A stretch of DNA of 60,735 nt from positions 1 to 60,735 of the IMG/VR virus record IMGVR_UViG_3300020395_000007; one strand, given 5' to 3'. A program made the translations under genes and the position numbers. Below the pieces are notes generated by a model. That model did no database searches and was not told the origin of the DNA. It worked only from the letters and a program-made list of their open reading frames with translations. Every line of letters begins with the position of its first letter. Position 1 is the stretch's first letter. This DNA comes from a virus. Below, in pieces: positions 1 through 60,735 of this stretch.

Positions 1-3
1 ATC

Positions 4-222
4 ATGCAACATGATTTTGACACATTCCAGGATCGTAATGAATATCGTGAAGGATGTGTTCATGCTTTCGTTGATAAGAATACTGGAGAAGTTTACAAAC
101 CAGCATCATATAACTCTCCAGCAAAGCACGTTAGATATGATTTAAGGATCATAAATGATCGTGCTAAGTTACATGATCCAGCATATACTGGATGGGCAGG
201 TGGTTATCTCTATATGAGATAA
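4..222 (+). CDS. Small conserved phage protein, unknown function
   Basis: A 72-residue protein. The C-terminal half has a pattern (SPAKHVRYDL, then WAGGYLYMR) that I recall from small unannotated cyanophage proteins, but no function is known to me. The ATG is three bases from the window edge, so the true start could lie upstream and the gene may be partial. It has no signal peptide or membrane segment. Its stop codon sits inside a terminator hairpin, so it is probably the last gene of an upstream operon. Confidence 0.6.
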   Translation: MQHDFDTFQDRNEYREGCVHAFVDKNTGEVYKPASYNSPAKHVRYDLRIINDRAKLHDPAYTGWAGGYLYMR

Positions 223-234
223 TCACTTTTTTTT
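202..234 (+). terminator. Intrinsic terminator overlapping a stop codon
   Basis: GGTTATCTC pairs with GAGATAATC (one G-T wobble) around a 5-nt loop, and eight Ts follow after two bases. The TAA of the upstream gene lies in the right arm. Confidence 0.7.
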
Positions 235-240
235 GTTAAT

Positions 241-272
241 AAGGGGGGAACCTCTAAAGTGTCCTTATAGTG
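241..272 (+). promoter_or_regulatory. Conserved 32-bp repeated element, copy 1
   Basis: A run of six Gs, then AACCTCTAAAGTGTCC, then TTATAGTG. The -10-like TATAGT is at 266-271. A short GGGG/CCCC dyad (274-285) follows, and the next gene starts 36 bp downstream. The sequence is nearly identical to copies at 1938, 3001, 4943 and 7445. I read it as a phage-specific promoter or operator, by inference from position and the -10-like end. Confidence 0.65.
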
Positions 273-308
273 AGGGGACAACCCCACAGTTTATTAAATT
301 GACTACTT

Positions 309-623
309 ATGGCAACAAGAAGAAGAAGATCTACCGCAAAAGCAACTGCTACTGCACCAACTTCTCCATCTATTGTTAAAGAAACAAAGGTAGTTTCTGT
401 TAAGAAGTCATCAATTAAAGCACCTAAAAGTGTAAATAAAGTTACACAACCAAAGGTGAATAAAGTGACTGAAGTAACAGAATCTCCAACAAATAACAAT
501 CTTGATTTACATAAAATCGTGAAAGATTATCCTCGTGATGCTTTTGCAATCGCTCTCCTTCCTTTACTATTATTGGAAGCATTAACCAAAGAAGGGTTAA
601 AGTTAGCAGGTGTAAGTCTCTAA
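309..623 (+). CDS. Small basic protein, unknown function
   Basis: A 104-residue protein with a low-complexity Lys/Thr/Val/Ser-rich N-terminal two-thirds, including RRRR at residues 4-7. A hydrophobic leucine-rich C-terminal helix follows (about residues 77-100, AIALLPLLLLEAL). The composition would suit nucleic-acid or envelope binding, but that is a guess. It is a single-gene unit between repeat element copy 1 and a strong terminator. Confidence 0.6.
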   Translation: MATRRRRSTAKATATAPTSPSIVKETKVVSVKKSSIKAPKSVNKVTQPKVNKVTEVTESPTNNNLDLHKIVKDYPRDAFAIALLPLLLLEALTKEGLKLAGVSL

Positions 624-638
624 GATTAATAACACTTA

Positions 639-662
639 GGGGATTGCAAAATCCCCTTTTTT
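639..662 (+). terminator. Intrinsic terminator
   Basis: A perfect 7-bp stem (GGGGATT/AATCCCC) with a GCAA tetraloop, followed by six Ts. It separates the small basic protein gene from the ligase-like gene. Confidence 0.9.
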
Positions 663-685
663 ATGTTAAAATTTACTTTATTATT

Positions 686-1606
686 ATGCAAAACAAACAT
701 TTAGAACACCCAGAAGATAGTGTTATTAGTGGTGACTTAAATGTATTAAATTGGTTCACTGCTAATGATAACATATCAGTAAAGATTGATGGTTCTCCAG
801 CAATAGTTTGGGGTACTAATCCTTCTAATAATAAATTCTTTGTAGGAACAAAAAGTGTCTTCAACAAATACAAAATCAAAGTCAACTATAACCATAGAGA
901 CATTGATAACAACCATAAAGGAGAAGTGGCAAATATTTTGCATCACTGCCTTGATAATCTTCCTGTTACAGATATTATCTACCAAGGTGATTTTATCGGT
1001 TTTGGTGGCAGCGATAATTACAATCCTAATACCATCAGATATTATTTCCAAGATAAAGTAACAAATAATATTATAATTGCACCTCATACTTATTACTATT
1101 CACATAAGGATTTGAGAGATGCAGTTGCATTTCCATTGAGAAATAACCTAGAAAGTAATGATAATGTATTATTCATTAAACCTAGAGTAGGTATTAATCA
1201 TTCAGGTTATCTTTCAGGTGAAAATATATTTAATAGATGTAATTTCGCAAGGCAGATAGCAACATTGTGTGAATTTCCTGGAACTAAAACACATATAAGA
1301 GAGATAATCAAAGAGATTAATTCATATTATAAGGCAGGTATTGAGATAGATGATGATTACTTAGTTTCCATTGCCGTTGATACTAATTGTGACATAAATG
1401 TTCTACGTTTATGGAAATTAGTACAGTCAATTAAGATGGATATGTTATACTATATCGACCATGATCGTAGTTTAGAATGTTACATTGAGGAAGAGAGATG
1501 TGGGCATGAAGGTTTTGTTTTAACCAACGATTACGGTGCATATAAAGTTATTGATCGTGATAGATTCTCTTCTGCAAACTTCAACTTAGGAGTGCAATCA
1601 ACATGA
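686..1606 (+). CDS. Ligase-type nucleotidyltransferase-like protein (DUF6267-like)
   Basis: A 306-residue protein with the signatures of the covalent nucleotidyltransferase (DNA/RNA ligase, capping enzyme) superfamily. Motif I is K33-I-D-G-S-P. FFVGTKSVFNK follows at residues 51-61, then GDFIGF near 101. Motif IV-like H-E275-G-F-V-L and motif V-like Y-K287-V-I-D close the fold. The layout recalls larger cyanophage proteins annotated DUF6267 (from memory). K33 would carry the nucleotidyl adduct. The substrate is unknown, and RNA or nick repair is only one possibility. The ATG at 686 was preferred to the in-frame TTG at 644, which lies inside the terminator. The stop overlaps the next start (ATGA), so the two genes are probably translationally coupled. 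Confidence 0.65.
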   Translation: MQNKHLEHPEDSVISGDLNVLNWFTANDNISVKIDGSPAIVWGTNPSNNKFFVGTKSVFNKYKIKVNYNHRDIDNNHKGEVANILHHCLDNLPVTDIIYQGDFIGFGGSDNYNPNTIRYYFQDKVTNNIIIAPHTYYYSHKDLRDAVAFPLRNNLESNDNVLFIKPRVGINHSGYLSGENIFNRCNFARQIATLCEFPGTKTHIREIIKEINSYYKAGIEIDDDYLVSIAVDTNCDINVLRLWKLVQSIKMDMLYYIDHDRSLECYIEEERCGHEGFVLTNDYGAYKVIDRDRFSSANFNLGVQST

Positions 1607-1983
1607 CATTATATACATCAGGTGAATATATTGACTCTGAAATAGCACTTCGTAGTCATTATTTCATTACTAATAAATATCCTCTACTTCGTAAATATGA
1701 TGTAGAGGTAAACTATTGTGACCTATCTGAGGACAATGTTAAAGGTTGGCAGGAGAAGAATGGTGATGAGTTCTTAATACATATCGACACAAATATCGTG
1801 AAAGATTATCAAGAACACGTTAAAACATTATTGCATGAGTTTATACATTGTTGTCAAGATATACGTGGAGTTACTAACAATGAAGAGCGTGAATGTGAAG
1901 CATATAAGTTAGAAGAACTATATTTTGATGAATTTAATAGGGGGGAACCTCTAAACTGTCCTTATAGTGTAGATAACCATTAA
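1603..1983 (+). CDS. Minimal HExxH zinc metallopeptidase-like protein
   Basis: A 126-residue protein with a clear gluzincin-type motif, H78-E-F-I-H82, on a helix (TLLHEFIHCCQD). About 15 residues later an ERECEAYKLEEL segment could supply the third zinc-ligand Glu, as in ImmA/IrrE- and SprT-like minimal proteases. Residues 1-75 form a small beta-rich N-domain. The start overlaps the stop of the ligase-like gene (ATGA). The last ~15 codons are formed by a copy of the repeated regulatory element, so the C-terminus (NRGEPLNCPYSVDNH) is probably not under ordinary coding selection. The substrate is unknown. Confidence 0.65.
   Translation: MTLYTSGEYIDSEIALRSHYFITNKYPLLRKYDVEVNYCDLSEDNVKGWQEKNGDEFLIHIDTNIVKDYQEHVKTLLHEFIHCCQDIRGVTNNEERECEAYKLEELYFDEFNRGEPLNCPYSVDNH
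1938..1969 (+). promoter_or_regulatory. Conserved repeated element, copy 2, inside a gene end
   Basis: Six Gs, AACCTCTAAACTGTCC and TTATAGTG. The -10-like TATAGT is at 1963-1968. The downstream GTAGATAA-CATT matches copy 4. It lies entirely within the last codons of the metallopeptidase gene, and the next gene begins 19 bp downstream. Confidence 0.6.
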
Positions 1984-1987
1984 ATCT

Positions 1988-2179
1988 ATGACTCAAATCA
2001 AACATTTCTGTTCACCCATTGATGATTGTTGCTTTGAGTATAAAATAGTCGATGGCAATCTATCATATAAGATTCAAGATTGCGATTGGCAAGATTTTAT
2101 ACTTGAGGACAAAAGAGCATATTCAGATGAAGAATATGCAGAGTTCTTATCACTTTTGGAGGACGATTCCAATGTTTAG
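1988..2179 (+). CDS. Small acidic protein, unknown function
   Basis: A 63-residue protein rich in Asp/Glu and Cys (C8, C14, C15, C33). The C-terminal segment SDEEYAEFLSLLED resembles the start of the 43-residue protein at 4616, and a 19-nt stretch is identical between them (2126-2144 and 4622-4640). It is first behind repeat element copy 2 and overlaps the next gene by 8 nt. Confidence 0.55.
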   Translation: MTQIKHFCSPIDDCCFEYKIVDGNLSYKIQDCDWQDFILEDKRAYSDEEYAEFLSLLEDDSNV

Positions 2180-2399
2180 AAGTGAACATTTTGGTAGAAT
2201 ATTCTGGGTTGATGATAATGACGACTTCAGATCTTGCCCACAAAATGTAGACGGAACTGGTGATTTTACCTGTGAAGATTATGTTTGTGAGTGGGACGAT
2301 TGGGAAGGAGTTAATTATGATATACTCTTTAATATTCATCAGTCTTGTGTAATTAACAAGAACGATTACTCTAATTCATTAACAATCAACGGAGTGTAA
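2172..2399 (+). CDS. Small acidic protein, unknown function
   Basis: A 75-residue protein. The ATG at 2172 overlaps the upstream gene by 8 nt and was chosen over any upstream in-frame start, which would sit well inside that gene. It is rich in Asp and Trp (VDDNDDF, CEWDDWEG) and I recognise no family. The stop codon lies inside the terminator stem. Confidence 0.5.
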   Translation: MFRSEHFGRIFWVDDNDDFRSCPQNVDGTGDFTCEDYVCEWDDWEGVNYDILFNIHQSCVINKNDYSNSLTINGV

Positions 2400-2414
2400 T
2401 TACACTCCTTTTTT
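2391..2414 (+). terminator. Intrinsic terminator containing a stop codon
   Basis: GGAGTGTAATTACACTCC is a perfect 18-nt palindrome followed by six Ts. The TAA of the upstream gene is at its centre. Confidence 0.85.
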
Positions 2415-2420
2415 ATTATT

Positions 2421-2627
2421 ATGTCATACAAGATTGAAGTTGATGTTACATCAGCAGTTCAGGATTTCTATCCAGGATTATCAAATAGTGAGATAGATTT
2501 ACTCGCTAAAAATATATCAGAGAATTGGGATTACTCCTCTCTGTTTAATACTTTATCAGAGAGAATATGGGAGTATGCACAATTTAATGATATAGATTTG
2601 TACCAAAAAGATGGAGTTTATGAATGA
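2421..2627 (+). CDS. Small protein, unknown function
   Basis: A 68-residue, mainly helical acidic protein starting SYKIEVDVTSAVQDF. I recognise no family. Its TGA overlaps the ATG of the zinc-ribbon gene. Confidence 0.55.
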   Translation: MSYKIEVDVTSAVQDFYPGLSNSEIDLLAKNISENWDYSSLFNTLSERIWEYAQFNDIDLYQKDGVYE

Positions 2628-2866
2628 CTAATTTGACACTAAATGAATACATAAAGAAGAACTTACCGAACTTAGTACAAGTTAAGAGGGTTAATCGTTA
2701 CACTAGAGCAGGTAAGAATGGTAAACAAATTACATGTCCTATGTGTAACAAATCCCATAACGTATTTCACTTTAGTTGGAGTGCATTAACTTGTCAATCA
2801 TGTAAGGAAAGTATTAACAAAGAAGACTGGATTCTGGAGGTTATTAAACATGAAGTGGGACGTTAA
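2624..2866 (+). CDS. Small zinc-ribbon protein
   Basis: An 80-residue protein with two CxxC knuckles (C38-P-M-C41 and C57-Q-S-C60) separated by 15 residues, which is a classic zinc-ribbon arrangement. The N-terminal 30 residues are basic (VKRVNRYTRAGKNGK). It could bind DNA or RNA or a partner protein, and there is no catalytic signature. It overlaps both neighbours, by 4 nt upstream and 17 nt downstream. Confidence 0.6.
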   Translation: MTNLTLNEYIKKNLPNLVQVKRVNRYTRAGKNGKQITCPMCNKSHNVFHFSWSALTCQSCKESINKEDWILEVIKHEVGR

Positions 2867-2996
2867 ATTATATGTTGGAGGGCAAGTTTTCACAGAAAAT
2901 GTTATCGCCACCAACATGTCTAATGCTAGACAAACAGCAATAGCACGTAATCCTACTGCTAAAGTTATATCAGTAACCGCAAGTTTCAGGGATTAA
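2850..2996 (+). CDS. Small conserved phage protein, unknown function
   Basis: A 48-residue protein overlapping the zinc-ribbon gene by 17 nt. The pattern KWDVKLYVGGQ then ARNPTAKVISV matches a small protein I recall from many cyanophages, of unknown function. The predicted fold is beta-alpha-beta. Confidence 0.6.
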   Translation: MKWDVKLYVGGQVFTENVIATNMSNARQTAIARNPTAKVISVTASFRD

Positions 2997-3000
2997 ATAT

Positions 3001-3032
3001 TAGGGGGGAACCTCTAAAGTGTCCCTATAGTG
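3001..3032 (+). promoter_or_regulatory. Conserved repeated element, copy 3
   Basis: Six Gs, AACCTCTAAAGTGTCC and CTATAGTG, with the -10-like TATAGT at 3026-3031. It starts four bases after the preceding stop codon. Its 3' end is the left arm of a long inverted repeat. Confidence 0.65.
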
Positions 3033-3090
3033 TAAGGGATCAACTCCAGTCATGGGTAATGCCTCTGAGATCACCTGATCCCCTTACACT
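3029..3090 (+). repeat. Long inverted repeat after repeat element copy 3
   Basis: AGTGTAAGGGATCA (3029-3042) is complementary to TGATCCCCTTACACT (3076-3090), apart from one extra C. The loop is 33 nt. A run of six Ts lies shortly after the right arm (3097-3102). This could be an attenuator, a small structured RNA or an operator. The left arm begins within the -10-like box. Confidence 0.6.
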
Positions 3091-3114
3091 ACTAAATTTT
3101 TTGATCTATTGTTT

Positions 3115-3267
3115 ATGTCAACTCTAGCAAATGAAGTCATTTTCGAGACATTATTTGAGGAAACATTAGAGGAGTTAGGTATAAACGAAGATTCGCTATT
3201 TTATGCTGATGCTTACAAAATGGCACAGTCAATAGCAATGGATAAGTTTCTATCTAACAACCCTTAA
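3115..3267 (+). CDS. Small protein, unknown function
   Basis: A 50-residue acidic helical protein (STLANEVIFETLFEE). It is first behind repeat element copy 3 and its inverted repeat. I recognise no family. The ATG follows the GTTT-ATG pattern common here, without a strong Shine-Dalgarno. Confidence 0.5.
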   Translation: MSTLANEVIFETLFEETLEELGINEDSLFYADAYKMAQSIAMDKFLSNNP

Positions 3268-3292
3268 TTCACTTCACTAATTATCAATTAAA

Positions 3293-3478
3293 ATGACAAA
3301 ACCAACAAACTATTCTGACAAGTTCCGCACTTTAACTATCACTGAAGCAGAAGAAACTGCACTCGTTGAGATAATAAAATACTTCAACGATATGGGTCTT
3401 CCAGAGAATGTTAATTTTGACGATTACGATTCTCTAAGTGATAAAGTTTGCGAACCTGCATTCTGGGAGTATAGTTAA
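3293..3478 (+). CDS. Small acidic protein, unknown function
   Basis: A 61-residue protein, rich in Asp/Glu. I recognise no family. Its stop codon lies in the loop of the following terminator. Confidence 0.5.
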   Translation: MTKPTNYSDKFRTLTITEAEETALVEIIKYFNDMGLPENVNFDDYDSLSDKVCEPAFWEYS

Positions 3479-3491
3479 TACTCCCTTTTTT
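3465..3491 (+). terminator. Intrinsic terminator containing a stop codon
   Basis: An 8-bp stem (GGGAGTAT/ATACTCCC) with a 5-nt loop, then six Ts. The upstream TAA spans the loop and the right arm. Confidence 0.85.
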
Positions 3492-3513
3492 CTGTCCTTT
3501 ATTATTACTTACC

Positions 3514-3768
3514 ATGCCAACTATTAAAGAACTTATTACTTTTGTAGACTATGTTTGGTCATTTTATGGTGAACATAGTGATACACTTTATCCTATCAAA
3601 GGTTTAGAAAAAAGACATATTTGGGATGCCTATTTTACATATAAGGATAGAATCCTTAAAGGTGATTTAGAATATGTGCATTATGAGTGGGGAGATGGTG
3701 ATAGTTTAGATCGTGAAAGAGTAAGAGATATTATACTTGAAAACCCACAATTTTCCTGGAGTTATTAA
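3514..3768 (+). CDS. Small protein, unknown function
   Basis: An 84-residue protein rich in aromatic residues (VDYVWSFYGE, HIWDAYFTYKDR, VHYEWGDGD). No known domain. It is the first gene of a run of six tightly spaced or overlapping small genes (3514-4747) that ends in a terminator. Confidence 0.5.
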   Translation: MPTIKELITFVDYVWSFYGEHSDTLYPIKGLEKRHIWDAYFTYKDRILKGDLEYVHYEWGDGDSLDRERVRDIILENPQFSWSY

Positions 3769-3770
3769 CA

Positions 3771-4022
3771 ATGAAACAACTCAATTCTACTCAAAGAAGT
3801 GAACTAATTTCACAATATTGTGAGTTAGTTGTTGATGGTATGGATTACAAATCTTTAGAGCAATATGTACATGAAACAATGGTAGATTACATTGAGAAGT
3901 TATCAGATAGTGAGATAAAAGAAGAGGTTGATAACTATGATGAGGAATTATTTGATGAGTTAGTTGATAACGTAACTAACGAAACTGTACTTGACATTAA
4001 CAACAACGGAGGTAAATTCTAA
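3771..4022 (+). CDS. Small acidic protein, unknown function
   Basis: An 83-residue, very acidic helical protein. The stretch KLSDSEIKEEVDNYDEELFD resembles small cyanophage proteins with a DExLxEEIxxxDEEL pattern (from memory). It is two bases after the upstream gene, and its TAA overlaps the next ATG by one base. Confidence 0.55.
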   Translation: MKQLNSTQRSELISQYCELVVDGMDYKSLEQYVHETMVDYIEKLSDSEIKEEVDNYDEELFDELVDNVTNETVLDINNNGGKF

Positions 4023-4252
4023 TGTCCGAACTATTAAACAGTTACACATTTGAGGCAAAGAAAATTGTATATTATTCAGTAACAGTTGGTGCTAATAATA
4101 AAACAGAAGCAAAAAGAATTGCATCTGATTTTGATCATTGCAAACATTATGAAGAGGTTGAGTATTGCGAAGGGTATGAATATAAGGTAGGTAAGTTATT
4201 AGAATCAACTGACGATAAGGCAAATAAATCTATTAGAGCAAGGGAGGATTAG
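4022..4252 (+). CDS. Small protein, unknown function
   Basis: A 76-residue protein. The pattern FEAKKIVYYSVTVGANNKTEA with later Cys and Tyr residues suggests a small alpha/beta fold. A GGAGG-like site precedes the next gene inside its 3' end. No family recognised. Confidence 0.5.
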   Translation: MSELLNSYTFEAKKIVYYSVTVGANNKTEAKRIASDFDHCKHYEEVEYCEGYEYKVGKLLESTDDKANKSIRARED

Positions 4253-4444
4253 ATGAGACAACTAACACTAACCAATGCTCAATTTGCTGCATTATATGAT
4301 ATTTTAGCAGAAACAGTTGAGTATATTGAAGGTGACCTAATCACTACAGAAGATGAGAATGGAAATGAAATAAGAGAAGACATAACTGAATATGAAGCAT
4401 ATCAAATCTTTCAACTAATTAAAAACATTCGAGGACAATCGTAA
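4253..4444 (+). CDS. Small acidic protein, unknown function
   Basis: A 63-residue helical protein abutting the upstream stop (TAG then ATG). A Shine-Dalgarno-like AGGGAGG lies just upstream. No family recognised. Confidence 0.5.
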   Translation: MRQLTLTNAQFAALYDILAETVEYIEGDLITTEDENGNEIREDITEYEAYQIFQLIKNIRGQS

Positions 4445-4623
4445 TGGCAACTTATCAACAATGGTCACAATCTTACTTTCCTGATTTAACACCAGACCAG
4501 CACAATATGAATAATAGATGGTTTCAATCTATTAGAGACAAACTAACAGATAGTGGTGTATTATATGTGCCTATTCTTGATAAAGAGTTTAGCAAATCAG
4601 GCGAGGAGATTAACAATGACTGA
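4444..4623 (+). CDS. Small protein, unknown function
   Basis: A 59-residue protein beginning MATYQQWSQSYFPD, joined to the upstream gene by a TAATG overlap. The C-terminal VLYVPILDKEF could be a short beta unit. No family recognised. It overlaps the next gene by 8 nt. Confidence 0.5.
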   Translation: MATYQQWSQSYFPDLTPDQHNMNNRWFQSIRDKLTDSGVLYVPILDKEFSKSGEEINND

Positions 4624-4747
4624 TGAAGAATATGCAGAGTGTGTTGATAGTTTAGTAGACAGAATGAAGTCAACTAAGTATAACTCTCAATCACAATCTC
4701 CAGGAGATGATGTTATCGAAGACAATGAAGTATTAGGGAGATGTTAA
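4616..4747 (+). CDS. Very small acidic protein, unknown function
   Basis: A 43-residue protein. The ATG at 4616 has a GGAG 9 nt upstream. TDEEYAECVDSLVD matches the C-terminus of the 63-residue protein at 1988. The stop lies in a terminator loop. Confidence 0.45.
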   Translation: MTDEEYAECVDSLVDRMKSTKYNSQSQSPGDDVIEDNEVLGRC

Positions 4748-4763
4748 TAGTATCTCCCTTTTT
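4736..4763 (+). terminator. Intrinsic terminator containing a stop codon
   Basis: A 7-bp stem (GGGAGAT/ATCTCCC), a 9-nt loop containing the upstream TAA, then five Ts. Confidence 0.8.
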
Positions 4764-4942
4764 ATTGTCTTCACTAAGTATAACAAATTATCGGAGATTC
4801 TCTCTTATACGAGATGCGAAAGCGATTTTTTTGTAGCATTAATTAACACAAACCCTCTACACATATCCTGGAAATTATAACTAACTTTGTTCAGGTTTGT
4901 TCGAGAAAGTATCAATAATTCTTAAAAGGGATAAAATATCAT
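4764..4942. other. Short intergenic stretch, no gene seen
   Basis: An AT-rich stretch without a plausible ORF on either strand. It contains GAGA/TCTC short dyads around 4795-4825 and a GCGAAAGCG followed by seven Ts (about 4817-4832), which is at best a weak terminator. Repeat element copy 4 begins at its right edge. Confidence 0.4.
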
Positions 4943-4974
4943 AAGGGGGGAACCTCGAAAGTGTCCCTATAGTG
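4943..4974 (+). promoter_or_regulatory. Conserved repeated element, copy 4
   Basis: Six Gs, AACCTCGAAAGTGTCC and CTATAGTG, with the -10-like TATAGT at 4968-4973. It is followed by GTAGATAAGCATT, like copy 2, and the next ATG is 20 bp downstream. Confidence 0.65.
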
Positions 4975-4994
4975 TAGATAAGCATTTTCACTAC

Positions 4995-5342
4995 ATGAGA
5001 AAAATTGAGTCACAAATGAATAGAGCGATCCGCAACAAAGCAGATTGGTCTTCCTCAAATACTCAAGTTTCTTACAACGATTTTACTAATTGTTCTGAAG
5101 TGCGTTTACATGGTCATTCTATTGCAACATTTGACCACAATCTCAAAGCATTAAAGATTAGTTCTTGCGGATGGCAGACTGTCACTACCAAGTCACGCCT
5201 TAATGCTATACTAGATGAGGTTAAGTATGGTGCAAAAGTATTCCAAAGAAACTGGAATTGGTTCGTTAGTTACAACAATCAGACCGAAAGTTTCTGGGAT
5301 GGGATGATACTTATAGACGCAGATTCATTGACTATTGCATAA
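4995..5342 (+). CDS. Conserved phage protein, unknown function
   Basis: A 115-residue protein. It begins QMNRAIRNKADW, has VRLHGHSIATF mid-protein, then TTKSRLNAIL, and ends WNWFVSY...FWDGM. This pattern is familiar from a widespread phage and plasmid protein of unknown function. The predicted structure is alpha plus beta. It is the single long gene directly behind repeat element copy 4, which probably drives it. Confidence 0.65.
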   Translation: MRKIESQMNRAIRNKADWSSSNTQVSYNDFTNCSEVRLHGHSIATFDHNLKALKISSCGWQTVTTKSRLNAILDEVKYGAKVFQRNWNWFVSYNNQTESFWDGMILIDADSLTIA

Positions 5343-5389
5343 GATTGTAAGTAAACTTCAGTAAACTCACTAACACTTTTTTCTTTATT

Positions 5390-5533
5390 ATGAGAACACT
5401 AACTAACATCGAGTATCGTGAACTTCAGAAAGAGTATTACAACGAAGTGCATGAATCTGATAGCATTTCTGTTTACTACTCCCCCGAATATTTCACACTT
5501 GATGGAAAGACCAGAGGCGAAATCTGGTACTAA
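5390..5533 (+). CDS. Tyrosine-rich microprotein, unknown function
   Basis: A 47-residue protein with a YRELQKEYY helix followed by VYYSPEYF. It resembles the 54-residue protein at 5966 (YEQLQKEF, then YHSPLYYNNP), so the two may be paralogues. A weak terminator follows. Confidence 0.5.
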   Translation: MRTLTNIEYRELQKEYYNEVHESDSISVYYSPEYFTLDGKTRGEIWY

Positions 5534-5545
5534 AATAACACTTAA

Positions 5546-5570
5546 GGGGTGATAATTGATCCCCTTTTTT
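5546..5570 (+). terminator. Probable weak intrinsic terminator
   Basis: GGGG and CCCC separated by 11 nt, followed by six Ts. The inner stem is imperfect. Confidence 0.6.
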
Positions 5571-5630
5571 ATTGTCTACATTCACAATTACGGTATTAAA
5601 CTAATGCAATTAACAGCAAAAGGAGGATCA

Positions 5631-5846
5631 ATGTTATTAGATTTCTACCCAATTAAGGGGTGGGATGATATAACAATTCCTGGAAAGTTCCTCAGAATAT
5701 TAACATTTAGAGGAGAAACTCAGACTAAGAGAATAGTTAGCAGTGAAACTATGGATAGCGAAGTAATAGATAGAGTCGATAATTACGGATATAATGTAAC
5801 AGATTATCATACAATCCCCCAGTATAGTTCACAATCAGATGAGTAA
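5631..5846 (+). CDS. Small protein, unknown function
   Basis: A 71-residue protein. The ATG at 5631 was chosen because an unusually strong Shine-Dalgarno, AAAGGAGG, ends five bases upstream. An in-frame ATG at 5604 would add nine residues but has no such site. The protein starts MLLDFYPIKGWDDI and is beta-rich. It is the first of a chain of eight small genes (to 6921), nearly all overlapping. Confidence 0.5.
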   Translation: MLLDFYPIKGWDDITIPGKFLRILTFRGETQTKRIVSSETMDSEVIDRVDNYGYNVTDYHTIPQYSSQSDE

Positions 5847-5976
5847 ATTACAGTGGACATTATTTACATTTACTGGTATAATATTCATAGTAAGTGTGAA
5901 CATCTGGGCAGCAAAGAGAGATCATAAGTTATTACAACATTACACAACTTACCCCGAACTTTATTATGAACCGTAA
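5839..5976 (+). CDS. Single-pass membrane microprotein
   Basis: A 45-residue protein with one hydrophobic segment (about residues 7-24, LFTFTGIIFIVSVNIWAA) followed by a basic KRDHK stop-transfer stretch, consistent with a short inner-membrane protein. Function unknown. It overlaps the upstream gene by 8 nt and the downstream gene by 11 nt. Confidence 0.5.
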   Translation: MSKLQWTLFTFTGIIFIVSVNIWAAKRDHKLLQHYTTYPELYYEP

Positions 5977-6130
5977 ACCACTAACTGTTAATCAGTACGA
6001 ACAATTACAGAAAGAGTTTGATTTTAAGGATCAGCAATATGACTCTGTTAATTGTTACCATAGTCCGTTATATTACAATAATCCTTTATACTTTAATCCA
6101 CTAACTTATGAGGTAATTGACAATGACTAA
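5966..6130 (+). CDS. Tyrosine/asparagine-rich microprotein, unknown function
   Basis: A 54-residue protein. LTVNQYEQLQKEF then CYHSPLYYNNP resembles the microprotein at 5390. It overlaps both neighbours, by 11 nt and 8 nt. Confidence 0.5.
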   Translation: MNRKPLTVNQYEQLQKEFDFKDQQYDSVNCYHSPLYYNNPLYFNPLTYEVIDND

Positions 6131-6257
6131 AGACAAAGTTTACCCACAAATTGATAACATTCCAGAGAAAGTTTATCAAGATTGGTTATACATGAGAACA
6201 ACGCAATCTGATTATGCAAAGTGTTATAAACCATACCGTACTCTCAAGAATTATTAA
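6123..6257 (+). CDS. Microprotein, unknown function
   Basis: A 44-residue protein, basic at the C-terminus (YKPYRTLKNY) with VYQDWLYMR in the middle. No family recognised. It overlaps the upstream gene by 8 nt and ends two bases before the next ATG. Confidence 0.45.
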   Translation: MTKDKVYPQIDNIPEKVYQDWLYMRTTQSDYAKCYKPYRTLKNY

Positions 6258-6259
6258 CA

Positions 6260-6421
6260 ATGAAAGAGGACAAATTACCTAAGATGACTGTATATGAATG
6301 GAACGAAGATTTCTACAAAGAGATAATTAAGGATCATAATTTCAGTTTTGGTAAATTTAACCCCATCAATTATCCCCCTTATTATGAACAAAACAACAAC
6401 AAATCTGGAAAGAGATATTAG
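6260..6421 (+). CDS. Microprotein, unknown function
   Basis: A 53-residue protein. VYEWNEDFYKEIIKDHNF is a probable helix, followed by an Asn/Pro/Tyr-rich tail. The last 38 nt are shared in another frame with the next gene, a large overlap for this region. Either tail could therefore be the less constrained one. Confidence 0.4.
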   Translation: MKEDKLPKMTVYEWNEDFYKEIIKDHNFSFGKFNPINYPPYYEQNNNKSGKRY

Positions 6422-6623
6422 TTATTGTATCGATTTCCTGGAATTAGATGATACTCAGATAGGTAATCTTCTGAGGGCATGTGAACAATTAGGTAACATC
6501 AGTTGTGAATACTTTTGTGAAGAATTTGTTTGTACTGATGATAACGAAGACCCTATACATGACCCCGATTATCTAAACATTAATGAGGTAAATCGTATAT
6601 ACTATAATAACATAAGCACATGA
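6384..6623 (+). CDS. Small acidic Cys-containing protein, unknown function
   Basis: A 79-residue protein. The ATG follows a TTATT-ATG context seen at several starts here. It has five cysteines, including C-x3-C and C-x4-C spacings (CEYFCEEFVC), and a DDNEDPIHDPDY acidic stretch. A metal site is possible but unproven. Confidence 0.5.
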   Translation: MNKTTTNLERDISYCIDFLELDDTQIGNLLRACEQLGNISCEYFCEEFVCTDDNEDPIHDPDYLNINEVNRIYYNNIST

Positions 6624-6787
6624 AATCGTTATTCTTTCTACCACTTAAGATCCTCAATTTCTTTATATGGATATTAATCGGATGGGTCGTATTAGGGGCA
6701 TTATCTAATAACGAAGATGTACCAAATATTGATCCTAAAGTAATACAATGTGAAACGTATTTAAGTGAGGAAGTATGCAACAATTAA
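6620..6787 (+). CDS. Single-pass membrane microprotein
   Basis: A 55-residue protein with a strongly hydrophobic N-terminal segment (about residues 4-28, FFLPLKILNFFIWILIGWVV) and a soluble acidic tail with two cysteines. It is probably an inner-membrane protein with the tail outside. Function unknown. It overlaps the upstream stop by 4 nt (ATGA). Confidence 0.5.
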   Translation: MKSLFFLPLKILNFFIWILIGWVVLGALSNNEDVPNIDPKVIQCETYLSEEVCNN

Positions 6788-6921
6788 GAGAGAATATGGT
6801 CAAAGATCTTATCAGTTATTTCGCTAATAAGACCACAGATAGTATAAACGAAGATGAGGTATTATTCATTGTTAATTCACACTTTGATAGACACAGAATG
6901 AGGGTCAAAAATATACTATAA
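6775..6921 (+). CDS. Microprotein, unknown function
   Basis: A 48-residue helical protein (QLRENMVKDLISYF) with a basic C-terminus. It overlaps the membrane microprotein gene by 13 nt. Its stop lies within a TATAAATA late-promoter-like motif (6917-6924). Confidence 0.45.
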   Translation: MQQLRENMVKDLISYFANKTTDSINEDEVLFIVNSHFDRHRMRVKNIL

Positions 6922-6927
6922 ATAGTA

Positions 6928-6965
6928 AGTTTTCCACAATTAATGTTAATAATCTGTGGAAAACT
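6928..6965. repeat. Perfect 11-bp inverted repeat built from two DnaA-box-like sites
   Basis: AGTTTTCCACA and TGTGGAAAACT are separated by 16 AT-rich bases. It has no T-run, so it is not an ordinary terminator. Confidence 0.6.
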
Positions 6966-7159
6966 ACCTAATAGTTGTTGATAAATAGCAAATTAAATAG
7001 GGTTGCGTTGTTTATACCTTTTCCACATACTTGTTAAAAAGGTGTTAATTAGTGTGGAATATGTGTGGAATTAATGTTAGTTTTTGTTGTTATCTTAGCG
7101 AGCATTATATCACAAACGCTCGTAAAATACAAGGAGATTGTTGAGAAATAGTCACATAA

Positions 7160-7179
7160 GTCTCTGAAGTGTTTATAAC
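7160..7179 (+). promoter_or_regulatory. Degenerate relative of the repeated element
   Basis: GTCTCTGAAGTGTT followed by TATAAC resembles the CTCTAAAGTGT...TATA part of the conserved element, but the spacing is two bases shorter and the G-run is absent. This is a weak call. Confidence 0.3.
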
Positions 7180-7209
7180 AACAAAAAACTCTAAATATCG
7201 TATATAAAG

Positions 7210-7238
7210 TTGACAAAATCGTTCAGATAATGTAGACT
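7210..7238 (+). promoter_or_regulatory. Probable sigma70-type promoter
   Basis: TTGACA (7210-7215), a 17-bp spacer, then TAGACT (7233-7238). It lies 31 bp upstream of the next gene. Confidence 0.5.
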
Positions 7239-7268
7239 ACTTATTAACACTCACCCTCCTCTAATCTC

Positions 7269-7442
7269 ATGTCAGTTTCTAACATTTACGGGCAGAAGAG
7301 TAAGTATAGAATAACCCTGGAGATTGAAGCACTAGATGATTTTAATCCCCATCAAATTAACTGGGATAAAGTATTAGATATGCAGGACAATGAGAGTGTA
7401 GAAAGTGTTATCGAAGATCTGAACATTCCAGTCAGTTGGTAA
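7269..7442 (+). CDS. Small protein, unknown function
   Basis: A 57-residue acidic protein starting SVSNIYGQKSKYRITLEIEA. A beta strand followed by a helix is likely. No family recognised. It is a single gene between a sigma70-like promoter and repeat element copy 5, which begins two bases after its stop. Confidence 0.5.
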   Translation: MSVSNIYGQKSKYRITLEIEALDDFNPHQINWDKVLDMQDNESVESVIEDLNIPVSW

Positions 7443-7444
7443 CA

Positions 7445-7474
7445 ATGGGGAACCTCTAAATTGTCCCTATAATG
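7445..7474 (+). promoter_or_regulatory. Conserved repeated element, copy 5
   Basis: GGGGAACCTCTAAATTGTCC then CTATAATG, with a perfect TATAAT at 7468-7473. The G-run is shorter (four). This copy has the best -10 box and supports the promoter reading. Confidence 0.6.
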
Positions 7475-7492
7475 TATAAGACCAGTGCAGTA

Positions 7493-7516
7493 AGTCTCTA
7501 AACTGTTTGTATAACT
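7493..7516 (+). promoter_or_regulatory. Degenerate repeated element, copy 6
   Basis: CTCTAAA, then seven bases (CTGTTTG), then TATAAC. The spacing between CTCTAAA and the -10-like box is the same as in copies 1-5, but the G-run is missing. It lies 28 bp before the next ATG. Confidence 0.45.
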
Positions 7517-7543
7517 TATCAACCTTAATTACAGGTCTTAATT

Positions 7544-7672
7544 ATGTCTAACAGTGCAGTACAGTTTGTAACACCTAACTTTGCAGAATTCCTCTTGGAA
7601 AATGCAAACAATGGTAATGAAATCTTGGCAGTTCTAGATGATATTGTGGAGGGTGCAGATACAGTGTTATAA
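7544..7672 (+). CDS. Very small acidic protein, unknown function
   Basis: A 42-residue protein, SNSAVQFVTPNFAEFLLENA followed by an acidic helix. It resembles short cyanophage proteins I recall but cannot name. It is preceded by two tandem repeated elements (copies 5 and 6). Confidence 0.5.
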   Translation: MSNSAVQFVTPNFAEFLLENANNGNEILAVLDDIVEGADTVL

Positions 7673-7875
7673 ATGTAAACAACTGTTAGGGTGCTATTTG
7701 ACACATAGTGCCCTAATATGCTATAATAAATGACAGTGATATGACAGTTATTTCGCCCTTATGTTATAACGTTGCGTCGGGCGTTGCGTATATAAAAAAA
7801 GATAGAGACCCTAACCTACAGAGGTGACAGATCGAGTTGTATATATAAAAATCTCAAAAAAATTCTGAGACCTGT
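7673..7875. other. Intergenic control region with promoter, dyad and GTTGCGT repeats
   Basis: The stretch holds a sigma70 promoter at 7698-7727 within a dyad, a direct repeat of ATGACAGT (about 7730-7748), and two GTTGCGT motifs 12 bp apart (7771-7777, 7783-7789). A third GTTGCGT lies at 7002-7008. AT-rich TATATAAAA runs and a small TCTCA/TGAGA hairpin (about 7851-7869) precede the next gene. No ORF is supported. Confidence 0.45.
7698..7727 (+). promoter_or_regulatory. Sigma70-type promoter with -35 at the centre of a dyad
   Basis: TTGACA (7698-7703), an 18-bp spacer, then TATAAT (7722-7727). The -35 box is the loop of an inverted repeat TTAGGG-TG-CTAT / ATAG-TG-CCCTAA (7686-7716), suggesting an operator or an RNA hairpin. 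It likely serves the 2OG oxygenase operon. Confidence 0.75.
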
Positions 7876-8409
7876 ATGGATTTTATTTTTGGCACACCTC
7901 TATGGAAATTGAATTCTGATTCCTTCGATGAGAAAAAAATCACGGAGGAAATTTTTAATGCTCAGAGGTCAGACCCAAAAGGATTGAATGTAAGTAATAT
8001 TGGAGGGTATCACAGTGGGTATGACTTTGATACTCCGCTAACAAATGAGTATATACGGAGTAGACTAGAAGGTGAGGGAGGTTTAGATTTCCCCCATAGA
8101 GTAGTAGCAAGATGGTTTAATATTAATCACAAAGGTAATGCGAATTATCCTCATACACATAACTCGGTAGGATTGTCTGGGGTTTTGTTTATTACTGATG
8201 CACCTGGATTAGTACTAAGCAATCCTTCACAGGTAGTAACTAACCTAAGAAGTATGGTTAGTTTTAATGGGGTAGACTATGTACATACTATTAACGGTAA
8301 AGCAGGAGAGATAGTTGTATTCCCTTCAAGCATCTTACATTGGGTAGAACCTAGTAAAGTAGAGACCCCTCGGATAACCTTTGCATTTAATGTAGAGTTA
8401 AATATATAA
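7876..8409 (+). CDS. 2OG-Fe(II) oxygenase-like protein
   Basis: A 177-residue protein of the small 2-oxoglutarate/Fe(II)-dependent oxygenase group common in cyanophages (TIGR02466-like). It begins with a DFIFGTPLWKL strand typical of the family. HTHNSVGLSGVLFIT (about residues 95-109) supplies the first metal histidines. GEIVVFPSSILHWV (about 143-156) supplies the distal His. RITFAFNV near the C-terminus carries the likely 2OG-binding Arg. The second ligand is His (HxH) rather than the common Asp. The substrate is unknown. No strong Shine-Dalgarno precedes the ATG. Transcription is probably from the promoter at 7698. Confidence 0.75.
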   Translation: MDFIFGTPLWKLNSDSFDEKKITEEIFNAQRSDPKGLNVSNIGGYHSGYDFDTPLTNEYIRSRLEGEGGLDFPHRVVARWFNINHKGNANYPHTHNSVGLSGVLFITDAPGLVLSNPSQVVTNLRSMVSFNGVDYVHTINGKAGEIVVFPSSILHWVEPSKVETPRITFAFNVELNI

Positions 8410-8422
8410 AAACAAACACATT

Positions 8423-8671
8423 ATGGATTCAACTACTTATCACATCTATGCAAAAGATAAAGTACTATATTGCAATTTACCTCATGAAGAATTTGAGGAG
8501 AAATGGGAGTTATTGCATGTAATGGTAGATTTATTAGAGAGTAAGTATTCAGCAGATGATCTAAGTTATATTCGGTTAGGTCCAAAGTGTGGAGTAGGGG
8601 GACCAGGAAGAGTTGTTAGTGTAGAAAATGATATGTACAATAAGTGTGAGTGGGAAGAGGATTCCTATTGA
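8423..8671 (+). CDS. Small conserved phage protein, unknown function
   Basis: An 82-residue acidic protein (TYHIYAKDKVLYCNLPHEEF, then LGPKCGVGGPG). It looks like a cyanophage-conserved protein of unknown function and directly follows the oxygenase gene. Its TGA stop overlaps the -35 box of the next promoter. Confidence 0.6.
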   Translation: MDSTTYHIYAKDKVLYCNLPHEEFEEKWELLHVMVDLLESKYSADDLSYIRLGPKCGVGGPGRVVSVENDMYNKCEWEEDSY

Positions 8672-8696
8672 CATATACATATATTCTTAGTATAAT
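8668..8696 (+). promoter_or_regulatory. Consensus sigma70-type promoter
   Basis: TTGACA (8668-8673), a 17-bp spacer, then TATAAT (8691-8696). It lies 22 bp before the glycosyltransferase-like gene, and its -35 overlaps the upstream stop codon. This is the best match to a host-type early promoter in the window. Confidence 0.85.
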
Positions 8697-8718
8697 TGAT
8701 TTGTAGCTACTAGGAATT

Positions 8719-9522
8719 ATGGCAAAAGGATTTACGGTAAAAGCGAATAAACCATCATCTAAAAAAGAAGACTGGGATATTCCTGCTATCAAACAGAGAA
8801 TGAAAGGTAAGACAGTAGTATTTTGTCTTCCAGGTAGAGGAGTATCTTACATATATCTGAAGAACTTTGTGCAGTTATGCTTTGACATGGTTCAGAACGG
8901 TATGTCCATCCAGATATCACAGGACTACTCTTCTATGGTTAACTTCGCAAGATGTAAGTGTCTTGGAGCAAATGTATTACGTGGACCAGATCAGATACCT
9001 TGGGATGGTAAACTAGAATACGACTACCAGTTATGGATTGACTCGGATATTGTCTTTGATACTAACAAGTTCTGGCAATTATGCGATATGGCGATTCCTG
9101 CTGATGCGGTCACTGAGGATGGTTCAATTGACGATACTAAGAAGAAGAAAATCGTTTCAGGATGGTATTGCACAGAGGATGGCAAAACTACATCTGTCGC
9201 ACACTGGTTAGATGAAGATGATTTCCGTAAGAATGGTGGAGTTATGAACCACGAAACCATTGAGTCTATCAGTAAGCGTAAGAAGCCTTTCACAGTAGAC
9301 TATGCAGGATTCGGATGGTTAATGATAGAGAAGGGAGTCTTCGAGGATGAGAAGATGAAGTACCCTTGGTTTGCTCCTAAGATGCAAGTCTTCGAGAGTG
9401 GTAGTGTCCAGGATATGTGCGGTGAAGACGTATCATTCTGCTTAGATGCAATGGATGCAGGTTTCGAGATCTGGTGCGATCCTCGTATTCGTGTAGGGCA
9501 CGAAAAATCTCGTATCATCTAA
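8719..9522 (+). CDS. GT-A-type glycosyltransferase-like protein
   Basis: A 267-residue protein with a GT-A-like layout. TVVFCLPGRG (residues 32-41) looks like the first nucleotide-sugar strand. LWID108-S-D110-IVF is a DxD-type metal motif. YAGFGWLMIEKGVF precedes a GED237-VSFCLDAMDAGFEIW segment characteristic of family 2-like enzymes, and RVGHE near the C-terminus could be the final metal-binding His. Donor and acceptor are unknown. Modification of virion, DNA or host surface are all possible. It has its own consensus promoter, and its stop overlaps the next ATG (TAATG). Confidence 0.65.
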   Translation: MAKGFTVKANKPSSKKEDWDIPAIKQRMKGKTVVFCLPGRGVSYIYLKNFVQLCFDMVQNGMSIQISQDYSSMVNFARCKCLGANVLRGPDQIPWDGKLEYDYQLWIDSDIVFDTNKFWQLCDMAIPADAVTEDGSIDDTKKKKIVSGWYCTEDGKTTSVAHWLDEDDFRKNGGVMNHETIESISKRKKPFTVDYAGFGWLMIEKGVFEDEKMKYPWFAPKMQVFESGSVQDMCGEDVSFCLDAMDAGFEIWCDPRIRVGHEKSRII

Positions 9523-9770
9523 TGACTGATAAAGCAATCGTAGAGTGGATAGAACACCACTTAGATAAAAAGGAAACTAATGATCTATGGGATCTACAAG
9601 CAGCGATTCTTACAGAACTGTCGAAGCGTGACTCGGTTCAATATCGGGTTCGTGCCTCGACAGAATCCGTAGCAGCGAAACTCGATACTCTCTCAGGTGA
9701 AGAGAAAAGAGATCTTCTTATCAGAGAAGTCGAAGACTATGAAAACACACATGACTCGGAGGGATGTTAA
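9522..9770 (+). CDS. Small helical protein, unknown function
   Basis: An 82-residue charged helical protein (DKAIVEWIEHHLDKKE). The ATG at 9522 overlaps the preceding stop, and an earlier in-frame start would overlap the glycosyltransferase-like gene by 48 nt. No family recognised. Confidence 0.6.
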   Translation: MTDKAIVEWIEHHLDKKETNDLWDLQAAILTELSKRDSVQYRVRASTESVAAKLDTLSGEEKRDLLIREVEDYENTHDSEGC

Positions 9771-9911
9771 ATGGCAAAGATGTTCAATACTAATGTTGAT
9801 CATATAGAATCAAAACCGAAAAAAACTCGGCAAGGAAAAGGAAAGCACACTAAGTATGCCGCTTCCTCTCGTAATGCTGCTCCTAAAAGAAGTAGGGGGC
9901 AAGGCAAATAG
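9771..9911 (+). CDS. Small basic protein conserved in cyanophages
   Basis: A 46-residue, very basic protein with KPKKTRQGKGKHTKYAA then PKRSRGQGK. It starts immediately after the upstream stop. The KTRQGKGKHxKYAA core is one I recall in many cyanophages. It may bind nucleic acid, but its function is unknown. Confidence 0.65.
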   Translation: MAKMFNTNVDHIESKPKKTRQGKGKHTKYAASSRNAAPKRSRGQGK

Positions 9912-9958
9912 ACTATAAGGTATACAAATCCAATATAGTCACTAAGTATCATGATGAA

Positions 9959-10468
9959 TTGAGTAATGTTATTGACCATGCGGTTAATACTACTCAGCAT
10001 CATGATATTTTTGGTTCTGATTTTACCTGGTCATATGGTAAGTATAATGTATTTGGACTTACATCAGCAACAAAAGTATTCTATGACCTTTATTGCGAGT
10101 TAAATGAATTCGTATATGATTATAATGGTAATGGGGACTTATGGATGCAAAGTTGGTTAAATTATCATGAAAAAGGAGGTTTATTAGATTGGCACGGACA
10201 TCAATGGCCAATACATGGTTATATTTCTATTAGACCTCATAATACAAAAACAATTTTTAGAAACCCCGAATATGAAATAATAAATGAAGTTGGTAATGTT
10301 TATATTGGTCCAGGATATAGAGAACATAAGGTTATAAGTCCTAATACTCATTTTGATACCAATAGAATTACCCTTGGATTTGATATATTAAAGGATGTAC
10401 CCCCACATGCACTTACAGGCAATATAGGACTGATACCTTTTCCTCAAATAAATAAAGAGAGCTCTTAA
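9959..10468 (+). CDS. 2OG-Fe(II) oxygenase-like protein (start uncertain)
   Basis: From the TTG at 9959 this is 169 residues. WHGHQWPIHGYISI supplies metal-binding histidines, GNVYIGPGYREHKV the distal His, and NRITLGFDIL the 2OG-binding Arg strand, so the double-stranded beta-helix fold is likely. The frame is open upstream to 9896 and the extra residues (IDYKVYKSNIVTKYHDEL) look like the normal N-terminus of such proteins. No ATG, GTG or TTG is present there. The expected start position (9908) is ATA, overlapping the preceding stop as ATAG. TTG is given as the conservative start. Confidence 0.6.
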   Translation: MSNVIDHAVNTTQHHDIFGSDFTWSYGKYNVFGLTSATKVFYDLYCELNEFVYDYNGNGDLWMQSWLNYHEKGGLLDWHGHQWPIHGYISIRPHNTKTIFRNPEYEIINEVGNVYIGPGYREHKVISPNTHFDTNRITLGFDILKDVPPHALTGNIGLIPFPQINKESS

Positions 10469-10475
10469 TATTTTT

Positions 10476-10637
10476 ATGCACGATTTTTTAGATAACCTGC
10501 CAAACCAACAACATCAGAAAATGCTACGTGAGATAGCAAATGATGGTATAACACCTAAAAAAACTGATTATAAAGTGAATAATGACCTATATGAAGCAGA
10601 TGAATTAGACTATGATGAAGAACTTTATAAATCTTGA
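10476..10637 (+). CDS. Small acidic protein, unknown function
   Basis: A 53-residue protein, HDFLDNLPNQQHQKMLREIA followed by an acidic tail (EADELDYDEEL). It starts 7 bp after the oxygenase gene. It is the last gene before the virion module, and its TGA abuts a CTAAATA late-promoter motif. Confidence 0.55.
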   Translation: MHDFLDNLPNQQHQKMLREIANDGITPKKTDYKVNNDLYEADELDYDEELYKS

Positions 10638-10644
10638 CTAAATA
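10638..10644 (+). promoter_or_regulatory. Late promoter-like motif upstream of gene 25
   Basis: CTAAATA followed by an AT-rich run, 24 bp before the gene 25 ATG. It matches the TATAAATA-type T4/cyanophage late promoter in its TAAATA core. Confidence 0.5.
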
Positions 10645-10668
10645 ATAAAATAGTAACAATATTTTATA

Positions 10669-11070
10669 ATGCCTCTAGAAAGAGTCAGTCAAGGTTTTAA
10701 GGATATTAGTATGACCTTTCAGTCTAATCCACTGAACGGTGATTTAATAGGAATTAAGAACGAAAATGCTATTGCACGTTCTGTACGTAATATAGTATTC
10801 ACTCTTCCTGGTGAAAAACCCTTTGATCCTACATTTGGGTCAAGAATTAATAGAACGCTTTTTGAGAATCTTGATAATATCTCTGCATCCCAAATTGTTA
10901 GTGAAATTGAGCAATCAATTAAAAATTATGAACCAAGGGTTGAATTAATTGATGTTATAGCAGACCCTAATTATGATAACAATTCATATGATGTCACTAT
11001 AATATATGAAATTATAGGAGCAGACGTTCCACAACAACAGTTACAATTCGTTTTGCAGCCAACTAGGTAA
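10669..11070 (+). CDS. 25: gp25 baseplate wedge subunit
   Basis: A 133-residue protein, almost the T4 gp25 length (132). It has the GPW/gp25 family pattern: RSVRNIVFTLPGEKPFDPTFGSRI (an extended stretch at residues 43-66) and a C-terminal beta-rich part ending QLQFVLQP. In T4, gp25 joins gp6 and gp53 in the wedge and contacts the sheath. It opens the late virion operon, one base before gene 6. Confidence 0.95.
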   Translation: MPLERVSQGFKDISMTFQSNPLNGDLIGIKNENAIARSVRNIVFTLPGEKPFDPTFGSRINRTLFENLDNISASQIVSEIEQSIKNYEPRVELIDVIADPNYDNNSYDVTIIYEIIGADVPQQQLQFVLQPTR

Positions 11071-11071
11071 A

Positions 11072-13018
11072 ATGCCACTAGTCAATTTCTCAAACCTTGA
11101 TTTCGATCAGGTTAAAACAACACTTAAAGATTATTTACGGGCAAACTCTAAGTTTACCGACTATGATTTTGATGGATCTAATTTATCCACGATAATAGAT
11201 CTTCTGGCATACAATACCTATATTACTTCTTATAATGCCAACATGGTATCTAATGAAGTATTCATTGATAGTGCAACTTTAAGAGAAAATGTAGTCTCTT
11301 TAGCAAGAAATATTGGATATTTACCAAGATCAAGGACTGCATCAAGGGCATCAGTTAGTTTTTTCGTAAATACATCAAATATTACCCCTAGACCATCGAC
11401 AATAACCCTTCAACCAGGACCAGTAGCATCAACATCAGGTTCATTTGGCGGTCAATCTTACATTTTTTCCATTTTAGAACCAATAACACGACCTGTAATA
11501 GATGGAATTGCTCAATTTAACGATATTGTCCTCTATGAAGGCACACTATTAACGCAAAATTACACATATACGTCTCAAAACCCAAATCAGAGGTTTGTTT
11601 TACCTAATATAGGGGTTGATACTACCTTAATTAACATAAAAGCAGGTACAACTAACCAAAAATTCAAGTATTCTTACCAAGATAACCTTTTTGAGATAGA
11701 TAAGGACTCAAAAGTCTTTTATGTACAAGAAATTGAAGATGAAAGGTACGAAATCTTCTTTGGTGATGGTGTTTTTGGTAGAAAATTGCAAGAAGGTGAA
11801 GAAATTAACGTAAAATACATCGTTTCTAACGGTGAAATGGCAAATGGAGTCAATCAGTTTACATTTAGTGGTAGATTGACCTATATTCAGGGTTCTGGTG
11901 TTCATAATGTTGCTAGTGGCATCTCTTTATTGACAACAGGGTCAAGTGGGTCTGGTGGAGAGGAAATTGAGGGTGTTGATTCAATTAAAAAGTTTGCACC
12001 TAGAGTTTATGCGTCTCAAAACCGTGCTTTAACTGCAAATGACTACGAATCACTAGTTCCAGCAAAAATTTACCCCGAAACAGAGTCAATTTCTGTTTTT
12101 GGAGGTGAAGAATTGGTTCCACCTCAATATGGAAAGGTTTTTATCAGCATAAAACCAAGATTTGGTGATTTTTTACCAAATTTAGTGAAAGAACAGATAA
12201 AATTGAAGTTGAAAAAGTATGCAGTAGCAGGAATTGTCCCAGAAATCCTGGATCTTAAGTATCTTTACGTTGAAATTGACTCAAAAATCTATTATAACAG
12301 TAATTTGGTTGGAAATGCGGAAGAAGTTTCTTCAATTGTGTCAAATAATGCTGCAAGATACGCAGATTCTACTGAATTGAACAAATATGGAGCAAGATTT
12401 AAGTATAGTAAGTTCCTAAACATCATTGATCAGAGTCATGAGTCTGTTACATCCAATATTACTACTGTTCAGATAAGAAGAGACCTTAGATTAGTGACAA
12501 ATTCCTTTGCAGAGTACTCTGTTGGGTTCGGAAATGCCTTTTATATCAAGAATATGAATGGTTATAACATCAAATCTTCTGCATTTAAGGTATCTGGACT
12601 AGATTATAATGTATATTTGTCAGATGTTCCCGATACAAATCTCGAAACTGGTACATTATTCTTATTTTCTGTTCCTAATGCCAACTCTACATCACCTACC
12701 GTAATTAGACGTAATGTTGGGTATATAAATTATACTAAGGGAATAGTTACATTGAACCCAATTAACATAACATCGGGTAAATTAAAGGATGGTCAAGCAA
12801 TTCTTGAGATCTCTGCTTGTCCTAAATCCAATGACGTGATTGGATTGCAGGATTTATACTTACAATTAGACACAAGCAACAGTAAATTTGAGCCAATTGT
12901 TGATGAAATTTCATCAGGACTCGATCCTGCGGCATCTAATTACATCGTAACCTCTAGTTATCAAAATGGAGCCTTGGTTAGAGGAGAAACTACTACATCA
13001 ACTACATCTGCATACTAA
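11072..13018 (+). CDS. 6: gp6 baseplate wedge subunit
   Basis: A 648-residue protein close to T4 gp6 (660). The N-terminus (FSNLDFDQVKTTLKDYLRAN) and the LLAYNTYITSYNANMVSNEVF region are typical of baseplate J/gp6 proteins. IEGVDSIKKFAPRVYASQNRAL is the conserved baseplate-J-like core. gp6 dimers form the inner ring that links the wedges. The gene lies between 25 and the giant gene as in other cyanophages. Confidence 0.93.
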   Translation: MPLVNFSNLDFDQVKTTLKDYLRANSKFTDYDFDGSNLSTIIDLLAYNTYITSYNANMVSNEVFIDSATLRENVVSLARNIGYLPRSRTASRASVSFFVNTSNITPRPSTITLQPGPVASTSGSFGGQSYIFSILEPITRPVIDGIAQFNDIVLYEGTLLTQNYTYTSQNPNQRFVLPNIGVDTTLINIKAGTTNQKFKYSYQDNLFEIDKDSKVFYVQEIEDERYEIFFGDGVFGRKLQEGEEINVKYIVSNGEMANGVNQFTFSGRLTYIQGSGVHNVASGISLLTTGSSGSGGEEIEGVDSIKKFAPRVYASQNRALTANDYESLVPAKIYPETESISVFGGEELVPPQYGKVFISIKPRFGDFLPNLVKEQIKLKLKKYAVAGIVPEILDLKYLYVEIDSKIYYNSNLVGNAEEVSSIVSNNAARYADSTELNKYGARFKYSKFLNIIDQSHESVTSNITTVQIRRDLRLVTNSFAEYSVGFGNAFYIKNMNGYNIKSSAFKVSGLDYNVYLSDVPDTNLETGTLFLFSVPNANSTSPTVIRRNVGYINYTKGIVTLNPINITSGKLKDGQAILEISACPKSNDVIGLQDLYLQLDTSNSKFEPIVDEISSGLDPAASNYIVTSSYQNGALVRGETTTSTTSAY

Positions 13019-13023
13019 AATAA

Positions 13024-16000
13024 ATGATATCCACCACAGATAAAAGAATACAGTTTAATAATATAGTTGAAAATCAACTTCCTTCTTATGTTAAGGAAGA
13101 TTATCCTCTAATTAACGACTTCTTAAAGCAATATTACATTGCTCAAGAGTTTGATGGTGCTCCTGTTGATCTAATACAGAATATTGATAAGTATATTAAG
13201 CTTGATAATACTACAAATATAGTAGATTCTATTGTTTTAGGTACTGATGTAGAGATTACTGATACTGATATTGTTGTAGATTTAATAAAAACACCTGAAG
13301 GAACCAATGGATTCCCCGATACTTATGGTTTAATTAAGATTGATGACGAAATTATAACTTATGAAAGCAAAACAATAACAACTTTTGTTAATTGTCATAG
13401 AGGATTTTGTGGTATTACCTCTTTTACTGAAGAAGCAAACGCAGAAAATTTAGTTTTTAGGAGTACTGAGAGGCAAGCACACTCAAAAGGTACTGAAATA
13501 GAAAATTTAAGTGTATTATTCTTAAAAAAATTCTTAACAAAGACAAAACAGCAAATATTACCAGGTATTGGTGAAAGAGAATTAACACCAAATCTTAATC
13601 AAAACGTTTTTATAAAGCAATCAAGTGATTTTTATTCGTCTAAAGGTACTGATAAGTCCTTTAAGATACTCTTTAAGGCACTTTATGATCAAGATGTAAG
13701 TGTTATAAAGCCTAGAGATAACCTTTTTACACCATCAAATGCTAATTATAAGGTTGCTGATAACTTTATAGTAGAAAGTTTTTCTGGTGATCCTGAAGAA
13801 TTAGGTACTGCTACCCTATTCCAGGATCCATATGAAGATACTATCACTAAAGCATATGCTCCAATAACATATGTTGAGAAAGTATCTACAGGAACTGCTG
13901 GTGTTGGTAAGACATTTTACAAACTTGCGGTAGATTCTGGTTATAGTAGGAGTGGAATGACTGATGGTGCAATTTATGGTAAGTTTTCCGTTCATTCTAA
14001 AACTAGAGTAATAGGTAATGTAGGTATAGGAACTACTGTTTTAGACGTAGATTCTACAGTAGGATTCCCAAATAGTGGTGAATTATCAATACAATATAAA
14101 AATTTATCAATTGGAATCGTATCTTATACCGCAAAGTCATTAACACAGTTCTATGGATGTACAAATCTGAACGGTGTTATATTAGATGGCACTGATGTTG
14201 GTATAAACACGTATGCATATGGATATTCTTCTTTAGATCAGAATAAAGTTATTAAAATAAAGATAAATTCTGTTATTAATTCGTTAAATTTTGATTCTGA
14301 TGCTTATGGATATGAATCTGGTGATAAAATAAAAATTAATACGTTAGGTATTGGTGCTACTGGATTTAAGTCTAATAATTGGTTTTATAATGGATGTCCT
14401 GTTTACGTAGTAAATTCATTTGAGTTAGTTGATGCTTCTGACCAAACTTGGGAAATTACCTTAAATAAAGATCATTTCTTTAAGGTAGGTGATGCTGCAG
14501 TACTTAATGGTAGAGATAGTTCACCTAGAAAATGTGAAATTGTATCAATTTCTTCTTCTAAATCCTTTGTTATAAGTGGACAAGGAGCACTTTCTACTTC
14601 TGATGTCTATAATATAAGAAGAACTATATCAAAAGCAGTACCTAGTGGTAGTAATGCAATTGGTGCAGGTATTTCAGTATTTTCTACTGATATACAGAAT
14701 GTTTATTTGGATAATGATAAGTTATTGGTTGCATCACCATCAATACCTTCTTATGGTACTCAACCATTAGATGCTTATGATCATTCAGTCACTTTTAGTG
14801 GAACTTTTAGTGGAATTAATTGGGAAATATCATCTCAGGATCATGCATTCTATACTGGGGATTCGATATACTATTCACCTAATAAAATAACTCAGAATTT
14901 TATTAACTCTGCTGGTCAACCTACTAGTAGAATAGTAGATGGTCCTGGTCTTGTTGATGAAGGAATATACTTTATTGAAAGAGTTGATCTTAATACCATA
15001 AAACTTGCAAAATCTAAGTCAGATCTTTTAAATAACAGATATCTTAGTATTCCAGATAATGCACCAATAACAGTAACTGATAATAAAATTCAGAAAAGTG
15101 TCTATAATAATAAGATTTTAGAAACACAAAAAATATTAAGAGAAATAGATTCTCCTAATAATGAAGGGCAAGAGACAAAAACAAAAGCAGGATTTACTGG
15201 TATTCTTATTAATGGTGTAGAAATTCTTAATTATAAATCTAGGGATTACATTTATCATGGTGAAGTTAAGAGTGTAGATTTATTATCAACTGGATCTGAT
15301 TATGATGTAATTAATCCACCACCATTAAAAATTGATGATAATGTAGGAACAGGTGCAACTGGTCATGTATCAGTATCGGGTTCTATAAAAGAAGTTAGAA
15401 TTGTTGATCCTGGTTTTGATTATCATGAAAAACCTATTATTACTGTTAGTGGTGGTAATGGATTTGGAGCAGTATTGACTCCAAATATGAAACTTATCCC
15501 ACATCAAGTTAAATTTGATGCTACTCAAAAGGGTGAAAGAATTATATTAGGTCAAGCTAATTCTCTTATTAATTTTACTCAAAAACATAAATTCCTGACT
15601 GGTGAAAGAATTGTTTATATTAGTGATAGTGAAACAGCAGTTGGTGGATTAAGTACCGCATCAAATTATTATGTTGATGTTATTAATGATTATAAGATTA
15701 GACTTCATAATAAGCCATGGGAAGCAATTGTAGGTCTTAATACAATTACATTTACTTCATATGGTACAGGTAATCAGATAATTAAGTCTTATGCTAATAA
15801 GAGTGTATTAGAATCGATTAATATTGTTAATTCAGGTACAGGATATGAAAATAAAAAGCGAGTAACTGGAACTAGTGGAATAAGCACATCCCTCAATACT
15901 ATTAATATTAGTAATCATGGTTATTCCTCTGGTGAAAGGATCACATATACCTCTCAGGAGACCCCTGTAGGCGGTTTAACAAGCGGAAATGACTATTATG

Positions 16001-19000
16001 TCACAAAGGTTAATGAGGGTGCATTTAAGCTCTCTCAGGTCGGTGTAGGAGGTACTTATGCCAACTATTATTATAATACAAATCAATATCTAGATTTATC
16101 ATCTGTTGGTGTAGGAACTCATTTATTTAATTATCCAGAGATTAAAGTTAAGTTAACTACATCTGGATTTACTACTACAGCATATGAAGCACAAGTTCAA
16201 CCAATAGTTAGAGGAGAACTTACGTCAGTTCAATTATCTAATAATGGAGTTGGATATGGATCATCTGATATTATTAATCTAGAAAAACAACCACTAGTAA
16301 CATTAGTTGGAGGCACAAATGCTCAAATAGAAGCAGTTGTTAATAATGGTAGTATTGTTGATATTTTAATTAAAAATCCAGGTAAAGATTATACTTCGGT
16401 TGATTTAGATATAATAGGAAATGGAAGTGGTGCTATTTTAACACCAATTATTACTAATGGATCTATAACTTCTATTAATATTGTTGAGGGTGGTGTAAAT
16501 TATGTTCAGGGTAGTACTTATATTAATATAATTCCTGCAGGTAGTGGTGCTAATTTTAGGTCTAATTTACAGTCTTGGAATGTTAATTTAGTTAGTAGAA
16601 ATATTAATAAATTTACAGTCGATGATGGATATTTGGTAGATGGGATTAATTCAGAAGAAACACTTCAATATTCTCATTTATATGCTCCAAGAAAATTAAG
16701 AGAAAGGGTATTCTCTGTTGATCAGGTTGGTAGGACAATGTATGGCAGCTATGATCTGTCTAAAGACCTTGGTGGTAATGAAAATACTTCTTCACAACAT
16801 TCTCCTATTATTGGATGGGCATATGACGGCAATCCAATTTATGGTCCTTATGGTTATATAACAAAAGCTGGTGGAATAATTGCTCAGATGAAATCTGGGT
16901 ATAATAGTAGAGATGCAGTATCATTAGCAAATAGACCTCCATTTGCACCTGAAGGATTTTTTGTAGAAGATTATAAGTACCAAAAGGTCTCGGATGAAAC
17001 AGTTCTTGATGAAAATAATGGTAGATTTTGCGTAACTCCTGAATTTCCAGAAGGTGTTTATGCATATTTTGCAACAGTTGAGGAAGATATTGCAACTTCT
17101 GGTCAATTTGTTGGATATAAGCAACCTTCATTCCCTTATTTAATTGGTGATAAATTTAAGTCAAAACCCAATGAATTTAATTTTGATAAGAAGTCTAATC
17201 AAGATGAATATGATATTTCTGAATCTAATTGGGTAAGAAACACGACTCCAAATAATTTACATGAAGAAGGTATAGATTATGGATATATTTCTTTACCAAA
17301 TGAACTAAAACAAACTGTAGATATTACAGGTGTTGCTCCAGGTAGAATAGAATCTATTGGAATTGAAACAGGTGGTAAAGATTATAGTGTAGGTGATACA
17401 ATTCGTTTTGATAATTTAGGTACAAAAGGATCAGGAGCTTCTGCCAGAGTTACTATGGTAGAAGGTAAGAGATTTGATACTATTAGTGTTGCTACTTCAA
17501 CAATTACAGATTGTGAAATATATCCATCAAATTCTTATGAAATACTTACTAATGAACCTCATAACTTCTTAAATGGTAACTTAGTAAGTGTTACTGGTTT
17601 ATCTACTACATCCTCTGGTATAGAAGGAGTATATCCTATAAAAGTTGAAACAGGATCATTTACTTTAGTTGGATTGGGAACAACAGTTTCTGGTGCTTCT
17701 GATATAGAGATAACTGGAATTATTACTTACTTTAATGCTAGAGGTAATTTTGATTGGGTGAGTATTAATGATACTTTTGAGGTTGGTGATAATGCAGGAT
17801 TTTTCGATCAACCAGAAAGGATTCAAGTACTTAATAAGGATGAAAGATCTTCTAGAATACGGGTTTTAAGAAATGTTAATGTAGATCCTGGTCTTTCTAC
17901 AAATTCTTCACTTCAGACTAATACTCCGATTGTAGAAGAATCAAAGAAATTCACTATACCTGCAGGGTTAAGTACTACGTTTACAGGTAAAAAGAATACT
18001 CAATATTATTTTGATCCTGCAGAAAGTGTTGGGTTTGGTCTTACTATTGGATTAACTCATACTGCACATATTAATAATCCAGGAGCAGGAGCATCTATAT
18101 TAAATATCGCAACAAGATCTATTTACTTACCAGCACATAAATTAAGTACTGGTGATGAAGTAACATATTCTCCTTCACTTCCTATGTTTGAGGGTGTAGA
18201 GGGAATTGGTATTGCTACGGTTGGTGTTATAACAGCAGGTTATTATAATGTATCAACTCCTAGTCCTCTAGAAGATGGTAAAAAATTATTTGTTGCAAAG
18301 ATAAATGAGAACTTAATTGGTTTATCTACTGTTAGGGTAGGTATTGGTAGCACAGGCACTTTCCAAGGTCTTGCAGACGCATATAAGGACTCTACAACAC
18401 TACTATTCACTGCACCTTCTAATCCATTTGAGGCTCATAGTTTTAAGACAAATTACGAACCAATTACTGCAACTGTAACTAGACATTTAACAACTGCTGC
18501 ATTACAAGAAGATCATGGTTTATCAAATGGTGATGAAGTAATTGTTAATGTAAATCCAGGTGTTGCATCTACTTATTTTGTTAAGTATAATGATTTTAAT
18601 AGAAGACTTATTGTTAATGAAGTAGAATTTGCAGATACTGATGTTAATATTGAAAAAGATTCAATTACAATAAAAAATCATGGATTTGTAACCGAACAAA
18701 AGGTTGTTTATACTGCTATAAGTCCTGCTGGTGGATTAGAGAACAATAGAATATATTATCTCTATGTTCAAGATGCTGATACAATTAAATTATGTCCTAC
18801 TCTTTGGGAAGCACAACAATTTAAACCTAATTTTGTTAATATTACAAGTGCAACTGCTGGAAATATTGGACCAATAAATCCACCACTTAAAGGATATAAA
18901 GATTCTACACTTGTATTTGATGTTGGAGATTCTAGTTTAGCATTTATAAGAGATTCTCAACCATACTCAGCATTTGAGCTTGATTTCTTTACTGATAATA

Positions 19001-22000
19001 ATTTTACTGAATCTTGGAATAATAGAGTTACTGATATTGTTAGAAATGGAATAGCTGGTATAAACTCAACTGCTACTGTTACTATAACAATAGATAAGTA
19101 TTCTCCAGATTCACTTTATTATAATTTAACTCCATTATATGAAACAGATCTTCCACCAGTTAAAGAAGAAATTCAACCTGATAAGGAAGTATTTGATAGC
19201 AATAAAATAGAAGTTAAGGATAGTTTCTTTAGTGGAAGAAGAATAGTTGCTATTGCGGATACTAATAAATTTGATTTTACGGTTGGTTCATTACCTGAAG
19301 TAACATCATATAAGAATGAAAATCCAGAATTATCGTATAAAACATCATCAAGAAGTGCTGTTGGTGCTATTGCTGAAATTAATATTGTAAATGGTGGTGC
19401 TAATTACTATTCATTACCTGGAATTACTTCAGTTGCATCAATTACTGGTAGTGGTGCAATAGTTAATCCAATTAGTACTTCTATTGGTCAAATTAAGACT
19501 ACTAAAGTTAATGATATTGGATTTGATTTCCCATCAGATAATACTTTAAGACCAACTACAAACTTACCTCAAACATTATTCTTAAATTCACTTTCTAGAA
19601 TAGAATCTGTTGGTATTACTTCTGTAGGTAATGGATATATTAAAGCACCTACTTTATTAGTTTTTGATGGATCAACTAAGGAAAGAGTTGATGATATTGA
19701 ATTAAAATATAAATTAGGGGATGATCAGGTATCAGTAATTAAAAATAAGTCTAATGTTAGTCCTGTTCCTCCAATAATTTTACCGATTAATAATACTAAT
19801 GGAATTGGTATTGCTACTATAGGATTTACTACAGCAACTAAAGAAGTTGTAATTGGATTTAATACTGGATTTAGTGATGTATTTCCTTTTGATATTGGAA
19901 CCCAGTTCTTAATTGAGAATGTTAGTGTTGGTATTGGATCTACTGGATTTGGATTTAACTCATCAGCATATGACTATAAGATGTTTACTGTCAGTAAGAC
20001 TACTCCAAATCTTGGTGGTATTGGATCTATATTCTTCAATTTAGAAGGAATGTTACCTTCTGGACAGGAACCAGGACAATATGATCCAATTAATTCTGTT
20101 GGTAGAGTAATTCCAGAAAGAGATTTTCCAATATTTGATGTTACACTAAAGAATAATGATTTCTTTAGTAATGAAGTTTTAACATCACCTAGTGCAACTG
20201 GTACTGTAGAATCCTGGAATCCCATTACTGGAGTATTAAAAGTTGTTTCTAATGATAAATTTGTTACTAATGAGTTAGTTACTGGTGCATCTTCTGCTGC
20301 ATCTGGAATTACGTCTTCTATAAGAACATTTGATTCTAGTATAAATTTGGATGTTTCCTCAAAAATATCCAGTGGATGGGAATCTAATTCTGGGTTCTTA
20401 GATGATAATCAGCAGAGATTGCAAGATAGTCTATATTATCAGAATTTCTCATATTCATTAAAATCTAGAATTGCTTATGATACCTGGCAAGATGTAGTAT
20501 CAACATTAAACCATACATTAGGATTTAAGAAATATTCTGATTATGAAGTAATTTCCGATTCTTCATTACCTGAAGGTGGATCTGGGTATTATATTAAAGG
20601 TGGTGGATCAGGTGTTGAAAATCATGTACCTGCATCTATGGTTATTGGTGTAACTACTGCTCTTACATATTCTGATGTGATATCAGAGTGTATTGGAGTT
20701 GGTAACTTAAATTGTGTTCATGATTTTGATTTAGTAAGTGAAAATGCATTACAAATTGGTAATAGCACTTTATCTAATGAAATAAGATTTACAAGTAAAA
20801 CACTTACTGACTATTTTGAGTCTATTGGTAATAGGGTTCTTTCTATTGATGATATAAGTCCTACATTTAATAGTAATCCTAGACCTACTCCATTCAGTGT
20901 AGTAAGTAACTTTACATTATCAGATGTAAGAGCACAGAAGTATATTACTTACGTTAGAGATAAGAGATATCTTGATGAAAGACAAATTATGATTGTTGAT
21001 ATTGTTAATGACAACTACAATGCTTATATCAGTCAATATGCAAGAGTAGAAACTGAATATGATCTTGGAACGTTTGATTTCACAGTACAGGGAACTGATG
21101 GACAGTTATTATTCTATCCAACAAGAAGTACTGTAAATGATTTTGATATTACATGCTTATCTTACAATATTGATGATAATTTAGCAGGAATTGGTACAAC
21201 TCAGTTTGGAAAAACTGCAATTCGTACTGGTAGTTTTGATATTTCTGGTGGAACTACTACTATTGCTTCATGGTATCAAGATAATCAAAATGCTGGAAAA
21301 CTTCTTGTTGAGATTACGGGATCTAGTAATGAATACGAGATGGATGAAATTAACTGGATTACCACTCCATCTCAACAGAATGTTAATGGTACTTCTACTA
21401 TTGATATAATCGACTATCCTCAAATAACCACTGATGTTGGGGAAGTTGCTAGTGCTGGTATGGGAACATACTGGGCGTATAAAGATGGTACTCAATTAAA
21501 GATCGACTTTATTCCACATCCTGCAACTAATAGATTATTTACAGTAGAACCTTCTGAAGTTAATGATACTGATGACACAATCACTATGATAAATCATAGA
21601 TTGTCAACAGGATCTGGATTAAAGTATACGGAAGGTGCATTACCGATTGGTGGTCTTACTAGTGGTACAACTTATTATGTTATTAATGTAAGTGAAGATC
21701 TTATCCAATTAGCAACAACTGAAGAGAATGCAAAAGAAAATATACCGATAGATCTTACAACTTCAGGAACAGGACAGCAGTTCTTTAGAGTTCTTACAGT
21801 ACTTAATGTAATTATTAAAGAACTTTATTCTGGTCAAAATCAACAACATATTGGTATAGGTAATACAGTCAATATGAAACATGCTCGATTAGAGAGTAAT
21901 ACAATTGGTATAGCTGCTAACGCAACACCAGTATCTCATCTAATTTGTAGATATGAAACCCAAATAGATGCTAATACTGATGGTTATGATGGTGCATATT

Positions 22001-25000
22001 TGATGATAAATGTAGAAACTGGTACTACTGGTAATACAAATAACGGAACTGCTGAAAGATATTTCAGTGAGCGTATGATTATTGATGATTATAATGAAGG
22101 ATTACAAACTGGTGAAGTATATGAAGCAGAATGGGGAGTTTTAACTTATAACGAATCTCCTAATCATTCTGGATTAGGTACATTTGGTTATGAACTTGTT
22201 AAGAATCCAGGTGGAACTTCTTATGTAGAAGTGAGATTTACTCCTCCTGCAATGAAAGCATCTTCAGTAACTTATATGATGAATGCCCTTAAGGTTCAGG
22301 ATGATTTACAGGATCAAATTACTTTTGATAATGCACTAATTCAATCTGAATCTAGTACTTATGAAGGTACGCATAGTGATATTAAGAGAGCATTTAATCT
22401 AACACATAATAATTATCCTATTTTCGAGAGAGAATTTGATGGAAGTGATACTGAAATTATTAGTATTTTAGATAATACAATTAAGTTACCTAATCATTAC
22501 TTTGTTACTGGCGAAAAACTTACATATGAACCTATTGGATTAGGAAGTAGTACTAATATTGGTATTGCTACTGAAACTATCCCTGGTATTGGTCAGACTG
22601 ATAGACTTCCTCGTACAGTTTATGCTGTTAAGGTTGATGAGGAGAAAATTAAATTAGCATCAACAGCAGAGAATGCACTTTTAGGTACACCAGAAATTCT
22701 TGATATTACCAGTGTTGGTATTGGTACAACAATGAAATTTGTTACTGAAAGGCAGAATACAAAGGTTCTTGTTGCTCTTGATAATATTATTCAATCTCCA
22801 GTTGTATCTACAGCACTAACAACTCATTTAGAACAACAATTATTTACTACAGATAACTTAGTGCAGGTTGGTAGTATTACTTCTATATTTGGTGGAGATT
22901 TAATTAAGATTGGTGATGAGATAATGAAGGTAGAGGGTGTAGGTATTGGAACTGCTAATGGAATAAGAGTACGTAGACCTTGGTTGGGTACTAAAGTTGG
23001 TTATGCAGCAACTAGTGCATTAGTAACTAAAGTACAGGGTAATTATAATATCGTAGATAATGTTCTTAACTTTGTAGAAGCACCTTATGGTAATGTGCCA
23101 TTTAGTTCTACAACAAATGAACCTGATGAGAGAGATTGGGTAGGTATTGAGACAGGATCAAGTTTCCAAGGAAGATCCTTTATGCGTTCAGGTATTCCTG
23201 ATACATCATCAGAAGCATATAGTAATAATTTTATTTTTGATGATATTTCTTCTAATTTTGATGCAATTGATAGTACATTTACATTAAAAACAGAAGGAAA
23301 TAACTTTACTGGAGTTGAACAGGACAATGCTATTGTTCTTATTAATGATATTTTCCAGGAACCAGGATTGGTTGGTGATTACTTCTTAGAAGAAAGTGCA
23401 GGTATTACGTCTGTTACTTTTGTTGGTACTGCAAGAACTATTACTAATGATGTTGGTATTTCTTCCTTCCCAAGAGGTGGTGTAATCGTCTCAGTTGGAT
23501 CTAAAGCAGGGTTAGGTTATCAACCATTAGTTGTTGCTGGTGGAACCGCTAATGTTTCTATTGCAGGAACAATTGGATCAGTAAGTATTGGTAATAGTGG
23601 ATCTGGTTATAGAGTTGGAATTCAGACAGTTGTTAATGTTGGAGTTGTAACTACCCCTAATATTCCAAATAAGGTTGTTAGTATTGGTACAGCGACAATT
23701 TCTGATGGACATGTTACTGGAATAAATGTCACCAATGAGCAAGTTTTCCATGCTCCAAGTGAAATTCAGAATGTTACTTACACAAGAACTAATGGTGTAA
23801 CTACAGTAACTACAATTAATCCTCATGGATTATCTGAATCTGAAATGGTTGTTCTTTCTGGAATAGCATTTACTTGTGATTATGCACCAGCAGTTAGCAT
23901 ATATGGTGCAGAATATGATAATACAACTGGTATAATGACTGTAATGACTGCCACTTCTCATGGAATAGGTAGTGACAAACAGGTTATATTTACTGGATTA
24001 GGAATGACTTGTGGTATGGATAATGGTGCTACAACTCATATCTATCCAAGAGGAAAGGATATTGCTTATAACAGACCAATTACAATATTGGATGATGGAG
24101 CACATTACACGGTAAGTAATGCAACATATGATCCATATACTGGTAAAATGTCAGTTACTACCAGTACTAATCACGGATTTACTAATAATGACTTTATTAA
24201 ATTTAAGGAAAATTCAATATCCTTTAGATGCAATAAAGATGATTTTGAGACCGTTCATTCTTATCCAAGAAAAGGTGATTATTCAATTGATAGGTGGTTA
24301 AAGATTTCTAATGTATCTGCTAATGGTTTTGATGTTTATGTTTTAGATTTCACTGAAAGACCTTCATCAAATACAACTATTCATGTATTCCATTCTGCAC
24401 TTGAGGGTGGATTAATCCATAACAATGGTAAGATAACTGTTGATGTAGGTGCAGCAGGTGCTAGTGATCAATATGCTCATACCTGGGCAGGTGGTAATGC
24501 GGTTGATGCAATTAAGACTGGTGGTGATCATACTCATAGATTTGTTAGTGCTACATCTGGTGCAGTTATTAAGGGTGGTGATTATAACCATACTTTCTCA
24601 AGTGCTTCTGATGGTGGAGTTAGTGTAACTGGAATAGGAACTACAACTCCTACTGATGCAACTTATGATGCAGAAAAAGGAGAATTAGTACTAACCATTC
24701 CTAATCATGGACTTACTGTTGATGATACTATTACATTTAATCCTGATGCTATTACATTTACATGTGAAATGGATGGGAATACTACAAAACATTCTTATCC
24801 AAGAACAACAGACCCAGTAGCAGGAATAGCAACTGCAATTGTTGGAACAAGTCAGCATACAGTTACTGTTAATGTCGGTACATCACCTCTTGTTAAGTAT
24901 GATGTTTCAGATGCAACTTATACAGGATCTACTGGAGAATTAGTATTAACTATTGAAAATCATTCATTACGTGGATCTTCTACATTTACTATTAGTAATG

Positions 25001-28000
25001 CAGAATATGATCCAATTTCTGGAATTATGACTATGACATCTGCATTTCATGGTTTATCTACTGGAGATAGGATTAAAATTGCAGATAATGCAATAACATT
25101 CCGTTGTGATCAAGATGGATATAATTCAGATCATTCATATCCAAGAGCAGCAGTTCATAAAGGTAGTGGAGTTGTAGAACCAGATCCTGCACACGATAAG
25201 TGGTTACCAGTTTCTAAGGTAGATGAAAATAAATTTGCTGTTAGAGTTGTAGATAATGTTCCTTCTTCTAATGTAACAACTCATGTATATCAAACTTCTA
25301 CTCCTAATGGAATAACAAAAGCAGGTGAATCTGTTAGAATTGCTAAAGATAGTTTGACATTTACTTGTTCAATGGATGATTATGTAAGTCCACATAGTTA
25401 TCCAAGAGGAACAGATCCAATATATGAAACATCAGTTTCTGTTGCTTCAACAACTAATAATACAGTTACATTGAATGTTGGAGTTAGTACTTCTGTAAAT
25501 TATACAGTAACTAATGCAGATTACACTGCATCTACTGGTATTATGACAATGACTCTTAGTGAGCCTCATTCATTAACTACTGGTACAAATATTGGTATTA
25601 CTACCGAATCTTTAACATTTACATGTACTAAGGATGGGAATGCAACACAGCATAAGTATCCAAGAAAACCAGATCCTACTTATAATGGGGTAGATGTTAT
25701 TGATATTGGTAATTTAGTTCAGAAGGATGTAACTAATGCAACTTACATACCATCAAATGGTAATTTGGTTTTAACAATTGGTTCTAATCATGGATTAAAG
25801 ATTGGTGATGCTGTTAAGATTAAGACTGATTCCTTAGCATTTACTTGTGCTATGGATAGTGATTCATCTACTCACACATATCCAAGAGTAACAGATCCTA
25901 TACATGATAAGTTTGTTACTATTTCTAGTGCTAATCAATCTGCAGGTACAATTACATTACCTGTTGGAACAACTCCAGAAGTAAGTCATGATGTAACAGA
26001 TGCAACTTATAATCCAGATTCTGGTGAAATGGAGTTAACAATTGGTCTCCATACTCTAACTGAAGGTACAAGTATTAGACTTGTCGCTAATTCATTAAAC
26101 TTCTCATGTAATAATGCTGGAGTTCAGAACAGAACATATCCTCGTGCATCTGGTGCTAACACATCTGGTGGTGCTGATTATGCATATAATACTTCACTAG
26201 AAATTCTAGCAGTTACTACGACTACTATTCTGATTAATGTTAATGGTGGTCAAGGTGCTATTAGTCATAATTATCCTCATACCTTCATTAGTGCTACTCC
26301 TGGTGCAGTTAAGAGTGGTGGTAACTATAACCACACTTATGTTGGTGGAACAGTAGCAAATGCTGTTAGTGTTGGATCTACAGTACTTTCAGTTAATATT
26401 GGAGTCTCTACTGTACCAACATTCTATAAGTCTGGTGGAGTTGTTCAGCAAGCAATTGTTGCACCTAGAGCAAAGAATCTTTCTCCTAGTGGCGTTGACC
26501 CTGCTGTTGATGGTAGTGTAGTTGTTAAGGTACTTGATAGTACATCATTTGAGGTTAATAGTGGATTATCAACACGTCATCACTTATATGCAAGAGGTGG
26601 TAAAGTTGATCCATTCTTAGATGTTGTAATTGATGAACCACTTTCATACTCTAATGTTCCATTAGTTTATAGTGGATCTGCTCCTGCAGGTGTTGGAACA
26701 TATGCTACTGCAGATATCATTGTTGGGCAAGGTTCTAGTGTTATTAGTTTCTCTATTAATAATAGTGGATATAGTTATGGTGTTGGTGAAACATTAACTG
26801 TTTCTTCTGGTGGTACTTTAGGTATTCCAACGACATCTGACTTTGATGAATTCCAACTCACTGTTCAGGATATATTCACTGACGAATTTAACGGTTGGTC
26901 AATGGGTATGTTACAGACATTAGATAATGTAGATCATTTATTTGATTCTAAGAGAGTTACGTTCCCAATAAAGGTTGGTGGTAATATTATTGCTATTAAA
27001 TCTTCAGAAGGTTCTAATATCAATGTTGAAGATACTCTATTAGTATTTGTTAATGATATATTACAAGTTCCTGGTAAAGGATTTAGATTTGATGGCGGTA
27101 GTGTAATTACCTTCGGTGAAGCACCTAAGAAAGGTGACACTTCTAAGATTTTATTCTATAAAGGAAGTGGTGATGTTGATGTGGTCTTTAGAAATATCAT
27201 TGATACAGTTAAACGTGGTGATTCCTTACAGATTGAAAATGATCCTGAAAAAGATCAACCCTATTATATGACTGAAGATGAAAGAATTGCTACTCAAATA
27301 ATATCAATTGATACTGCCCAAACAGATCCATATCCAGGTCCAGGTAATACTGATGATGCTAATTTATTAAGACCAGTCATATGGTGTCGTCAAACTGAAG
27401 ATATGATTATTGATGAAACACAAGTTGGTAAGGCAAGAGAATTGTATGAACCTGTTATTTCTCCAACTGCTTATGTAACTAGACCAATTTCTGCTGGATC
27501 TACTGAGGTTTATGTTGATAATTTGAGACCATTATTTGATGGTAAGAATGAGAACAATGTTGATCCATACTTATTATTCCAGAAGAAAGTCACTTTTGTT
27601 GATATGGAGACTCAAATTGGAGCATCTGCAACAGCAACACTTTCTGGTGATGGAATAATTTCAGTAACTGTTACTGATGGTGGTGTTGGTTATTCAACTA
27701 CTCCAACAGTTTCTATACAGAATCCTATTGGAATTGGTTCTACTGCTCTTGCTACTGCGACAATTAATAATACTGGATCTGTTTCTGGAGTTACTGTTTC
27801 TTATGCTGGTACTGGATACAACTCTATACCACAAGTTCTTATAGCACCTCCAACACTATCTGAAGAAACAAAACCAATTAATTGGTTTGCAGGTGATTCA
27901 GGAACAATTGTTGGATTTGGTACTACAACTAAGGCTAATAGTGATTATCTAATGTTTGATTTCCATATACCATTAGAATCTGATTTACGTGATGGATCTT

Positions 28001-28581
28001 TAGTTGGATCTGCTATTACATTAAGTCAGATACAACAAGGTGATTACTTTGTTGTTACCAATTCTACAGTTGGTAATGCATCTACAAGTATAAAATCTTA
28101 TGATCCTAGTGATGTTGTTGTTGCAATAGGAACTGAATTTGTCAATAATGTTTACTGCGTTAATACCGTAGAGAATAAGACAGTTAATGTTCCTGGTGTT
28201 GGTGTAACAATGGTAAGAAGGATAAATTCTAGGGTTACTGGATTATCTACAATTACTTTTGACTCTACAGGAATTACTATGGATAATGAGATATATACTA
28301 TGGATAATTCTGTAGTTGGGTCTGGTAATTCTTATGCTGGTGATATTACAACTCCTTTAGGAATTGGAAACTATAGTTGGGGTAAGTTACAAACCAAATC
28401 CAAATTACAAAATAACTATAAATTCTATGGTGCAAATGGTATTGGTGTAGGAGAATATTCTACAACAGGTGAGAATGCTGATGATGAAACTATAATCATA
28501 GAACATTCTGCTACAGGTATTCACACTTCTTCTATTGTAAGAAGATTTGAGCCTTTGAGATCAATCAATTACATAGTCTAA
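13024..28581 (+). CDS. 7: Giant baseplate/fibre protein in the gp7 position (5185 residues)
   Basis: An uninterrupted 15.6-kb frame. Its N-terminus (RIQFNNIVENQLPSYVKEDY) and its place between 6 and a gp10-like gene fit the cyanophage gp7-type wedge protein, but T4 gp7 is only 1032 residues. It is largely modular beta-structure. A YHYH-like domain lies at about 1255-1375 (GWAYDGNPIYGPYGY, then NGRFCVTPEFPEGVYAYF). GEKxxY...GGL...YYV modules recur at about nt 14850, 15590, 15925, 18130, 18680, 21590 and 22495. GxGY...P modules recur at 15390-16560, 17340, 19370, 26740 and 27610-27850. About nine FTC...HSYPR repeats lie at residues 3613-4383. It probably forms a large wedge with extended fibre. 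Assignment to gp7 is by position and N-terminus only. Confidence 0.7.
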   Translation: MISTTDKRIQFNNIVENQLPSYVKEDYPLINDFLKQYYIAQEFDGAPVDLIQNIDKYIKLDNTTNIVDSIVLGTDVEITDTDIVVDLIKTPEGTNGFPDTYGLIKIDDEIITYESKTITTFVNCHRGFCGITSFTEEANAENLVFRSTERQAHSKGTEIENLSVLFLKKFLTKTKQQILPGIGERELTPNLNQNVFIKQSSDFYSSKGTDKSFKILFKALYDQDVSVIKPRDNLFTPSNANYKVADNFIVESFSGDPEELGTATLFQDPYEDTITKAYAPITYVEKVSTGTAGVGKTFYKLAVDSGYSRSGMTDGAIYGKFSVHSKTRVIGNVGIGTTVLDVDSTVGFPNSGELSIQYKNLSIGIVSYTAKSLTQFYGCTNLNGVILDGTDVGINTYAYGYSSLDQNKVIKIKINSVINSLNFDSDAYGYESGDKIKINTLGIGATGFKSNNWFYNGCPVYVVNSFELVDASDQTWEITLNKDHFFKVGDAAVLNGRDSSPRKCEIVSISSSKSFVISGQGALSTSDVYNIRRTISKAVPSGSNAIGAGISVFSTDIQNVYLDNDKLLVASPSIPSYGTQPLDAYDHSVTFSGTFSGINWEISSQDHAFYTGDSIYYSPNKITQNFINSAGQPTSRIVDGPGLVDEGIYFIERVDLNTIKLAKSKSDLLNNRYLSIPDNAPITVTDNKIQKSVYNNKILETQKILREIDSPNNEGQETKTKAGFTGILINGVEILNYKSRDYIYHGEVKSVDLLSTGSDYDVINPPPLKIDDNVGTGATGHVSVSGSIKEVRIVDPGFDYHEKPIITVSGGNGFGAVLTPNMKLIPHQVKFDATQKGERIILGQANSLINFTQKHKFLTGERIVYISDSETAVGGLSTASNYYVDVINDYKIRLHNKPWEAIVGLNTITFTSYGTGNQIIKSYANKSVLESINIVNSGTGYENKKRVTGTSGISTSLNTINISNHGYSSGERITYTSQETPVGGLTSGNDYYVTKVNEGAFKLSQVGVGGTYANYYYNTNQYLDLSSVGVGTHLFNYPEIKVKLTTSGFTTTAYEAQVQPIVRGELTSVQLSNNGVGYGSSDIINLEKQPLVTLVGGTNAQIEAVVNNGSIVDILIKNPGKDYTSVDLDIIGNGSGAILTPIITNGSITSINIVEGGVNYVQGSTYINIIPAGSGANFRSNLQSWNVNLVSRNINKFTVDDGYLVDGINSEETLQYSHLYAPRKLRERVFSVDQVGRTMYGSYDLSKDLGGNENTSSQHSPIIGWAYDGNPIYGPYGYITKAGGIIAQMKSGYNSRDAVSLANRPPFAPEGFFVEDYKYQKVSDETVLDENNGRFCVTPEFPEGVYAYFATVEEDIATSGQFVGYKQPSFPYLIGDKFKSKPNEFNFDKKSNQDEYDISESNWVRNTTPNNLHEEGIDYGYISLPNELKQTVDITGVAPGRIESIGIETGGKDYSVGDTIRFDNLGTKGSGASARVTMVEGKRFDTISVATSTITDCEIYPSNSYEILTNEPHNFLNGNLVSVTGLSTTSSGIEGVYPIKVETGSFTLVGLGTTVSGASDIEITGIITYFNARGNFDWVSINDTFEVGDNAGFFDQPERIQVLNKDERSSRIRVLRNVNVDPGLSTNSSLQTNTPIVEESKKFTIPAGLSTTFTGKKNTQYYFDPAESVGFGLTIGLTHTAHINNPGAGASILNIATRSIYLPAHKLSTGDEVTYSPSLPMFEGVEGIGIATVGVITAGYYNVSTPSPLEDGKKLFVAKINENLIGLSTVRVGIGSTGTFQGLADAYKDSTTLLFTAPSNPFEAHSFKTNYEPITATVTRHLTTAALQEDHGLSNGDEVIVNVNPGVASTYFVKYNDFNRRLIVNEVEFADTDVNIEKDSITIKNHGFVTEQKVVYTAISPAGGLENNRIYYLYVQDADTIKLCPTLWEAQQFKPNFVNITSATAGNIGPINPPLKGYKDSTLVFDVGDSSLAFIRDSQPYSAFELDFFTDNNFTESWNNRVTDIVRNGIAGINSTATVTITIDKYSPDSLYYNLTPLYETDLPPVKEEIQPDKEVFDSNKIEVKDSFFSGRRIVAIADTNKFDFTVGSLPEVTSYKNENPELSYKTSSRSAVGAIAEINIVNGGANYYSLPGITSVASITGSGAIVNPISTSIGQIKTTKVNDIGFDFPSDNTLRPTTNLPQTLFLNSLSRIESVGITSVGNGYIKAPTLLVFDGSTKERVDDIELKYKLGDDQVSVIKNKSNVSPVPPIILPINNTNGIGIATIGFTTATKEVVIGFNTGFSDVFPFDIGTQFLIENVSVGIGSTGFGFNSSAYDYKMFTVSKTTPNLGGIGSIFFNLEGMLPSGQEPGQYDPINSVGRVIPERDFPIFDVTLKNNDFFSNEVLTSPSATGTVESWNPITGVLKVVSNDKFVTNELVTGASSAASGITSSIRTFDSSINLDVSSKISSGWESNSGFLDDNQQRLQDSLYYQNFSYSLKSRIAYDTWQDVVSTLNHTLGFKKYSDYEVISDSSLPEGGSGYYIKGGGSGVENHVPASMVIGVTTALTYSDVISECIGVGNLNCVHDFDLVSENALQIGNSTLSNEIRFTSKTLTDYFESIGNRVLSIDDISPTFNSNPRPTPFSVVSNFTLSDVRAQKYITYVRDKRYLDERQIMIVDIVNDNYNAYISQYARVETEYDLGTFDFTVQGTDGQLLFYPTRSTVNDFDITCLSYNIDDNLAGIGTTQFGKTAIRTGSFDISGGTTTIASWYQDNQNAGKLLVEITGSSNEYEMDEINWITTPSQQNVNGTSTIDIIDYPQITTDVGEVASAGMGTYWAYKDGTQLKIDFIPHPATNRLFTVEPSEVNDTDDTITMINHRLSTGSGLKYTEGALPIGGLTSGTTYYVINVSEDLIQLATTEENAKENIPIDLTTSGTGQQFFRVLTVLNVIIKELYSGQNQQHIGIGNTVNMKHARLESNTIGIAANATPVSHLICRYETQIDANTDGYDGAYLMINVETGTTGNTNNGTAERYFSERMIIDDYNEGLQTGEVYEAEWGVLTYNESPNHSGLGTFGYELVKNPGGTSYVEVRFTPPAMKASSVTYMMNALKVQDDLQDQITFDNALIQSESSTYEGTHSDIKRAFNLTHNNYPIFEREFDGSDTEIISILDNTIKLPNHYFVTGEKLTYEPIGLGSSTNIGIATETIPGIGQTDRLPRTVYAVKVDEEKIKLASTAENALLGTPEILDITSVGIGTTMKFVTERQNTKVLVALDNIIQSPVVSTALTTHLEQQLFTTDNLVQVGSITSIFGGDLIKIGDEIMKVEGVGIGTANGIRVRRPWLGTKVGYAATSALVTKVQGNYNIVDNVLNFVEAPYGNVPFSSTTNEPDERDWVGIETGSSFQGRSFMRSGIPDTSSEAYSNNFIFDDISSNFDAIDSTFTLKTEGNNFTGVEQDNAIVLINDIFQEPGLVGDYFLEESAGITSVTFVGTARTITNDVGISSFPRGGVIVSVGSKAGLGYQPLVVAGGTANVSIAGTIGSVSIGNSGSGYRVGIQTVVNVGVVTTPNIPNKVVSIGTATISDGHVTGINVTNEQVFHAPSEIQNVTYTRTNGVTTVTTINPHGLSESEMVVLSGIAFTCDYAPAVSIYGAEYDNTTGIMTVMTATSHGIGSDKQVIFTGLGMTCGMDNGATTHIYPRGKDIAYNRPITILDDGAHYTVSNATYDPYTGKMSVTTSTNHGFTNNDFIKFKENSISFRCNKDDFETVHSYPRKGDYSIDRWLKISNVSANGFDVYVLDFTERPSSNTTIHVFHSALEGGLIHNNGKITVDVGAAGASDQYAHTWAGGNAVDAIKTGGDHTHRFVSATSGAVIKGGDYNHTFSSASDGGVSVTGIGTTTPTDATYDAEKGELVLTIPNHGLTVDDTITFNPDAITFTCEMDGNTTKHSYPRTTDPVAGIATAIVGTSQHTVTVNVGTSPLVKYDVSDATYTGSTGELVLTIENHSLRGSSTFTISNAEYDPISGIMTMTSAFHGLSTGDRIKIADNAITFRCDQDGYNSDHSYPRAAVHKGSGVVEPDPAHDKWLPVSKVDENKFAVRVVDNVPSSNVTTHVYQTSTPNGITKAGESVRIAKDSLTFTCSMDDYVSPHSYPRGTDPIYETSVSVASTTNNTVTLNVGVSTSVNYTVTNADYTASTGIMTMTLSEPHSLTTGTNIGITTESLTFTCTKDGNATQHKYPRKPDPTYNGVDVIDIGNLVQKDVTNATYIPSNGNLVLTIGSNHGLKIGDAVKIKTDSLAFTCAMDSDSSTHTYPRVTDPIHDKFVTISSANQSAGTITLPVGTTPEVSHDVTDATYNPDSGEMELTIGLHTLTEGTSIRLVANSLNFSCNNAGVQNRTYPRASGANTSGGADYAYNTSLEILAVTTTTILINVNGGQGAISHNYPHTFISATPGAVKSGGNYNHTYVGGTVANAVSVGSTVLSVNIGVSTVPTFYKSGGVVQQAIVAPRAKNLSPSGVDPAVDGSVVVKVLDSTSFEVNSGLSTRHHLYARGGKVDPFLDVVIDEPLSYSNVPLVYSGSAPAGVGTYATADIIVGQGSSVISFSINNSGYSYGVGETLTVSSGGTLGIPTTSDFDEFQLTVQDIFTDEFNGWSMGMLQTLDNVDHLFDSKRVTFPIKVGGNIIAIKSSEGSNINVEDTLLVFVNDILQVPGKGFRFDGGSVITFGEAPKKGDTSKILFYKGSGDVDVVFRNIIDTVKRGDSLQIENDPEKDQPYYMTEDERIATQIISIDTAQTDPYPGPGNTDDANLLRPVIWCRQTEDMIIDETQVGKARELYEPVISPTAYVTRPISAGSTEVYVDNLRPLFDGKNENNVDPYLLFQKKVTFVDMETQIGASATATLSGDGIISVTVTDGGVGYSTTPTVSIQNPIGIGSTALATATINNTGSVSGVTVSYAGTGYNSIPQVLIAPPTLSEETKPINWFAGDSGTIVGFGTTTKANSDYLMFDFHIPLESDLRDGSLVGSAITLSQIQQGDYFVVTNSTVGNASTSIKSYDPSDVVVAIGTEFVNNVYCVNTVENKTVNVPGVGVTMVRRINSRVTGLSTITFDSTGITMDNEIYTMDNSVVGSGNSYAGDITTPLGIGNYSWGKLQTKSKLQNNYKFYGANGIGVGEYSTTGENADDETIIIEHSATGIHTSSIVRRFEPLRSINYIV
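23860..26170 (+). repeat. About nine tandem degenerate protein repeats in the giant gene
   Basis: Each unit carries an ...YxxxTGxMxLTI..HGL..GD..I.. segment followed by FTCxMDxxxxxHSYPRxxDP. Units are centred near nt 23871, 24010, 24222, 24760, 25103, 25362, 25620, 25842 and 26103. Copies are diverged at DNA level, so this is an old expansion. Cysteine and the YPR triplet are the most constant features. Confidence 0.7.
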
Positions 28582-28584
28582 ATA
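28578..28584 (+). promoter_or_regulatory. Late promoter-like motif overlapping a stop codon
   Basis: CTAAATA includes the TAA of the giant gene. It lies 22 bp before the gp10-like gene. Confidence 0.5.
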
Positions 28585-28606
28585 CTTTATAAACTAGGGA
28601 ATAAGA

Positions 28607-29959
28607 ATGGCCAAACTAGGTATATCAACAGGAACGGTTGCCAATGATGGTACTGGTGATACCCTGAATGAAGCTGGTACTAAATCGAATGCCAATTTTG
28701 ATGAGGTTTATACCTATCTTGGTGATGGAACTAACTTGGGTTCTACAGGAACTAGTCAGTTAGTCGCTGGTAAATTGCAAGTTGGTGCTGGAGAGAGTAC
28801 GGGAGATGCTAATGTTGCTACATTTAATGGATCAGTTAACTTAAACGGTGGAGATATAAGAGTTGGTGGTGGTGCGTCTATAACAGGAATTACAACGATT
28901 AAAGGAGATACTGTTGTTCATGGAGATGTTTATATTCATGCTGGTATTGTAACTGCTGGTACTGGTGTTGTTACTTATTTTGGTGATGGTGGAAATCTTA
29001 CTGGTCTAGGTGGTGCTGGTAGATGGACAGGTGATGCAACTGGTATTAGTACAACAAAAATAGTTGGTATTAATACTATTAGTTCTTCTGCTGGTATTGC
29101 ATTAACAGTTAATGGTCCTACTTATTTGGGTGGGGTAACAACCTGTTCTAGCCACATCCATGCAACACAATTTAATGCAAACGGTGCTTTTTTACTGACT
29201 GATAGACTAGCATTACAACACGATCCTGTTAATCCATATACATCTTGGGGTGATTTCTTAGCAAGTGGTGAAGGACTTCAGATTATTGGTTCTCCAGATG
29301 GTAGTGGAAAATCACTTCCAATTCATATTAGAGGAAGAGAAAGTGGAGGAAGTGGTCTTACGTCAAATTATGTTACAAGTTTCTATACATCTGGTGGTGC
29401 TAAAGGTGGTGCAAATTTTACTGGTATAGTTACTGCACAACAATTTAGTGGTGATATTGCTGGTGTAGGTGCTACATTTACTACTGTTTCTGCTGGTGGT
29501 TCTGTTACTGCTAATTCATTTTATGGTGATGGATCAAATCTAGAAGGTGTTGCAAGTTCTGGTATTGGATTATCAATAAGAGAAACAATAACTAAGACAG
29601 TTAGTGGTATTGGTATTGGTAATACATCAAATACCTCATTTACTGACGGTAGAAAATCTTACGTATTACAAAAAGTTGGTGTTTCTAGTGCTTCCAGAGT
29701 AGTTTTATATACTGATCAAAATTCTATGGCTGCAGATGCTGGTAGAAGTGCAACAACAGACCCATTACCAGGTTCTGGTGTAATAGCAGAAATTAATACA
29801 AATACAACAGGTGTTAGTACATTTTTAATGAGTCCTGGTTTGATTGGGTGGAATAATGATGCTACTCCATCTGATAATATTTGGGTATCTGTTACGAATA
29901 ATGAAACATCAACGGCAAACATTACAGTATCTCTGACAATTGTTCAGTTGGAGGCTTAA
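28607..29959 (+). CDS. 10: gp10-like baseplate wedge/fibre protein
   Basis: A 450-residue protein (T4 gp10 is 602). The N-terminal 40 residues (ISTGTVANDGTGDTLNEAGT, then NANFDEVYTYLGDG) match the T4 gp10 N-terminal attachment domain (IGNVVDDGTGDYLRKGG, NENFDELYYELGDG). The rest is a fibre-like body with FxGDGxNLxG repeats (YFGDGGNLTGL, FYGDGSNLEGV), as in trimeric tail fibres, and a beta-rich C-terminus. In T4 the gp10 trimer binds gp7, consistent with the gene next door. I assign the N-domain with confidence, while full functional equivalence to gp10 is inferred. Confidence 0.75.
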   Translation: MAKLGISTGTVANDGTGDTLNEAGTKSNANFDEVYTYLGDGTNLGSTGTSQLVAGKLQVGAGESTGDANVATFNGSVNLNGGDIRVGGGASITGITTIKGDTVVHGDVYIHAGIVTAGTGVVTYFGDGGNLTGLGGAGRWTGDATGISTTKIVGINTISSSAGIALTVNGPTYLGGVTTCSSHIHATQFNANGAFLLTDRLALQHDPVNPYTSWGDFLASGEGLQIIGSPDGSGKSLPIHIRGRESGGSGLTSNYVTSFYTSGGAKGGANFTGIVTAQQFSGDIAGVGATFTTVSAGGSVTANSFYGDGSNLEGVASSGIGLSIRETITKTVSGIGIGNTSNTSFTDGRKSYVLQKVGVSSASRVVLYTDQNSMAADAGRSATTDPLPGSGVIAEINTNTTGVSTFLMSPGLIGWNNDATPSDNIWVSVTNNETSTANITVSLTIVQLEA

Positions 29960-29962
29960 TAA

Positions 29963-32785
29963 ATGGATGATATAAAGAGAGAATATATTGTTACTGTTAA
30001 AAAACACAGTGACTTAGAAGAACTTTATGATGGGATGGAAACTCCTGGAAGTGACGGATTTTGTCCAGAAAGAGAAGTTGAATTAATTGCAAGAAGAAAT
30101 ATTAGTAGAAATACACATTATAAGTTAACTGAATCAGAAGCAAATAATATAAAAAATAATCCAAATGTATTAGCTATAGAATTAGCACCTCATGAAAGGG
30201 GTATTATAGCAGAATCCTTATGGGGACCGCAGACGGGTGATTTCCAAAAAGATACGACTTTTACTAGTGGGCAGCAACAATGGGGATTAAAAAGAGTTAT
30301 TGATGGTGTCCAAACAAATAATTGGGGTACTAATGGGCAATTAGTTATAAATGATACGATACAAACAGGAGCCTCTGGAAAAAATGTTGATCTTGTGATT
30401 GTAGATAGTCATATAAATCATGAGCATCCAGAATTTTGGATAAATCCTACTGTTAATACTGGATCTAGAGTAAATCAAATTGATTGGTTCCAATACTCAG
30501 CTAATATAGGTGATTCTAACGCTGCTGGAAAAACTTACACATATAGTACTGGTGGATATAATGCTGGTAATAGCAATCATGGTACTCATGTTGCTGGTAC
30601 TGCTGGAGGTAATACTCAAGGATGGGCAAGAGACGCAAATATTTACAATATGGAATTTTCTACCAATAATGTTAATTCCTTATCTGGTACAAGTTATTCT
30701 GATTGGGACTTGTATCTTTTTGATTATTTAAGAGAATTTCATAAATGGAAGGGTATTAATAGTAAGACAGGAAGAAAAAATCCAACCGTAACAAATCATA
30801 GTTGGGGTTATAGTCAAGGTTCTCCTGATCTTAACAGTATTACAAGTGTTACTTATAGAGGAACTACTACATCAGTATCTGGATCAGACCCTGAAAGAAA
30901 AACTATATTAGAAGCAAATGGATGTCCTGTACCATATAACACATATTTACGTAGAGTTCCTGTAAGAGTATGGGCTCTTGAGGCTGATATACAGGATGCT
31001 ATTGAAGATGGTATTATTGTTATTAGTTCTGCTGGTAATTCTTATTGGATGATGGATTTATCTACTGGATCTGATTGGAATAATTATTATTCTATTGGTG
31101 CTAGTAATTATTATCATTCTCAGGGATCAAGTCCAGGAGCAGCTCCTGGTGTAATTTGTGTTGGGTCTGTCGGAACATTAGTAGAAGAATATAAATCAGC
31201 TTTTACTAATATTGGTAAAAGAGTTGATGTATTTGCACCTGGATCAGATATAATTTCTGCTGTTTGGGACACTAGTGCAGTTAATGAATGGGGATCACCT
31301 TGTGTTGTTGATCCTAGAGATTCTAATTTTTTCCTTACTGATATTAGTGGTACTAGCATGGCATCACCTCAAGTAGCAGGTTATATTGCATGTCTAGCAG
31401 AACAGGAACCAAATATTACACCTGCAAGTGCATTGCAGCATTTAATAGATTACTCAAAGAAGGATCAAATTTCTAGTGATGGACCTGCAGTAGGTTATGG
31501 TGAAGCAGAATATACAACACCAGGAACATATCAATGGACATGTCCTGCTGGTATAACAAATGTATCGGTTGTTTGTGTAGGTGCTGGTGGGGGAGATAGA
31601 ACTGCTGGTGGAGGTGGATTAGGATGGAAAAATAATATTCCAGTAGTACCTGGTACATCTTATACTGTAGAAGTTGGAGCAGGAGATCCAAATCTTTCTG
31701 GTGGACATTCATATTTTATAGATATGAACACTGTTAGTGGTGAAGGTGGGGCAAATACTGCCAATGGTGGTACTGGTGGATCATTTACTGGAGATGGTGG
31801 TGGAGATGGTGGTGATGGTGCAATAGTACCACATGGTGATAATGGTGGAGGTGGTGGTGCTGGTGGATATACTGGTAAAGGTGGATCTGGTGGATTTTAT
31901 GGTTCAAGTCAGGGAACAGATGGACAAGGTGGAGGCGGTGGCGGTGGATCTGGATGGTCGAATAGTGGGCAACAAGGTTCTGGTGGTGGAGGAGTAGGAA
32001 TATATGGACAAGGTGCTGATGGTATTGGTGCTAGTTCAGGAAATGGTGGTGGCGGTGGTTCTGGTGGTACTACCCCAAGTGTTAGTAACAGTGCTCCAAA
32101 TGGTAGAGCTGGTGGATTATATGGTGGTGGAGCAGGAACGTATACTGCTGGTGCTTTCCAATCTTGTAGTGGTGGTGGCGGTGCAGTTCGTATATTATGG
32201 TGGACTGATCCAGCTACAACAAGATCTTTTCCTTCGACCAATGTAGCAAAAGTTGCGTTGTGGTCAGAAAATTATAAAGATATTGTTGATAGTCCTAATA
32301 GGTATCTTTATTATCAAAAGAAGAGACCTGATTCTGGTTTAGTATATCCACATGAAAATCATGGAAACCATTCACAGTCTTCTGGTATTTCATATCCAAG
32401 ACCAAATAAAGTAACTTATAAAACAGAGACTTTCCATGAAGAATTTCAATGGAATTTTAGTGTAACTGGTTCAGCTGGAAATCCATATACCTTTTCTGAA
32501 GGTTATGATAGAAATGGTTCTGTAGGTGGTGGCAATGTAACTATTACATTCAAGCAAGGTGATACTTTAGCACTTACAATTAGTGCTATTGGACATAATT
32601 TATGGATTAGTAATAGAGAAGGTACTGGTATGCCATCTCCATCTGAAACTCCAGGCGGAATTACTAATAACGGTACTGATAATGGTGCTCTTGTTTGGGA
32701 CACTGAAGGAATTGCTCCAGGTACTTATTGGTATAATTGCCAAACTCATTCTGGTATGCGTGGAAACATCGTGATAACTTCCTAA
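29963..32785 (+). CDS. Virion-cluster subtilase with glycine-rich adhesin and cupredoxin domains
   Basis: A 940-residue multidomain protein. Residues ~1-90 resemble an I9 propeptide (EYIVTVKKHSDLEEL...HYKLTESEA). Residues ~140-480 are a subtilase (S8) with a complete triad: D148 (IVDSH), H206 (NHGTHVAGT) and S465 (GTSMASPQVAGY), plus oxyanion N359 (SSAGN). Residues ~530-745 are a glycine-rich domain of the phage adhesin type (GLGWKNNIPVVPGTSYTVEV, then polyglycine). Residues ~825-940 form a cupredoxin-like domain with type-1 copper ligands H878 (IGHNLWI), C926, H929 and M932 (CQTHSGM), in amicyanin spacing. It lies between the gp10-like gene and gene 8, so it is likely a baseplate or fibre-tip enzyme that cleaves itself, the baseplate or a host surface protein. 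Confidence 0.8.
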   Translation: MDDIKREYIVTVKKHSDLEELYDGMETPGSDGFCPEREVELIARRNISRNTHYKLTESEANNIKNNPNVLAIELAPHERGIIAESLWGPQTGDFQKDTTFTSGQQQWGLKRVIDGVQTNNWGTNGQLVINDTIQTGASGKNVDLVIVDSHINHEHPEFWINPTVNTGSRVNQIDWFQYSANIGDSNAAGKTYTYSTGGYNAGNSNHGTHVAGTAGGNTQGWARDANIYNMEFSTNNVNSLSGTSYSDWDLYLFDYLREFHKWKGINSKTGRKNPTVTNHSWGYSQGSPDLNSITSVTYRGTTTSVSGSDPERKTILEANGCPVPYNTYLRRVPVRVWALEADIQDAIEDGIIVISSAGNSYWMMDLSTGSDWNNYYSIGASNYYHSQGSSPGAAPGVICVGSVGTLVEEYKSAFTNIGKRVDVFAPGSDIISAVWDTSAVNEWGSPCVVDPRDSNFFLTDISGTSMASPQVAGYIACLAEQEPNITPASALQHLIDYSKKDQISSDGPAVGYGEAEYTTPGTYQWTCPAGITNVSVVCVGAGGGDRTAGGGGLGWKNNIPVVPGTSYTVEVGAGDPNLSGGHSYFIDMNTVSGEGGANTANGGTGGSFTGDGGGDGGDGAIVPHGDNGGGGGAGGYTGKGGSGGFYGSSQGTDGQGGGGGGGSGWSNSGQQGSGGGGVGIYGQGADGIGASSGNGGGGGSGGTTPSVSNSAPNGRAGGLYGGGAGTYTAGAFQSCSGGGGAVRILWWTDPATTRSFPSTNVAKVALWSENYKDIVDSPNRYLYYQKKRPDSGLVYPHENHGNHSQSSGISYPRPNKVTYKTETFHEEFQWNFSVTGSAGNPYTFSEGYDRNGSVGGGNVTITFKQGDTLALTISAIGHNLWISNREGTGMPSPSETPGGITNNGTDNGALVWDTEGIAPGTYWYNCQTHSGMRGNIVITS

Positions 32786-32796
32786 ATAAATAAATA
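32782..32796 (+). promoter_or_regulatory. Late promoter-like motif overlapping a stop codon
   Basis: CTAAATAAATAAATA contains the protease stop codon and three overlapping TAAATA units. It lies 15 bp upstream of gene 8. Confidence 0.6.
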
Positions 32797-32810
32797 AAAA
32801 CTCGGCCAAA

Positions 32811-34358
32811 ATGTCTGCAATTATAACCGATCAGATTAGAATATTAAACGCAAAGAATTTTGTTGCTGGTGTAGGTAACACTGACAATTCTTACTATTCT
32901 TTTATTGGTCTTCCTAATCCAGAGGATTATCAAACTAATTGGGATACTGATCCTCCTACTCCCAAAGATTCTTTTGATGAGGAAATGGGATATTGGGATA
33001 GCATGATTGCTCTCAAAAAGGTTAACAATGCAGATATTAGACAGGTTGTAACAAAGAGAGTATGGAAGTCTGGTACAAAGTATGATATGTACCGTCATGA
33101 TTATAGTAGATCTAATACATCATCAATATCTAAGGCAACTAATTTATATAATGCATCATATTATGTTATAAATGAAGATTACCGAGTTTATATGTGTCTA
33201 CAAAATGGCACAAGTCCAGATTATCCAAATGGACAAATTTCATTAGATCAGCCAACATTTACTGATTTAGAGCCAAGAGCAGCAGGAACAAGTAATGATG
33301 GTTATGTTTGGAAATACCTTTATACTATTAAACCAAATGAAATTATAAAGTTTGAGACTTCTGATTTTATTCCTGTTCCCCAGGAATGGGAGACTTCACC
33401 AGATAATGCTCCTGTTAGAGAAAATGCAATAGAAGGTTCTATTAAAATAGTTACTATTACTAATGCTGGTATTAATGTTGGTGCAATATCAACATCATAT
33501 ACAAGAGTTCCTATTAATGGAGATGGAAATGGTGCAGAAGCAACAGTTGTTGTTAACAATGATCTAAAAATAGATTCCGTTACAATTTCTAGTCAAGGTT
33601 CTGGATACACTTACGGAACTTTAGATTTAGCAGCAGGAGGTGTACCTGTTGCAAGTACTGAACCTGAATTTAATGTTATCATACCACCATCTGGTGGTCA
33701 TGGTGCTGACATATACAGAGAACTTGGTGCTTATAATGTTTTATTGTACTCTAGATTAGAAAATGATACTGAAAACCCTGATTTTATAACAGGTAACCAA
33801 TTTTCCAGAATTGGAGTTGTAGAAAATCCTCTTGCACCAAATAGTATTATTCCACTAACACTAGATAAAGCAAGTGCATTATCTGCTCTTAGATTAACTG
33901 GTATTGGTTATAGTTCTGCTACTTTTAGTGCAGATAGTCAATTTGTACAAACAATTGGTACAGGTCTTACTGCTGTTGGTAGAGTTGTTAGTTATGATCA
34001 AACAACAGGTGTTCTAAAATATTGGCAAGATAGAGTTGGATTTAATACTGTAGGTGCTGCTTTAACAAATGCACCTTATGGTTATGAACAACTAGAATTT
34101 ACTAGTAGTCCTTCTTCAGGTGGAACTATAGTAATTACTCCAACAACAGGATCTAACTTACAAATAGATTCATCCTTTAGCGGTTTTAGCACCTCTATAA
34201 ATAATAGGACATATAACCTTGGTCAAGACTTTACTAACGGTATTTCTTCCCCTGAAGTTAAACGATATTCAGGTAATATAATTTACGTTGATAACAGACC
34301 ATCTGTTAATAGGTCAGTAAACCAAAAAGAAGATATTAAAGTCATCTTGCAATTCTAA
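32811..34358 (+). CDS. 8: gp8 baseplate wedge subunit
   Basis: A 515-residue protein, against 334 in T4. The first ~200 residues are clearly gp8-like: SAIITDQIRILNAKNF, YDMYRHDYS, YYVINEDYRVYMCLQNG and GYVWKYLYTIKPNE. An inserted GxGY-type beta-module occupies about residues 215-290 (VTITNAGINVGAI, SSQGSGYTYG). The C-terminus returns to a gp8-type ending (GNIIYVDNRPSVNRSVNQKE). gp8 forms the outer wedge arm with gp7 and gp10. It has its own late-promoter motif. Confidence 0.9.
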   Translation: MSAIITDQIRILNAKNFVAGVGNTDNSYYSFIGLPNPEDYQTNWDTDPPTPKDSFDEEMGYWDSMIALKKVNNADIRQVVTKRVWKSGTKYDMYRHDYSRSNTSSISKATNLYNASYYVINEDYRVYMCLQNGTSPDYPNGQISLDQPTFTDLEPRAAGTSNDGYVWKYLYTIKPNEIIKFETSDFIPVPQEWETSPDNAPVRENAIEGSIKIVTITNAGINVGAISTSYTRVPINGDGNGAEATVVVNNDLKIDSVTISSQGSGYTYGTLDLAAGGVPVASTEPEFNVIIPPSGGHGADIYRELGAYNVLLYSRLENDTENPDFITGNQFSRIGVVENPLAPNSIIPLTLDKASALSALRLTGIGYSSATFSADSQFVQTIGTGLTAVGRVVSYDQTTGVLKYWQDRVGFNTVGAALTNAPYGYEQLEFTSSPSSGGTIVITPTTGSNLQIDSSFSGFSTSINNRTYNLGQDFTNGISSPEVKRYSGNIIYVDNRPSVNRSVNQKEDIKVILQF

Positions 34359-34375
34359 ACGGATTATAAAGTATT

Positions 34376-37300
34376 ATGCCACAGCAAACTAATCTAAATG
34401 TAGCACCATATTTTGATGACTTTGACGCATCTAATGACTACCATAAGGTATTATTCAAGCCTGGATATCCAGTACAGGCAAGAGAATTAACAACGCTACA
34501 ATCTATACTTCAGAACCAAATCGAAAAGTTTGGAGATCATTTCTTTAAGGAAGGAACTAGAGTTATTCCTGGTAATATTTCCTATAACCAATTTTATTAT
34601 GCTGTAAAATTAAACAATTCATATCAAGGGGTTCCTGTGTCTGCTTTTGCAGAACAATTGGTAGGAACACAAATTACAGGTGCTGTTTCTGGTGTTAGTG
34701 CTGTTGTCGATCATGTATTACTTCCTGGAGATTCTGAAGAAAGTAGTCTTACATTGTATGTAAATTATGTTGGTAGTAATTTAACTGATAATTCTAGTCA
34801 GCAGTTTAATGATGGAGAAGAGTTACTTTGTAATGCTATTCTTGTATCAGGATTACTTGGTAATACTACTATAAATCCAGGAACTGCTTTCGCATTAACA
34901 TTATCTAATAATAATGCTGCTACTGGATCCGCTTTCATGATAAACGAAGGTGTTTATTTTATTAGAGGACAATTCGTAACAGTAAATACAGAGACTTTAA
35001 TTTTAGATCAGTACTCAAATACTCCTAATTATAGAGTTGGATTGAATATAGTCGAAGAAATAATAAATTCAGATTTAGATGAATCATTAAATGATAATTC
35101 TCAAGGATATAATAATTATGGTTCTCCTGGTGCTGATAGATTAAGAGTAACTGCAAGTTTATTTAAAAAGTCATTAGATGATTTTGATGATAATAATTTT
35201 ATTGAATTAGGTACTGTAAAAAATGGTGAACTTAGAAGTAAAAAGAAAACAGGTAGTGGAAATAGTACACCTTTTGAGGATGATGTAGCAACTAAAATTT
35301 TTGATACTGACGGAGATTTTACGGTTAAAGAATTTAATAGTGCTGTTGCAGAATCTTTAGATGATGGATTAGGTAATAATGGATTATTTAAGCAAGGTGA
35401 ATTCACTTATGGTGGTGAACCTGCTTCTGCAGATAAGATGATCTATAAGATGTCTCCAGGTAAGGCATATGTTCGTGGTTATGATGTTGAGATACCAGAG
35501 GTAGTTTACTTAGATGCTCCTAAGACACGTACTACAAAAAGAATAGAAGATGAAGCAATAACATATAATACGGGAACAACTATTAAAATTAATAATGCAC
35601 AAGGTGCTCCTTTTATTGGTATTGGAAATACTTATGTCGTAAGTTTGAGAGATTCTAGAACTTATACTGTTGGTGCAAGTCCAGCATATAATTATGGTAA
35701 AGAAATTGGTGTTGCTAGAGTTTATGATTATAAATTAGAAGAAGGATCTCAAAAGGACTGGACTCCTGCTAATGAATTTAATTTAAGTCTTTATGATGTT
35801 CAGACAATAACTGAGTTAAGTCTAAACGAACCAACTACACTTAATACACCAGTTTTTATTAAGGGTTCTAGTAGTGGTGCAACAGGATTTCTAAAAGAAT
35901 CTGTTACTAATGGATCAACTCTACAGATTTATGAAACAGAAGGTAGTTTTATTCCAAGTGAATCTTTAATATTTGATGGTGTACAAGATGGTAGAATTTC
36001 TACAGGAATAACAGCATATGGGATATCAGATGTTAAAGCAGTATATGTAGAAGGAGTCGCAAGAGATCCTAGTCAAGGTCCTTGGCAAGATTTTAGTGGA
36101 GATGTAGTACAAAGAGATATAAAGGTAATCGGTATTGCTAGTATTACTTCTGAATATGAATGGGATTCTGGTCCTAACAGTGGTATTTGTACTGTTACTG
36201 TTCCTGCTAAATATCCAGTTAATGAGTTCTTTAAGGCTGGTGATTTAGTTAAGTTTACAAATCCAGATGACCAAAAAGAACCTATAGTTGGTGTTGTTTC
36301 ATTTACAACTTATGTTGCTCCTAGTAGTGGAGCTGGTCAGAATGATATGCTGATCAAAAAAGATTTCCAAACCAATCCAGGAATTGCAGGATCTTTACCT
36401 ATAACACATATAGTTGTTCAAGATTTTACAAAAATAGCATCTACTTTAGCAGAATCTCAGGATGATAGTCTTTATACTCCACTCCCTAAAACAAATGTAG
36501 CTTCAGTTGAATTAGATGATGCATACATTACTATCCGCAAAATTTATGATGCTAATTTTGTTGAGGGAGAAGTTTCTTCTTCTACTATTCCTACAGGTGG
36601 TGAAGATGAATACTTCCTACCATTTGATGAGGAAAGATATAGTTTATTTAATGAATATGGAACCCCTCAGAATTTAGCATCTGATAATTTTAGAGTATAT
36701 ACTGATAATAACGGTAGAAGTGCTCTTCAGATAAAGGGTATTAACCCAAATAATGTAGGTAATGATTGTAAAATAATTGCAACTTTACAGAAAAAGAATC
36801 CAAAAGCAAAATTAAAAATAAGAACTGCAGTTAAGAGTATTATTGTTGATAAATCATCCCAACCTAAGTCTGGAATTGGGTCAACTAGTGCTGATGACGG
36901 ATTAACTTATGGTGCATATCCATTCGGAACTAGAGTACAAGATGAAATAATATCACTTAATCATCCAGATGTTATTAGTTTATATGGAGTATTCGAGAGT
37001 TCTGATACTAGTAATCCATCTGCTCCTAAATTAACATTAACTGATATTGCTAGTCCTTCAACGACTACTGCTGATTTCTTAATAGGAGAAGTTATAGAGG
37101 GAGAATCTAGTGGAGCAATTGCTATTATTGCTGAAATACTTGATGATTCAACAGTTAGTTTCCTTTATAGGAATGAAGAAATATTCAAGGAAGGTGAGAG
37201 AATATTAACTAATCAAACTAATATATACTCAAATATTCAGAAATTAGATACTCCAAGCTTTGATGTTTCTGTAAATTATACGTTTGATGATGGTCAGCAA

Positions 37301-40300
37301 TCTAGTTTCTATGATTATGGATTTATAGAAAGAAAATCTGAAAATGAAGCACCTGATAGAAAATTAAAAATATATTTCTGTACTGCAGGATATAATGTAA
37401 CAGATACTGGAGATATTACTACAGCAGATTCTTATAAAAACTTTAGTTTCTCTAAAGAAATTAGAGAAATTGATGGACATAGAAATACTGATATAATTGA
37501 TATTAGACCAAGGGTTAGTGATTATTCAGTAGTTGATGGTGTTTCTAGATCTCCTCTTGAGTTCTTTGGTAGAACATTTACACAAACAGGTAATACTGCT
37601 ACAAATATATTAGCATCTAATGAAAATGTACTAGTAACTTTCTCATATTATCTTGGTAGAATTGATAGAATATTCTTGAATAAGGATGGTACATTCCAGG
37701 TTAACTATGGTGAACCTTCAGATGATCCAGATTTTCCTAATAAAGTTGATGATGCTTTAGAGGTATGTCAGGCAACTCTTCCTCCATATGTCTATGATGT
37801 ATCTGATGTAGAGATCAATTTCTTAACTCATAAAGGGTATAAGAATTCTGATATTAGAAAATTAGAAGATAGGATTAAGAATTTAGAATATTATACAGCA
37901 CTATCTTTATTGGAATCTAATACCAATAACATGTTTATTGCTGATAGAGATGGTACAAATAGATATAAGGCAGGTTTCTTTGTAGATAATTTTGCATCAT
38001 TTGACTCTCAAGAAGATGGTCTACAAATTCAGAATAGTATTGATAGAAGTAATAAACAACTTAGACCAAGACATTTTACTACTTCAGTTGATTTAATATT
38101 TGGACCTGTTACTGACGTTGATCCTAATGAGGATCTAGCATTCTCAGATGCTAGTGGTATTAATATTCAGAAAACTGGAGATGTTCTTACATTAGGATAT
38201 TCTGAAGTAGAATGGCTTAAGCAATCATTTGGAACAAGAACCGAAAGTGTTACTCCATTTATGATACCTTTCTGGCAAGGTACTATTGAATTAACTCCTG
38301 CTGGTGATACTTGGACTGATGTAGTTACTCTTAGTGCAAAAATTATTAATAGAGAGGGTAATTATGCTCAAGTTATGGCAAATGCCCAAAGAAGGTTTAA
38401 TGTAGATCCTCAATCTGGATTTGCACCTACTGTTTGGAATTCTTGGCAGACCACTTGGACTGGTATGGAGACTGATAGATGGACTCGTAATAGGTCTAGA
38501 GTAATTTCCAGCCAAAGATTAAGACAAGGAAGAAGAGAATTTCAGAGAACAAGAACAAGAGTAACTGAACAAACTTTAACACAACAATTCCAACGTACAA
38601 ATCAAGCTAGAACTGGTGTAAGAACTCTTGTTGTTGAAGATATTCAGAATACATCACAAGGTACAAGATTAGTAAGTAGAGATCTTGCACCAGCAATACG
38701 ATCTAGAAATGTTACTTTTGACGGTAAGAGGTTTAAGCCTAAGAAGAGATTATATACTTTCTTTGATGGTAAAGATGTTACCAAATACTGTGTTCCTAAA
38801 TTACTGGAAGTTAGTATGACATCTGGTACATTCCAGGTTGGTGAAACTGTTATTGGTGAATCATTTAGATCTGGTGGAATGTCAACATGGCCACATTCTA
38901 CTTCTCCCTCAATTGCTTTTAGGGTTGCCCAATTAAACCATCAAGAAGGTATCTATAGTTCACCTACTGGAGTATATCAAGAAAACCCATATGACAGTAC
39001 TCCTTTAGCATCTGGATATTCTGCATCATCAACTCTATTAAATATTGATTTATATTCCTTATCAAATCACCCACAAGGTGATTATTCTGGATGGATTGAA
39101 AGTGATATGGTGCTTCGTGGTCAAAGTAGTGGAGCACAGGCAAGAATTACTAATGTACGATTAATTCCAGATAATCATGGAATAATGCAAGGTAGTTTCT
39201 ATATTCCTAATCCAAATGGAACAAATCATCCAAAATTTGAGGTTGGAACTAAAGTATTTACTTTAATTGATAATGTATCTAATGTTGTTAAAGGTGCAGA
39301 TACTAGAGGTGAGGAAGATTATATTGCTCAAGGATTTGTTAATACTGTCCAGGAAACTATTATATCTGTTAGAAATGCTAGAGTTGAGCATAGACAGACT
39401 AATGATAGTAGATCAAGTAGAACTGCAGTTGGTTCTGCTCAAGTTGTGAGTAGTAGAACTGTAAGAACAAGAACTAATGAACGTACTATTAGATGGCATG
39501 ATCCTCTTGCACAGTCTTTCTTAGTTGATGATGAAACTGGTATTTACTTAACAAGATTTGATGTCTTCTTTAAGAGTAAGGATGATATGGGTCTTCCAGT
39601 TACTGTGCAAATCAGATCAACTGATAGAGGTTATCCATTAACTAAGGTTCTTCCTTTCTCAGAAGTAGCATTGAATCCTGATGATGTTGTTCTATCCAGT
39701 GATGGATCTGTCGCAACTTCATTCCAATTTAAGTCTCCTGTTTATCTTGAAGGTGGAAGAGAGTATGCTGTATGTTTGTTATCAAACTCTACAAAATATA
39801 GTGTATTCATTTCTAGAGTTGGTGAAGAAGATCTAATTACTAGATCATATGTTTCACAGCAACCTTATCTAGGATCTTTATTTAAGTCTCAGAATGCCTC
39901 AACTTGGGAACCAAGTCAGTGGGAAGATCTTAAATTTACTATGTATAGAGCTGATTTCGTAGATTCTGGTTCTGTAGATCTTTATAATCCAGTACTTGCA
40001 AAAGGAAATGATGAGATTGCAAGATTACAAGCAGATTCATTATCATTAAAATCTAAGACAATTAGAGTTGGTCTTGGTACAACTGCAGTAGATAATACAA
40101 TTGAGATTGGAAATACTATATCACAGCAAGGATCTGAGGCAACTGGTAATTATGTTGGTGCAGCAGGAAGTGCTTTCTATGTTTCTATAACAAATGCAGG
40201 TATTGGATTCACTCCATTTACTGCTGGAAATTATACTTATTATGATGTACCATTACAAACTATTACTGGACAAGGTAAGGGTGCTAGAGCTGTAGTTAGT

Positions 40301-41971
40301 GTAAATGGTGGTAAAGTAGATACCATACAAATAAATGATCAAGGATCTCAAGCTAATGGTGGAAATGGTTATGTTGTAGGTGATGTTATTGGTATTAGTT
40401 CTTTGGGAACTCAAGGAGCAGGTAGAGACCTTAGAGCAACTATTACGACTATTGGTGATCCTAGACAATTGATTCTTGAAAATGTCCAGGGTAATTTTGT
40501 TACTGGTGTTGGTAATACGGTTATGGTCACACGTAGCAGTGGTTTGACTACAGGATTTAATGACTTTAATGGTGGAGATGTTCAGATAGATTCTATCGAG
40601 ACTGTTGAAGATGGTTTACATGTTAAAGTAAATCATATGAATCATGGAATGTACTTCCAGAATAATGTAGTTGGTATTAGTGGTGTACAATCTGATGTTA
40701 AACCATCTAGATTAACAGCACCATATTCAGTTGATTCTACTGATGGTATATCTGTAGAAGACGGAAGTAAATTTGCAGTATTTGAGGGAGTTGGTGTTGG
40801 AACTACTAATAGAGGATATTTGCAGATTGGTGATGAAATTATTGAATATTCAAATGTAACTGGTAATACTATAGGTGGTTTTATTGCTAGATCATCTAAT
40901 GCATTTAAGCAAGATTATCCAACAGGTACAGATGTTTATAAGTATGAACTTGGTGGAGTTAACTTGAAGAGAATAAATAAAACTCATGATTTGATAAATG
41001 TAACTAAAGCAGATCCTATCAATTATGATTCATATCATGTTAAGATTGATATGTCTGAGAAGTTTAATGTAGATAATGCTGATAGAAGTACTGATGTTGG
41101 TTATCGTGCTCTCTATTTTGATAGATCTCAAACTGCTGGTGGATGGAATTCATTTGCTACCCAAAACATACCATTTGAGATCATTACACCAATGATTCAG
41201 AATTTAACACCTGAAGGTACTACTATTAATGCAACAGTTCAGACAATTACTGGACAAAGTATGAGTGGTGTTGAAACTCCTTGGGTTAATTTTGGAACTG
41301 AAAGTGTTAGCATTAACGAGATAAATTATCTAGATACTCCTAGATTGATTGGATCTAAGGTAAATGAAGATGCTAAATTAAATAATGTAACTGAAGGTAA
41401 TAAATCACTTAACTTAAAACTAACTCTTAATACTACTGATAGTAGAATTAGTCCAATGGTTGATGCTCAGAGAATGAGTGCTGTATTGACATCAAACAGA
41501 GTAAATAACGCTATTAGTGATTTTGCAACTGATCCTAGAGTAAATACTATAGGAACTGATCCATCTGCATGTAAATATATTTCTAAGGAAGTAGTAATGA
41601 CTAATTCTGCTACTTCATTAAAAGTGATTGTAGATGGTTACTGTAATGCTTTCTGTGATATTAGAGCATTTTATGCTATTAGTGAAAAGGATGGATTTAG
41701 TCCAATCTTTACACCATTCCCTGGATATAAGAATCTAACACCTCAAGGTGAGATAATTAATAAGGAAAATAGCGACGGTAGACCTGATTCTTTAGTTCCT
41801 GTACAAAATGAGTATAACTTTACTCCAGAAGATACTGAGTTTAGTTCTTACAACTTTACTGTTGATAATCTACCTTCATTCAAGGCATATAGAATTAAAT
41901 TTGTATTAACATCTACAAGTCAAGTTCATGTTCCTAGATTATCTAATTTAAGGGTAATTGCACTAGCATGA
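34376..41971 (+). CDS. Very large DUF4815-type virion protein (2531 residues)
   Basis: The N-terminus (LNVAPYFDDFDASNDYHKVL, KPGYPVQARELTTLQSILQ) is the DUF4815 signature found in phage baseplate or fibre proteins. A second conserved block near nt 39480-39960 (DPLAQSFLVDDETG, GYPLTKVLPFSEVAL, SPVYLEGGREYAV) is usual in marine T4-like relatives. It is preceded by two arginine-rich coil segments (about nt 38480-38720 and 39360-39490). Shared modules occur: SSGA-type at 35860, 37090 and 39125, GxGY-type at 40190-40440, and GDEIIEY-type at 40810-40940. It is probably a long fibre or baseplate periphery protein. Its stop overlaps the next start (ATGATG). Confidence 0.75.
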   Translation: MPQQTNLNVAPYFDDFDASNDYHKVLFKPGYPVQARELTTLQSILQNQIEKFGDHFFKEGTRVIPGNISYNQFYYAVKLNNSYQGVPVSAFAEQLVGTQITGAVSGVSAVVDHVLLPGDSEESSLTLYVNYVGSNLTDNSSQQFNDGEELLCNAILVSGLLGNTTINPGTAFALTLSNNNAATGSAFMINEGVYFIRGQFVTVNTETLILDQYSNTPNYRVGLNIVEEIINSDLDESLNDNSQGYNNYGSPGADRLRVTASLFKKSLDDFDDNNFIELGTVKNGELRSKKKTGSGNSTPFEDDVATKIFDTDGDFTVKEFNSAVAESLDDGLGNNGLFKQGEFTYGGEPASADKMIYKMSPGKAYVRGYDVEIPEVVYLDAPKTRTTKRIEDEAITYNTGTTIKINNAQGAPFIGIGNTYVVSLRDSRTYTVGASPAYNYGKEIGVARVYDYKLEEGSQKDWTPANEFNLSLYDVQTITELSLNEPTTLNTPVFIKGSSSGATGFLKESVTNGSTLQIYETEGSFIPSESLIFDGVQDGRISTGITAYGISDVKAVYVEGVARDPSQGPWQDFSGDVVQRDIKVIGIASITSEYEWDSGPNSGICTVTVPAKYPVNEFFKAGDLVKFTNPDDQKEPIVGVVSFTTYVAPSSGAGQNDMLIKKDFQTNPGIAGSLPITHIVVQDFTKIASTLAESQDDSLYTPLPKTNVASVELDDAYITIRKIYDANFVEGEVSSSTIPTGGEDEYFLPFDEERYSLFNEYGTPQNLASDNFRVYTDNNGRSALQIKGINPNNVGNDCKIIATLQKKNPKAKLKIRTAVKSIIVDKSSQPKSGIGSTSADDGLTYGAYPFGTRVQDEIISLNHPDVISLYGVFESSDTSNPSAPKLTLTDIASPSTTTADFLIGEVIEGESSGAIAIIAEILDDSTVSFLYRNEEIFKEGERILTNQTNIYSNIQKLDTPSFDVSVNYTFDDGQQSSFYDYGFIERKSENEAPDRKLKIYFCTAGYNVTDTGDITTADSYKNFSFSKEIREIDGHRNTDIIDIRPRVSDYSVVDGVSRSPLEFFGRTFTQTGNTATNILASNENVLVTFSYYLGRIDRIFLNKDGTFQVNYGEPSDDPDFPNKVDDALEVCQATLPPYVYDVSDVEINFLTHKGYKNSDIRKLEDRIKNLEYYTALSLLESNTNNMFIADRDGTNRYKAGFFVDNFASFDSQEDGLQIQNSIDRSNKQLRPRHFTTSVDLIFGPVTDVDPNEDLAFSDASGINIQKTGDVLTLGYSEVEWLKQSFGTRTESVTPFMIPFWQGTIELTPAGDTWTDVVTLSAKIINREGNYAQVMANAQRRFNVDPQSGFAPTVWNSWQTTWTGMETDRWTRNRSRVISSQRLRQGRREFQRTRTRVTEQTLTQQFQRTNQARTGVRTLVVEDIQNTSQGTRLVSRDLAPAIRSRNVTFDGKRFKPKKRLYTFFDGKDVTKYCVPKLLEVSMTSGTFQVGETVIGESFRSGGMSTWPHSTSPSIAFRVAQLNHQEGIYSSPTGVYQENPYDSTPLASGYSASSTLLNIDLYSLSNHPQGDYSGWIESDMVLRGQSSGAQARITNVRLIPDNHGIMQGSFYIPNPNGTNHPKFEVGTKVFTLIDNVSNVVKGADTRGEEDYIAQGFVNTVQETIISVRNARVEHRQTNDSRSSRTAVGSAQVVSSRTVRTRTNERTIRWHDPLAQSFLVDDETGIYLTRFDVFFKSKDDMGLPVTVQIRSTDRGYPLTKVLPFSEVALNPDDVVLSSDGSVATSFQFKSPVYLEGGREYAVCLLSNSTKYSVFISRVGEEDLITRSYVSQQPYLGSLFKSQNASTWEPSQWEDLKFTMYRADFVDSGSVDLYNPVLAKGNDEIARLQADSLSLKSKTIRVGLGTTAVDNTIEIGNTISQQGSEATGNYVGAAGSAFYVSITNAGIGFTPFTAGNYTYYDVPLQTITGQGKGARAVVSVNGGKVDTIQINDQGSQANGGNGYVVGDVIGISSLGTQGAGRDLRATITTIGDPRQLILENVQGNFVTGVGNTVMVTRSSGLTTGFNDFNGGDVQIDSIETVEDGLHVKVNHMNHGMYFQNNVVGISGVQSDVKPSRLTAPYSVDSTDGISVEDGSKFAVFEGVGVGTTNRGYLQIGDEIIEYSNVTGNTIGGFIARSSNAFKQDYPTGTDVYKYELGGVNLKRINKTHDLINVTKADPINYDSYHVKIDMSEKFNVDNADRSTDVGYRALYFDRSQTAGGWNSFATQNIPFEIITPMIQNLTPEGTTINATVQTITGQSMSGVETPWVNFGTESVSINEINYLDTPRLIGSKVNEDAKLNNVTEGNKSLNLKLTLNTTDSRISPMVDAQRMSAVLTSNRVNNAISDFATDPRVNTIGTDPSACKYISKEVVMTNSATSLKVIVDGYCNAFCDIRAFYAISEKDGFSPIFTPFPGYKNLTPQGEIINKENSDGRPDSLVPVQNEYNFTPEDTEFSSYNFTVDNLPSFKAYRIKFVLTSTSQVHVPRLSNLRVIALA

Positions 41972-42192
41972 TGCAGAGAGTAAAGGGGCATTCAGATCTT
42001 GCGAGAGATCCTAAATCGAATGCTATAATTAATACAAATACATTAGAGTATGATAAGTATGTCTCTAGACGTAATGTTTCTGTAGAAAAGAATGAAAGAG
42101 TTGATGAAATTGAACAGAATTTATCTGACTTAAAAGGTGAAATAAATGAAATTAAATCACTATTAAAGGAGTTAGTCACAAATGTCAAATAA
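41968..42192 (+). CDS. Small coiled-coil protein, probable structural accessory
   Basis: A 74-residue protein. Residues 40-72 form a heptad-like helix (EIEQNLSDLKGEINEIKSLL). Two ATGs lie in tandem (41968, 41971), and the first overlaps the upstream TGA by 3 nt. It may trimerise or chaperone the preceding fibre protein. That is inference from position and coiled coil. Confidence 0.6.
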   Translation: MMQRVKGHSDLARDPKSNAIINTNTLEYDKYVSRRNVSVEKNERVDEIEQNLSDLKGEINEIKSLLKELVTNVK

Positions 42193-42568
42193 AAATATAA
42201 CCTTTAATACTGATGCTGGTGTTCCTGCAGCAGCGAATCTAGTTATTAATACTGGATCAGATTTTTCTACGACATTTACTGTTGTAGATACTAGTAATGC
42301 TGCTTTTGATTTTACTGGATATACTGCAGCATCTCAAATGTCAAAGAGTGTTGCTGTTGGGGCAACATTAGGTGCTGTTGGAACATTTACTGTTGGTATT
42401 ACTAGTGCATTGGGTGGTAAAATAAACATCTCAATGTCTGAACAGAATACACGTAATCTTTCAGAAGGTCGATATGTATATGATGTAAATGTAAAAACTG
42501 GGACTAATGTTAGTAAATTAGTTAATGGAAATATTCTAGTCTATGCTGGAATTTCTACTACCCCCTAA
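42182..42568 (+). CDS. Small beta-rich virion-associated protein, unknown
   Basis: A 128-residue protein, all-beta by composition (LVINTGSDFSTTFTVVDTSN, FDFTGYTAASQM, GRYVYDVNV). The plan resembles BppU-N/Ig-like phage fibre-attachment domains. It overlaps the coiled-coil gene by 11 nt and lies before the neck genes, so it is probably a minor virion protein. Confidence 0.6.
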   Translation: MSNKNITFNTDAGVPAAANLVINTGSDFSTTFTVVDTSNAAFDFTGYTAASQMSKSVAVGATLGAVGTFTVGITSALGGKINISMSEQNTRNLSEGRYVYDVNVKTGTNVSKLVNGNILVYAGISTTP

Positions 42569-42571
42569 ATA
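42565..42571 (+). promoter_or_regulatory. Late promoter-like motif overlapping a stop codon
   Basis: CTAAATA includes the upstream TAA and lies upstream of gene 13. An AAGGAG Shine-Dalgarno follows at about 42578. Confidence 0.5.
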
Positions 42572-42594
42572 TTATATAAGGAGCATCTGTGTAA

Positions 42595-43440
42595 ATGGCA
42601 CAACCATCAAGTAGACAAGAATTAATAGATTATTGTAAGAGGCAACTTGGTGCTCCTGTATTGGAGATCAATGTTGCTGATGAACAAGTAAATGATCTGG
42701 TTGATGATGCTGTTCAGTATTTTCAAGAAAGGCATTTTGATGGAGTATCACCTGCATTATTAAAATATAAATTAACCCAGGATGATATTGATAGGGGAAG
42801 AGCAAGAGGTGGAAATAGTACCGAAGGTATAGTAACAACTACTGCTACAACAAATATAGCTGGTACAAATGTAAGTTTTGGATGGGAAGAGAATAGTAAT
42901 TATTTACAGGTTCCACCAGAGATTATTGGTGTACAAAAAATATATCATTTTGATGGAACTAATACTACAACAAATAATATGTTTAGTGTTAAATATCAAA
43001 TGTTTTTGAATGACATATATTATTGGGGATCAACAGAATTATTGACTTATGCAATGACAAAATCATATCTATCAGATATTGATTTCTTATTAACAACTCA
43101 GAAGCAAATAAGATTTAATCAGAGGCAAGATAGATTATATATGGATATTGATTGGGGTAGTGTACAGAAAAATGATTGGATAATTATGGATTGTTATAGA
43201 GCACTTAATCCTGCTGATTTTACTAGAGTATGGAATGATTCGTTCTTAAAAAAATACCTAACCCAATTAGTAAAACGCCAATGGGGACAAAATCTACTTA
43301 AATTCCAAGGAGTAAAACTTCCTGGTGGTGTTGAATTAAATGGACGGCAAATCTATGATGATGCTCAGAAAGAGCTTGATAACATCAAAGAGGTTATGTC
43401 CAATACTTATGAGTTACCACCACTAGACATGGTAGGTTGA
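42595..43440 (+). CDS. 13: gp13 neck (head completion) protein
   Basis: A 281-residue protein (T4 309). ELIDYCKRQLGAPVLEINVA followed by VDDAVQYFQERHFDG is characteristic of gp13. Later features include YWGSTELLTYAMT and FLKKYLTQLVKRQWGQNLLK. In T4, gp13 and gp14 form the collar joining head to tail. It lies directly before gene 14. Confidence 0.92.
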   Translation: MAQPSSRQELIDYCKRQLGAPVLEINVADEQVNDLVDDAVQYFQERHFDGVSPALLKYKLTQDDIDRGRARGGNSTEGIVTTTATTNIAGTNVSFGWEENSNYLQVPPEIIGVQKIYHFDGTNTTTNNMFSVKYQMFLNDIYYWGSTELLTYAMTKSYLSDIDFLLTTQKQIRFNQRQDRLYMDIDWGSVQKNDWIIMDCYRALNPADFTRVWNDSFLKKYLTQLVKRQWGQNLLKFQGVKLPGGVELNGRQIYDDAQKELDNIKEVMSNTYELPPLDMVG

Positions 43441-43444
43441 TATC

Positions 43445-46057
43445 ATGGCACTTAATCCATATTTCCAACAAGGTGCTAGATCCGAGCAGAATTTAATACA
43501 GGATCTAATCAACGAACAGTTGAGGATGTATGGTGTTGAAATACATTATTTACCAAGAAAATATGTAAGTGAAAAAAGTGTTATTAAAGAAGTAGTATCT
43601 TCTAAGTTTGATGATGCATATCCTATAGAAGCATATATTGATAACTTTGATGGGTATGGCGACAATCCAGTATTATTATCTAAATTTGGTATTCAGCAAA
43701 CAAATGAAGTAACTCTTGTAATATCAAAGGAGAGATTTGAGACATACATTTCTCCATTAATGAGAGGAGAAGAGAATGTAAAACTAACTACTAGACCTAA
43801 AGAAGGAGATTTAATTTACTTCCCATTAGGAGATAGGTTATTTGAGATTAAGTTCGTAGAGCATGAAAAACCATTTTATCAGTTACAGAATACTTATGTT
43901 TATGAATTGCGTTGTGAACTCTTCCGTTACGAAGATGAGGTTATTGCTACTGGAGTTGAAGAGATTGATGACGAATTAGTCGGAGATGATTTAGCTGATG
44001 CTCAGACAGAAGATGGTATTTCTACAATACTTGGCGTAACACAAACATTAAAGTTAGTTGGTAGTGGAATTAATGCATCTGCAGAAACTAACTTAGTTCT
44101 TAATGGTGGAATAAGATATATTAGTGTACTTAATAGGGGTGGTGGTTATTTAACAACACCACATGTTGGAGTATCATCTGCCCCAACAGGTGGAATTACT
44201 GGTATAGCTACAGCATTAATGATTGGTGGAATAAATGTATGTAATCTAAATGTTAATGCTTCTGCAAGATCAGTACAAGAAATACAATTAATAAATCCAG
44301 GTTCTGGGTATACTATGGCTACCCATACAGATGGTACTGTTACTCCTGGAATAGCAATTACTAATACCACAGGAACTGGTGCTGCAGCAACTGCTTATCT
44401 CACCAATCGTGGTGTTGGTATAGTTACTATTACTGGTGGTGGTAGTGGATTTACTACTGATCCTACAGTTACATTCTCTACACCGATTCATGTTGGTGCT
44501 GCTGCAACAGCAGTTATAGATACACCAATGGTAGGTGGTGGTGTTAGTGTAACCCGTGCTGTTATTAGTGATGGACCTGCTGCTTATATGTTCCCAGGAG
44601 GAACTACAGGTGGTAGATTCTATAAGCCAGGTACAATTCCAACTGTAACATTTGATCTACCTGGAGGTAATAGTCATGCTGCAACAGCAGATGCAACATT
44701 AGATGATATTGCTCTTACTGGTGGTACAGTTTTATCAACAAACCTTACATTTGGTGGTAGATTCTATAAAACTGCTCCTATCTTAACATTCTCTGCTCCA
44801 GTTAATTCTGGTGCTTCTGGATCTATTGGTATTGCGGTATCATCAATCAATCCATCCACTTTAGGGTTTACTACTACTGGTAGGGCATATAAGGTTGCTC
44901 CAACAGTGATAATTGGCACTGGTAGTGGTACAGATACACTAATAGAAGCTGCAGTTGGTATTGCAACTATTCATCCAATTACTGGTATAGTTACTGCTGT
45001 TTCATTTGATGTTGCTGATCCTTGGGCAGTTGGAACTGGAGCAACAGTTGGATATGGTTATACTGTTACTCCAACGATTTCATTCTCTGGAGCAACGGCA
45101 CAAGAAAGAGCAACAGCAACAACAACAATTGATGCTGATGGACAGGTAGATAGTATTTCCATTGGAAATAGTGGATATGGATACTATAGTACCCCATCTA
45201 TTACAATCAATCCACCAACTGCTGCAATGGAGGAATTCAGAGCATTAGGTGTTGCAACTATGAGATTTGATTCTGTTATAGCAAATGGTACTATTGGTAT
45301 AGGAACTACCAATGCTATTACAGGAATCGATACAACAGGTATTCTGATAGGAGATAGAGTAAGATTAGAGAATGGTTATGATGATATCTATTCTAACTTT
45401 ATTGCAACTGATACTTATGTAACAAGTATTGGTATAGGAACGATTTATATACAAGATGAAACATTCAATGCAGGTGCTGCAACTTCATCCTTTGAGTTTG
45501 GTATTGATAAATGTGGTATTATTACAGGAATTGCTGTTACCTACGGTGGTGGTGGATATTTAGAACCACCAGGTGTTACTATACAAAATGATGTAAGTGT
45601 TAAGAATTATCATGAAATTGTAGCAGGTGTTATTACAGCAACTGGTGCTGCACATATTAATGACGCAGGAAATGTTACTGACATATGGATAACTGATTCT
45701 GGTGCTAAGTATGTTGAAGGAGAAGGTAGTCCAACTCCTTGGATAACTATTTCTGCTCCATCTATGGATTCTACAGGAGATTATAGATTTAATGAGATAG
45801 TTACAGGAGCAACTAGTGGAGCTAGTGGAAGAGTAAGATCTTGGAGTTCTGTATCTAATGAATTGGAAATTGCATCAGTTAGTGGAACATTCCTCAACGG
45901 AGAGAAAGTTATAGGATCAAGTTCAGGTGCTTCTCATGCATTAAGAAAGACTGATACTATGCCAGATAGTGATGAATTTGCGGATAATTTTGATATAGAA
46001 ACGGAAGCAGATAAGATTTTAGACTTCTCAGAAACCAATCCATTCGGTATTCCCTAA
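43445..46057 (+). CDS. 14: gp14 neck protein with large internal insertion
   Basis: An 870-residue protein, more than three times T4 gp14 (256). Residues 1-~185 are gp14-like (NPYFQQGARSEQNLIQDLIN, YGVEIHYLPRKY, FGIQQTNEVTLVISKERFE). The last ~30 residues are also gp14-like (DEFADNFDIETEADKIL, ETNPFG). Between them lie about 620 residues of repeated GxGY...P...I beta-modules (nt ~44040-45240 and 45540-45770) and one SSGA-type module (45780-45950). The insertion probably forms collar decorations or whisker-like projections. That is inference. Confidence 0.9.
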   Translation: MALNPYFQQGARSEQNLIQDLINEQLRMYGVEIHYLPRKYVSEKSVIKEVVSSKFDDAYPIEAYIDNFDGYGDNPVLLSKFGIQQTNEVTLVISKERFETYISPLMRGEENVKLTTRPKEGDLIYFPLGDRLFEIKFVEHEKPFYQLQNTYVYELRCELFRYEDEVIATGVEEIDDELVGDDLADAQTEDGISTILGVTQTLKLVGSGINASAETNLVLNGGIRYISVLNRGGGYLTTPHVGVSSAPTGGITGIATALMIGGINVCNLNVNASARSVQEIQLINPGSGYTMATHTDGTVTPGIAITNTTGTGAAATAYLTNRGVGIVTITGGGSGFTTDPTVTFSTPIHVGAAATAVIDTPMVGGGVSVTRAVISDGPAAYMFPGGTTGGRFYKPGTIPTVTFDLPGGNSHAATADATLDDIALTGGTVLSTNLTFGGRFYKTAPILTFSAPVNSGASGSIGIAVSSINPSTLGFTTTGRAYKVAPTVIIGTGSGTDTLIEAAVGIATIHPITGIVTAVSFDVADPWAVGTGATVGYGYTVTPTISFSGATAQERATATTTIDADGQVDSISIGNSGYGYYSTPSITINPPTAAMEEFRALGVATMRFDSVIANGTIGIGTTNAITGIDTTGILIGDRVRLENGYDDIYSNFIATDTYVTSIGIGTIYIQDETFNAGAATSSFEFGIDKCGIITGIAVTYGGGGYLEPPGVTIQNDVSVKNYHEIVAGVITATGAAHINDAGNVTDIWITDSGAKYVEGEGSPTPWITISAPSMDSTGDYRFNEIVTGATSGASGRVRSWSSVSNELEIASVSGTFLNGEKVIGSSSGASHALRKTDTMPDSDEFADNFDIETEADKILDFSETNPFGIP

Positions 46058-46060
46058 ATA
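46054..46060 (+). promoter_or_regulatory. Late promoter-like motif overlapping a stop codon
   Basis: CTAAATA includes the gene 14 TAA and lies 19 bp before gene 15. Confidence 0.5.
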
Positions 46061-46079
46061 ATATACCAGGACTATAACA

Positions 46080-47081
46080 ATGTTTGAGTATTTTTATAAC
46101 GAAATTCTGAGGAGGACAATCATTTCCTTTGGTACTCTGTTTAATGGGATAACCGTTAAGCAGGAGAATTCTACTATCAAAGTGCCATTGGCATATGGTC
46201 CTACCCAAAAGTTCTTGGCAAGATTAGAACAATCACCTGATCTTAATAAGTCCACTGCGATGACATTACCTAGAATGTCGTTTGAGTTTACTGGTCTTAC
46301 ATATGATCCATCAAGAAAGGTTACAACAACACAAAGATATACTGTAAAAGATCCAGTTGATGGTAAAGAAACATCTAAAGTTTTTATGCCTGTACCATAT
46401 AATATGCAATTTGAGCTTGCTATTATGTGTAAGTTAAATGATGATGCATTACAAATTACAGAACAAATATTACCATATTTCCAACCAGCATATAACGTAA
46501 CAGTAAATTTGGTTGGTTCTATTAACGAGAAAAGAGATATTCCGATTATATTAGAAAATATTACAATGCAGGATGATTATGAAGGAGACTTTACTCAAAG
46601 AAGAGTACTTCTTTATACTTTAAGATTTACTGCTAAGACTTACATGTTTGGTCCTGTTACCTCTGCTACAAAGGACATCATCAAGAAGTCTACTGTTACA
46701 TATCTATCTGGATCAGACAGATCTACTGCACATAGAGATGTTACTTACTCAGTTAAACCAAGAGCAGTTAAGAATTACACGGGTAATGTTGCTATCATAG
46801 CAAACCTTGCAAATGATATTTCTCTATCAGATACTAAGATTACAGTTGAGGATTCTTCTCAGATAACTATTCCATCAAGTGGTAAGTTATATGCAGATCT
46901 TGGTGGTGAAGAGATATGGATTAAATCTAAGGATGGTAACGACTTAACTATAGAAAGAGGTCAAGATAATACATCTGCAGTTGGTCACCTAAGAGGAGAT
47001 CCTATTAAGTCTATTACTGAGGCAGATAGCGTTCTTATTGAAGAAGGTGATGACTTCGGATTTGATGGGAGTACATTCTAA
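46080..47081 (+). CDS. 15: gp15 tail terminator / sheath stabiliser
   Basis: A 333-residue protein (T4 272). The N-terminus (MFEYFYNEILRRTIISFGTLFNG, given here only as FEYFYNEILRRTI) and the region after it (IKVPLAYGPTQKFLARL) are typical of gp15. The C-terminal ~80 residues (LSDTKITVEDSSQI, GGEEIWIKSKDGNDLTIERG) form an added module also found in the giant and DUF4815 proteins. gp15 caps the tail and connects it to gp13/gp14. The stop overlaps the gene 16 ATG by one base (TAATG). Confidence 0.93.
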   Translation: MFEYFYNEILRRTIISFGTLFNGITVKQENSTIKVPLAYGPTQKFLARLEQSPDLNKSTAMTLPRMSFEFTGLTYDPSRKVTTTQRYTVKDPVDGKETSKVFMPVPYNMQFELAIMCKLNDDALQITEQILPYFQPAYNVTVNLVGSINEKRDIPIILENITMQDDYEGDFTQRRVLLYTLRFTAKTYMFGPVTSATKDIIKKSTVTYLSGSDRSTAHRDVTYSVKPRAVKNYTGNVAIIANLANDISLSDTKITVEDSSQITIPSSGKLYADLGGEEIWIKSKDGNDLTIERGQDNTSAVGHLRGDPIKSITEADSVLIEEGDDFGFDGSTF

Positions 47082-47479
47082 TGAAACAACTTGATAAAGC
47101 ATTTAATATTACTCCCGAAGTAGTTAAGGAAGAACCAAAACCTGTTGGTATACAAAAACCAGATAGGTTAACTAAGAATGATGTTGAGAAAGATTATGAC
47201 TATACAAGAGGTAATCTCTATAGTATCATTGAGAAAGGTCAAGAAGCAATTGATGGTATTCTAGAACTTGCTCAAGAAACTGAGCAACCAAGAGCATATG
47301 AAGTTGCAGGACAACTTATTAAGAGTGTATCTGATGCAACTGATAAGTTAATGGATCTTCAGAAAAAACTGAAGGATGTTGAGGAAGAAAAGACCAAAAC
47401 AACTAATGTTACTAACAATGCATTATTTGTTGGGTCTACTGCCGATTTAGCTAAGTTAATTAAACAGCAAAATCAATGA
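47081..47479 (+). CDS. 16: gp16 terminase small subunit
   Basis: A 132-residue, mainly helical protein (T4 164). DYDYTRGNLYSIIEKGQEAI and YEVAGQLIKSVSDATDKLMD match the T4-like gp16 core, followed by a coiled-coil KKLKDVEEEK and a C-terminal ALFVGSTADLAKLIKQ. It regulates the gp17 packaging motor. It overlaps both neighbours. Confidence 0.92.
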   Translation: MKQLDKAFNITPEVVKEEPKPVGIQKPDRLTKNDVEKDYDYTRGNLYSIIEKGQEAIDGILELAQETEQPRAYEVAGQLIKSVSDATDKLMDLQKKLKDVEEEKTKTTNVTNNALFVGSTADLAKLIKQQNQ

Positions 47480-47736
47480 AGAATTATTCTCAATTTATGG
47501 AGGAAACTAAATCTAAAGATTGTCCTCCTGGTAAATACTTTTGTTTCACTAAGAAAAAGTGTATGCCTATTCCTAAAGGATATTATGTTGGTGCGAGAGG
47601 AAGGTTAGCACACGAACCAGAGGACGGAGACAATGACAACGGAAATGGCAGTGATAATGGTGTGGACAGTGGTAATGGCAATGGCCATAGTAATGGTGGT
47701 GGGAACGGTCATGGGTCTAATGGAGGAGGATCATGA
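47476..47736 (+). CDS. Small Cys-containing protein with Gly/Asn/Asp-rich tail
   Basis: An 86-residue protein. DCPPGKYFCFTKKKCMPIPKGY (key cysteines C16, C23, C29) is followed by a low-complexity Gly/Asn/Asp/His tail (residues ~50-86). I recall the CPPGKYxCF...CxxIPxGY unit from other marine T4-like phages. It is translationally coupled on both sides inside the terminase operon. Function unknown. Confidence 0.6.
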   Translation: MKNYSQFMEETKSKDCPPGKYFCFTKKKCMPIPKGYYVGARGRLAHEPEDGDNDNGNGSDNGVDSGNGNGHSNGGGNGHGSNGGGS

Positions 47737-48377
47737 AGATTAATTTACCCCTTAAAATAGAAATTCCAAATACACAGGCAGAATTTGAGTTAGGTCTGAT
47801 GTTTAGGGAAAGTCTAGAAGAAGATACTGGAATGCTTTTTGCATTTGCAGAGAATGGTGAACACTCTTTTCATATGAGACATACTACTATTCCTCTTGAT
47901 ATTGCATTTATTACTGAAGAAGGAGTTATAGAAAGTATTAAAGAATTAGAACCATTAAGATCTTCTCCTGTTTATCCTGATGGTAATATTCGTTATGCAT
48001 TGGAAGTAAATAGAGGATGGTTTGCTGAGAATAATGTTAATGTGGGAGATAATGTTTTTGTAGATGATTGGAGAAATGATTATAAACCAACAGAAATTGA
48101 ATCAATTGATCTAATTACACCAGAACCATTAAGACCATCACCAAGCATACTTGATGAATCAACAAGAATACCAACTGAGATAGGTAATCTTATTGATGTT
48201 TATTTGGCATGGAGAGGAAGAAACTATATGATTAAGATGTTCTTTCCACAAGTATCAAAACCCTCTAAAGCAGAGGTTGTAAAACAAATACACAAGGTAT
48301 ATCCAGGATCTAAAGTATGGAATTATGAAAGATGCGACTATGTTCCTGGCCAACCTTATTTGCGAATAGGTAGTTAA
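47733..48377 (+). CDS. DUF192-domain protein with C-terminal extension
   Basis: A 214-residue protein. Residues ~15-115 are DUF192: FRESLEEDTGMLFAFAE, FHMRHTTIPLDIAFI, ALEVNRGWF. Residues ~150-214 form a second unit (VYLAWRGRNYMIKMFFPQVS, then HKVYPGSKVWNYE), which I know only as a recurring marine phage sequence. DUF192 proteins are usually exported and have no known function. This one has no signal peptide. It sits between the small and large terminase genes. Confidence 0.75.
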   Translation: MKINLPLKIEIPNTQAEFELGLMFRESLEEDTGMLFAFAENGEHSFHMRHTTIPLDIAFITEEGVIESIKELEPLRSSPVYPDGNIRYALEVNRGWFAENNVNVGDNVFVDDWRNDYKPTEIESIDLITPEPLRPSPSILDESTRIPTEIGNLIDVYLAWRGRNYMIKMFFPQVSKPSKAEVVKQIHKVYPGSKVWNYERCDYVPGQPYLRIGS

Positions 48378-48392
48378 TTAACATTCTTTATT

Positions 48393-50045
48393 ATGAAAAG
48401 AGACGAAATATACTTAGGTAATCCCAATCTAAAACGGGCAAATACCCCAATCGAATTTACTCAAGAACAGATTCTTGAGTTTATGGCATGTAGGGAAGAT
48501 CCTGTTTACTTTGCACAGAAGCACGTCAAGATTGTTACTCTTGATAAAGGTTTAATGCCATTTGAACCTTATGATTTTCAACAAAAATTGATTGAGAACT
48601 TTCATGGAAATAGATTTAATATTTGTAAGATGCCTCGTCAGACAGGTAAATCTACAACTGTTATATCATATCTCTTGCATTATCTCCTTTTTAATGATAG
48701 TGTAAATATTGGTATTCTTGCTAACAAGGCAGCAACCGCAAGGGAACTTCTTGGCAGACTACAAACTGCATATGAGAATGTTCCCAAGTGGATGCAACAA
48801 GGTGTATTGGCATGGAATAGAGGTTCATTAGAGTTAGAAAATGGTTCCAAAATCTTGGCTGCTTCGACATCTGCCTCAGCTGTTCGAGGAATGTCATTCA
48901 ATATCTTGTTTTTGGACGAGTTTGCATTCGTTCCAAATCATATTGCTGATTCGTTTTTTGCCTCTGTTTATCCTACTATTACTTCTGGTAAGTCTACTAA
49001 GGTCATTATCGTCTCGACCCCCCACGGAATGAATCACTTCTACCGCATGTGGCACGATGCGGAAAGAAGTAAAAACGAATATGTTCCTACTGATGTTCAT
49101 TGGTCAGAAGTTCCTGGTAGGGATGCTAAATGGAAAGCACAAACAATTGCAAACACCTCAGACCAACAGTTTAGAGTTGAGTTTGAGTGTGAGTTCTTAG
49201 GATCTGTTGATACTCTTATTGCTCCTAGTAAATTAAGGACAATGATTTATCAAGCACCAGAAAAGAGAAATGCTGGACTTGATGTATATGTTGATCCAGT
49301 TAAAGGACATGAATATGCTATTACCGTTGACGTAGCAAGAGGAGTAGCAAAGGATTATTCTGCATTTGTAGTCATTGATATTACAGAGTTTCCTCATTCA
49401 GTTGTAGCAAAGTATAGGAATAATGAAATTAAACCTATGATATTTCCAAGTATTATTGAGGAAGTTGGGAGAAGTTATAATAATGCTTTTGTTTTATGTG
49501 AAGTAAATGATGTTGGGGATCAAGTAGCATCTATATTAAATTTTGATATGGAGTATGAAAACCTTCTTATGTGTTCCATGAGAGGAAGAGCAGGGCAAGT
49601 TGTTGGTCAGGGATTCTCAGGTAAGAAGACACAACTTGGTGTTAAGATGTCAAAAACTGTTAAGAAGGTTGGTGCTCTTAACTTAAAAACTTTAATAGAG
49701 GAGGATAAACTTCTTTCATGTGATTATGAGATTATGAGTGAACTGACCACATTCATTCAGAAAAACAACTCATTTGAGGCAGAAGATGGTTGTAATGATG
49801 ACCTTGCTATGTGTCTTGTCATATATGCATGGCTAGTAGCCCAAGATTACTTTAAGGAACTTACAGATCAAGATGTAAGAAAGAGATTATACGAAGAACA
49901 AAAAAATCAAATAGAACAAGACATGGCTCCGTTTGGTTTTATGGATGATGGTATGGGTGAAGATACCTTTGTAGATGCTGAAGGGGATCAATGGTTTAAG
50001 GCAGATGAGTATGGTGATCGTTCATATATGTGGGAGTATAGGTAG
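48393..50045 (+). CDS. 17: gp17 terminase large subunit
   Basis: A 550-residue protein (T4 610). The Walker A motif is PRQTGKST (residues 81-88). Walker B plus catalytic Glu is ILFLDEFA (171-178). The coupling motif is VSTP (207-210). The C-terminal RNase H-like nuclease has its first Asp in TVD313VARG and the late D-rich ...EDGCNDDLAM. It powers DNA packaging and cuts the concatemer. All key residues are present. Confidence 0.97.
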   Translation: MKRDEIYLGNPNLKRANTPIEFTQEQILEFMACREDPVYFAQKHVKIVTLDKGLMPFEPYDFQQKLIENFHGNRFNICKMPRQTGKSTTVISYLLHYLLFNDSVNIGILANKAATARELLGRLQTAYENVPKWMQQGVLAWNRGSLELENGSKILAASTSASAVRGMSFNILFLDEFAFVPNHIADSFFASVYPTITSGKSTKVIIVSTPHGMNHFYRMWHDAERSKNEYVPTDVHWSEVPGRDAKWKAQTIANTSDQQFRVEFECEFLGSVDTLIAPSKLRTMIYQAPEKRNAGLDVYVDPVKGHEYAITVDVARGVAKDYSAFVVIDITEFPHSVVAKYRNNEIKPMIFPSIIEEVGRSYNNAFVLCEVNDVGDQVASILNFDMEYENLLMCSMRGRAGQVVGQGFSGKKTQLGVKMSKTVKKVGALNLKTLIEEDKLLSCDYEIMSELTTFIQKNNSFEAEDGCNDDLAMCLVIYAWLVAQDYFKELTDQDVRKRLYEEQKNQIEQDMAPFGFMDDGMGEDTFVDAEGDQWFKADEYGDRSYMWEYR

Positions 50046-50088
50046 TATTGTTCATGCACTGTTTATAGCAGTCGTAAATCAATATTTT

Positions 50089-50096
50089 GATAAATA
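50089..50096 (+). promoter_or_regulatory. Late promoter-like motif upstream of gene 18
   Basis: GATAAATA, 34 bp before the gene 18 ATG. Confidence 0.6.
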
Positions 50097-50130
50097 TTTT
50101 CAGATTAACTGAGACTCGGAGAACAAAAAC

Positions 50131-52320
50131 ATGGCGACTCCTCAATTATCTCCTGGAGTACTGGTAAGGGAGGTTGACTTAACAGTAGGAAGAGCTGATA
50201 ATGTATTGGATAACATCGGTGCAATTGCGGGACCATTCCCAATTGGACCAGTAAATGACCCAATTGATATAACCACAGAACAAGATCTTATCAATGTATT
50301 TGGTAAGCCCATCTCAACAGATGCTCAATATGAGTACTGGATGAGTGCAGCATCCTACCTTTCATATGGTGGAGTTCTAAAAGTAACCAGAGCAGCAGGT
50401 TCTACACTTGCAAACTCTAATGCTGGTGCTGGTAGTGCAAATGCAACCATGACTGGTGCAGCAAGAATTGACAACTATGACGATTATACAAATAATCATC
50501 AAGATACCGATAATTCTTTTGTATATGCTGCAAAGAACTCTGGTACATGGGCAGATGGATTAAAAGTTTGCTTTATTGATGATAAAGCAGATCAAACTGT
50601 AACTTTATCCGCAATACCAACTGGTACTGCTGTTGGACAGGGTGTCTCAGTTTCATTACCAAATAACACAGTAATTCCTGGTACAGGAAGCACATCTGAG
50701 TTTAGTGGATATATTAAAGGTATTGTTACTGGTATCGATGCTGGTACAAAGAAACTTGATGTTAAGATTACATCAAGAGTAGATACTGATGGCAATGAAA
50801 CAGCAATCGATTATGCAGAAGGAACTAAGTATGCATCATTAACAACTGGTGCTGGATTTAATACACTAACTGTTATTAGTTCTGCAGGTGCTATTGTTGG
50901 AACAACTGCAACTATCAATGCATCGGTTGACTGGTATAACCAGCAGACTCTTGGGTTAACAAACTCAACAATTTACTGGAAGCAAATTGCTCCAAAACCT
51001 TCTACTAACGTTTATGTTTCAGATAGACAAGGTAAAGGTGATGGTCTACACGTCGTTGTAGTTGATGACAAAGGAACAATTAGTGGAATAAAAGGAAATA
51101 TTTTAGAGAAGCATGTAGGTATCTCTAAAGCAAAAGATGCAGTTTCTTCTGTAAATGCACCACAAAAGATCTGGTACAATCAGTTCTTGGCAGATTACTC
51201 AGCAAATATCTATGCTGGTAAGAACCCATCAAGTGCTGCTGATGCATATTGGGGATCAACTCCAACATCAACTGGATTCTCTTCTGGTTGGACTAAAGTT
51301 ACTGATGCTGGTGGTCTTTGGGGACAAGATGCTCAAGGTGTTAAGTTTAGTGCTCTAGGTAATGTAGTTTACACATTCTCTGGTGGTGCTGACTATAATG
51401 CTACTGGTGGAATGAAGGCAGAACTTGCAGATCAGATAACAGCATATAATAAGTTTAGTAATAAGGATGAAGTCGCAGTAGACTTCTTAATCATGGGTCC
51501 AGGATGTGATACACAGGCAGAGTCACAAGCAAAAGCAAATTCTCTAATTTCTATTGCTAATCTTAGAAAAGATTGTGTGGCAACTGTTGGACCACATAGA
51601 GGAGACATTGTTGGATTAACCAACACTGATACTCAGACTGATAACCTGATTGAATACTTCTCACCACTCGCATCTTCTTCTTATGCAGTATTTGACAGTG
51701 GTTATAAGTATACTTACGACAGATTTAATAATAAGTTCCGTTACATTCCAACTAATGCGGATGTTGCTGGTCTAATGTGTCGTACAGGAATCAATGCTTA
51801 TCCTTGGTTCTCACCTGCTGGACAACAGCGTGGTATTATAAACAATGCAATTAAACTTGCATATAATCCAAGTAAAGCACAGAGAGATCAACTCTATCCA
51901 ATGAGGATTAACTCAGTTATAACACAACCAGGAATTGGTACTCTATTATTTGGAGATAAGACTGGTCTAGGTTATGCATCTGCTTTCGATAGAATCAATG
52001 TTCGTCGTCTGTTCTTAACAGTTGAGCAAGCATTACAGAAAGCAGCAGAAGCTCAACTCTTCGAGTTGAACGATGAGCTCACAAGAGCAAACTTTAAGAA
52101 CATCGTAGAACCTTATCTACGTGACATTCAGGCAAAGAGAGGTCTTTATGGATTCCTCGTTATTTGTGATACTACAAATAACACACCTGATGTCATTGAT
52201 AATAATGAATTCCGAGCAGACATCTTCCTGAAGCCTGCCAAGTCAATCAACTATGTTACTCTTACCTTTGTTGCTACACGTACTGGTGTTAGCTTCGAGG
52301 AAGTAGCAGGTCGAGTTTAA
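50131..52320 (+). CDS. 18: gp18 tail sheath protein
   Basis: A 729-residue protein (T4 659). The N-terminus (PQLSPGVLVREVDLTVGR) and the QRGIINNAIKLAYNPSKAQRD region are diagnostic, as is the C-terminal KPAKSINYVTLTFVATRTGV. The middle (~residues 90-450) is the variable outer domain. It is the contractile sheath of the myovirus tail. Confidence 0.96.
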   Translation: MATPQLSPGVLVREVDLTVGRADNVLDNIGAIAGPFPIGPVNDPIDITTEQDLINVFGKPISTDAQYEYWMSAASYLSYGGVLKVTRAAGSTLANSNAGAGSANATMTGAARIDNYDDYTNNHQDTDNSFVYAAKNSGTWADGLKVCFIDDKADQTVTLSAIPTGTAVGQGVSVSLPNNTVIPGTGSTSEFSGYIKGIVTGIDAGTKKLDVKITSRVDTDGNETAIDYAEGTKYASLTTGAGFNTLTVISSAGAIVGTTATINASVDWYNQQTLGLTNSTIYWKQIAPKPSTNVYVSDRQGKGDGLHVVVVDDKGTISGIKGNILEKHVGISKAKDAVSSVNAPQKIWYNQFLADYSANIYAGKNPSSAADAYWGSTPTSTGFSSGWTKVTDAGGLWGQDAQGVKFSALGNVVYTFSGGADYNATGGMKAELADQITAYNKFSNKDEVAVDFLIMGPGCDTQAESQAKANSLISIANLRKDCVATVGPHRGDIVGLTNTDTQTDNLIEYFSPLASSSYAVFDSGYKYTYDRFNNKFRYIPTNADVAGLMCRTGINAYPWFSPAGQQRGIINNAIKLAYNPSKAQRDQLYPMRINSVITQPGIGTLLFGDKTGLGYASAFDRINVRRLFLTVEQALQKAAEAQLFELNDELTRANFKNIVEPYLRDIQAKRGLYGFLVICDTTNNTPDVIDNNEFRADIFLKPAKSINYVTLTFVATRTGVSFEEVAGRV

Positions 52321-52329
52321 TAACATTAT

Positions 52330-52336
52330 CTAAATA
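52330..52336 (+). promoter_or_regulatory. Late promoter-like motif upstream of gene 19
   Basis: CTAAATA, 21 bp before gene 19, with an AGGAGG Shine-Dalgarno in between. Confidence 0.55.
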
Positions 52337-52357
52337 AACACAGGAGGATCAAAAACA

Positions 52358-52945
52358 ATGGCCAAGACAAGAGAAAACAAAACTATTTCTCAATTTAAGG
52401 GTGCTCTCATCGGTGGCGGTGCAAGACCTAATCTGTTCGAGGTAGAGTTAACTACTCTACCTGCAGGGATACAGTGGAATGCAGACAGCTTTAGATATAT
52501 GTGTAAAGCTGCATCATTACCTGCTTCTAATATAGCAGCAATTGATGTTCCATTTAGAGGTCGTATTTTCAAGGTTGCTGGAGACAGAACATTTGATACA
52601 TGGACTGTAACTATCATCAACGACGAAGGATTTATCCTTAGAACTGCGATGGAAGAGTGGATGAATCAAATTTCTAAGTTAGAAAATAACTTGGGTGCTA
52701 CTCAACCACAGTCTTATATGACTAATGCTAAGGTATTCCAACTTGGTAGAGGTTCTAAGACAAGCAGTGAAGATAACACTGGTGAGAAGAATACAGTTCT
52801 TAGAGAATACGAATTCGTTGATATTTTCCCAACGAATATATCTGCTATTGACTTATCTTACGAATCAAGCGATACTATAGAAGAATTCACAGTTGAATTC
52901 CAAGTTCAATCCTTCAGTCTTGCTGGAAACGGTCAAGCCGACTAG
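52358..52945 (+). CDS. 19: gp19 tail tube protein
   Basis: A 195-residue protein (T4 163). ARPNLFEVELTTLPAGIQW, CKAASLPASNIAAIDVPFRG and TWTVTIINDEGFILRTAMEEW are typical of gp19. An AGGAGG site precedes the ATG. It forms the inner tube. Confidence 0.95.
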   Translation: MAKTRENKTISQFKGALIGGGARPNLFEVELTTLPAGIQWNADSFRYMCKAASLPASNIAAIDVPFRGRIFKVAGDRTFDTWTVTIINDEGFILRTAMEEWMNQISKLENNLGATQPQSYMTNAKVFQLGRGSKTSSEDNTGEKNTVLREYEFVDIFPTNISAIDLSYESSDTIEEFTVEFQVQSFSLAGNGQAD

Positions 52946-52946
52946 C

Positions 52947-52953
52947 ATAAATA
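52947..52953 (+). promoter_or_regulatory. Late promoter-like motif upstream of gene 20
   Basis: ATAAATA directly after the gene 19 stop, 24 bp before gene 20. Confidence 0.5.
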
Positions 52954-52977
52954 GTAAGAAGGAAAATTAAATAAATC

Positions 52978-54648
52978 ATGGCTAAGCTATTTGGGTTCTC
53001 TATTGAGGACACAGAACCACTATCACCTAATGCGGTTTCCCCCGTCGCTCCTAATGATGAGGACGGGGTTGACCATTACATGAGTAGTGGTTTTTTTGGT
53101 TCTTATGTTGACTTAGAAGGTGTCTACCGAACTGAGTTTGAGTTAATTAAAAGATATAGAGAAATGGCACTTCATCCAGAAGCGGATAGTGCTATTGAAG
53201 ATATTGTGAATGAAGCAGTTGTTTCAGACTCAAATGATGTTCCTGTAGAAATAGAACTTTCCAATCTTAATGCTAGTGATGGTATTAAGAAGAAAATAAG
53301 ATCAGAATTTAAGTATATTCTTGATCTTTTAGACTTTGGTAAAAAATCTCACGAAATTTATCGTAACTGGTATATTGATGGAAGGATTTATTACCATAAG
53401 GTTATTGACTTAAAGAGACCACAAGATGGCATCCTGGATTTGCGTTATATTGACGCAATGAAGATGCGTTATGTTAGACAAGAGAAGAAGCAAGAAAAGG
53501 ATAAGTACTTTAATATGAATAATAGATCTGGTGATAATCCAATGGATTATAAGTGGCCAGAGTTAGAAGAGTACTTTATATACAATCCAAAGCAACAATA
53601 TCCAACAGGAAATATAAATGCAACAGGTGCAAGTCAAGGAATTAAGCTAGCGAAAGATGCAGTAACATACTGTACATCAGGTTTAGTAGATAGAAATAAA
53701 GGAAATACCCTATCTTATTTGCACAAAGCAATCAAATCTATCAATCAGTTGAGAATGATTGAGGATTCTCTAGTAATATACAGACTATCTCGTGCTCCAG
53801 AAAGAAGAATTTTCTACATAGATGTAGGTAATTTACCTAAAGTAAAAGCAGAGCAATATCTCAGAGATGTGATGATGCGATATCGTAACAAACTTGTATA
53901 CGACGCTCAAACAGGAGAAGTACGTGATGACAAAAAGTACATGGCGATGCTGGAAGATTTCTGGCTCCCTCGGAGAGAAGGAGGACGTGGTACTGAGATT
54001 TCTACTCTTCCAGGAGGTCAAAACCTGGGTGAGATCACGGACATCGAGTACTTCAAGAAAAAATTATACCGTTCCCTCAACGTACCTCCATCAAGAATGG
54101 ACGGGGAAGGAGGATTTAACCTCGGAAGATCCTCAGAAATCTTAAGAGATGAACTTAAGTTTACTAAGTTTGTAGCACGTTTGAGAAAGAGATTCTCAAA
54201 AATGTTTGATGATATGCTTAAGACACAGTTAATTCTTAAGAACATATGCACCCCAGAAGACTGGGAAATTATGAGTGAACATATACAATATGACTTCTTA
54301 TATGATAATCATTTCTCAGAACTTAAAGAATCTGAGTTATTAAATGAAAGAATTACTACAGTACAAGCAGCAGAACCATATGTTGGAACATATTTCTCCC
54401 AGGATTATGTAAGACGTAAGATTCTTAGACAAACTGATGAGGAGATTCTTGAACAGGATAAGTTAATAAAGAAGGAAATTAAGGATGGAACTATACCTGA
54501 TCCATCAATTCCAGTAGATCCTGAGACTGGAATGCCATTAGATCAAAGTGCAGCAGGAATGGATCTAGGTGCTCCAGTTATGGAACCTAACCTTGATGGC
54601 ACTAAGGATGGTGGTATGACTCAACTGCCCAAGGGTGGAGAGATATAA
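52978..54648 (+). CDS. 20: gp20 portal protein
   Basis: A 556-residue protein (T4 524). TEFELIKRYREMALHPEADS, AIEDIVNEAVV, KDAVTYCTSGLVDRNKG, SRAPERRIFYIDVGNLPK and RLRKRFSKMFDDML are hallmark gp20 segments. It forms the dodecameric DNA gate and the assembly start point of the head. The Pro/Asp-rich C-terminal tail is shorter on homology. Confidence 0.97.
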   Translation: MAKLFGFSIEDTEPLSPNAVSPVAPNDEDGVDHYMSSGFFGSYVDLEGVYRTEFELIKRYREMALHPEADSAIEDIVNEAVVSDSNDVPVEIELSNLNASDGIKKKIRSEFKYILDLLDFGKKSHEIYRNWYIDGRIYYHKVIDLKRPQDGILDLRYIDAMKMRYVRQEKKQEKDKYFNMNNRSGDNPMDYKWPELEEYFIYNPKQQYPTGNINATGASQGIKLAKDAVTYCTSGLVDRNKGNTLSYLHKAIKSINQLRMIEDSLVIYRLSRAPERRIFYIDVGNLPKVKAEQYLRDVMMRYRNKLVYDAQTGEVRDDKKYMAMLEDFWLPRREGGRGTEISTLPGGQNLGEITDIEYFKKKLYRSLNVPPSRMDGEGGFNLGRSSEILRDELKFTKFVARLRKRFSKMFDDMLKTQLILKNICTPEDWEIMSEHIQYDFLYDNHFSELKESELLNERITTVQAAEPYVGTYFSQDYVRRKILRQTDEEILEQDKLIKKEIKDGTIPDPSIPVDPETGMPLDQSAAGMDLGAPVMEPNLDGTKDGGMTQLPKGGEI

Positions 54649-54651
54649 ATA
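54644..54651 (+). promoter_or_regulatory. Late promoter, exact TATAAATA, overlapping a stop codon
   Basis: TATAAATA is identical to the T4 late consensus and contains the TAA of gene 20. It lies 32 bp before the gp67-like gene. Confidence 0.7.
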
Positions 54652-54683
54652 TTAAGGATTAAACACATTATTTGGAAATTATT

Positions 54684-54866
54684 ATGCCTGAAGTTACTAA
54701 TGATGATTTAATGGATATGATTATTGCTGATGAATCACCATCTAATATAAGCGATAAGATTAAAGATATCCTATACGCAAAGTCTGCAGATAAGGTAGAT
54801 GGACATCGACCTAATGTTGCTGGACAAACTTTTGATGCACAGGATGAAATTGAATCCGAAGAGTAG
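54684..54866 (+). CDS. 67: gp67-like prohead core protein
   Basis: A 60-residue, very acidic protein with DDLMDMIIADESPSNISDKI and an EIESEE tail. Its size, composition and position between 20 and 21 fit the internal prohead core peptide gp67 (T4, 80 residues). The ATG at 54684 was preferred to an in-frame TTG 12 bases earlier. Confidence 0.7.
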   Translation: MPEVTNDDLMDMIIADESPSNISDKIKDILYAKSADKVDGHRPNVAGQTFDAQDEIESEE

Positions 54867-54870
54867 TGTT

Positions 54871-54886
54871 TATAAATAACTAAATA
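54871..54886 (+). promoter_or_regulatory. Tandem late promoter-like motifs
   Basis: TATAAATA (54871-54878) followed by CTAAATA (54880-54886), 23 bp upstream of the next gene. Confidence 0.65.
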
Positions 54887-54909
54887 ACTGGATTTTAGAG
54901 GGTTAGACA

Positions 54910-55167
54910 ATGTTAATAAAAGTTTTAGATGAAGAAGGTAATTTATCTTCTGCTTCTAATGTTGACTTAGCTACTGTAGTACGGCTTTATAATGCCCATA
55001 GTGCTGCTGTTGTTATTACTAGAAAAACTTCTGGTGGTGCAACAATTGGTAGTTTAAGTGTTGGTACATTGGATACAGTCCTTTTGGAGAAAGATGCATC
55101 AGATACTCTAACTGCAGCATCTAATGGATCCAGTATGAAGGTTGTAAAGATCGCTTACGGTAACTAA
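54910..55167 (+). CDS. Small beta-rich protein in the gp68 position, unknown
   Basis: An 85-residue all-beta protein (IKVLDEEGNLSSASNVD, VVRLYNAHSAAVVITRKTSG). It is not visibly like T4 gp68, although it occupies the same place. I recall conserved versions in cyanophages. It is likely a minor capsid or structural protein and is co-transcribed with gene 21, which starts two bases later. Confidence 0.6.
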   Translation: MLIKVLDEEGNLSSASNVDLATVVRLYNAHSAAVVITRKTSGGATIGSLSVGTLDTVLLEKDASDTLTAASNGSSMKVVKIAYGN

Positions 55168-55168
55168 A

Positions 55169-55822
55169 ATGAAACTCATCAGAGAAGAAATTGAGTCAGT
55201 AAAATTTATTACTGAGAAATTAAAGTCTGGTAAACAGAACCTTTATATTGAAGGTATCTTTTTACAGGGTAACATCAAGAACCGTAATGGTAGAATGTAT
55301 CCTATGGAAACTCTCCAAAGAGAAGTTGCCAGGTACAATGAATCCAATATAGTTTCAGGTAGAGCACTTGGAGAATTGGGACATCCCGATGGTCCGACTG
55401 TTAACCTTGATAGAGTATCCCATAAGATTGTTTCACTTAAAGAAAGTGGATCTAATTTTGTAGGTAAAGCAAAGATCCTGAATACACCAATGGGTCAAAT
55501 TGCATCATCACTTATTAGTGAAGGTGTAAAATTAGGTGTATCATCTCGTGGTATTGGTTCTCTAAAACCAACCCGTGAAGGATTTAATGTTGTTGGAGAT
55601 GACTTTATGTTAGCAACAGCAGCAGATATCGTAGCAGATCCTTCTGCACCCGATGCATTTGTTGAGGGAATTATGGAAGGAAAAGAGTGGATCTGGGAAG
55701 GAAACACCTTCAGAGAGAAACTTGCTGAAGATACAAGAAATAAGATCGAGTCTCTTACTGCCCAGAAAGTACTCGAAGAACATAAATTAGGTCTTTTCAA
55801 TGAGTTTATTAACTCATTGTAA
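55169..55822 (+). CDS. 21: gp21 prohead core protease
   Basis: A 217-residue serine protease (T4 212). Conserved blocks are YIEGIFLQGNIKNRNGRMYP, GELGH72PDGPTVNL (catalytic His) and LGVS125-S126-RG (catalytic Ser region). It matures the head by cutting scaffold and capsid after L/IxE sites. A motif of that type, LTE57, is present in gp23 here. Confidence 0.95.
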   Translation: MKLIREEIESVKFITEKLKSGKQNLYIEGIFLQGNIKNRNGRMYPMETLQREVARYNESNIVSGRALGELGHPDGPTVNLDRVSHKIVSLKESGSNFVGKAKILNTPMGQIASSLISEGVKLGVSSRGIGSLKPTREGFNVVGDDFMLATAADIVADPSAPDAFVEGIMEGKEWIWEGNTFREKLAEDTRNKIESLTAQKVLEEHKLGLFNEFINSL

Positions 55823-55832
55823 ATACTGCATT

Positions 55833-55840
55833 TATAAATA
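55833..55840 (+). promoter_or_regulatory. Late promoter, exact TATAAATA
   Basis: TATAAATA, 43 bp before gene 22, followed by another AAATA. Confidence 0.65.
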
Positions 55841-55883
55841 AATATAGATTTTAACTTTTTACAGGAAATCGGAGAGAAACCCA

Positions 55884-57062
55884 ATGTCTAGTGGCAAAGA
55901 ATTACAAGAAATGGAAGTAGGCACTACACCCTCCAAAACTAAGGCTAATGCAAATGCATCACCTGGTGACGCTTTGCCAAAGGCTGGAAGTAACGCAGCA
56001 GGTGTATCTACTCCAGGAAACGACGCTAACGTCGAAGATCTAGGTGGTCCAACACCAGATAACTACAAACCAGATGATGATTCAGCAAAGCTGAAGACTC
56101 CTGGCAAAACCCTTAAGCAAGTTAAGGATGTAGTTAATAAGAAAGCAAGTGCTGGCGACAGTGCTGCTACTTCTGCCACTAAGGTATCCGTACCTGAAGA
56201 AGTTGAAGCAACTGAAGATGAAGTTGTCTCAGAAGAGGAAGTTACTACTGATGAAGTAGTAGCAGAAGAAGAGACTACTGAAGAAGAAGTTGTTGCTGAA
56301 GAAGAAACTACTGAAGAGCCAGTAGTTGCTGAAGCACCTGAGTATAACATCGAAGAAGATGTTAATGCTCTTGTAGAAGGTGAGGAACTTTCCGAAGACT
56401 TCAAGAACAAAGCAAAAACAATTCTTGAAGCAGCAATCAACGGTAAAGTTACTGCCATCGAAGAAGGTCTCAAGAAAGAGTACGAGGAAAAACTCGTTAC
56501 TGAGGCTGAAGAGTTTAAGTCTGCTCTTAATGAGCGTGTAGACTCTTACCTAGAATATGTGGCTGAAGAGTGGTTCACTGAGAATCAACTCGCAGTAGAG
56601 GGCGGTCTTAAGGAAGAACTTACAGAATCCTTTATGACTGGTCTAAAAGGTCTTTTTGAAGAACATTATGTATCAATCCCTGAAGATAAGTATGATGTAC
56701 TACAGAGTATGGTAGAAAAACTAGATGATATGGAATCCAAACTCAATGAGCAAATTGAGAAGAACGTTGGATTAAACAAGAGACTTGCTGAGTCTGTTGC
56801 CGACGGTATCCTTGAGTCTGTTTCTGATGGTCTTGCGGCCACCCAGAAGGAGAAGCTCGCCTCGCTTTCTGAAAGTGTAGAGTTTGAAAGTGAAACAGAA
56901 TATCGTGAAAAGTTGGAAACCCTTAAGGAATCTTATTTCCCTAATAAAGGAGTACCAGCAGCTAAAACTGAGAGTCTATCAGAAGGAGTCGATAATGCAC
57001 CTGAAACAGTTTCAGGTTCAATGGCTGGATATCTAAAAACACTCAATCAGTTTAGCAAATAA
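55884..57062 (+). CDS. 22: gp22 prohead core scaffold protein
   Basis: A 392-residue protein (T4 269). A low-complexity N-terminal extension (residues 1-95) is followed by a highly acidic repeat of the form EEVVAEEETTEE (about 113-150). A long helical scaffold domain follows (KAKTILEAAINGKVTAIEEG), then the conserved NKRLAESVADGILESVSDGL region and a C-terminal MAGYLKTLNQF. It is the scaffold around which gp23 assembles and is degraded by gp21. The acidic repeat is probably variable between strains. Confidence 0.92.
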   Translation: MSSGKELQEMEVGTTPSKTKANANASPGDALPKAGSNAAGVSTPGNDANVEDLGGPTPDNYKPDDDSAKLKTPGKTLKQVKDVVNKKASAGDSAATSATKVSVPEEVEATEDEVVSEEEVTTDEVVAEEETTEEEVVAEEETTEEPVVAEAPEYNIEEDVNALVEGEELSEDFKNKAKTILEAAINGKVTAIEEGLKKEYEEKLVTEAEEFKSALNERVDSYLEYVAEEWFTENQLAVEGGLKEELTESFMTGLKGLFEEHYVSIPEDKYDVLQSMVEKLDDMESKLNEQIEKNVGLNKRLAESVADGILESVSDGLAATQKEKLASLSESVEFESETEYREKLETLKESYFPNKGVPAAKTESLSEGVDNAPETVSGSMAGYLKTLNQFSK

Positions 57063-57112
57063 CTGATTTTAATATTAAATCAAACGTAAACACTAACTTT
57101 TAATTAAAGCAA

Positions 57113-58474
57113 ATGTTCCATTCAGAACAGTTGCAGGAAAAGTGGGCTCCCGTTCTTGAACATGAAGGTCTTGACAAAATTCAAGACAGTCATAAGAAAG
57201 CGGTTACCGCAGTCCTGCTCGAAAACCAAGAGAAATTCCAAAAAGAACAGAACGCATTCAGCGAGTCTGGTCTTTTAACAGAGCAACCAACCAACTCTAC
57301 TGGTTCTAGTGTTGCTAACTTTGATCCTGTTCTAATCTCATTGATTAGACGTTCAATGCCTAACTTGATCGCATATGATCTTGCTGGTGTTCAGCCAATG
57401 TCTGGACCTACTGGTTTGATCTTCGCAATGCGTTCACGTTACAAGGATCAGTCTGGTACAGAAGCATTCTACAACGAAGCAGATTCAGCATTCTCAGGAC
57501 AACCTGCAGGAAGCAATGTTGAAACTGGTTTCGTAGATGGTACAGTTGGTTTAGGTACAACATCACAGTCTGGATCTAATCCAGGTGCGTTGAACCCTTC
57601 AACTGCTACTACCCAGAAGGCATACGACGTTGGACAAGGTATGACCACTGCTCAGGCTGAAAAGCTTGATGGCACTGGTGCAGATGCCTTCAACGAAATG
57701 GCATTCAGCATCGAGAAAGTAACAGTTACTGCGAAATCTCGTGCGTTAAAGGCTGAGTACTCACTAGAGCTTGCTCAGGACTTGAAAGCAATCCACGGCT
57801 TAAATGCTGAAGCAGAACTTGCTAATATCCTCTCTACTGAAATCCTTGCTGAGATCAACAGAGAAGTTATTCGTACAATTTACAAGTCTGCTGAAACTGG
57901 TGCTGCTACAAACACAGCAACTGCTGGAGAGTTCGATCTAGACATCGACTCAAATGGTAGATGGTCAGTTGAGAAATTCAAGGGACTTATCTTCCAGATT
58001 GAAAGAGATGCTAACGCTATCGCACAGCAAACTCGTAGAGGAAAGGGTAACGTTATCCTAACATCTGCTGACGTTGCTTCTGCGTTAACAATGGCTGGTG
58101 TTCTTGATTACACACCTGCTCTTAATGCAAACCTTAACGTTGATGACACTGGCAATACATTTGCTGGAACACTTAACGGTAAGTACAAGGTATACATCGA
58201 CCCTTATTCTGCAAACAGTGCTGCTAACCAGTACTACGTTGTTGGATACAAAGGTTCTTCACCTTACGATGCTGGTCTGTTCTACTGCCCATACGTTCCT
58301 CTACAGATGGTTCGTGCAGTTGGAGAGAATTCATTCCAGCCTAAGATCGGCTTTAAGACTCGTTACGGAATCGTTGCGAATCCATTTGCCGAAGGTACAA
58401 CAGCTGGTCTTGGTACTATTGGTGTTAACAACAATAAGTACTACAGACGTGTTACTGTTAAGAACCTAATGTAA
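57113..58474 (+). CDS. 23: gp23 major capsid protein
   Basis: A 453-residue protein (T4 521). The N-terminal HSEQLQEKWAPVLEHEG and FDPVLISLIRRSMPNLIAYD are diagnostic, as are IFAMRSRY and the C-terminal FQPKIGFKTRYGIVANPFA. A probable gp21 cleavage site is after LTE57 (LLTE|QPTN). Codon use is richer in C-ending codons than its neighbours, as expected for the most abundant virion protein. No separate gene 24 is seen. Confidence 0.98.
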   Translation: MFHSEQLQEKWAPVLEHEGLDKIQDSHKKAVTAVLLENQEKFQKEQNAFSESGLLTEQPTNSTGSSVANFDPVLISLIRRSMPNLIAYDLAGVQPMSGPTGLIFAMRSRYKDQSGTEAFYNEADSAFSGQPAGSNVETGFVDGTVGLGTTSQSGSNPGALNPSTATTQKAYDVGQGMTTAQAEKLDGTGADAFNEMAFSIEKVTVTAKSRALKAEYSLELAQDLKAIHGLNAEAELANILSTEILAEINREVIRTIYKSAETGAATNTATAGEFDLDIDSNGRWSVEKFKGLIFQIERDANAIAQQTRRGKGNVILTSADVASALTMAGVLDYTPALNANLNVDDTGNTFAGTLNGKYKVYIDPYSANSAANQYYVVGYKGSSPYDAGLFYCPYVPLQMVRAVGENSFQPKIGFKTRYGIVANPFAEGTTAGLGTIGVNNNKYYRRVTVKNLM

Positions 58475-58500
58475 GCAAGACGCTTATATTTCAATTCGTA

Positions 58501-58530
58501 AAGGGATGTCGCTTGACATCCCTTTTTTTT
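58501..58530 (+). terminator. Strong intrinsic terminator after gene 23
   Basis: A perfect 10-bp stem (AAGGGATGTC/GACATCCCTT) with loop GCTT, continuing into a run of eight Ts. Its loop and right arm contain the -35 box of the next promoter. Confidence 0.95.
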
Positions 58531-58540
58531 ATGCTATAGT
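58513..58540 (+). promoter_or_regulatory. Promoter embedded in the gene 23 terminator
   Basis: TTGACA (58513-58518), a 16-bp spacer made of the stem end and the T-run, then TATAGT (58535-58540). It probably gives gene 58593 its own early or host-type transcription. Confidence 0.65.
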
Positions 58541-58592
58541 AGGTAAGTAAACCGATTGGTCTTGAATTAGACCATGACCTTGGAGAAACATT

Positions 58593-59834
58593 ATGATTGG
58601 CAAAAGAAAAGCCTGGGATTCTAATTTCACAATTAAGGATCTGGAAAAAGAAGGATTAACTGTAGAACATAATCCTTTTTACAAATTTCCTTTTTTAGCA
58701 TTAAAGGGATTTCGTATGGAAGAGATAGACAAATTAATTTGTCCTCCATGCAATAGTCCAAGAGGATATAAAGAAATATTTACATCTAAACAAGAACCAT
58801 TAGAAAGTTCATTACTTGAAGGTTGGTGGGTGCATTCCTGGTTAATACCACTATTAAAGGGAATGTATTTTGATAGAAGACATACTATTAAAACCCTACT
58901 AAAGCTTATTGCAGAAAGAAAATTAAGTATAAAATATGTTCCTGTTGCTGATTATGAACGTGTTTATGTCGATCATGAACCATTAATTTCATCATTTGAC
59001 GATCTATCAATCATGACTATGATTGGAGTAGCTGCAAACGTAGCAAAATCAGATGATGATGCAAAAACTGATCATTTCGTTAATTCTATTGTCGCAATTA
59101 TTGACAGAGAATATGAACTCATAGGTGATCCTGAATTAAAGACAAAGGGATTTATTAGAAAATTACTTACTTACATGGGTGCATACAGACGTTTTTCTGA
59201 TGTAAAAGGACATGTATCTACTGCAATTACTGACAAAATTTATAATACTGTTAACGGCAATACACAAACGGTTGTTGGTAAACTTACTTTTAATGTAGAA
59301 AAAGATAATGTAGATTCTTTTATGCAGAAAAGTGATGAGTGGGATTTTCACAATAGACAGGATGATGAATATGAGTATCGTAAATATGCTATTGATACCA
59401 TAAAGGATCACTACAGATTAGTTGCTGATAAAATTATGCAACAAGTTTATACTTTTGATAATCTATCCAGGAAAAATTCAAATGATCCTCATAGAACATT
59501 AAAAGTTTTAATATTCTGTGAGCAATCATCAAAATTTAATGCATCTCATGCAGAAAATATTGAAAAAGCTAGAGACAAATTTATAAACTGGTTTAATGAT
59601 TCTTACTATAATGGTAATAGATGTATTACTAATAAATTCAAGGAATCATTCGGAAAATATTATGATCAGAATGTAAGATCATTAAGTGAATATAAACTTG
59701 AAATTTATTGGTTACCTCAAATCGAAGATGAAGATCCAAATAAAGCAATACCAGTAAATTTTGATTTAGATGGTTTACGAGACATTACTCGTTTTAACAA
59801 ATTAAATGAAGAATTTGGAACAGGAGAGGGTTAA
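58593..59834 (+). CDS. Unknown protein in its own cassette between gene 23 and the uvsY cluster
   Basis: A 413-residue protein I do not recognise. It is soluble, with no signal or membrane segment. The N-terminal half contains PFYKFPFLALKGFRM, a CPPC motif (C50-x2-C53) and EGWWVHSWLIPLLKGMYFDRR. The C-terminal half is charged and helical with KVLIFCEQSSKFN and YKLEIYWLPQIEDED. It is flanked by its own promoter and terminator and is more AT-rich than gene 23, consistent with a mobile cassette (moron). GGAG lies 9 nt before the ATG. Confidence 0.7.
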   Translation: MIGKRKAWDSNFTIKDLEKEGLTVEHNPFYKFPFLALKGFRMEEIDKLICPPCNSPRGYKEIFTSKQEPLESSLLEGWWVHSWLIPLLKGMYFDRRHTIKTLLKLIAERKLSIKYVPVADYERVYVDHEPLISSFDDLSIMTMIGVAANVAKSDDDAKTDHFVNSIVAIIDREYELIGDPELKTKGFIRKLLTYMGAYRRFSDVKGHVSTAITDKIYNTVNGNTQTVVGKLTFNVEKDNVDSFMQKSDEWDFHNRQDDEYEYRKYAIDTIKDHYRLVADKIMQQVYTFDNLSRKNSNDPHRTLKVLIFCEQSSKFNASHAENIEKARDKFINWFNDSYYNGNRCITNKFKESFGKYYDQNVRSLSEYKLEIYWLPQIEDEDPNKAIPVNFDLDGLRDITRFNKLNEEFGTGEG

Positions 59835-59850
59835 TACCCTCTCTTTTTTT
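59824..59850 (+). terminator. Intrinsic terminator containing a stop codon
   Basis: A 7-bp stem (GAGAGGG/CCCTCTC) with a 6-nt loop containing TAA, followed by seven Ts. Confidence 0.9.
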
Positions 59851-59852
59851 GT

Positions 59853-59859
59853 CTAAATA
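59853..59859 (+). promoter_or_regulatory. Late promoter-like motif
   Basis: CTAAATA immediately after the terminator, 21 bp before the next gene. It restarts late transcription toward uvsY. Confidence 0.5.
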
Positions 59860-59880
59860 TAAGTAGTCTAAAAATGTATC

Positions 59881-60003
59881 ATGAGTCGTCAAGAATTTAA
59901 GTTGAAAATACTGCAACGGTTTGAGGATGCTTTAGAAGTGAGACTTGCAGGAATAAAAGCAGCAAAAGCAAAACTTGAAGAACAAATATCTAGAGATAAC
60001 TAA
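59881..60003 (+). CDS. Small coiled-coil protein, unknown function
   Basis: A 40-residue protein forming one charged amphipathic helix (FEDALEVRLAGIKAAKAKLE). It is coupled to the next gene through a TAATG overlap. Function unknown. Confidence 0.55.
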   Translation: MSRQEFKLKILQRFEDALEVRLAGIKAAKAKLEEQISRDN

Positions 60004-60584
60004 TGGCAATTAGAAATTCACCAGCACCAAGACCAGGAACTCCTATAGAAAATAGGAATTTCTTATCTCCTGTTGGGTTTAAGTTTGCACTTAAGAGAAG
60101 TCCTAAAACTGCTTTCTTCTGCAATCAAGCAAACATACCTGATATAACATTAGGAATAGCAGAACAACCAAGTTATCTTAAGGATATTCCTATACCAGGA
60201 GATAAAATTTCTTTTGGTGATCTTAACTTAAGGTTCCTTGTTGATGAAGATCTTGGTAATTATATGGAGATTCAGAAATGGATTCGTGGATTAGGTTTCC
60301 CTGAAGCAATTAAAGAATTTACTGAACTAGAAAAACAGGATTATTTGTTTGGTGCTGCAAAGTATTCACAGAGAGGAGATCAAATATATTCAGATGGTAC
60401 ATTACAAATCCTTAGTAGTAATCTAGTACCAAGATTTCAAGTAGTATTTGATGATCTATTTCCATATAGTTTATCAACAATGTCATTCGATGCAACTGAT
60501 ACGGACATCGAGTACTTTACAGCAGACGTATCTTTCAAGTATACTATATACAAACTAACCGATTTAGAAGGCAATTCTTTATGA
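60003..60584 (+). CDS. Tail-tube-fold virion protein (gp19/gp54/gp3 superfamily)
   Basis: A 193-residue protein. GFKFALKRSPKTAFFCNQAN, then NIPDITLGIAEQPSYLKDIP and LNLRFLVDEDLGNYMEIQKW match the layout of tube-like proteins. T4 gp54 has a comparable ISFRMDSEACNYRAMQDWV segment. T4-like genomes often carry gene 3, the tube terminator, next to uvsY, so gp3 is one candidate, but the sequence does not decide between gp3 and gp54. The stop overlaps the uvsY start (ATGA). Confidence 0.65.
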   Translation: MAIRNSPAPRPGTPIENRNFLSPVGFKFALKRSPKTAFFCNQANIPDITLGIAEQPSYLKDIPIPGDKISFGDLNLRFLVDEDLGNYMEIQKWIRGLGFPEAIKEFTELEKQDYLFGAAKYSQRGDQIYSDGTLQILSSNLVPRFQVVFDDLFPYSLSTMSFDATDTDIEYFTADVSFKYTIYKLTDLEGNSL

Positions 60585-60735
60585 GTGTAACTCTTGATAA
60601 ACTTCAAGAGATGTGGGAAAAAGACGCAAAGATCGATAGAGATAATCTACACGAAGAATCATTGAACATCCCATCTCTTCATGCAAAGTATTTTGATTTA
60701 TATAATACAATCTTCTTATTAAGAAAGAAAGCAGA
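60581..60735 (+). CDS. uvsY: UvsY recombination mediator, N-terminal part
   Basis: Only 51 codons are inside the window, and the gene runs off the right edge. LDKLQEMWEKDAKIDRDNLH parallels the T4 UvsY start (LEDLQEELKKDVFID), followed by the conserved SLHAKYFDLYN segment. UvsY loads UvsX onto gp32-coated single-stranded DNA. The position after the capsid cluster is as in other T4-like cyanophages. Confidence 0.85.
   Translation, partial: MSVTLDKLQEMWEKDAKIDRDNLHEESLNIPSLHAKYFDLYNTIFLLRKKA

What the first reader, a model, noticed from the sequence alone, without database searches (positions are those of the whole stretch)
29963..32785. Baseplate-cluster protein fusing a subtilisin, a glycine-rich adhesin and a copper-type cupredoxin
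A complete D148/H206/S465 subtilase with an I9-like propeptide is joined to a polyglycine adhesin domain of the kind used in phage receptor binding, and then to a cupredoxin domain. The ligands H878, C926, H929 and M932 follow the C-x2-H-x2-M spacing of amicyanin. A virion-borne protease with a possible redox or copper sensor could time self-cleavage, clear surface proteins, or sense contact with the redox-active host envelope. I know of no described phage system with this combination.
Basis: partly seen in the sequence, partly recalled or inferred. Interest (0 to 1): 0.82.

Follow-up and report, generated by a model that had tools for sequence, protein, structure and literature searches.

The report
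Cyanophage tail protease with copper-type domain
A virus of ocean cyanobacteria appears to carry on its tail a protein-cutting enzyme fused to a domain with an intact copper-binding site; the same pairing recurs in many cyanophages, some isolated, but has apparently not been discussed, and what the copper-type site does for infection is unknown.

Summary
ORF 29963-32785 (940 aa) has a complete S8 subtilase triad with oxyanion Asn, an inhibitor-like prodomain, a Gly-rich stretch and a C-terminal domain with H878/C926/H929/M932. That domain is a cupredoxin by profile, ligand register and predicted fold. All four ligands are kept in 74 of 77 non-redundant viral copies.

The combination is not unique. 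S-H9-1, S-CAM4 and ACG-2014e already encode subtilase-cupredoxin fusions, annotated as S8 peptidase or hypothetical, and PHROG 9158 contains both domains. New here: (i) the gene is half of a two-gene cassette, gp10-anchored fibre plus protease, placed between gp7 and gp8, where Bellamy and S-SM2 have nothing; (ii) the fibre's last ~90 residues adjoin the protease in 122 of 132 upstream ORFs; (iii) the cupredoxin sits at at least four positions of the protease, on the partner fibre, or on collagen-like tail fibres; (iv) homologues of protease and cupredoxin-fibre are labelled virion proteins in S-SCSM1.

Best reading: a tail-tip protease with interchangeable surface modules, one a probable type-1 copper domain. 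A redox switch for the protease is weakly supported: most close protease relatives lack the cupredoxin, and most fibre-type copies sit on proteins without a protease. Copper binding is untested.

The parts
28607..29959 (+). gp10-like fibre, partner gene of the cassette: N-terminus 1-50 like T4 gp10, conserved C-terminal module (~361-450)
   Evidence: PF07880 30.6 bits vs 25; PDB gp10 2fl8 E=1.5e-5 over residues 3-50; C-terminal ~90 aa similar in 122 of 132 ORFs immediately upstream of the protease
29950..29962 (+). GGAGG Shine-Dalgarno-like site at the end of the fibre gene, 8 nt before the protease ATG; 3 nt between stop and start, suggests translational coupling
   Evidence: sequence
29963..32785 (+). 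940-aa protein: subtilase + Gly-rich + cupredoxin
29963..30217 (+). prodomain (aa 1-85), inhibitor I9-like beta-alpha-beta-beta-alpha-beta fold
   Evidence: AF2 secondary structure, pLDDT mostly 64-86; Foldseek to pro-subtilisins; no Pfam I9 match
30377..31465 (+). S8 subtilase catalytic domain (aa 139-501); D148, H206, N359, S465
   Evidence: PF00082 9.6e-27; invariance
31481..32290 (+). Gly-rich insert (aa 507-776)
   Evidence: PHROG 4474 E=3.2e-56; PF21722 sub-threshold; absent from ~555-aa relatives
32291..32404 (+). conserved C-terminal tail of the core protease (NRYLYYQKKRPDSG...YPRP, aa 777-814), shared with protease-only relatives
   Evidence: (P812, R813 invariant)
32438..32782 (+). 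cupredoxin domain (aa 826-940); ligands H878, C926, H929, M932
32811..34358 (+). gp8 baseplate wedge: right border of the cassette
   Evidence: PF09215 60.6 bits; PHROG 438 5e-159; in Bellamy and S-SM2 gp8 directly follows gp7
13024..28581 (+). gp7-like giant baseplate wedge protein (5185 aa): left border of the cassette
   Evidence: PHROG 2885 on its first 1000 aa; order as in Bellamy and S-SM2

Best explanation
This is the enzymatic half of a two-gene, host-recognition cassette in a T4-like (Kyanoviridae-type) cyanophage. The first gene makes a fibre that docks to the baseplate through a gp10-type N-terminus and ends in a conserved ~90-residue module. The second, closely coupled gene makes a subtilase zymogen that I infer sits on that module at the fibre tip, in the way gp38-type adhesins follow their fibre gene. 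After assembly the prodomain is cleaved (inferred) and the protease trims host surface proteins during adsorption, or frees stuck virions after lysis (inferred). Beyond the core protease, the protein has accessory slots that take interchangeable surface modules: Gly-rich, cupredoxin, or laminin-G lectin in S-SCSM1. The cupredoxin most likely binds copper in a type-1 site and serves as a stable tip module that contacts the host or its envelope. Shown: sequence, homology, fold prediction, ligand and triad conservation, conserved gene pair, empty site. Inferred: tip location, proteolysis of the host, copper occupancy, role of copper.
For: Triad plus oxyanion Asn kept in about 150 homologues. Fibre module adjacent upstream in 122 of 132 ORFs, even where the pair lies away from gp8, e.g. 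S-CAM4 and S-RSM4. Empty site in Bellamy and S-SM2: gp25-gp6-gp7-gp8. gp10-type N-terminus. S-SCSM1 records the subtilase homologue gp144 and the proximal fibre gp141 (cupredoxin and the same C-terminal module) as virion proteins, in a phage whose virion proteome was measured by MS (PMC9602691). HCHM in 74 of 77 nr90 copies at median pairwise identity ~0.40; neither search pattern contained H929 or M932. Cupredoxin at C-terminus, before the catalytic Asp strand (L090), in the middle (L017), or after the oxyanion segment (L055); on the fibre in L145, L146, L181, L199. Laminin G instead of cupredoxin in gp144.
Against: Physical association of fibre module and protease is inferred from gene order only. 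Host-protein cleavage is not shown; in S-CREM1, whose paper reports 14 virion proteins by MS, I could not tell from the text whether the protease was among them. That '(virion protein)' in the S-SCSM1 record means MS-detected is my reading. Copper binding was not tested; the model carries no metal and I could not measure ligand distances. The cupredoxin is dispensable for the family.
Confidence: 0.55

Rival explanations
1. Copper- or redox-gated protease: the cupredoxin senses copper or envelope redox state and times propeptide removal or proteolysis.
For: Ligands near-invariant; cupredoxin is fused to, or inserted inside, the protease at several different positions; 54 of 80 best cupredoxin loci have the protease in the same ORF.
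Against: 74 of 80 nearest protease ORFs lack a fused cupredoxin; most fibre-type cupredoxins have no protease of this family nearby (61 of 80) and occur in collagen-like tail fibres. The sample behind 54 of 80 was drawn mostly with protease-fused queries.
Confidence: 0.08
2. The cupredoxin is only a beta-sandwich spacer or binding scaffold on tail proteins; copper is absent or incidental.
For: Modular, tandem (up to about five copies in L098), found on many tail fibre types; a few copies have lost ligands (HSHL in L070/L072; degenerate copies in L098).
Against: A pure scaffold would not be expected to keep H, C, H and M in 74 of 77 diverged copies; in the one complete exception Cys and Met are lost together, as expected of a shared site.
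Confidence: 0.22
3. The protease is an assembly factor that matures the phage's own fibre or baseplate, and does not act on the host.
For: Tight pairing with one conserved fibre module; zymogen form with prodomain.
Against: The whole cassette is absent from related phages with the same baseplate order, so it is not needed for general assembly; S-SCSM1 homologue is recorded as retained in the virion.
Confidence: 0.15

Closest known systems
Subtilase-cupredoxin proteins of S-H9-1 (QPB08157.1), S-CAM4 (AOV59889.1), ACG-2014e (AIX20639.1); PHROG 9158
   Same: Same core: prodomain, S8 domain, YPR tail, C-terminal cupredoxin with HCHM; same fibre partner immediately upstream.
   Different: No Gly-rich insert; about 33-38% identical; cassette lies in another part of the tail gene set, not between gp7 and gp8.
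S-CREM1 peptidase SCREM1_165 and S-H38 subtilisin-like protease
   Same: 55% and 50% identical protease; S-CREM1 has the gp10-like partner upstream and gp8 further downstream.
   Different: S-CREM1 protein is protease and tail only (~560 aa), no Gly-rich or cupredoxin part.
S-SCSM1 PQC12_gp144 and PQC12_gp141
   Same: Subtilase homologue and a cupredoxin-bearing proximal fibre with the conserved C-terminal module, both recorded as virion proteins.
   Different: Domains on separate proteins; protease carries laminin-G lectin domains instead.
Type-1 copper proteins: rusticyanin, plastocyanin, amicyanin, pseudoazurin
   Same: Fold and four ligands in register; C-x2-H-x2-M loop as in amicyanin (spacing from general knowledge).
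   Different: Those are free electron carriers; this is a domain of a tail protein, without known redox partner. PDB E-values only 1e-5 to 1e-3.
gp38-type adhesins of T-even phages (from memory)
   Same: Gly-rich part; gene directly downstream of a fibre gene.
   Different: No sequence match to any solved structure; gp38 is not a protease.

Membership tests
Subtilase family S8 (PF00082) | Pfam gathering score | tested here: met
   94.5 vs 21.8 bits
Subtilase family S8 (PF00082) | D/H/S triad and oxyanion Asn | tested here: met
   D148, H206, N359, S465; near-invariant in homologues
Subtilase family S8 (PF00082) | proteolytic activity | not testable with these tools
   needs an assay
Inhibitor I9 propeptide | Pfam profile match | tested here: not met
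   no match at E<=0.1
Inhibitor I9 propeptide | beta-alpha-beta-beta-alpha-beta fold before an S8 domain | tested here: met
   AF2, Foldseek pro-subtilisins; moderate confidence
Cupredoxin / PF00127 | Pfam gathering score, window domain | tested here: not met
   16.4 vs 21.2 bits
Cupredoxin / PF00127 | Pfam gathering score, close relatives | tested here: met
   L004 23.9, P-SSM2 fibre 23.3
Cupredoxin / PF00127 | type-1 ligands His, Cys, His, Met in register | tested here: met
Cupredoxin / PF00127 | cupredoxin fold | tested here: met
   pLDDT 94.2, Foldseek rusticyanin/AcoP/plastocyanin, prob 1.00, TM ~0.5
Cupredoxin / PF00127 | binds copper | not testable with these tools
   needs UV-vis, EPR, ICP-MS
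Gly_rich_2 (PF21722) | Pfam gathering score | tested here: not met
   18.6 vs 24.3 bits for the window; best family member E=3e-7
gp38-type polyglycine adhesin | sequence match to a solved polyglycine adhesin | tested here: not met
   no PDB match at E<=10
gp38-type polyglycine adhesin | gene directly after its fibre gene | tested here: met
   3-nt gap, conserved pair

The most novel reading that the evidence does not exclude
Marine T4-like phages carry functional type-1 copper sites on their adsorption apparatus, spread by domain shuffling between a tail protease, its fibre partner and collagen-like fibres, and use the bound copper for docking to, or electron exchange with, the host envelope.
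Probability: 0.2. Interest if true: 0.85.

Novelty: new variant of a known kind. Interest (0 to 1): 0.55.

Why it matters
Cyanophage genomes hold many unexplained tail proteins. This gives one a testable role: a protease cassette that can be present or absent between gp7 and gp8, which may help explain host range. It also shows that copper-type cupredoxins with intact ligands are common on marine phage tail proteins. I found no paper discussing this in the library searched, and copper binding on a phage tail fibre would be new and easy to test.

Tried and rejected
Chance resemblance: rejected (profile, fold and ligand register agree). Chimeric or mis-assembled ORF: rejected; 96% identical 940-aa copies in L002 and L003, and 66-72% identical copies with the same domains in other contigs. 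A second cupredoxin elsewhere in the window: the C-x2-H-x2-M scan of the main plus-strand ORFs gave only this one. Literature searches for cupredoxin or plastocyanin-like with phage tail or cyanophage gave nothing on virion proteins; subtilisin plus cyanophage papers spoke of the sheath 'subtilisin-like' Pfam name or a sheath gene. Sullivan 2010 names an S8 peptidase in P-HM1/2 without discussing it. The full-length AF2 model is poor in the Gly-rich part (pLDDT ~22), so domain arrangement is not interpreted. Whether the S-CREM1 protease is among its 14 virion proteins could not be read from the text. dN/dS against L002: catalytic ~0.17, cupredoxin ~0.31, Gly-rich ~0.46 from few differences; purifying, faster in the accessory parts.

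Full report
Observation. The ORF is real and complete: 940 aa, ATG at 29963, stop at 32785, with a GGAGG 8 nt upstream inside the end of the preceding gene. Near-identical copies exist in other contigs (L002, L003, 96%) and more distant ones at 66-72%, so it is not an assembly artefact.

Phage. The contig is an IMG/VR virus record. Its terminase is 91% identical to single-cell marine virus AG-345-O18 and 84% to Synechococcus phage Bellamy; portal, sheath, tail tube, capsid and baseplate genes are T4-like. It is most likely a cyanophage of the Kyanoviridae type; its host is inferred, not known.

Protease. PF00082 matches strongly. Asp148, His206, Asn359 and Ser465 are kept in essentially all of about 150 homologous stretches, and 10 diverse members align through all motifs. 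The N-terminal 85 residues fold as beta-alpha-beta-beta-alpha-beta, and the model matches pro-subtilisin structures; Pfam I9 itself was not hit. There is every reason to expect an active, zymogen-type subtilase; activity was not tested.

Cupredoxin. A profile of 11 family members finds rusticyanin (3.5e-5), amicyanin and plastocyanin, with His, Cys, His and Met aligned to the copper ligands in the rusticyanin alignment shown; a 72-member profile finds plastocyanin, pseudoazurin and amicyanin. AF2 gives pLDDT 94.2 and the top Foldseek matches are cupredoxins (TM ~0.5, so a distant member). In 77 non-redundant viral copies, 74 have H, C, H and M; two were incomplete alignments and one (L070/L072) has lost C and M together (HSHL). 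The search patterns fixed the first His or the Cys in each hit, but not the second His or the Met, so conservation of the latter two is unbiased. The later fibre-type sample had patterns that included the ligands, so its conservation is partly by construction.

Architecture. The core protein is prodomain, S8 domain and a short tail ending in YPR; 74 of the 80 nearest subtilase ORFs are only this, about 555 aa. The Gly-rich part is inserted between the S8 domain and the tail; the cupredoxin follows the tail. Elsewhere the cupredoxin is inserted before the catalytic Asp strand (L090, L092), between SWGY and the oxyanion segment (L017), or after that segment (L055), or repeated up to about five times (L098). 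It also sits on the upstream fibre (L145, L146, L181, L199, L038), or in the gene immediately downstream (L074, L077, L079, L099). When searched with fibre-type copies, 61 of 80 loci had no related subtilase within the flanks, and such proteins are mostly collagen-like tail fibres and baseplate connectors. S-SCSM1 gp144 carries laminin-G domains instead. So the cupredoxin is a shuffled tail module that recurs on the protease, not a fixed part of it.

Gene pair and empty site. In 122 of 132 cases the gene ending within 60 nt upstream of the protease ORF shares the last ~90 residues of the window's gp10-like fibre (loci not dereplicated). The fibre's first 50 residues match T4 gp10. In Bellamy and S-SM2 the order is gp25, gp6, gp7, gp8, then a large VrlC-like or structural protein, with nothing between gp7 and gp8. 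The fibre and protease therefore look like a two-gene cassette that can be present or absent at this site.

Virion evidence. RefSeq NC_070962.1 (S-SCSM1) marks gp144 (subtilase), gp141 (cupredoxin fibre that also bears the C-terminal module) and neighbours as '(virion protein)'. The accompanying paper reports 45 proteins found by mass spectrometry in CsCl-purified virions (PMC9602691). I read the label as MS detection; the supplement was not available. This is for homologues, not for the window protein.

Mechanism. I propose a baseplate-anchored fibre with a protease at its tip, carrying interchangeable surface modules. Steps shown: homology, ligand and triad conservation, fold prediction, gene pair, empty site. 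Steps inferred: tip placement, host-protein cleavage, copper occupancy and its use. A copper- or redox-gated protease is possible but the distribution argues against it as the general function.

Known or new. Subtilase-cupredoxin fusions are already in public genomes (S-H9-1, S-CAM4, ACG-2014e/i/j) and in PHROG 9158, whose C-terminal ~115 positions match cupredoxins; UniProt calls such proteins 'Peptidase S8/S53'. I found no paper that names the cupredoxin part (open-licence library only). The Gly-rich plus cupredoxin version is a variant of this kind.

Noticed in passing
window 52358-52945 and 60003-60584: Two genes match the same tail tube family (PHROG 45), the second downstream of the major capsid gene.
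   Followed up: no
window 47733-48377 and 58593-59834: Two ORFs in the structural cluster (214 and 413 aa) with no PHROG match at 1e-5; the first lies between the small and large terminase genes.
   Followed up: no
window 7876-8409: 2OG-Fe(II) oxygenase gene (PHROG 81), of a type common in cyanophages.
   Followed up: no
L103-L132: The same cupredoxin family occurs in proteins (about 140 to over 2000 aa) of mostly marine Bacteroidetes genomes, possibly a source or exchange partner of the phage domain.
   Followed up: partly
L102: A 'Gammaproteobacteria' MAG contig encodes a 60% identical cupredoxin; probably a phage contig binned with the MAG.
   Followed up: no
L070, L072: ORF starting at 2234, aa 583-689: Cupredoxin copy that has lost both Cys and Met (HSHL) while keeping both His: a natural ligand-less comparison.
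   Followed up: no
BFVD matches: Giant-virus 'beta-sandwich' proteins (Pithovirus and Marseillevirus metagenomic genomes) and a 'Blue type 1 copper protein' of Fadolivirus share the fold.
   Followed up: no
L098: ORF starting at 464: One protease carries about five tandem cupredoxin units, some partial or degenerate.
   Followed up: partly
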